This document shows, piece after piece, positions 1 to 24,535 of a stretch of 24,535 nt of DNA (position 1 is its first letter; each line of letters opens with the position of its first letter). Made by a program: the position numbers and the translations under genes. This stretch comes from a virus. The notes beneath the pieces are model-generated. The model did not search any database, was not told where the DNA came from, and was given only the letters and a program-made list of their open reading frames with translations. The stretch lies in IMG/VR virus record IMGVR_UViG_3300007539_000212, positions 1 through 24,535 of that record, one strand, 5' to 3'.

Positions 1-130
1 TTCTCAATTGACCTTCAGTTGACACATCTGTTAGGTCTAAAGGTGAATTTGATCTAGTATCCTCCAATTGAAAGGAAGTATCGAAATCGAATCCTTGTTC
101 AATTACAATATTGGATACATAAATTGCCAT
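1..130 (-). CDS. Probable virion structural protein, N-terminal 43 codons only
   Basis: The gene starts with ATG at 130 and runs off the left edge of the window. The visible protein begins MAIYVSNIVIEQGFDFDTSF and continues LEDTRSNSPLDLTDVS. This start resembles a protein family found in T4-like cyanophages next to the DUF4815 structural gene, usually annotated as a virion structural protein; that is recognition from memory. An exact late promoter octamer lies 26 bp upstream, which suggests late expression. No Shine-Dalgarno sequence is visible before the ATG, where the upstream bases are A/T only. The missing C-terminus prevents any domain call. The position downstream of the tail genes favours a tail or neck component. 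Confidence 0.75.
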   Translation of the reverse strand, partial: MAIYVSNIVIEQGFDFDTSFQLEDTRSNSPLDLTDVSTEGQLR

Positions 131-156
131 TATTTTTTTAAATGCAATTCCTTATA

Positions 157-164
157 TATTTATA
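157..164 (-). promoter_or_regulatory. T4-type late promoter octamer TATAAATA
   Basis: The minus strand reads TATAAATA, an exact match to the T4 late promoter -10 element recognised by gp55-type sigma factors. It lies between the stop of the 74-aa gene (167) and the start of the partial gene (130). The predicted transcription start near 151 would leave a leader of about 20 nt. Its intergenic position supports function, although AT-rich DNA makes chance matches common. Confidence 0.68.
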
Positions 165-166
165 AA

Positions 167-391
167 TCATTTACATACAATAGATTTTAAAAGAATTTTA
201 ATATCATTTAAATCATTTTTTATTTCTTCAACTTGTTTTTTTAAATCTTCAATTTTCTTTTTTTCTTCATATTTTATTTTTGATATTTCCAAAAATTTTT
301 CATATTCATTATTATTGCTATTAATAATAGCATTTGATTTCAGATCCCTAACTAAGGAATGATCTGTTTTTACTCGTAATTTATCATTCAT
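167..391 (-). CDS. Small coiled-coil protein, cyanophage-type (74 aa)
   Basis: This 74-aa protein overlaps the end of the 2495-aa structural gene by 8 nt (ATGAATGA arrangement), which implies translational coupling. The N-terminus (MNDKLRVKTDHSLVRDLKSN) resembles a small conserved protein found beside the same structural gene in T4-like cyanophages. The C-terminal half, from about residue 30, is highly charged. It has a heptad-like pattern of hydrophobic residues (IEDLKKQVEEIKNDLNDIKI), which suggests a parallel coiled coil. It has no signal peptide or membrane segment. It could be a small virion component or a chaperone for the large neighbouring fibre or baseplate protein, in the way small coiled-coil proteins assist T4 fibre assembly. 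That role is inference from position and structure only. Confidence 0.8.
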   Translation of the reverse strand: MNDKLRVKTDHSLVRDLKSNAIINSNNNEYEKFLEISKIKYEEKKKIEDLKKQVEEIKNDLNDIKILLKSIVCK

Positions 392-3300
392 TTATTAAAA
401 ATGATCTTAGTGCTATTGTTCTTAAATTTTTTATTCTTGGTGGTTTTGCTTGATTTGTCGAAGTCATAACCACTTTAATCATAAAACTATTAAATTGTGG
501 AAGATTTTCAGCAGTATATTTATATTCACTAAAATTATTAATTAATGTATTTGGTTGAACTTCTTTATCAGAAGAACCATCACTATTAAACGGTAGATAT
601 ATTTGTTGATATTCTGAACTATCTTCTCTGTATAGTTTATAGAAAACTTTAATATCTGACTCTGCATCTCTATGGCCATCAAATTGCACATAAAGAGAAT
701 TTGATGGAAATTCTAAGTTTATTTTTTTAGTTTCATAAATCGCAGAATTGGGATCAAATCCTGGAATATTGACTCTACTATCTGTCACATAATCACTAAC
801 TTTGTCATCAACTAAGTTACTCATCAGTATTATATTTGTAGTATCCAAATCTACTATAGGAGAAACGTCTTCATTATCTGTATTAAGGGTCAATTCTAAA
901 GCAAATGATTTTTGATTATTTAATAAGTTATACTCATTTACTTTAGATGCGACTATTCTGGGATCATCTAGATAATTTAATTTATTTAAAGTGATATTTT
1001 CATACCCTTTATCAGTAAATGATAATTCAGATCCACTTATACTTGTACCAGAAGTTGTTTTTATCCTTGCAGTAATTGTTGTTCCTGTTGGTGTAATGGC
1101 ACTAACTCTAGGATCAATAATTTCAAATGGTATATTTTGAGAAATTTGCAGATTTTTTCCACCACCAGATTTAGTTGTGGCGAATGTTCTTCCACCATCA
1201 TTTATATTAATATAATAATTATCAAAAGTTTTTTCTCTTGGATCTATATTATGTTCTTTGTTTATTCTTCTAAGAGAAACTGAATTAAATTCATACTTAT
1301 AAACCAAAGAATTTAAGTTGTGATTTGATATAATACTAGAGTCTATGCCTCTTGATGTTATTGTAATTATATCATTTGAAATTGAATTATAAGAAATAAT
1401 TTCATTATCTATTTGTAAATAACCAGTATTAGTAGGGCCTATAGGCACACCTTCAAATGATGTAAAAATACCAGAATTTGATACTTTTAGTGTTGTCGAA
1501 TCTACTGTTAGTTCTTCTGTTAAAAATGTTGGAGAAATATCACTTGCAAAATTTAATATTTCTAACTTATTTGTGCTGGAATGCATACCATGATTTCTAT
1601 GATCAAATAAAATAGTATATCCATCTCTTATTGGATCATCATTGACAGAAGTTGGAGAAGGAATATCATATGAAGTTCCTGTAGAATCATAGTATGTCAA
1701 TCCAGTTCCTGTATTAATATTTGAAATAACATCATCAACAACAATGAAATTAGTTTGTGTTACTACTCCTACTGTTGCTCTTACTCCAGTTCCAGTATTA
1801 CCTATCTGGTTTGAAAGTAAAAGATCGCCAACTGAATACCCAACTCCGCCATCAGTAACATCAAATTCTTGGATTTCTCCACTAGAAACTGTTATATTGG
1901 CAGTGCAGGAATTTCCAAAACCAGTCAATGAAGTAAATCCAATTCCAGAGTAAGATCCATCAGTTAAACCTATTCCAGAGAAAGATAATGTTAGTGAAGT
2001 TGTACCAAGACCAACTGGACCACCAGATGCGAATATATTTGCAGTATTTATCGATTGCGTGATAGTATTTCCTTGCTCAAAAAATCTTGTTGTACTTGCA
2101 ATGGAAATAAATTGACGTTTTGAATAAGAAACAGCAGGATTTTCTTTTAAAATATTTCCAAAAGGCAATTCTTGATTGTAAAAAATAACACTTGATGGAG
2201 TATTAATAACAAATTTTGCTTTATATAATTTGAATTTTAAATCTTCATATTGACTTGCATCCCAAGTTGAAGCATTCTGAGATTTAAATAGAGACCCTAA
2301 AGTTGGTTGTCTGCTATTAATTGATCCACTAATTAAATCTTCTTCACCCAATCTAGATATAAAAGTCAAATATTTATCGGTGTCAGCAAGTAAAACTAAA
2401 GCATATTCATATCCAGATTGAAGATATACTGGTGTAGAGAAATTAAACCTAGTTGCAGAACTTCCATCATCTGAAAGAACTATGTCATTTGGATCTATTA
2501 TAGTTTGTCCAAATGGAACTACCGTATTTGTTGGTGATCCATCTTGCATAGTTCTAATTTGAACTGTTACTGGATAAGTATCATCCTTTGTTTTAAAGTA
2601 TAAGTCTCCTCCAGTGATAAAAATTCCATCTTGTTTTTGTCTTTGTACTAAGAATGATTGAGCTAAAGGATCTACTCTTGCTGGAGGTTGTGGACGTTGC
2701 TGAATTATATTTCGAGTTACATTTGTTATATTTCGATTTACATTTGTTACATTTGTTATATTTTGATTTACATTTGTTATATTTTGATTTACATTTGTTA
2801 TATTTTGATTTACATTTGTTATATTTTGATTTACATTTGTTATGTTTGTTATATTTACAACTGGGGGTGGAGGTGGAAATCTTTCAATTCTACTTGTTGA
2901 TGTAGTTACTGTTCTATCAGAAACCCTCCTATCCTGCTCTTGTACTATTCTAGTTATTGGTTGATCCGAACCAACCTGAATTCTTTCAACTTCCGGAGTT
3001 TTAATTGAAAGAACTTGCTCTTGAGTGCTTTGTGATAAACCAGATGCATTATAAGTAGCTTCTGCTGAACTTTCACCAGGACCTAAAATATTACTATTAG
3101 TTTGGCTTGATGTTATTCTAATAGTGTTTAGGCCAGTAGTAAATTTAGGATTACTATCAATTTTTGGATCTGGTATATGTAATGAGAATAATAAATTGCC
3201 TTTCTCGTCACTTATCAACTCTAAAGAATTTACAGATGCTTCAGCAGTTCCTTGAGAATTTACTAATATCATTCCAGATCTTATCCAACCTATACGATCT

Positions 3301-6300
3301 GGATTTGTAAAACTCGAAAGATCAAAAGTATCTACATTTATGATATTGCTAGAACCAGAATAAGAAGATGTTAAATTAATTAATGTATATGGTTCTGTAC
3401 TATATGTTTCTGTTGGAGAATTATATGGTCCAAATTTATGATTTGCTTGTGCTGCCCTAAATTTTATTTTTGGTGTTCCTATAACAGTTGGAGATATTGA
3501 TGTTTGAATAATATCTGAAGTAGAAAAAGCACCACGCCTCATTGTAACTGGAATAAGTTTTGGAACACAGTATTCAGTAACATCAACATTTTCCATAAAA
3601 ACATAATATTTTGTATTTGGTTTTAATCTTCTTCCAACTACTTCAATATTTCTAGATCTACAATTATATAAAACATCTGTACCAATAATTTTATTTCCTA
3701 AACTTATAGTATCAACTCCTGAAGAAAGTTGAAGTCCAAATTCCCTATCAATACCAGTTTCTTCAAAAACTTCAAGCAAATCTTCAGTTACTCTTTGATC
3801 TCTTGATGTAGTGGTTGTAGTAGTTCTAGCCCAAGCATCAGTTTCTACATTTGTGGAAACTCTTGTTCCCAAAGTACGAACTTCTGTTCCAATTACGGAT
3901 TCTCCTATTTTATCTCTCCCAGTCCAAGTTGTTTCATGGCTATTCCAATAACTTGCAGCCATTCCACCATTTTCACGATTTTCCACTCCAAGAAGACTAG
4001 ACATCGCATTATAAACTGAATCAATTTTTATTGTATCTGGAGTGTTTAATGGAACTTCTTCAATCCAAAAATCAGAAGATGGATTTAGTTCAATGTTTCC
4101 GATATATATTATTACTAAAAATGGATTTAAATTTTCAACCCTTGTCGCTAATGGTTGTGATATAAACTCAACTTCATCATAGTTTAATGTAAGACCAGAA
4201 CCCTTTCTCGTAATATTTGAAGAGCCAAAATCATCAATCCATCTATAATCAGAATTTATTGGATTTAATGAAGAAGAAACTGTCTCAAAAATCAATCCAA
4301 CATTTCTTTCTGTAGTCCTTGGTCTGCATTCTCCAGTTTCTAAATCAATATCAAAATATGATTCTCCAGTAAGATTGTGATAATTGTGACTTCTAAAATT
4401 ATCTACAAAAAATCCAGACTTAAACTTATCCAATCCAGTATTTGGATCTTTAATACTTAAATTTTTAGTATCTGTTTCGAGAAGAGAAAGTGTTGTATAA
4501 TTTTCTAGATTTTTTATTCTATTCTCCAATCTTCCAATATCATTCATTGTATATCTTTTATGTGGAATTGTACTTACGTAGCAATCCACAGAAGCATTTA
4601 GAACATATGGATTCATTTTTATAGAAGCAACCTCAAAAGCTTCTTCATTTGGGGTTGAAGCTTTTGGATTTTCAGAGGGGTCTCCTTCTTTTAATTCAAA
4701 ATTTCCATCTTTAGTTAAATATAATCTATCAATTCTTCCAAGATAATAATCGTAGTCAAGAATGATAGTTTTTTTTGAAACTAAAGTTTCCGAAGAAGAA
4801 TTTAAAAAATTCCTTGAAGAAAATGAAAATGGTGATTGAGTACTTGATGTGGAATAAGTTCCCACTCTTGGTCTAAAATCCAAAAGATCAGAAGATCTAG
4901 TATTAATTGAAAATGGTATCTCTTTGGAGTAATCTAAAGCATTATAGCTATTAACTGTTTCAATTGTCCCAGAACTTTCATTATTTAAATAATAATCAAA
5001 TATTACCTTTAATTTTCTTGTTGGTTCTGCTGTAGATTTTTTTCTAATAATTCTTCCATAATCTACAAATTCTAATCTTTGACCACTGTCTAGTGAATAA
5101 TTATCAATAATATTTCTATCACCAATAACTAATGAGCTAATATTTGCAACAATTCCAGAAGTTTTTAATGTGATAGATTCACCAATTTCAAATGTTTTTT
5201 GATTTTCATATACAAACTCTAGTTGCTGACTTCCTACAACTCGTACTACCCGAGCGAGTGCTCCTGAAGTATTCCCAATAAATTGCTCACCTATTATTAC
5301 ATTATTTACAAATGAATCTGTCTGTGAAGAAACTGTTATTGATGGAACTTCTGGATCTGATAAATCATTTGATTCAAAGATACCTAAAACTCTAAAAACA
5401 TCTGAAACATTTAGTGAGATTTCTTCATCTTGTACTCTTGTACCATAAACTGTATTGTATGATAAACCATCATTAAATGTTGTAGATCCAATACCTGAGC
5501 CTTGGTATTTTGAATTACTTACAATTATAGAACTACATCTAATTAAAGATTTTTCTTTAGATGAAAGACTGCTTCTTTTTACTGTTGCAGTTAAAGTTGC
5601 ATAACCAGTTTTAGATAATCCAGAAATAGTCATTTCATTTAAATCATTATTAAATGTAACTTGAGAATCTCTTATTAATTCTCTTTCTCCAGTCCTCCAA
5701 ATTAAGACATAATTATTTTCAGTAAAAGGTTCAAAGAAAATATTGGTATCTCCTAAATCACTTAAATAAAATGTAAAAGTAGTTCCTGTAATATTTTTTG
5801 TTAATTGTTTTCTTATAATATAGTTAGCATCTAAAAGATTTATTGAAGATACATATTTATCTTGCAGTTTTATTCTGTATCCAAAATTTCCGTTCTTTTC
5901 TAAAGAATTTGTAACAACATCAAAATCTATAACATTTTGATCAGTACTTGGAAGACCACCTTCACAAACTCCTAAAATTGGAGTAACACTTTCTAAGTTT
6001 AATTCATTTGCATTTACTGAAACAACTCTATTATAAGTTGATGTACTAAAACCAGGAATAGAATACCTTACAATATCTCCAATTTTTACTAGTGAATTAA
6101 AATCAGATATACTAGGAGAGGTTACAGTTCCACCAGAAGAAACTGTAAATTGGCTAGAACTTGAAAATAAATTTTTCTTTCTATCTAAAACTAAATCTGA
6201 AGCAAATGTTGTAACTCCGACACTGTTATATACTGCTTTTATATCAGTAATGTCATAATCTCTTATAGATGAAATATTTCTACCAACACTTATTCCATTT

Positions 6301-7871
6301 ATTATTAGTGGCTCATTTATTTGGAATTGTCCCCTAGTATCATAAACAATCAGAGATGTTCCATTAGAAACTGAATCTTTCAAAAACCCAACAGATCCAC
6401 TGTATTGGCCCTTTACGTGAGCATCTGCAGGAGCAGTTAATCCATATCCAATTGTTAAGTTTGTGTATGTTTGAACATCAAAAAGTCTTAACTCATATTG
6501 CGTAGTGGAAACGCCAGATATAACTTTTTGATTAAAATCATATACTCTAGCTAATCCTATAGTTGTTGCAGACCCAATTTGTCTATCAGCAAGTCTTCTA
6601 TCTAAAAGACTTACTGTATATGTTGTAGAAAAACCAATTTTCGGTGATCCAAAAACGTTATCAACTTTAGTAATAGAACCAAGTTCTACGGGCAAACTTA
6701 TATTATTTTTAGATTTTGTAGTTCTTGGTTTAGGAACATCTATTGAAGATGTTGATAATTTATCTATTTCAAAACCTCTTATATATGCCTTTCCTGGAGA
6801 TACCTGCAAAACAAAAATATCGTCAGATGGAGTATTTCCATTTTGGGTCAATTGATTTTCAAAGTATAATCCTCTATTTGAAATTCTATCGTTTAAAGAT
6901 TCCCTTACATCAATTGCAAAAGGCTTTACATAGTAATCTCCAGATTCATCATAAGTTCTTCTTGCTAGTTCATTTTTAAAAATACTATAATCTGTTTTAT
7001 TACCAATAAATTTTTTTAAAGTTCCATTTTCAACTCTTAACAATTCTACAAAGTTTTCATCATTAACATCTGAAATTAATTTTTTATGTAAAGATGTTGA
7101 TATTTTAAATCTATCTGCTCCTGGTGCCGACTCATTTGAAAAACCTAAAGCATTATCATATAAATCTTGATTTTCTTGAGATGCTGATATAATTTCTTCT
7201 GAAATTAATAATCCAATCTTATAACTTGGAGTATTTGAATATTGATCAAGAATTAATACAGAACTATCAACTTTAACGAAATACCCCCTTATAAAGTATA
7301 TACCTTCATTAATTGAAGCAGAAGATCCAACTTCAGTTGAATTTGTATCAATACATTGTGCAAAAGAACTATTTGCTGGAATATTTTCTAATGAATAATT
7401 GATATCTGATAAGGTTATTAGATTTTCACCATCTTGAAATGTTCTTATTGTTCCATTATTACCAGAATTTTTATATTTAATATAAAGAGTGTCGTATCCC
7501 TGCTCAGATTCTGAATCTGTTAATCTATTAACAACTGTTGCAACTACACCAGAAGTTTCTCCTCTGATTTCAATTTTATTATCAGATAAAATTTTTGTAT
7601 ATTCTTTTACTGGTATATTCAAAAAATAAGGATTTATTTTTACTGATGTGTAGTTTTCATCATAAAAAGTTCCTCCAGGTATAACTACAGATCCATCTTT
7701 AAAGAAATGTTGCCCAAATCTTTCTATTTGGTTTTGTAGTATTGATTGTAAAGTTGTAAGCTCTCTTGCCTGAATTGGGAACCCAGGCTTAAAAAGAACT
7801 TTCTTGTAATTATTATTCTCACTAAAATCATCAAAATATGGAGATATGTTTAGATTAGTTTTTTGGGACAT
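384..7871 (-). CDS. Giant tail/baseplate structural protein, DUF4815-type N-terminus (2495 aa)
   Basis: The N-terminus (NLNISPYFDDF, then FKPGFPIQARELTTLQSILQ and FGQHFFKDGSVVIPGG) matches the start of DUF4815 structural proteins of T4-like cyanophages. A second conserved block lies near residue 360 (GKAYIRGFEI). A third lies near 1395-1436 (CRSRNIEVVGRRLKPNTKYY, then DVTEYC), a common tail-protein signature. Residues about 1671-1720 are an Asn-rich heptad stalk after a PPPPP run. A DPLAQSF/FITGGDLYFKTKD segment follows at about 1733-1760, typical of phage tail proteins with a jelly-roll-like fold. Near 2003-2021 there is a GGVGY beta module and near 2150-2165 a LQIDNEIISY module. The ATG lies 4 nt after gp8, with only a weak AAAGA ahead of it. 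By synteny it occupies the gp9/gp10 region of T4 and probably links the baseplate periphery to fibres. The exact structural role is not provable from sequence. Confidence 0.9.
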   Translation of the reverse strand: MSQKTNLNISPYFDDFSENNNYKKVLFKPGFPIQARELTTLQSILQNQIERFGQHFFKDGSVVIPGGTFYDENYTSVKINPYFLNIPVKEYTKILSDNKIEIRGETSGVVATVVNRLTDSESEQGYDTLYIKYKNSGNNGTIRTFQDGENLITLSDINYSLENIPANSSFAQCIDTNSTEVGSSASINEGIYFIRGYFVKVDSSVLILDQYSNTPSYKIGLLISEEIISASQENQDLYDNALGFSNESAPGADRFKISTSLHKKLISDVNDENFVELLRVENGTLKKFIGNKTDYSIFKNELARRTYDESGDYYVKPFAIDVRESLNDRISNRGLYFENQLTQNGNTPSDDIFVLQVSPGKAYIRGFEIDKLSTSSIDVPKPRTTKSKNNISLPVELGSITKVDNVFGSPKIGFSTTYTVSLLDRRLADRQIGSATTIGLARVYDFNQKVISGVSTTQYELRLFDVQTYTNLTIGYGLTAPADAHVKGQYSGSVGFLKDSVSNGTSLIVYDTRGQFQINEPLIINGISVGRNISSIRDYDITDIKAVYNSVGVTTFASDLVLDRKKNLFSSSSQFTVSSGGTVTSPSISDFNSLVKIGDIVRYSIPGFSTSTYNRVVSVNANELNLESVTPILGVCEGGLPSTDQNVIDFDVVTNSLEKNGNFGYRIKLQDKYVSSINLLDANYIIRKQLTKNITGTTFTFYLSDLGDTNIFFEPFTENNYVLIWRTGERELIRDSQVTFNNDLNEMTISGLSKTGYATLTATVKRSSLSSKEKSLIRCSSIIVSNSKYQGSGIGSTTFNDGLSYNTVYGTRVQDEEISLNVSDVFRVLGIFESNDLSDPEVPSITVSSQTDSFVNNVIIGEQFIGNTSGALARVVRVVGSQQLEFVYENQKTFEIGESITLKTSGIVANISSLVIGDRNIIDNYSLDSGQRLEFVDYGRIIRKKSTAEPTRKLKVIFDYYLNNESSGTIETVNSYNALDYSKEIPFSINTRSSDLLDFRPRVGTYSTSSTQSPFSFSSRNFLNSSSETLVSKKTIILDYDYYLGRIDRLYLTKDGNFELKEGDPSENPKASTPNEEAFEVASIKMNPYVLNASVDCYVSTIPHKRYTMNDIGRLENRIKNLENYTTLSLLETDTKNLSIKDPNTGLDKFKSGFFVDNFRSHNYHNLTGESYFDIDLETGECRPRTTERNVGLIFETVSSSLNPINSDYRWIDDFGSSNITRKGSGLTLNYDEVEFISQPLATRVENLNPFLVIIYIGNIELNPSSDFWIEEVPLNTPDTIKIDSVYNAMSSLLGVENRENGGMAASYWNSHETTWTGRDKIGESVIGTEVRTLGTRVSTNVETDAWARTTTTTTSRDQRVTEDLLEVFEETGIDREFGLQLSSGVDTISLGNKIIGTDVLYNCRSRNIEVVGRRLKPNTKYYVFMENVDVTEYCVPKLIPVTMRRGAFSTSDIIQTSISPTVIGTPKIKFRAAQANHKFGPYNSPTETYSTEPYTLINLTSSYSGSSNIINVDTFDLSSFTNPDRIGWIRSGMILVNSQGTAEASVNSLELISDEKGNLLFSLHIPDPKIDSNPKFTTGLNTIRITSSQTNSNILGPGESSAEATYNASGLSQSTQEQVLSIKTPEVERIQVGSDQPITRIVQEQDRRVSDRTVTTSTSRIERFPPPPPVVNITNITNVNQNITNVNQNITNVNQNITNVNQNITNVTNVNRNITNVTRNIIQQRPQPPARVDPLAQSFLVQRQKQDGIFITGGDLYFKTKDDTYPVTVQIRTMQDGSPTNTVVPFGQTIIDPNDIVLSDDGSSATRFNFSTPVYLQSGYEYALVLLADTDKYLTFISRLGEEDLISGSINSRQPTLGSLFKSQNASTWDASQYEDLKFKLYKAKFVINTPSSVIFYNQELPFGNILKENPAVSYSKRQFISIASTTRFFEQGNTITQSINTANIFASGGPVGLGTTSLTLSFSGIGLTDGSYSGIGFTSLTGFGNSCTANITVSSGEIQEFDVTDGGVGYSVGDLLLSNQIGNTGTGVRATVGVVTQTNFIVVDDVISNINTGTGLTYYDSTGTSYDIPSPTSVNDDPIRDGYTILFDHRNHGMHSSTNKLEILNFASDISPTFLTEELTVDSTTLKVSNSGIFTSFEGVPIGPTNTGYLQIDNEIISYNSISNDIITITSRGIDSSIISNHNLNSLVYKYEFNSVSLRRINKEHNIDPREKTFDNYYININDGGRTFATTKSGGGKNLQISQNIPFEIIDPRVSAITPTGTTITARIKTTSGTSISGSELSFTDKGYENITLNKLNYLDDPRIVASKVNEYNLLNNQKSFALELTLNTDNEDVSPIVDLDTTNIILMSNLVDDKVSDYVTDSRVNIPGFDPNSAIYETKKINLEFPSNSLYVQFDGHRDAESDIKVFYKLYREDSSEYQQIYLPFNSDGSSDKEVQPNTLINNFSEYKYTAENLPQFNSFMIKVVMTSTNQAKPPRIKNLRTIALRSFLINE
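517..524 (-). promoter_or_regulatory. Possible internal late promoter octamer TATAAATA
   Basis: This is an exact TATAAATA on the minus strand inside the 3' end of the 2495-aa gene, 126 bp upstream of the 74-aa gene. It could drive that gene separately. However, it lies in coding sequence (encoding a Tyr-Lys-Tyr stretch) in AT-rich DNA, so chance is a real alternative. Confidence 0.28.
2749..2843 (-). repeat. 21-bp tandem repeat encoding a 7-residue heptad (about 4.5 copies)
   Basis: A 21-bp unit (plus strand atttacatttgttatattttg) is repeated exactly three times at 2766-2828. Exact partial copies flank it, giving 95 bp of perfect periodicity, with degenerate copies on both sides. On the coding strand each unit encodes NITNVNQ. 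Ile and Val are spaced 3 and 4 residues apart, the a/d pattern of a coiled coil. Being 21 bp, copy-number changes keep the reading frame. It is part of the 2495-aa gene and not a separate element. Confidence 0.9.
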
Positions 7872-7875
7872 TTCT

Positions 7876-9441
7876 TTAGAATTCTACTACAATTTTTACT
7901 TCTTCTTTTTGTGAGGATGACCTTGTAATTGGTGCCCTATTATCAACGTAAATTATTTCACCAAAATATTTTTGAATTTCAGGATTTGATATACCAGATG
8001 AAAATGTTTGACCTAAATTAATAATTCTTCCACCAATTTGAATAGTATTTCCAGAAAAACTAGTATCAACAATAAGAGATTGTCCTTCAACTGTAGAACA
8101 ATTTATGATAGATGCAGACCCCACAAAATTAAAAAGTCTATTACCATAAGCACTTAATGTTGTAAGTCCAACTGGTTGGTAATATTTTAATATTCCAGTA
8201 TTTTGATCCCATGATGCAACGTATCCAACTGCAGTTGATCCGACACCGACACTTTGAGTTATTAAAGCATTATTTGGATAAAATGTATCAGAGGTATTAC
8301 CAGCACCGACTGGTTTTAATTTTAATGCTCCAAGATTAGTTGCTGTAGAAGTATTTATCGGTTGTTCTTCGCTTCCATATAATGTTGGGTTTTTTATTAT
8401 TCCCACACGAGAAAAATTGTTCCCAATAATATAGTCAGATTCTGATTCATATTTTGAATAAACCATAACTCTATAAGATCCAAGTTCCCTATAGATGTCA
8501 AATCCATGACCACCTTTAGGGGGAATTATGATTTCAAACTGTCCTCCCGATCCAGAAGTTATTGTTGGTGTTTCTTCCAATCCTGGACCAAAATTAATAA
8601 AAGCTCTAGTATATCCAGTTCCTCCATTAGTAATTTGAATTGTGTCAATTTCTCCTCCACTAATTGTAACAGAGGCAAATCCACCAAAACCGTCTCCAAG
8701 TATTGGAATATTTGATACAGTTCCAGTAAATACTCCTCCAGATATTGTATATCCAGAACCCCTATTTTTTACTATTGCAGTTTCAATTTTTCCAGAAACC
8801 GCAGAATTTTTTATATTTTCAGTAATTGGATCTCCCCAGTATCTTGGTACTGGTATATAATTTTCAGTAGAAAACTTAATAATATCTGATGGTGAAATGG
8901 TATAAAGATATTTCCATAAGTAACCATCAGAACCGTCTCCTGCCTGTTGAGGATTTACATCAACAAAATTTGGTTCGCTTATGGATTTTTGACCTTCTGG
9001 GTATTCTGGATTTGCCCCATTATTAATGCAAATATAAACTTTATACTCAGAATTTACAACATAGTATCTAGAATCATACAAAGTTTTTGAATTAGTTTGA
9101 GGTGCAGAATTATTAATATCATAATTATTTCTATACATATCATAAGTTACACCTGACTGCCAGTTATACCTAGGAATAATTTTAGACACGTCATTGAAAT
9201 AAACTCTTTTAAGAAAAAGCATACTATCAAAGTATAAATTTTCTTGTTGAAAAGAGTCTTTTGGTTCTGGTGGATCAGAGCTCCAAGTTGAAGACCCATA
9301 ATTTTCAATATTTGTATTTGATGGGTTTGGGTGAGCTAAAAATGTGTAATAATAATTAGTAGTAGTTCCAATACCAGTGAAACTTTGAACAAAAGTCTCT
9401 GCATTTAATATTCTAAATTGATCAGTAATTATAGCGGGCAT
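7876..9441 (-). CDS. gp8: Baseplate wedge protein gp8 (521 aa)
   Basis: This is gp8, a dimeric structural subunit of the T4-type baseplate wedge. The start MPAIITDQFRILNAETFVQS is characteristic of cyanophage gp8. Further typical blocks are LYFDSMLFLKRVYFNDVS, the WQSGVTYDMYRNN segment and DGYLWKYLYTISPSDIIKF. It is longer than T4 gp8 (334 aa). Extra length includes an insertion with two glycine-tyrosine beta modules near residues 221-236 (NRGSGYTISGG) and 268-284 (NGGTGYTRAFI), also seen in its two giant neighbours. An exact late promoter octamer lies 13 bp before the ATG, and there is no recognisable Shine-Dalgarno sequence. The gene sits between the gp7-position giant gene and the DUF4815 gene, matching T4 order 6-7-8. 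Confidence 0.93.
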   Translation of the reverse strand: MPAIITDQFRILNAETFVQSFTGIGTTTNYYYTFLAHPNPSNTNIENYGSSTWSSDPPEPKDSFQQENLYFDSMLFLKRVYFNDVSKIIPRYNWQSGVTYDMYRNNYDINNSAPQTNSKTLYDSRYYVVNSEYKVYICINNGANPEYPEGQKSISEPNFVDVNPQQAGDGSDGYLWKYLYTISPSDIIKFSTENYIPVPRYWGDPITENIKNSAVSGKIETAIVKNRGSGYTISGGVFTGTVSNIPILGDGFGGFASVTISGGEIDTIQITNGGTGYTRAFINFGPGLEETPTITSGSGGQFEIIIPPKGGHGFDIYRELGSYRVMVYSKYESESDYIIGNNFSRVGIIKNPTLYGSEEQPINTSTATNLGALKLKPVGAGNTSDTFYPNNALITQSVGVGSTAVGYVASWDQNTGILKYYQPVGLTTLSAYGNRLFNFVGSASIINCSTVEGQSLIVDTSFSGNTIQIGGRIINLGQTFSSGISNPEIQKYFGEIIYVDNRAPITRSSSQKEEVKIVVEF

Positions 9442-9454
9442 AATGTTTTTTGAC

Positions 9455-9462
9455 TATTTATA
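9455..9462 (-). promoter_or_regulatory. T4-type late promoter octamer upstream of gp8
   Basis: An exact TATAAATA on the minus strand lies in the 23-bp gap between the 3417-aa gene and gp8. The expected start about 6 nt downstream, near 9449, would give a leader of only about 8 nt before the gp8 ATG. The intergenic position in an otherwise tightly packed operon supports function. The very short leader is unusual and leaves open whether it serves gp8 or only the genes beyond it. Confidence 0.62.
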
Positions 9463-9464
9463 CA

Positions 9465-12400
9465 TTAATAGGATAATCTTAGTGGAAGTAATCTAGAAAT
9501 ATTTGCAGAAGTTTCTATCCCAAGTAATCCATTTTGATTATAAAATTCAAATTCTTTAGCATTTAAACCTCTAGATCCATCAATTGCCCCCCAAGTGTAT
9601 GATCCATAACTTAAAAGATTAGATGGTAAGTTTGATGTAGTTATTCCATCTACTGATGAAACATTTGAATAAATACGAAGAGTTGAAGAACCAACAGAAA
9701 CTATATGATTTGCATAATAAACATTATCAATAAAACTATTTCCAATAGAAACAATTTCACTTAAATTATTCTTAATAGATGTAACCCCACTTCCAATTAT
9801 AGTATTTTCCACTACAAAATAATCTCCTGTAGATAAACCAGAAATAGAAACATCATTGACTATGTTTGGATTTGGTATAATATCAAAAATTAATACTGGA
9901 CTTGTTGTTCCTATTCCTATAGCACTTGTCCCTATTCCAACAATTAATCCATAATCTCCATTATATGATACACTTTCAATAGTCTCAGTTACTGCAGTAG
10001 TTCCTAATCCAACAATTCTTATATCATTTAATGTTTGTCCCAAATCATCAATATTTTTAAAAATTGGATAAACATTTTTTACATATAATCTTGTATCTGT
10101 AGATGCAATTGATGTAATTATATTTGTACTTGGATATATTCCTGGCTCTAGATAATCTCTCTCCTTTGATACAATATTACCATCAATTATTAAATCTGTA
10201 GTTTGCTTAGACCAAACTACTGGACGTAAAAATGTACCGTCAGTAACAATTCCAATACCACCATATGTTTGAGTTTCTAAAGTGTCAGATGCAATTAGTT
10301 CATAAATTGTTCTTTCTTCTTGGCTAGGAACATTATCTTGTTTTTGTAGTCTTAATCTATCTCCTGGTTTGATGGTTTCGGCAACATCAACTTCAATATA
10401 ATCATCAGAAGATCCAACATAGAGATATATTTTCAATTTACTTCCGCTCTTTGGAGCTTCTCTAAATGACAATCTAGTTCCACCATTAAAGATATAATCT
10501 ATATTTGGTTTTTGTAAAACATCATTTAAAAATATTAAAAGATTATTTGCAAGAGCTATACCAGAATCCGCTTGAGCAACAACACTATAATATTCTTTAG
10601 TTACTATAGTTCTTGTTAGTAAGAAAGACTTTCTAAATCCATTAAATAAATTGCTAAAATCATCAAGTTCTAGAAGTTGCCCAAAAGTCCATCCAGAAAA
10701 TTTATTTTGGTATCTATTTTTAACAGTTATATTGAATGCTGAAGTTCCTATTCCTACTTGATACGGAATTCCAGTTAATGATAAATTATCTCCAATAGAA
10801 TAACCATATCCCCTATTTTCAATCTCAAAAGATATTACACTTCCACCTGTTCCAACATTAACATTCATAGATGCATTTTTACCAGATCCACCACTGAGAG
10901 GTAAATTTTTATAAGGAGTAGGTTCATCTATGAAAAGTAAAGGAGGATTTGATGATGTATAACCACTTCCGGGATTTGAAATTGTAAATGATGTTACTAT
11001 TCCGTTATTGACAGAAGATAAAACAGAAGCTCCAAAACCAACTCCTAGAGTATCTGCAATAGAAACTCTAGGATTTATTGTATATCCAGATCCACCAGTT
11101 GAAATGCCAATTGATTGTATAGTTCCTGCTATAGAAACAACTGCATAAGCATATGCTCTTTGCTGTACTTGATACCCACTTCCAATTCCAACTGAAAACT
11201 CATTAATTATTCCACCTTTTGGTAAATCTCTATCTATTTCTGAACCAGTAAATGAGATTGTTTGGCCAGTACCAACAATTTCATAATCGGATTCCAAAAT
11301 TGATCCAACATCCCCATAAAATGGTCTCTGGAATATGTTATTAACTAAAATAAATCCAAAACTTGTTTGAATACCTGATATTGTTTGACCATTATTTTTC
11401 AAATCAAAATCAGATGTGGAGCTATCAAAATTCTCTGATATGTCATCTATTATATAATTTGTATCATAATTTAGTTTATAAAATACTCTTCCGTGAAATG
11501 ATGATTTTGATGTAAGTGACCCAATCCCAGAAGGACCATATGGAGGATCTGAAAAGTATAAAATACCATCTTTAATTCTATAATCTCCAGATAGTACAGT
11601 TACAGATGCTCCCACTGTATGACCAGAAGAAACTGATCCCATACACCCTCTATCAACATTTAAGACATTAGTAGATCCAACACCTACTAAATTTACTTTT
11701 ATTATTTCATTGTTAATTTTTATTAAAGAATTACCTTCTATTTTTGATATATCATTGAGATAAATTGTAGTAGAGGATATTCCAACAGAAGAAGCAAGAG
11801 AAACGATAATATCTTTTCTGGATAATGGACTCTGTAAAATATTATCTATAGATATAACTGCTCTACTAGTTGCTAAATCAGTCTCTACAGATAGTGAATG
11901 AGTAGAACCAATACCAGTTATAGAAGTGAATGATACTGCGCTTCCTGCAATTGCTTCGGATCTTCCTATTGCTAATTTTATTTGATCTTTTGTTACTCTT
12001 ATAGCATATACAGTGTTTGGTAAGATACTAGTTAAACCAATACCAGATACATAAGTACTTGCAATTCCTATTGGATATCCAGTATTTTCAGAATACGTTA
12101 ATATTTCTCCAGTATTAAATTCATGATCATTTATTGATATTATAGAAGTTGATGTGTTTATTCCAGATGGATCAAATTCTTTATAAAAAATTCTATTTGT
12201 AGAAGAATATAGTACAAAAGTACTTAAACCGATTAGTCCTCCACCCAAACTAGTAACTATTCCAGTAAATTGAGAACTAATATCATCCAATAATAAAACT
12301 TTATTAGTTCTTGATTCATTATAATCTGTAATAAGTTTTGAATCAAATTTTATAATTTTAGATAATGAGGAATCTTCAGTATCTTCTGATACTAAATCAT

Positions 12401-15400
12401 AATAAAATCTGTCATAAACAGATGCTTCTCCAAGCAATTCAATAGTTAAATCAATTATAGAATCTTCTTTTTTGATTATTGCTGTATTTCCAATTCCATT
12501 TATAATCTCATAATTTGAAAAATTCTTGAATCCAGAAACATGAGTTAAGCTATTCACTGGTTCTTTCCAAGTTTCATAATCAACTTCACCCCTAACTGAA
12601 TATGAGAATCTTTGATAATAGTCATTATCGTGAATTCTTTGATCGGATAAGTTTAATTTTCCTTTATCCGAAATCCAGTTTTGTGGTTTTAAAAATAAAG
12701 GACTAACTAAGAAGTTTAAATCAAATTCATATTTTTCATCAACCTCTGACTTATAGTTTCCTATGGATCCAATTATTTTTTTATCACTATCAAATTCTCC
12801 ATTTACATTTCTAAGTTTTAAAATTCCAAAATTTGGATCCCATCCATTTTTTGCAACATATCCATAAGCAGAACCATCAATTTGACTTACTAACTCTCCT
12901 TCAACAAATTCAACTTCCTTAAATGTTGGAGTAAATTGTGCCAAGTTGCTTTTTTTAATAACCCTTCCATAAGTATATGCACTATCAAAAGTTCCACCAG
13001 TTAAACCTAAACCAGAAATTGAGTATGAAATACTTTCCGTTCCAGATGTAGTATTAATTTCTGTAACTGTAAAATAATGATATCCATAATCACTGGAGTT
13101 ATACCCATTTGCACTATCAGTAATTTTTACGTTTTCTACATATATTTCATCACCAATAGTAAATGGAAATGGATCAAATCCAAGAAGTGGAGCTCTTAAA
13201 GAAAGAGTATTTACTTCAAATGCGGAAGTTGCACCAATTACATTGACACCATTTGTGTTTATTGTTGGAATAAATCTAACATCTTTTGGTATACCACTAT
13301 CATTTACTAAAATATCAACACTTGAAACCGAACTTCCCTCAATATTAGTTTTTGTAATTATTGAAGAATTTCCTATAGCAATTGTATTTGGAGCAGAAAT
13401 GTAATCTTTTCCTCCACTATCCACACCAATAGAATTTAATGTGTAGTAATTTTTTAATTTTAAAATAGTATAAGCATCAGCTTTGGGTATTAATGTTTTG
13501 TCATTTGGTATTTCTAAACCCTGAGATATAATATCAAAATCAATTATTTTTCCAATTTCATCTGATTCTACAGAAACATCAGCAAAAGAACCAGTTGTAG
13601 AACCAACTGACAATATTGGTGGAAGGTTCTTCAAGGATTTTCCTGGATTTAAAACTTTTATTGAAAATATTCCTCCAGATTCATTAACTGATGCGGTAGA
13701 GTAAAACGCACTACTAAATCCAAGAGCATCATAATATAACCTTTCTGGATTACTTTCCAAATTTAATGTAATAGTGGTACTTCCTATTCCAGATACTTTA
13801 TGAATATTGTTATATTTTGACTCTAATACTTTTATTTTGGAATAATTGGAAACTTCTTCATTTACTGATGATGGATAAGTATTTAAATAATTTAAATCTT
13901 TACCTTCTACTCGGTAATAAAAAGTATTCAGTAAAGAGCTTCCAACAGAAATTAAAATTTTTGTATTTAAATCTTCATCACCATTAACTCCTTGTTTTTT
14001 AATTAAAGAAGTATCATATCTTGCTTTAAACTCTGGATCTCTATAGAAGACAATATCATATCCAGACATGCTAGAATCTGATGTTGCAATAGAAACTGTA
14101 TTTCCAGTATAAAAGTTTAACTTTGGATTAACTTTTGATAATGTGTGATTTCCTGATCCAAAAGAAGTGATACCAATATATTCATTTGGATATTTTGTTG
14201 AATCATATTTATTAGTTGCAAGCCTAATAGTATTGTCTGAAATTTTTATAGCATAGTATATTTGATTGTTAGTTAAAGGAGAAATAGGATCGTTTGCTGA
14301 ATATAAAAGCAAATCTCCAGTCTCATAATCGTGATTACTAATCAATATTGTAGATAGTGTTGAACCAACACCAACTGATGTGGATGCAAATGAGACAGGA
14401 TTAACAACTAATTTCTTAATATTTTCATCAAATAAGAAATTAAAGCTTTGAGTATAACTTGGATTTACATTTAGTCTAATTTTTTCATTTTGTTGTATGT
14501 TGTGCTCTTCATCTAATGTAATAACTGAGTCTATTCTTTTTGCAGTTCCAGTTATTTGATTTTTTATTGTTTCAAACTTGTGAGAATTACCACTAGCACT
14601 TACAAAATATACATAAGAAGTTGTATATCCAACCTTTTCTGTAGATACTCCAATATAATCTCTATTTAATTTTACGCAATATAATTGATCAATATTAGCA
14701 AGTGAAAAAGATGGAGTTAGTGATGAATTTCTAGACGCTAGTATAGTGCCACCAATAGAAACTAAAGATAATTCGTCTCCACTATTAAAACTATGTCCAG
14801 GAAGATATATTGCCCTTGGTGGAATTGATTTTACTATATTTGTACTTCCTGAAGTGCCAACAACGACACTTGTGTAGGTACTTCCAATACCGACAGATGA
14901 AGATGAATCAAAATAATAATACTTATTAACATTTAAATTGAAGTTATTTAACTTTTTATCAATATTAAATGTAAATTCTTTTGATAATTTTTCTACAAAT
15001 TTTCCCTGAGTGTGTGCAGAACCAGTCGAATTGTCATAGGATCTAATAACAATATATCTATTATTATAGTTATCAATATTAGTAATTAACATCTTCTCAT
15101 TACCAACTTTAATTAAATCATCAACATAAAAATTTCCAGTAGATGTTGGTTCTGATAAAGATATAAAAGTACTATATCCAGTTACTGTAGTGCTTGCAAC
15201 TGCTACACTTAATGTAGAAGAAAAAGTATTAACTCCAATAACTCTTTTCCCCTCTATATTTTTGTATGTTGAAGATGTTATTCCGGATATAAAAACAATA
15301 TCATTGTCAGAAAAACCGTGCGGAGAAGTACTGAATGCGGTAACTTTATTATCGGCTAAGGAAAATACTAAATTATTAACTTCAATACTTGTTGTAGCTA

Positions 15401-18400
15401 TTGAAATTATATTTTTTCCAATAATTTCATCAATATAACAATCAATTGTTTCATTAGAATCAAATATAACTTTATCATTAATATTATAGGAATTTCCAGG
15501 AAAATTTACGAAAACTGTTGATATGCCAGATTTTTTAGTATTTTTTACTTTTAATTTTACATTAGAATTTAATGGATCTGATAGAAAATCATAGCTTCTA
15601 TTTTCCTCCCCTAGTCCCAATGGTGTTATATTTCTTACATATTCTCCAGTATTTAAATATACATCCGATTGTGATCTAATTAGGTCATAATTGAATGGAT
15701 CTGTCTCATTATTATGCTCAAATGTAATATAAGGAAACTGTGGGTTTTTAAATGAATCTAAAGTTGAAAAATAAGCATAAGACCCATTAGGAAAATCCTC
15801 ATTAACGACAAATCTACCATTATACTCATCAAGATCGCCATTTCCGGTATATACATAATCTTCAATGAAATATCCAGATGGATAATTTGGTCTTAATGTG
15901 CTATCAGATAAAGGATTTAGTTCATAACTTGATTCAATTCTTTTAAGTCCCCCAGTTCCAGACGTATCTGGGATACTTTTTACATTTCCATATGGTCCAT
16001 ATATTGGATTTCCATCATATGCCCATCCAATAATTGGAGAGTGCGTATCTAATTCTTCAAGCTCTTCAAATGTGTTTGGATCTAAATTATCATTTAATAA
16101 TTTTCTAATTTCTTTTGGTGCATAAAACGAACATATTTTATTTTCTTTTTCCCTAGTTTCTGATTTTATCTGTAGTGTATCTTTATATTCCTCAAGGTTT
16201 AGTGTAGATTTATACCTTTCTACTGTATTAATTTTCCATTCTTGTAAATCTGCTCCAAATTTTGCACCATTTCCACTAGGAATAACACTTATATAAGTTT
16301 CTTTAGTATATCCAGTTCCTCCATTAATTATTTCAACTGAAACAATTTCTCCATCTAAAACACTTGCTCGTAATTTTGCATATTTTCCTGGACCAGAAAC
16401 AATTAACTCAGGGGGAGATGTATAATTTTCCCCAGAATTTACAATATAAACGCTATCAATTACTCCATTTTCATTAATAACTGGTTTTACTGCCCCATTT
16501 CTTCCAGTTTTTAAAGTAATTGTTGGGTTTCTTAAATAATCTATAACATCAGATGATCCATATCCTGCCCCACCATCCTTTAAGAAAATATTTTCAATAT
16601 TTCCTTTAACTTTCACATAAGCACTTGCATCATAATAGTCTGGTTTTTGTGTGCTTCCAATTCCTACAGATCCAACTATATTTACTGTTATTGGTGGATA
16701 TCTAAATTCATGAGTCCCAACTCCTATTGATTCTAAATTTTCATATATTTTATTATTATAATTAGTGCTTGATACACTTGAGGATGTTCCAGCATTACTT
16801 AGTTTAAATCTATTTTCATCAAGAACTGTTACTTTATAATAATTTGATGTAGATAGTCCAGATATTTCTGTTCCTTCACAGAAATATGCTAAAACTTCAC
16901 CATCTTTAAAACTATGATTTTTTGCAAAAATATAATTATCATAAGTATTGATACCAACAAAAGTTTTAAATAAATCTTCTCTATTTTGTGGAGGATAATT
17001 TTTAGAATCTATAATAACTCTTCTGTTTGAATATTTTTCTCCTGAATTTTTTAATACAATTCTATCAATTATTTTTCTTACTTTTTTTGAAGTAATTGTA
17101 TGTGATCTATTACCAAAAGATAAAAAATCAATTAAGTTTGTTTTTTGAAGTGCTCTTTCTTTTGTTGTTGCGAGAGAAAACTTAAAATTATCAATCTTTG
17201 CTATAAAATAAGTTCCACCATTTGATAATCTTGAAGTTGAATATCCAACATTAGTACTTCCAATTCCAATTGATAAACCACTAGTAGTATAGACTACTTC
17301 CTCCCCATCTAAAAATTTATGGTCTGTATTTAGATTTACTACATTTTCTGAAAGGCTTACAAATCTATCAGAAAAAGAAATATTATGTATAAATGCTTTT
17401 GTTTTTGCTTCAGCTTCTGAATTTACGCCATTTCCTCCAATTACATTAATTGAGGGTGTTTCGGTATAATCAAATCCAGGAGAAGATAAAACAATTTCGG
17501 AGATTGCTCCCTCTACACAAGCATATGCTTGTGCAGAAGACCCTATAGTATCTTCAATTAAAACTTCAGGAGGATTTATTACATCATATCCATTGCCTCC
17601 ATCAAGAACATTAATACGGTTTAATTGTCCATAATAGATAGAATTCAAAGATATTGGAGAATATAACTCAACACCATTGAGTGTTACCCCAATTGGACCA
17701 CGTATTTCTAGTTCATTTGATTTATTTTTTGGAACTTTCCTTATTCTTTTAAAGTTATTTTGATTTTTTAAACTTTTTTGTGATAGACTTGCTGGGGTAA
17801 TTCTATATGTTCCTGTACCAATGCCACTAATCGGTATTATTAAATTGCTATGAACATTTTCTCTACTAATACAAAGAGATAAATTATTATTATCAACTTT
17901 TTTCACATAATAAAATCCAGTAGATAAACCAACTATTTCACCACTAGTAGATTCTGGAATATAATATATTTTATCACCATTTATAAAATTGTGATCATTT
18001 AGTGAAATTATACTTGGAGAAATATTATTTTGTGTAAATGTTTTCGATCTATTGGTTGTTTCTAAATCTGAATATGAGGGAAACCCAGAAAATGCAATGT
18101 AAGTGTTCTTATCCTGATCCAAAAATGAATTTTGAATATCCGACATTAAACCTTTTAAATTTAAATCATTAGAAACATATTTTAATCTTTTTTTAACAAT
18201 GTAATTAGCTCCAAGTTCTAATGCCCCAGAGTTTATTTGAAATTGGATTTTACTTACAACTTGAGAAACTGTAGCATTATTAACTGCAACTCCTCCATTA
18301 GATAAATCAATAATATCAACTTTATCACCAACATAAAGAAAATGATAATCTTTTGTTATTATTGTGTTTGTTGCTGGATCTACTGATAAAACAGAATTTT

Positions 18401-19718
18401 TTGATGCATTATTATAAAACCAATTATTATTCTTTTTATCATCTAAACTTGTTTTTTCTCCTAGACTTTTTAAATACAATTCATCATTTGGAGTAAAATA
18501 TTTCGTATTTTCTTTATTAATTACATCTGAAATGGACCCAACAATCCTCATAATACATATTTGGTCTTCTTGATTATTTTCATAACCATAGATAAATTGA
18601 TTACCAATAATTTTGGTATTTTCTTGAAGTGTATTATCTAAACCAGAACAATCAAAAAATTGATTATATGATTTTGATTGATATGTTACTTCATTATATT
18701 CTCCCAAAGAGTCAAGATAATAAAAAGATCCAGAATCAGAAAAACCAATAGTAGAATCTACAGTAACTACTGATGTGGTAGTTCCTGTGCCGATTACTTC
18801 AGTTTTGTTATTAATAATGAAATTACCAACTAATGTATCTCTAGAGATTAAAATCTTATAATATTTTTTATTTCCCAAAAATATTTCTTCTACATTTGAA
18901 ATTGCTCCACTTGCCAAGGGGTTTGATAATGAATCACTTACAATTGTTGATTTTGTCAAATTTAATGGATTTCCTTCAATTGCATCAACAATCATTTCAT
19001 ATGCTACTAACCATTCAGCATCTGAAGGTGTTATTGTATTGTCAAATGGTTTTATTATTTCTACATTTTTTCCAAAAAGAACACTGAATAATATCTTTAA
19101 TGCAGTATCTGTCCCTTTTGATGAATAAAAGTCTCTTGCCCTTGTTAAAATATTTTCTATTGATAAATTTTGTTGAAAGTTTCTATTTTCAAATCCTGGT
19201 ATGAATTGATACTTATACTTTTTATAAAATTCTGCAAGAAATACAAAGCTTAAATTTTCAACAGAGTCCCCTAATAAATGATCTTCAGAATTTGTGGAAA
19301 TAAATGATAAAAATTCTGGATTATACTCGCTTTCTATTTGATCAATACCACTAAATCCTCTAATGCATCCATTAAAAGTATTTGCTGTTTTTTCTGTGTA
19401 TGTAATTATTTCATTGCCAATTTTAATAAGTCCGTACTTATCAGGAAAACCAGCAGTTGTATTTACATTAATTATATCATCAAATATACTAACATTTTCA
19501 GTTAAAAATATTGGAAATAATGAAAGATTAACATTAGAGTAAGTAGAAATATTTTTATATTTTGGTAAATCCTCAGATAAAGAAGTGGATCCAAATTGAT
19601 GTTGTTCGGAAATAAAATACTGACGAAGAAATTCTTTAAACAGAGGATTTTCTTCCTCAATAAAATTTGGTATTTGACTACTTAAAACATCTAAAATTTT
19701 AACCTTTCTTTCAATCAT
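9465..19718 (-). CDS. Giant modular baseplate protein in gp7 position, with YHYH-type module (3417 aa)
   Basis: This uninterrupted gene lies between gp6 and gp8, the place of T4 gene 7 (1032 aa). The N-terminus (MIERKVKILDVLSSQIPNFI) and a block near residues 192-215 (ARDFYSSKGTDTALKILFSV) resemble large T4-like cyanophage baseplate proteins. Near residues 1224-1245 is SPIIGWAYDGNPIYGPYG, the signature of a YHYH-family domain, which continues to about 1335 (LDEYNGRFVVNEDFPNGSYA). The rest is beta-rich and repetitive. It has about ten GGxGY-type modules and seven or eight HxFxxGDxVxY modules. It also has paired IGNEII/INNEII segments and a C-terminal fibre-like segment near 3030-3110 (FLNDVLQKPNIDY, FREAPKSGSKLKIYLY). 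Identity with gp7 rests on position. Recruitment of adhesin-like modules is inference. The start is 2 nt after gp6, with only a weak AAGAT upstream. Confidence 0.9.
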   Translation of the reverse strand: MIERKVKILDVLSSQIPNFIEEENPLFKEFLRQYFISEQHQFGSTSLSEDLPKYKNISTYSNVNLSLFPIFLTENVSIFDDIINVNTTAGFPDKYGLIKIGNEIITYTEKTANTFNGCIRGFSGIDQIESEYNPEFLSFISTNSEDHLLGDSVENLSFVFLAEFYKKYKYQFIPGFENRNFQQNLSIENILTRARDFYSSKGTDTALKILFSVLFGKNVEIIKPFDNTITPSDAEWLVAYEMIVDAIEGNPLNLTKSTIVSDSLSNPLASGAISNVEEIFLGNKKYYKILISRDTLVGNFIINNKTEVIGTGTTTSVVTVDSTIGFSDSGSFYYLDSLGEYNEVTYQSKSYNQFFDCSGLDNTLQENTKIIGNQFIYGYENNQEDQICIMRIVGSISDVINKENTKYFTPNDELYLKSLGEKTSLDDKKNNNWFYNNASKNSVLSVDPATNTIITKDYHFLYVGDKVDIIDLSNGGVAVNNATVSQVVSKIQFQINSGALELGANYIVKKRLKYVSNDLNLKGLMSDIQNSFLDQDKNTYIAFSGFPSYSDLETTNRSKTFTQNNISPSIISLNDHNFINGDKIYYIPESTSGEIVGLSTGFYYVKKVDNNNLSLCISRENVHSNLIIPISGIGTGTYRITPASLSQKSLKNQNNFKRIRKVPKNKSNELEIRGPIGVTLNGVELYSPISLNSIYYGQLNRINVLDGGNGYDVINPPEVLIEDTIGSSAQAYACVEGAISEIVLSSPGFDYTETPSINVIGGNGVNSEAEAKTKAFIHNISFSDRFVSLSENVVNLNTDHKFLDGEEVVYTTSGLSIGIGSTNVGYSTSRLSNGGTYFIAKIDNFKFSLATTKERALQKTNLIDFLSFGNRSHTITSKKVRKIIDRIVLKNSGEKYSNRRVIIDSKNYPPQNREDLFKTFVGINTYDNYIFAKNHSFKDGEVLAYFCEGTEISGLSTSNYYKVTVLDENRFKLSNAGTSSSVSSTNYNNKIYENLESIGVGTHEFRYPPITVNIVGSVGIGSTQKPDYYDASAYVKVKGNIENIFLKDGGAGYGSSDVIDYLRNPTITLKTGRNGAVKPVINENGVIDSVYIVNSGENYTSPPELIVSGPGKYAKLRASVLDGEIVSVEIINGGTGYTKETYISVIPSGNGAKFGADLQEWKINTVERYKSTLNLEEYKDTLQIKSETREKENKICSFYAPKEIRKLLNDNLDPNTFEELEELDTHSPIIGWAYDGNPIYGPYGNVKSIPDTSGTGGLKRIESSYELNPLSDSTLRPNYPSGYFIEDYVYTGNGDLDEYNGRFVVNEDFPNGSYAYFSTLDSFKNPQFPYITFEHNNETDPFNYDLIRSQSDVYLNTGEYVRNITPLGLGEENRSYDFLSDPLNSNVKLKVKNTKKSGISTVFVNFPGNSYNINDKVIFDSNETIDCYIDEIIGKNIISIATTSIEVNNLVFSLADNKVTAFSTSPHGFSDNDIVFISGITSSTYKNIEGKRVIGVNTFSSTLSVAVASTTVTGYSTFISLSEPTSTGNFYVDDLIKVGNEKMLITNIDNYNNRYIVIRSYDNSTGSAHTQGKFVEKLSKEFTFNIDKKLNNFNLNVNKYYYFDSSSSVGIGSTYTSVVVGTSGSTNIVKSIPPRAIYLPGHSFNSGDELSLVSIGGTILASRNSSLTPSFSLANIDQLYCVKLNRDYIGVSTEKVGYTTSYVYFVSASGNSHKFETIKNQITGTAKRIDSVITLDEEHNIQQNEKIRLNVNPSYTQSFNFLFDENIKKLVVNPVSFASTSVGVGSTLSTILISNHDYETGDLLLYSANDPISPLTNNQIYYAIKISDNTIRLATNKYDSTKYPNEYIGITSFGSGNHTLSKVNPKLNFYTGNTVSIATSDSSMSGYDIVFYRDPEFKARYDTSLIKKQGVNGDEDLNTKILISVGSSLLNTFYYRVEGKDLNYLNTYPSSVNEEVSNYSKIKVLESKYNNIHKVSGIGSTTITLNLESNPERLYYDALGFSSAFYSTASVNESGGIFSIKVLNPGKSLKNLPPILSVGSTTGSFADVSVESDEIGKIIDFDIISQGLEIPNDKTLIPKADAYTILKLKNYYTLNSIGVDSGGKDYISAPNTIAIGNSSIITKTNIEGSSVSSVDILVNDSGIPKDVRFIPTINTNGVNVIGATSAFEVNTLSLRAPLLGFDPFPFTIGDEIYVENVKITDSANGYNSSDYGYHYFTVTEINTTSGTESISYSISGLGLTGGTFDSAYTYGRVIKKSNLAQFTPTFKEVEFVEGELVSQIDGSAYGYVAKNGWDPNFGILKLRNVNGEFDSDKKIIGSIGNYKSEVDEKYEFDLNFLVSPLFLKPQNWISDKGKLNLSDQRIHDNDYYQRFSYSVRGEVDYETWKEPVNSLTHVSGFKNFSNYEIINGIGNTAIIKKEDSIIDLTIELLGEASVYDRFYYDLVSEDTEDSSLSKIIKFDSKLITDYNESRTNKVLLLDDISSQFTGIVTSLGGGLIGLSTFVLYSSTNRIFYKEFDPSGINTSTSIISINDHEFNTGEILTYSENTGYPIGIASTYVSGIGLTSILPNTVYAIRVTKDQIKLAIGRSEAIAGSAVSFTSITGIGSTHSLSVETDLATSRAVISIDNILQSPLSRKDIIVSLASSVGISSTTIYLNDISKIEGNSLIKINNEIIKVNLVGVGSTNVLNVDRGCMGSVSSGHTVGASVTVLSGDYRIKDGILYFSDPPYGPSGIGSLTSKSSFHGRVFYKLNYDTNYIIDDISENFDSSTSDFDLKNNGQTISGIQTSFGFILVNNIFQRPFYGDVGSILESDYEIVGTGQTISFTGSEIDRDLPKGGIINEFSVGIGSGYQVQQRAYAYAVVSIAGTIQSIGISTGGSGYTINPRVSIADTLGVGFGASVLSSVNNGIVTSFTISNPGSGYTSSNPPLLFIDEPTPYKNLPLSGGSGKNASMNVNVGTGGSVISFEIENRGYGYSIGDNLSLTGIPYQVGIGTSAFNITVKNRYQNKFSGWTFGQLLELDDFSNLFNGFRKSFLLTRTIVTKEYYSVVAQADSGIALANNLLIFLNDVLQKPNIDYIFNGGTRLSFREAPKSGSKLKIYLYVGSSDDYIEVDVAETIKPGDRLRLQKQDNVPSQEERTIYELIASDTLETQTYGGIGIVTDGTFLRPVVWSKQTTDLIIDGNIVSKERDYLEPGIYPSTNIITSIASTDTRLYVKNVYPIFKNIDDLGQTLNDIRIVGLGTTAVTETIESVSYNGDYGLIVGIGTSAIGIGTTSPVLIFDIIPNPNIVNDVSISGLSTGDYFVVENTIIGSGVTSIKNNLSEIVSIGNSFIDNVYYANHIVSVGSSTLRIYSNVSSVDGITTSNLPSNLLSYGSYTWGAIDGSRGLNAKEFEFYNQNGLLGIETSANISRLLPLRLSY

Positions 19719-19720
19719 TT

Positions 19721-21607
19721 TTATCTTGTGTATTTTTTATTGTTTGTAAAACTTGATGGTGGAACATAACTTAGACCAGAACGATTTGATCCAGATGATA
19801 ATGTATCTTTAATTAATGATAATTTGCTAACATCTGTATTATCTAGTACAATATAAATATTTTCTCTTGAAAGAATATCATTTGAATCTGGAATTGCTTC
19901 TATTTCTATTTTATTTTCCAATGATGTTGATGTAATTACTATTGGGTATAATATAATTTCACCTTTTTCATAATTTACTGTTCCTGCATTATTATTAATA
20001 AATTTTGGAACATTATTTTCTATGATAAAATATTTAATTACTCCAGTTTTACTGTCATTACTTAATGGAGTATCGGTCAAATATACATCCCCATCAACAC
20101 CATCAATTTTAAATGCTGAAGATTTCACATTAAACCCTTCAAGATCTGAATGGAATTTATTTGCATAACAAATTTCGTAATTTGCTAATACATTATATGC
20201 TGGAGTTAAATTTCTTCTCATTTTTATAGTAGTTATATTGGAAGTTATTCCAGTATCCACCTTATCAATGAGTGAAATAAATTTACTATATTTAAATCTT
20301 CCCCCAAAAGAATTTATATCAGATGTTTTTGAGTAATTTTCAATTGTTTTTAGTATTCTAGAGTACAATCCATCTTCACTAGAAATTAATGAAGGATTAT
20401 ATGATACTGTAGTATCATATTCTACATACAAATACTTAAGATCTAATAATTCTTGCTTAATGCCAGCAACAGTATATTTTTTTAAATTTTCCTTTATTTG
20501 ATTTTTTGAAACTTCGGACAAAAATTCTCCATTTTTTGGTTTTATTGTAATAAAAACTTTTCCATATTGTGGTGGATCCAATTCTTCTCCACCATAAGCA
20601 CTTACCGACTCTACATTTGAATATAAAAAAGGTATTAGGCTAATGTAATCTTCTGATGTAACTGCTCTATACTGTGATGAATATACCCTTGGGGCAAGAT
20701 ATTTGATATTATCAATGGATTCAATATTATCACCATTTTCCGCTGCTTGTATGGTTGTAATAAGAGATATTCCAGATGTTATTTGTACTTCACCACCTGC
20801 TTGTTGATAAGTTAGATTTCCAGAAAAAGTAAAATTTGATGCATTATTTCCATCTATACCGTTAGTTACAATATAAGTAGCATCTATTGTGCTTCCATTT
20901 TCTGGTTTTTTTCCTAAAACATTATCACCAAAGAGTAATTGATATTTTTCATCTTCAATCTCTTGAATTAGATAAAGTCTTGAGCTTGAATCTACTTCAA
21001 AAATATTTGCATATGGTTCATAAGTTTCTACTGCGGTGGATCTAACAGAAACACGAATTGTTGTCGTATCTATTCCCAAATTAGGCAAAATATACTTTGC
21101 ATCAATTTGAGAATCATCAACTATAAATGATTTTTTTAATAAAGTACCTTCATAAATCTCAATATTTTCAAATGTTGCAATTCCGTTACTGTTTGGTGTT
21201 ACTGTTATATCATCTGGAATTGAAAAAATATAATTTCCTCCTTGTATTGCTCCAGTAGCAACCACTCCAGCACTTAATTTCACGCTTTTTGCTTGAATAC
21301 CACTAACATTAACAGAAAAAGTAACTACTGCCCTTGCTGCTCTCTTCGATCTTGGTACATAACCTATATTTCTTGCTAATGATATAATGTTTTCTCTTAA
21401 AGTGGCACTATCAATGAATGATTCATTGACTGCCATATTAGTATTATATGCAGTAATGTAAGAATTATATGCAAGAGTATCAATTAATATTGAAAAATTA
21501 GATCCCTCAAAGTCAAAATCAGTAAAATTTGAGTTTGCTCTCAAATAGTCTTTTATCTGAGTTCTTAAATCATTAAAATCTAAGTTTGTAAATTGGTTAA
21601 AAGACAT
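19721..21607 (-). CDS. gp6: Baseplate wedge protein gp6 (628 aa)
   Basis: gp6 forms the dimeric core ring of the T4 baseplate wedge and is related to the baseplate J family. The N-terminal block (NQFTNLDFNDLRTQIKDYLR) is followed by FEGSNFSILIDTLAYNSYIT and NESFIDSATLRENIISLARN. The segment GYVPRSKRAARAVV is typical of cyanophage gp6. A further block near the middle (SQYRAVTSEDYISLIPFLYS, then SVSAYGGEELDPPQYGKVFI) is the conserved part of the gp6 family. The length is close to T4 gp6 (660 aa). The start overlaps the gp25 stop by one base (TAATG), so the two genes are probably translationally coupled in equal amounts. It has no signal peptide or membrane segment, as expected for a cytoplasmically assembled virion part. 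Confidence 0.95.
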   Translation of the reverse strand: MSFNQFTNLDFNDLRTQIKDYLRANSNFTDFDFEGSNFSILIDTLAYNSYITAYNTNMAVNESFIDSATLRENIISLARNIGYVPRSKRAARAVVTFSVNVSGIQAKSVKLSAGVVATGAIQGGNYIFSIPDDITVTPNSNGIATFENIEIYEGTLLKKSFIVDDSQIDAKYILPNLGIDTTTIRVSVRSTAVETYEPYANIFEVDSSSRLYLIQEIEDEKYQLLFGDNVLGKKPENGSTIDATYIVTNGIDGNNASNFTFSGNLTYQQAGGEVQITSGISLITTIQAAENGDNIESIDNIKYLAPRVYSSQYRAVTSEDYISLIPFLYSNVESVSAYGGEELDPPQYGKVFITIKPKNGEFLSEVSKNQIKENLKKYTVAGIKQELLDLKYLYVEYDTTVSYNPSLISSEDGLYSRILKTIENYSKTSDINSFGGRFKYSKFISLIDKVDTGITSNITTIKMRRNLTPAYNVLANYEICYANKFHSDLEGFNVKSSAFKIDGVDGDVYLTDTPLSNDSKTGVIKYFIIENNVPKFINNNAGTVNYEKGEIILYPIVITSTSLENKIEIEAIPDSNDILSRENIYIVLDNTDVSKLSLIKDTLSSGSNRSGLSYVPPSSFTNNKKYTR

Positions 21608-22008
21608 TACACTTTACTTGGTTGTAAAATAAATTCTATATTTTGGTTTGGAATCGGTAATCCAACAATATTATATGATATTTTAACTTCGAGTTCATTA
21701 CTATCTTCAATTATTTGAACTATAACACTATTTAAACTTATTCTTGGTTCAAAATTATTTAATAGCGTGGTAATTTCTTCTTCTAGTGATGATTCAACTC
21801 CTGATGATTGAAGTTCAAATAAAGAGTTAATAACCCCCGATCCAAGAATTGGATTAAAAAACCTTTCACCAATATTTGTTTTTACTAAATTAATTACAGA
21901 CTTTTTAATTGCATCTTCATTTCTAAGAATGGTGATATCATTAGTTACTGGATGTCTAGTAAAAGACAAACTTATATCTTTAAAACTCCTTGAGATTTTA
22001 ACTGACAT
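21607..22008 (-). CDS. gp25: Baseplate wedge protein gp25 (133 aa)
   Basis: gp25 is a small baseplate wedge component in the GPW/gp25 family. It contacts the gp6 core bundle and helps start sheath assembly. Length (133 aa) matches T4 gp25 (132 aa). Characteristic segments are the N-terminal FKDISLSFTRHPVTNDITIL, then AIKKSVINLVKTNIGERFFN with the family GER motif, and PILGSGVINSLFEL. The gene is followed directly by gp6 with a one-base overlap, the usual cyanophage order. The ATG at 22008 has no Shine-Dalgarno sequence upstream (TATTTCTGA). A TATAGATA sequence 20 bp upstream may be a degenerate late promoter. Confidence 0.95.
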   Translation of the reverse strand: MSVKISRSFKDISLSFTRHPVTNDITILRNEDAIKKSVINLVKTNIGERFFNPILGSGVINSLFELQSSGVESSLEEEITTLLNNFEPRISLNSVIVQIIEDSNELEVKISYNIVGLPIPNQNIEFILQPSKV

Positions 22009-22028
22009 TCAGAAATACACTTTTAATA

Positions 22029-22036
22029 TATCTATA
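22029..22036 (-). promoter_or_regulatory. Possible degenerate late promoter (TATAGATA) before gp25
   Basis: The minus strand reads TATAGATA, one mismatch from the T4 late octamer. It is centred in the 38-bp gap between the 218-aa gene and gp25, 20 bp before the gp25 ATG. Position is favourable, but the match is imperfect and the gap is AT-rich. Confidence 0.33.
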
Positions 22037-22046
22037 ATACTTTTTA

Positions 22047-22703
22047 TTATGAAATTCCTCTTTCTTTTTTTGTTTCCCAGAAATAAGACTCTTGATCTCC
22101 TAGTCCCATCAAATCGTAACCATTTTCAACTTGATAGTATTCTGTAGATACTTTAAAATCAGGAGTTTTTGGTTCTGGTGGTGTCAAACTATTATCATAT
22201 ACACGCATTCTATTATTTGGATATAGTGCATATTGTCCATTAACAAGTTCAATTAGATTGTGTGATTTATGTTCTGATGGATTTTCACTTGTTGCATAAT
22301 CAATAACATCTGGATCTTGATGATAGTTATCTATTGTGCAAATATAAGTACCACGAATTGATCCATAATCTCTAGTATAAACTTCATAATTCATAGAACC
22401 TATGAATTGCTTTTGCACAGTAACAACACCATAATCCATACAATTCCAAAATTGGAGATTATGAAGTGTCATATCTGGATCTGGTTTTTTTGGTTCTGAT
22501 AAAAATGCACTAATAGGTAATTTATCATATAATGCTGCATATTCTGGTAAATATGTTTCAAAATAAAATGCTCTTCCTGGTATAGACTTTACCGAAACCC
22601 ATATTCCTTTTTCGTATTCTCCATGACCACTTTGGTGATCTGTAAGATATTCTTTCCTTACCCATACCTCTTGAGAGGGTAGATTGGATATTAAACAGGA
22701 CAT
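22047..22703 (-). CDS. Conserved cyanophage-type protein of unknown function (218 aa)
   Basis: I recognise this as a type of protein recurring in T4-like cyanophage genomes (start MSCLISNLPSQEVWVRKEYL) but know no function for it. It is a soluble, aromatic-rich protein with many Tyr and Trp residues and no signal peptide or membrane segment. Conserved-looking blocks are GRAFYFETYLPEYAALYDKL, LHNLQFWNCMDYGVVTVQKQ and YSIRGTY-like sequence around residue 115. The C-terminus is charged (FWETKKERGIS). It is the first gene of the structural run leading into gp25 and gp6, 38 bp upstream of gp25, which suggests a late gene. A weak AGG lies about 9 nt before the ATG. It could be a structural or assembly factor, or unrelated to the tail. 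The sequence does not decide. Confidence 0.85.
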   Translation of the reverse strand: MSCLISNLPSQEVWVRKEYLTDHQSGHGEYEKGIWVSVKSIPGRAFYFETYLPEYAALYDKLPISAFLSEPKKPDPDMTLHNLQFWNCMDYGVVTVQKQFIGSMNYEVYTRDYGSIRGTYICTIDNYHQDPDVIDYATSENPSEHKSHNLIELVNGQYALYPNNRMRVYDNSLTPPEPKTPDFKVSTEYYQVENGYDLMGLGDQESYFWETKKERGIS

Positions 22704-22723
22704 AAAGATACCTAAGATACAAA

Positions 22724-22746
22724 AAAAGATGCTAAATGCATCTTTT
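22724..22746 (-). terminator. Rho-independent terminator after the 44-aa gene
   Basis: A 9-bp perfect stem (AAAAGATGC / GCATCTTTT) has a 5-nt loop. On the minus strand it is followed by a T-rich tract (seven T in total, partly in the stem). It lies just past the stop of the 44-aa gene and before the 218-aa gene, so it would separate that upstream unit from the structural operon. The stem is mainly A-T at its base. Confidence 0.65.
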
Positions 22747-22748
22747 AA

Positions 22749-22756
22749 TATTTATT
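22749..22756 (-). promoter_or_regulatory. Possible late promoter (AATAAATA) before the structural run
   Basis: The minus strand reads AATAAATA, 7 of 8 positions of the T4 late octamer. It overlaps the stop codon of the 44-aa gene and lies 45 bp before the 218-aa gene. Transcription from it would start near 22743, inside the upstream arm of the terminator hairpin. Confidence 0.38.
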
Positions 22757-22886
22757 TACCTTGTCCTCTATATTTTTTTCTGGCAGCATTTCTACTAGTT
22801 GCAGAATACTTTGTATTTTTTCCACTTCCTTGAATTGTTGTTTTTGGTTTGCTTTCAACTTTTACATCTTTTTTGTTTAGTGCCAT
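22752..22886 (-). CDS. Small basic cyanophage-type protein (44 aa)
   Basis: The start is ATG at 22886 and the stop is TAA at 22752-22754. The protein begins MALNKKDVKVESKPKTTIQG and continues SGKNTKYSATSRNAARKKYR, ending GQGK. It is strongly basic and low in hydrophobic residues, so it is probably disordered and possibly nucleic-acid-binding. I recognise this type of small protein as recurrent in T4-like cyanophages, without known function. It has the best Shine-Dalgarno sequence of the window (AGGAG, 9 nt spacer), which suggests high expression. It is followed by a hairpin terminator and preceded by a repeat-rich non-coding leader. Confidence 0.82.
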   Translation of the reverse strand: MALNKKDVKVESKPKTTIQGSGKNTKYSATSRNAARKKYRGQGK

Positions 22887-22895
22887 TTTAAATTT

Positions 22896-22900
22896 CTCCT
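22896..22900 (-). promoter_or_regulatory. Strong Shine-Dalgarno sequence AGGAG
   Basis: AGGAG on the minus strand lies 9 nt before the ATG of the 44-aa gene. It supports this start codon and is the only strong ribosome binding site seen upstream of any gene here. Confidence 0.85.
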
Positions 22901-22934
22901 AGTTTTTTCTTTTAAAGCGGTTTTTTGCGCGAAA

Positions 22935-22940
22935 ATTATA
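22935..22940 (-). promoter_or_regulatory. Possible sigma-70 type -10 element (TATAAT)
   Basis: TATAAT on the minus strand lies about 50 bp before the 44-aa gene, directly after the three 12-bp direct repeats. Transcription starting near 22928 would give a leader of about 42 nt containing the Shine-Dalgarno sequence. No good -35 element is visible, so an activator-dependent promoter using the repeats is one reading. Chance in AT-rich DNA is another. Confidence 0.4.
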
Positions 22941-22970
22941 AGGTCTAGAATAAGGTCTAGAATAAGGTCT
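22939..22970. repeat. Three direct 12-bp repeats (taaggtctagaa)
   Basis: The unit taaggtctagaa occurs twice exactly (22939-22950 and 22951-22962), followed by a third copy truncated after taaggtct (22963-22970). The third copy is also the left arm of the hairpin AGGTCT-AA-AGACCT at 22965-22978. The 12-bp spacing places each copy on nearly the same face of the DNA helix, as expected for a protein-binding array. Confidence 0.85.
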
Positions 22971-22977
22971 AAAGACC

Positions 22978-23020
22978 TCTCAATCTCTCTATCTAAAATA
23001 AGAATAAAGAGAGATTGAGA
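22978..23020. repeat. 13-bp perfect inverted repeat with 17-nt loop
   Basis: The arms tctcaatctctct (22978-22990) and agagagattgaga (23008-23020) are perfect complements around an AT-rich 17-nt loop. No T run follows on either strand, so it is not a classical terminator. It directly adjoins the AGGTCT hairpin, making a tandem hairpin structure in the leader of the 44-aa gene. Confidence 0.85.
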
Positions 23021-23134
23021 TAAACTATAAGGGAAAGATCAAGAGGATCTGAGAGAGGAATATATTAGTAGGTAAAAAATAATTATAGAAATTTTTTATT
23101 ATATTAGAGAATATAAGATATAAACTCTAAAAAT

Positions 23135-23165
23135 AAAAAAAAATCTCTATATTATAATATTTTTT
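23135..23165 (-). terminator. Weak candidate terminator after the 251-aa gene
   Basis: On the minus strand a 7-bp A/T stem (AAAAAAT / ATTTTTT) encloses the palindrome ATATTATAATAT and ends in a run of nine T. It lies just beyond the stop of the 251-aa gene. There is no G-C pair in the stem, so its strength is doubtful. Confidence 0.3.
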
Positions 23166-23182
23166 GCCTGAGAATTATATTA

Positions 23183-23938
23183 TCAGATAATCCTAGTCTT
23201 TTCGTGCCCCACACGAATTTTTGGATCACACCAAATTTCATATCCTGCTTCTTTTGCATCAAGGCAGAATGATACATCTTCACCACACATATCTTGAACT
23301 TCTCCAGATTCAAATACTTGCATCTTAGGAGCAAACCAAGGGTATTCAAGATTCTCAAATACTCCATTTTTGATAAGTACCCAACCAAATCCTGTATAAT
23401 CAACAGTAAATGGTTTTTTACGTTTGGACATTGTTTCCAATGTTTCGTGATTCATCACACCACCATTGGTGCGGAAGTCATCTTCTTCAAGCCAATGTGC
23501 AACTGATGTTGTGTGTCCATCTTCTGTACAATACCATCCAGCTGCGATATCTTTATCCATTGCAACAAGACGATAAAATTTCTCAATATCAAATACAATA
23601 TCACTATCAATCCATAATTGATAATCATAATTTAACTTTCCATCCCAAGGTTTTTGTTTTGGTCCCCTTAGTACATTTGCACCAAGAACTTTACATCGAG
23701 CAAAATTCACCATTGATGAATAATCCTGAGAAATTTGAATACTTGCACCTGATTGTACAAGGTCAAAACATAATTGTACAAAATTTTTAAGAAATGTATA
23801 AGAAACTCCTCGACCAGGAAGACAGAATACAACTGTCTTACCTCGAATCATTTCTTTTGCTTCATTAATATCAAAAATGTTTTCTGATGATTTATCCTTT
23901 TTTGGTGCTACAGTTTTAACAGTAAATCCTTTAGCCAT
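23183..23938 (-). CDS. GT-A type glycosyltransferase-like protein (251 aa)
   Basis: The protein has features of a GT-A fold nucleotide-sugar transferase. After a Lys-rich N-terminus comes a beta strand with VVFCLPGRGVSYTF (about residues 36-49). A DxD-type metal site follows in LWIDSDIVF (Asp111, Asp113), then GWYCTEDG near 134. A GEDVSFC segment (219-225) carries acidic residues where such enzymes keep the catalytic base. A C-terminal GHEK (244-247) has a His that could be the third metal ligand. It has no signal peptide or membrane helix, so it would be cytosolic. Similar proteins occur in T4-like cyanophages, annotated as glycosyltransferase or hypothetical. Donor and acceptor are unknown; virion protein or DNA modification are possibilities. 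The ATG at 23938 lacks a Shine-Dalgarno sequence. Confidence 0.72.
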   Translation of the reverse strand: MAKGFTVKTVAPKKDKSSENIFDINEAKEMIRGKTVVFCLPGRGVSYTFLKNFVQLCFDLVQSGASIQISQDYSSMVNFARCKVLGANVLRGPKQKPWDGKLNYDYQLWIDSDIVFDIEKFYRLVAMDKDIAAGWYCTEDGHTTSVAHWLEEDDFRTNGGVMNHETLETMSKRKKPFTVDYTGFGWVLIKNGVFENLEYPWFAPKMQVFESGEVQDMCGEDVSFCLDAKEAGYEIWCDPKIRVGHEKTRII

Positions 23939-24001
23939 AAAAAATTAATAGTTTTACTAACGTTGATATTCTATCACCCCAAACCAAATTCTGCAAGGTG
24001 A

Positions 24002-24154
24002 TTATGCTTTATTTAGTGTTACTTTGATATCCTTATCATCACCACCAGATGTCCATACAAGACCTCTGATTAATTTTAATTTGTCCTGTAATTCTTTTTG
24101 TGAGACTTGTGAAAGTATCTTCTTTCCCCTCACTTCTATCATATATGTCTGCAT
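24002..24154 (-). CDS. Small cyanophage-type protein of unknown function (50 aa)
   Basis: This short gene runs from ATG at 24154 to TAA at 24002-24004. The protein begins MQTYMIEVRGKKILSQVSQK and contains LKLIRGLVWTSGGDDKDIKV near the end. The pattern of a short beta strand, a helix and an IRGLVWTSGG turn resembles small uncharacterised proteins recurring in T4-like cyanophages. It is soluble and mixed-charge. A GATAAATA late-promoter-like octamer lies 24 bp upstream; no Shine-Dalgarno sequence is visible. It sits 63 bp before the 251-aa gene and may be co-transcribed with it. Function is unknown. A competing 46-aa frame overlaps the same DNA but looks less protein-like. Confidence 0.72.
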   Translation of the reverse strand: MQTYMIEVRGKKILSQVSQKELQDKLKLIRGLVWTSGGDDKDIKVTLNKA

Positions 24155-24178
24155 TTTTATTATACTTATATTTTTTCA

Positions 24179-24186
24179 TATTTATC
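24179..24186 (-). promoter_or_regulatory. Candidate late promoter (GATAAATA) before the 50-aa gene
   Basis: The minus strand reads GATAAATA, one base from the T4 late octamer, 24 bp before the ATG of the 50-aa gene and just past the stop of a possible 26-aa ORF. Cyanophage late promoters tolerate variation at the first position, so this is a plausible late start. Confidence 0.48.
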
Positions 24187-24189
24187 CTA

Positions 24190-24270
24190 TTAAACCTTTT
24201 TGGCGATTTTTTCCCCCCAGAAATTTTTTTTATATAAAGATAAACCTAAAATCGATTTTAAATCAATCAT
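24190..24270 (-). CDS. Possible micro-ORF (26 aa)
   Basis: A minus-strand ORF starts with ATG at 24270 and ends with TAA at 24190-24192. The peptide begins MIDLKSILGLSLYKKNFWGE and ends KIAKKV. It could form a short amphipathic, basic helix. A purine-rich GAGAGAGTGA lies before the ATG and might act as a weak ribosome binding site. It is immediately followed by the candidate late promoter of the 50-aa gene. I know no relative; an ORF this short occurs readily by chance. Confidence 0.25.
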   Translation of the reverse strand: MIDLKSILGLSLYKKNFWGEKIAKKV

Positions 24271-24535
24271 ATTCACTCTCTCGTTTTTGGTTCGTTGTAG
24301 GTTAGGGAAGTTAGTGTTTTTTATTTTAGGGTTTATAAAAAACCTTAGAACCCCTTTATACCTTTATAACCCCCTTTATACCTTTATAACCCCCTTTATA
24401 CCTTTATAACCCCCTTTATACCTTTATGGGGGGGCATCGGTTTATAATAACCAACAATTATAATCAAAAAACACTGCTAATTATAATATACTGGGGATTG
24501 CGATAACGAACTAATTATTATACACGAACAATAAA
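24271..24535. other. Intergenic region at the right edge with repeats and promoter-like sites
   Basis: No credible coding sequence is seen in these 265 bases. The region holds a 20-bp tandem repeat and a run of seven G (24428-24434). It also holds two direct copies of aattataat (24456-24464 and 24479-24487), whose minus-strand readings contain TATAAT. It probably carries promoters for the minus-strand genes to its left. Whether a gene begins just beyond the edge cannot be seen. Confidence 0.5.
24351..24427. repeat. 20-bp tandem repeat (about 3.9 copies)
   Basis: The unit cccctttatacctttataac is repeated exactly at 24351, 24371 and 24391, with a 17-base final copy at 24411. Each unit has two cctttata halves, so on the minus strand TATAAAGG recurs seven times with alternating 8- and 12-bp spacing. 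Because 20 is not a multiple of three and every frame soon meets a stop, it is non-coding. A G7 run follows immediately. Confidence 0.92.

Follow-up and report, generated by a model that had tools for sequence, protein, structure and literature searches.

An exact 21-bp repeat and a probable coiled-coil spacer of variable length in the DUF4815 baseplate protein of a marine T4-like phage

The stretch of DNA evaluated here (the window: 24,535 nt, IMG/VR IMGVR_UViG_3300007539_000212) comes from a T4-like marine phage and holds its baseplate genes as a block on the minus strand. Pfam and phrog profiles identify gp25-like (21607..22008) and gp6-like (19721..21607) baseplate wedge proteins, and a gp8-like wedge protein (7876..9441) was matched by Pfam Phage-Gp8 and phrog_438. 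The ORF list places a 3417-aa protein (9465..19718) between the genes for gp6 and gp8; in isolate S-CAM9, the protein just ahead of gp8 is annotated as the baseplate wedge initiator. The gene that contains the repeat (384..7871) lies directly after gp8, and this order of gp8 and then DUF4815 recurs in the annotations of the cultured cyanophages S-CAM9, S-SSM7, P-TIM68, DSL-LC03, and B23. Its 2495-aa product is a DUF4815 (VrlC-type) baseplate protein, which scores 176.6 bits against Pfam PF16075 (cut-off 30) and 1925.9 bits against phrog_358, the latter spanning aa 1-2488; a tblastn search with it matched 1530 phage records. Beside gp25, a 218-aa protein (22047-22703) matches phrog_3704, labeled ferredoxin, and is without a Pfam match; given this and its position within the baseplate cluster, the label looks doubtful.

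The initial annotation had described three exact 21-bp copies with partial flanks in a giant tail protein. The repeat is real and lies in the 2495-aa baseplate protein, although it is slightly longer than described, with four full copies and one partial. Tandem Repeats Finder reported positions 2747-2847 with a period of 21, 4.8 copies, and 98% matches, while an exact lag-21 match of 76 bases from 2747 delimits a perfect 97-bp run (2747..2843, ~4.6 copies) that encodes (NITNVNQ)n. When the codons of the gene were shuffled 200 times, the longest exact match over all in-frame lags below 120 was 11 on average and 16 at most. The peptide at aa 1666-1740 reads PPPPPVV, NIT, four NITNVNQ units, NITNVTNVNR, NITNVTR, NII, and then QQRPQPPARVDPLAQSF, with the PPPPP run (aa 1666-1670; 2862..2876) standing ahead of the proposed stalk. 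Throughout the whole N[IV]x array (aa 1673-1723; 2703..2855), Ile and Val are 3 or 4 residues apart, in the series 3-3-4-3-4-3-4-3-4-3-3-4-3. The best period is 3.45, and the array amounts to heptads broken by two additional three-residue steps, in agreement with the heptad spacing that had been claimed. A plus-strand ORF across the repeat (2654-2905) is a mechanical antisense frame and was not treated as a gene. N-X-T glycosylation sites were weighed and then set aside, since phage tails are not known to have a pathway of this kind.

The nearest relative found is L006/G001 (one IMG/VR contig), of which 24,371 bases align to the window at 97.8% identity. Within the coding block at 384-22703 (six genes, 22.3 kb), a single gap separates the two: 114 bp (38 codons) in the repeat are missing from the relative, aligned to 2734..2847 with an ambiguous exact placement within the repeat. 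A codon comparison found 1786 identical, 70 synonymous, and 42 nonsynonymous positions, with the 38-residue gap being the sole gap in 1898. The remaining gaps fall at 22926-24425, where the gene at 23183-23938 is free of them, or at the end of the window, below position 160. Copy number is therefore not fixed between close relatives, and the recent in-frame length change that had been proposed is borne out by 114 bp at 97.8% identity in one relative. Across all IMG/VR DNA, the exact heptad pair VNQNITNVNQNIT had 0 matches and the flank pattern of the repeat matched L006/G001 only, so within-species copy number is read from this one comparison. A search of cellular genomes for N[IV]TNVNQN[IV]TNV likewise returned 0 matches. 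The near-identical units lead us to favor an expansion in the window rather than a loss in L006, and recent slippage or unequal recombination may be the reason that the 21-bp units are identical in DNA.

Two other tandem repeats were observed in the window. A perfect non-coding 20-bp repeat, CCCCTTTATACCTTTATAAC x3.85, lies at 24351-24427 upstream of the phrog_1574 gene; three gaps against G001, 33 bases in total, fall in or at it, which makes it seem variable in copy number too. A perfect 12-bp repeat, ATAAGGTCTAGA x2.8, lies at 22938-22971 in the intergenic gap 22703-23183, which is rich in indels relative to G001.

A single-chain AlphaFold2 model of aa 1479-1898 (model mcab84e6a5acd; 37 sequences, mean pLDDT 62, whole-model pTM 0.39) predicts one continuous 49-residue alpha-helix at aa 1676-1724 (model residues 198-246; 2700..2846), the proposed coiled-coil stalk. 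In the middle of this helix, the block pLDDT is 86, 90, and 83, and it falls to 56-60 near the ends. Repeats can lead AlphaFold2 to assign helices too readily, and a helix of 49 residues with so much Asn and Thr would be out of the ordinary. The segment before the stalk (aa 1613-1672, model residues 135-194; 2856..3035) was modeled at low confidence, with pLDDT mostly 32-36. After the helix comes a beta-sandwich starting from DPLAQSF (aa 1733-1888; 2208..2675) with pLDDT near 90, which is lectin/CBM-like and homologous to residues 791-944 of the phi812 DUF4815 chain. The repeat sits between two parts of the giant protein, as the initial annotation had proposed, and stands just ahead of this well-predicted domain. 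The phi812 baseplate chain matched the sandwich with Z 15.8 and 16.8 in the pre- and post-contraction entries, and with a Foldseek E down to 4.7e-10; the match to the lectin-like domain of Cwp84 (4ci7, Z 9.4) was weaker. Matches to CBM6, PHR, and Cry-type domains (Z 5-9) may reflect the common sandwich only, and a phage central fiber match that spans the helix (Douge, Z 9.1, rmsd 13.5) was too loose to use.

A second AlphaFold2 model was made for L153, a relative whose linker has the same residues in mainly three-residue spacing. Its linker was predicted without a helix (pLDDT 35-40), ahead of a sandwich again near 90. Since this linker has no predicted helix despite its like residues, the helix in the window is less likely to be a mere reflex of residue composition. 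Searched on its own against the PDB, the 52-aa repeat had no significant sequence match; the weak matches were mostly coiled coils (M6, E 0.02; coronavirus HR2, E 0.2; a trimeric adhesin fragment, E 0.4). Of two further N[IV]T linkers searched against the PDB, one gave no match and the other only worse matches than the window's.

Based on these models, the array in this phage probably forms a length-variable coiled-coil stalk between a baseplate-docking half and a lectin-like half of the protein. The stalk would link the large N-terminal part, which may dock on the wedge, to the DPLAQSF beta-sandwich and the C-terminal part behind it. Having reached heptad spacing (NIT + NVNQ), the array is predicted to form one 49-residue helix per subunit, in which Ile/Val line one face and Asn/Thr/Gln the remaining ones, and two or, more likely, three such helices may pack as a coiled coil with an Ile/Val core. 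Beta-branched residues at both core positions favor trimers, and an alpha-helix rises 1.5 Å per residue. Each heptad gained would add ~1 nm of rod, and the 38-residue difference from the close relative would come to nearly 6 nm, for a rod of ~7 nm in the window and ~2 nm in L006, if helical at all. A difference of this size between near-identical relatives suggests that the predicted rod behaves like an adjustable spacer. Its length may set the position of the lectin-like half relative to the wedge, and hence adsorption or triggering; trimerization, rigidity, and an effect on reach are what we infer for it.

To place this junction in its family, the segment that precedes DPLAQ[ST]F was extracted from 106 sequences, window included, and the interdomain length was measurable in 102. 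It ranges from 13 to 135 residues with a median of 31, compared to 121 in the window; among those measured, only isolate DSL-LC03 has a longer segment (135 residues). This segment of Synechococcus phage DSL-LC03 (L110) is Lys/Glu/Ala-rich and resembles ordinary charged helices. Spacer content differs by clade and comprises N[IV]T-type repeats, poly-Pro with poly-Gly, Thr-rich, Arg/Gly-rich, or no insert. In 152 related pairs more than 80% identical, which overlap and hence are not independent, a gap was found within the 75 residues before DPLAQ in 100 pairs and elsewhere in the 340-residue segment in 5. Judged from these alignments, length changes come more easily at the junction before DPLAQ than elsewhere in the protein. 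Among 19 annotated phage records (of the 1530 matching), the N[IV]T-array pattern was found in P-TIM68 only. A second variable loop of the DUF4815 protein reads TTTTTTSRDQR in the window (~aa 1350-1360) and holds a ~65-residue Tyr/Trp/Gly-rich stretch in L009 (ORF residues ~55-122).

Pattern searches of all IMG/VR DNA, made without reference to the protein, found N[IV]TNVTRN[IV]T in 9 stretches, 9/9 of them at this DUF4815 junction. The patterns (N[IV]T)3N[IV] and (QN[IV]T)3 gave 71 and 5 stretches, and 53 of these 76 lie at the junction before DPLAQ; that of L149 is additionally cut off there. In L137, L160, and L170, the array is also in the DUF4815 protein but at a second junction, before the domain starting at window aa 274, so the N[IV]T vocabulary fills two interdomain sites. 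In these three proteins, of which that of L170 is encoded at 1694-9478, it is an NVT array at ~aa 311. The other 19 stretches are in frames below 100 aa (12) or of 103-903 aa (7, one MCM-like). Outside DUF4815, L124, L151, and L171 carry an N[IV]T array near the C-terminus of a 478-aa protein of unknown family, for which the L124 copy gave no Pfam match.

Across 48 distinct N[IV]T-type linkers, a set biased because part of it came from scans for units of this type, the step between Ile/Val residues is 3 or 4 in 292/309 cases; Asn precedes 286 of the Ile/Val residues and Thr follows 310. By phase, 4 are heptad, 21 triad (runs of at least 4 three-residue steps, a share inflated by searching for such runs), 3 tetrad, and 20 short or mixed. 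Because most relatives' arrays are not heptads, a coiled coil as a family trait is unsupported. The coiled-coil reading of the initial annotation therefore largely stands for this phage, where the structure prediction gave a helix, and does not extend to the family, in which 4/48 linkers are heptad and L153 has no predicted helix. Pairs of like units are identical in DNA at a median of 0.20 over 41 linkers, with 0/10 in L155 and 25/32 in the window, whose array ranks near the uniform end of the set; only four linkers score higher, on 3-6 pairs each. The window's copies are thus young, whereas units of older arrays share amino acids yet differ in DNA, so that selection on the protein keeps the N[IV]T pattern. 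At the level of sequence, then, one N[IV]T vocabulary serves in three-, four-, and seven-residue phases, and mostly at a single junction of a single protein.

The unlike spacers at the same spot in relatives raise the question of whether any spacer may do. The segment would then be a flexible, unstructured interdomain tether tolerating any low-complexity sequence, with N, I, T, and V supplied by AT-rich repeats grown by slippage. The poly-Pro/poly-Gly, Thr-rich, and Arg/Gly-rich spacers fit such a tether, as does the three-residue-phase linker of L153, predicted without structure at pLDDT 35-40. However, the window array is the confident part of its model where the preceding segment is not, several phages keep N[IV]T units as amino acids although the DNA of the units differs, and spacing and residues are strict (292/309 steps of 3 or 4 in the 48 linkers, although the scan was biased towards such arrays). 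We consider a tether possible but unlikely.

A wider scheme can also be drawn, in which N[IV]T, with an optional fourth residue, builds baseplate spacers in dozens of distinct marine phages and the unit spacing sets their architecture. The three-residue phase would give something other than a normal helix, with a hexad alpha/beta coiled coil as the candidate, and an extra residue in every second unit would give a heptad coiled coil. Slippage would tune the stalk in ~1-nm steps, and the window would have been caught just after a phase change and expansion. In their work on alpha/beta coiled coils, Hartmann et al. (PMC4786415) had not found a hexad one, and the three-residue arrays in particular invite a structure. 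We regard the scheme as a whole as doubtful.

Very unlikely, in our assessment, is an ordered non-heptad fiber across the family, for example an alpha/beta coiled coil on three- or six-residue periods (Hartmann et al. 2016, PMC4786415), of which the window heptad would be a recent offshoot. Residue choice in the N[IV]T linkers is strict, and three-residue spacing dominates many relatives, with at least 4 such steps running in 21/48 distinct linkers, a count inflated by the search. Against such a fiber, AlphaFold2 gives L153 a coil, which lends it no structural support, and the beta-layer consensus [aliphatic]-A-T-K-[polar]-[DE] (one family, PMC4786415) is absent here. A wrong number of 21-bp units in the contig is highly improbable: copy number could be mis-assembled because the window and L006/G001 are both metagenome assemblies and short repeats are error-prone, but the frame is intact, the edge units differ, the perfect run is below 100 bp, and many independent contigs, as well as isolate P-TIM68, have N[IV]T arrays of their own.

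Baseplate spacers would set the distance of a putative glycan-binding domain from the tail. With the natural spacer series of 13-135 residues, it could be tested whether ocean phages tune their adsorption through the length of the stalk. The strict N[IV]T units, spaced by three, four, or seven residues, may further serve as a natural experiment on how the repeat phase decides between helix and no helix. The part most worth following is the re-use of this vocabulary in several phases mainly at one junction of the DUF4815 protein.

Literature titles and abstracts returned no earlier description of the repeat in DUF4815/VrlC proteins, which does not prove its absence. Among known systems, the trimeric autotransporter stalks (2wpr, 2wpq) are coiled coils that match the window repeat weakly (E 0.44 and 4.9); YadA-type anchor and head domains were not found, and Pfam finds only DUF4815 in the window protein. 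Alpha/beta coiled coils (PMC4786415) share periods of three and six with the relatives' arrays, whereas the window array is mainly heptad and the beta-layer motif of that work is absent from it. The VrlC or tail-fiber label is shared with Deep-Blue Gp176 and Vp4 Gp120 of Bacillus phages, for which the available part of Nuytten et al. (PMC11406892) matches domain 811-959 to the lectin-like domain of Cwp84 (4CI7). The window domain has this 4ci7 match in common (Z 9.4), a likeness drawn by description, and that part of the article mentions no repeat stalk in the Deep-Blue/Vp4 protein. In pelagi- and cyanomyophages, the available part of PMC7029224 presents VrlC as a conserved baseplate component at the edge of a variable host recognition cluster and describes neither a repeat nor length variation in it; in P-TIM68, from this group, an N[IV]T array occupies the site that it has in the window. 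The DUF4815 baseplate protein of phi812/Kayvirus (PDB 9euf, 9eui, 9euj) is homologous by sequence (E 1.5e-36), and its post-linker domain shares the fold of the window's (Z 15.8-16.8). It is 1152 aa long compared to 2495 aa in the window, and in the Kayvirus relative phiIPLA-RODI (L112) the interdomain segment measures just 18 residues and lacks a repeat. Set beside these systems, the window is best read as carrying an expanding coiled-coil spacer inside an already known baseplate family.
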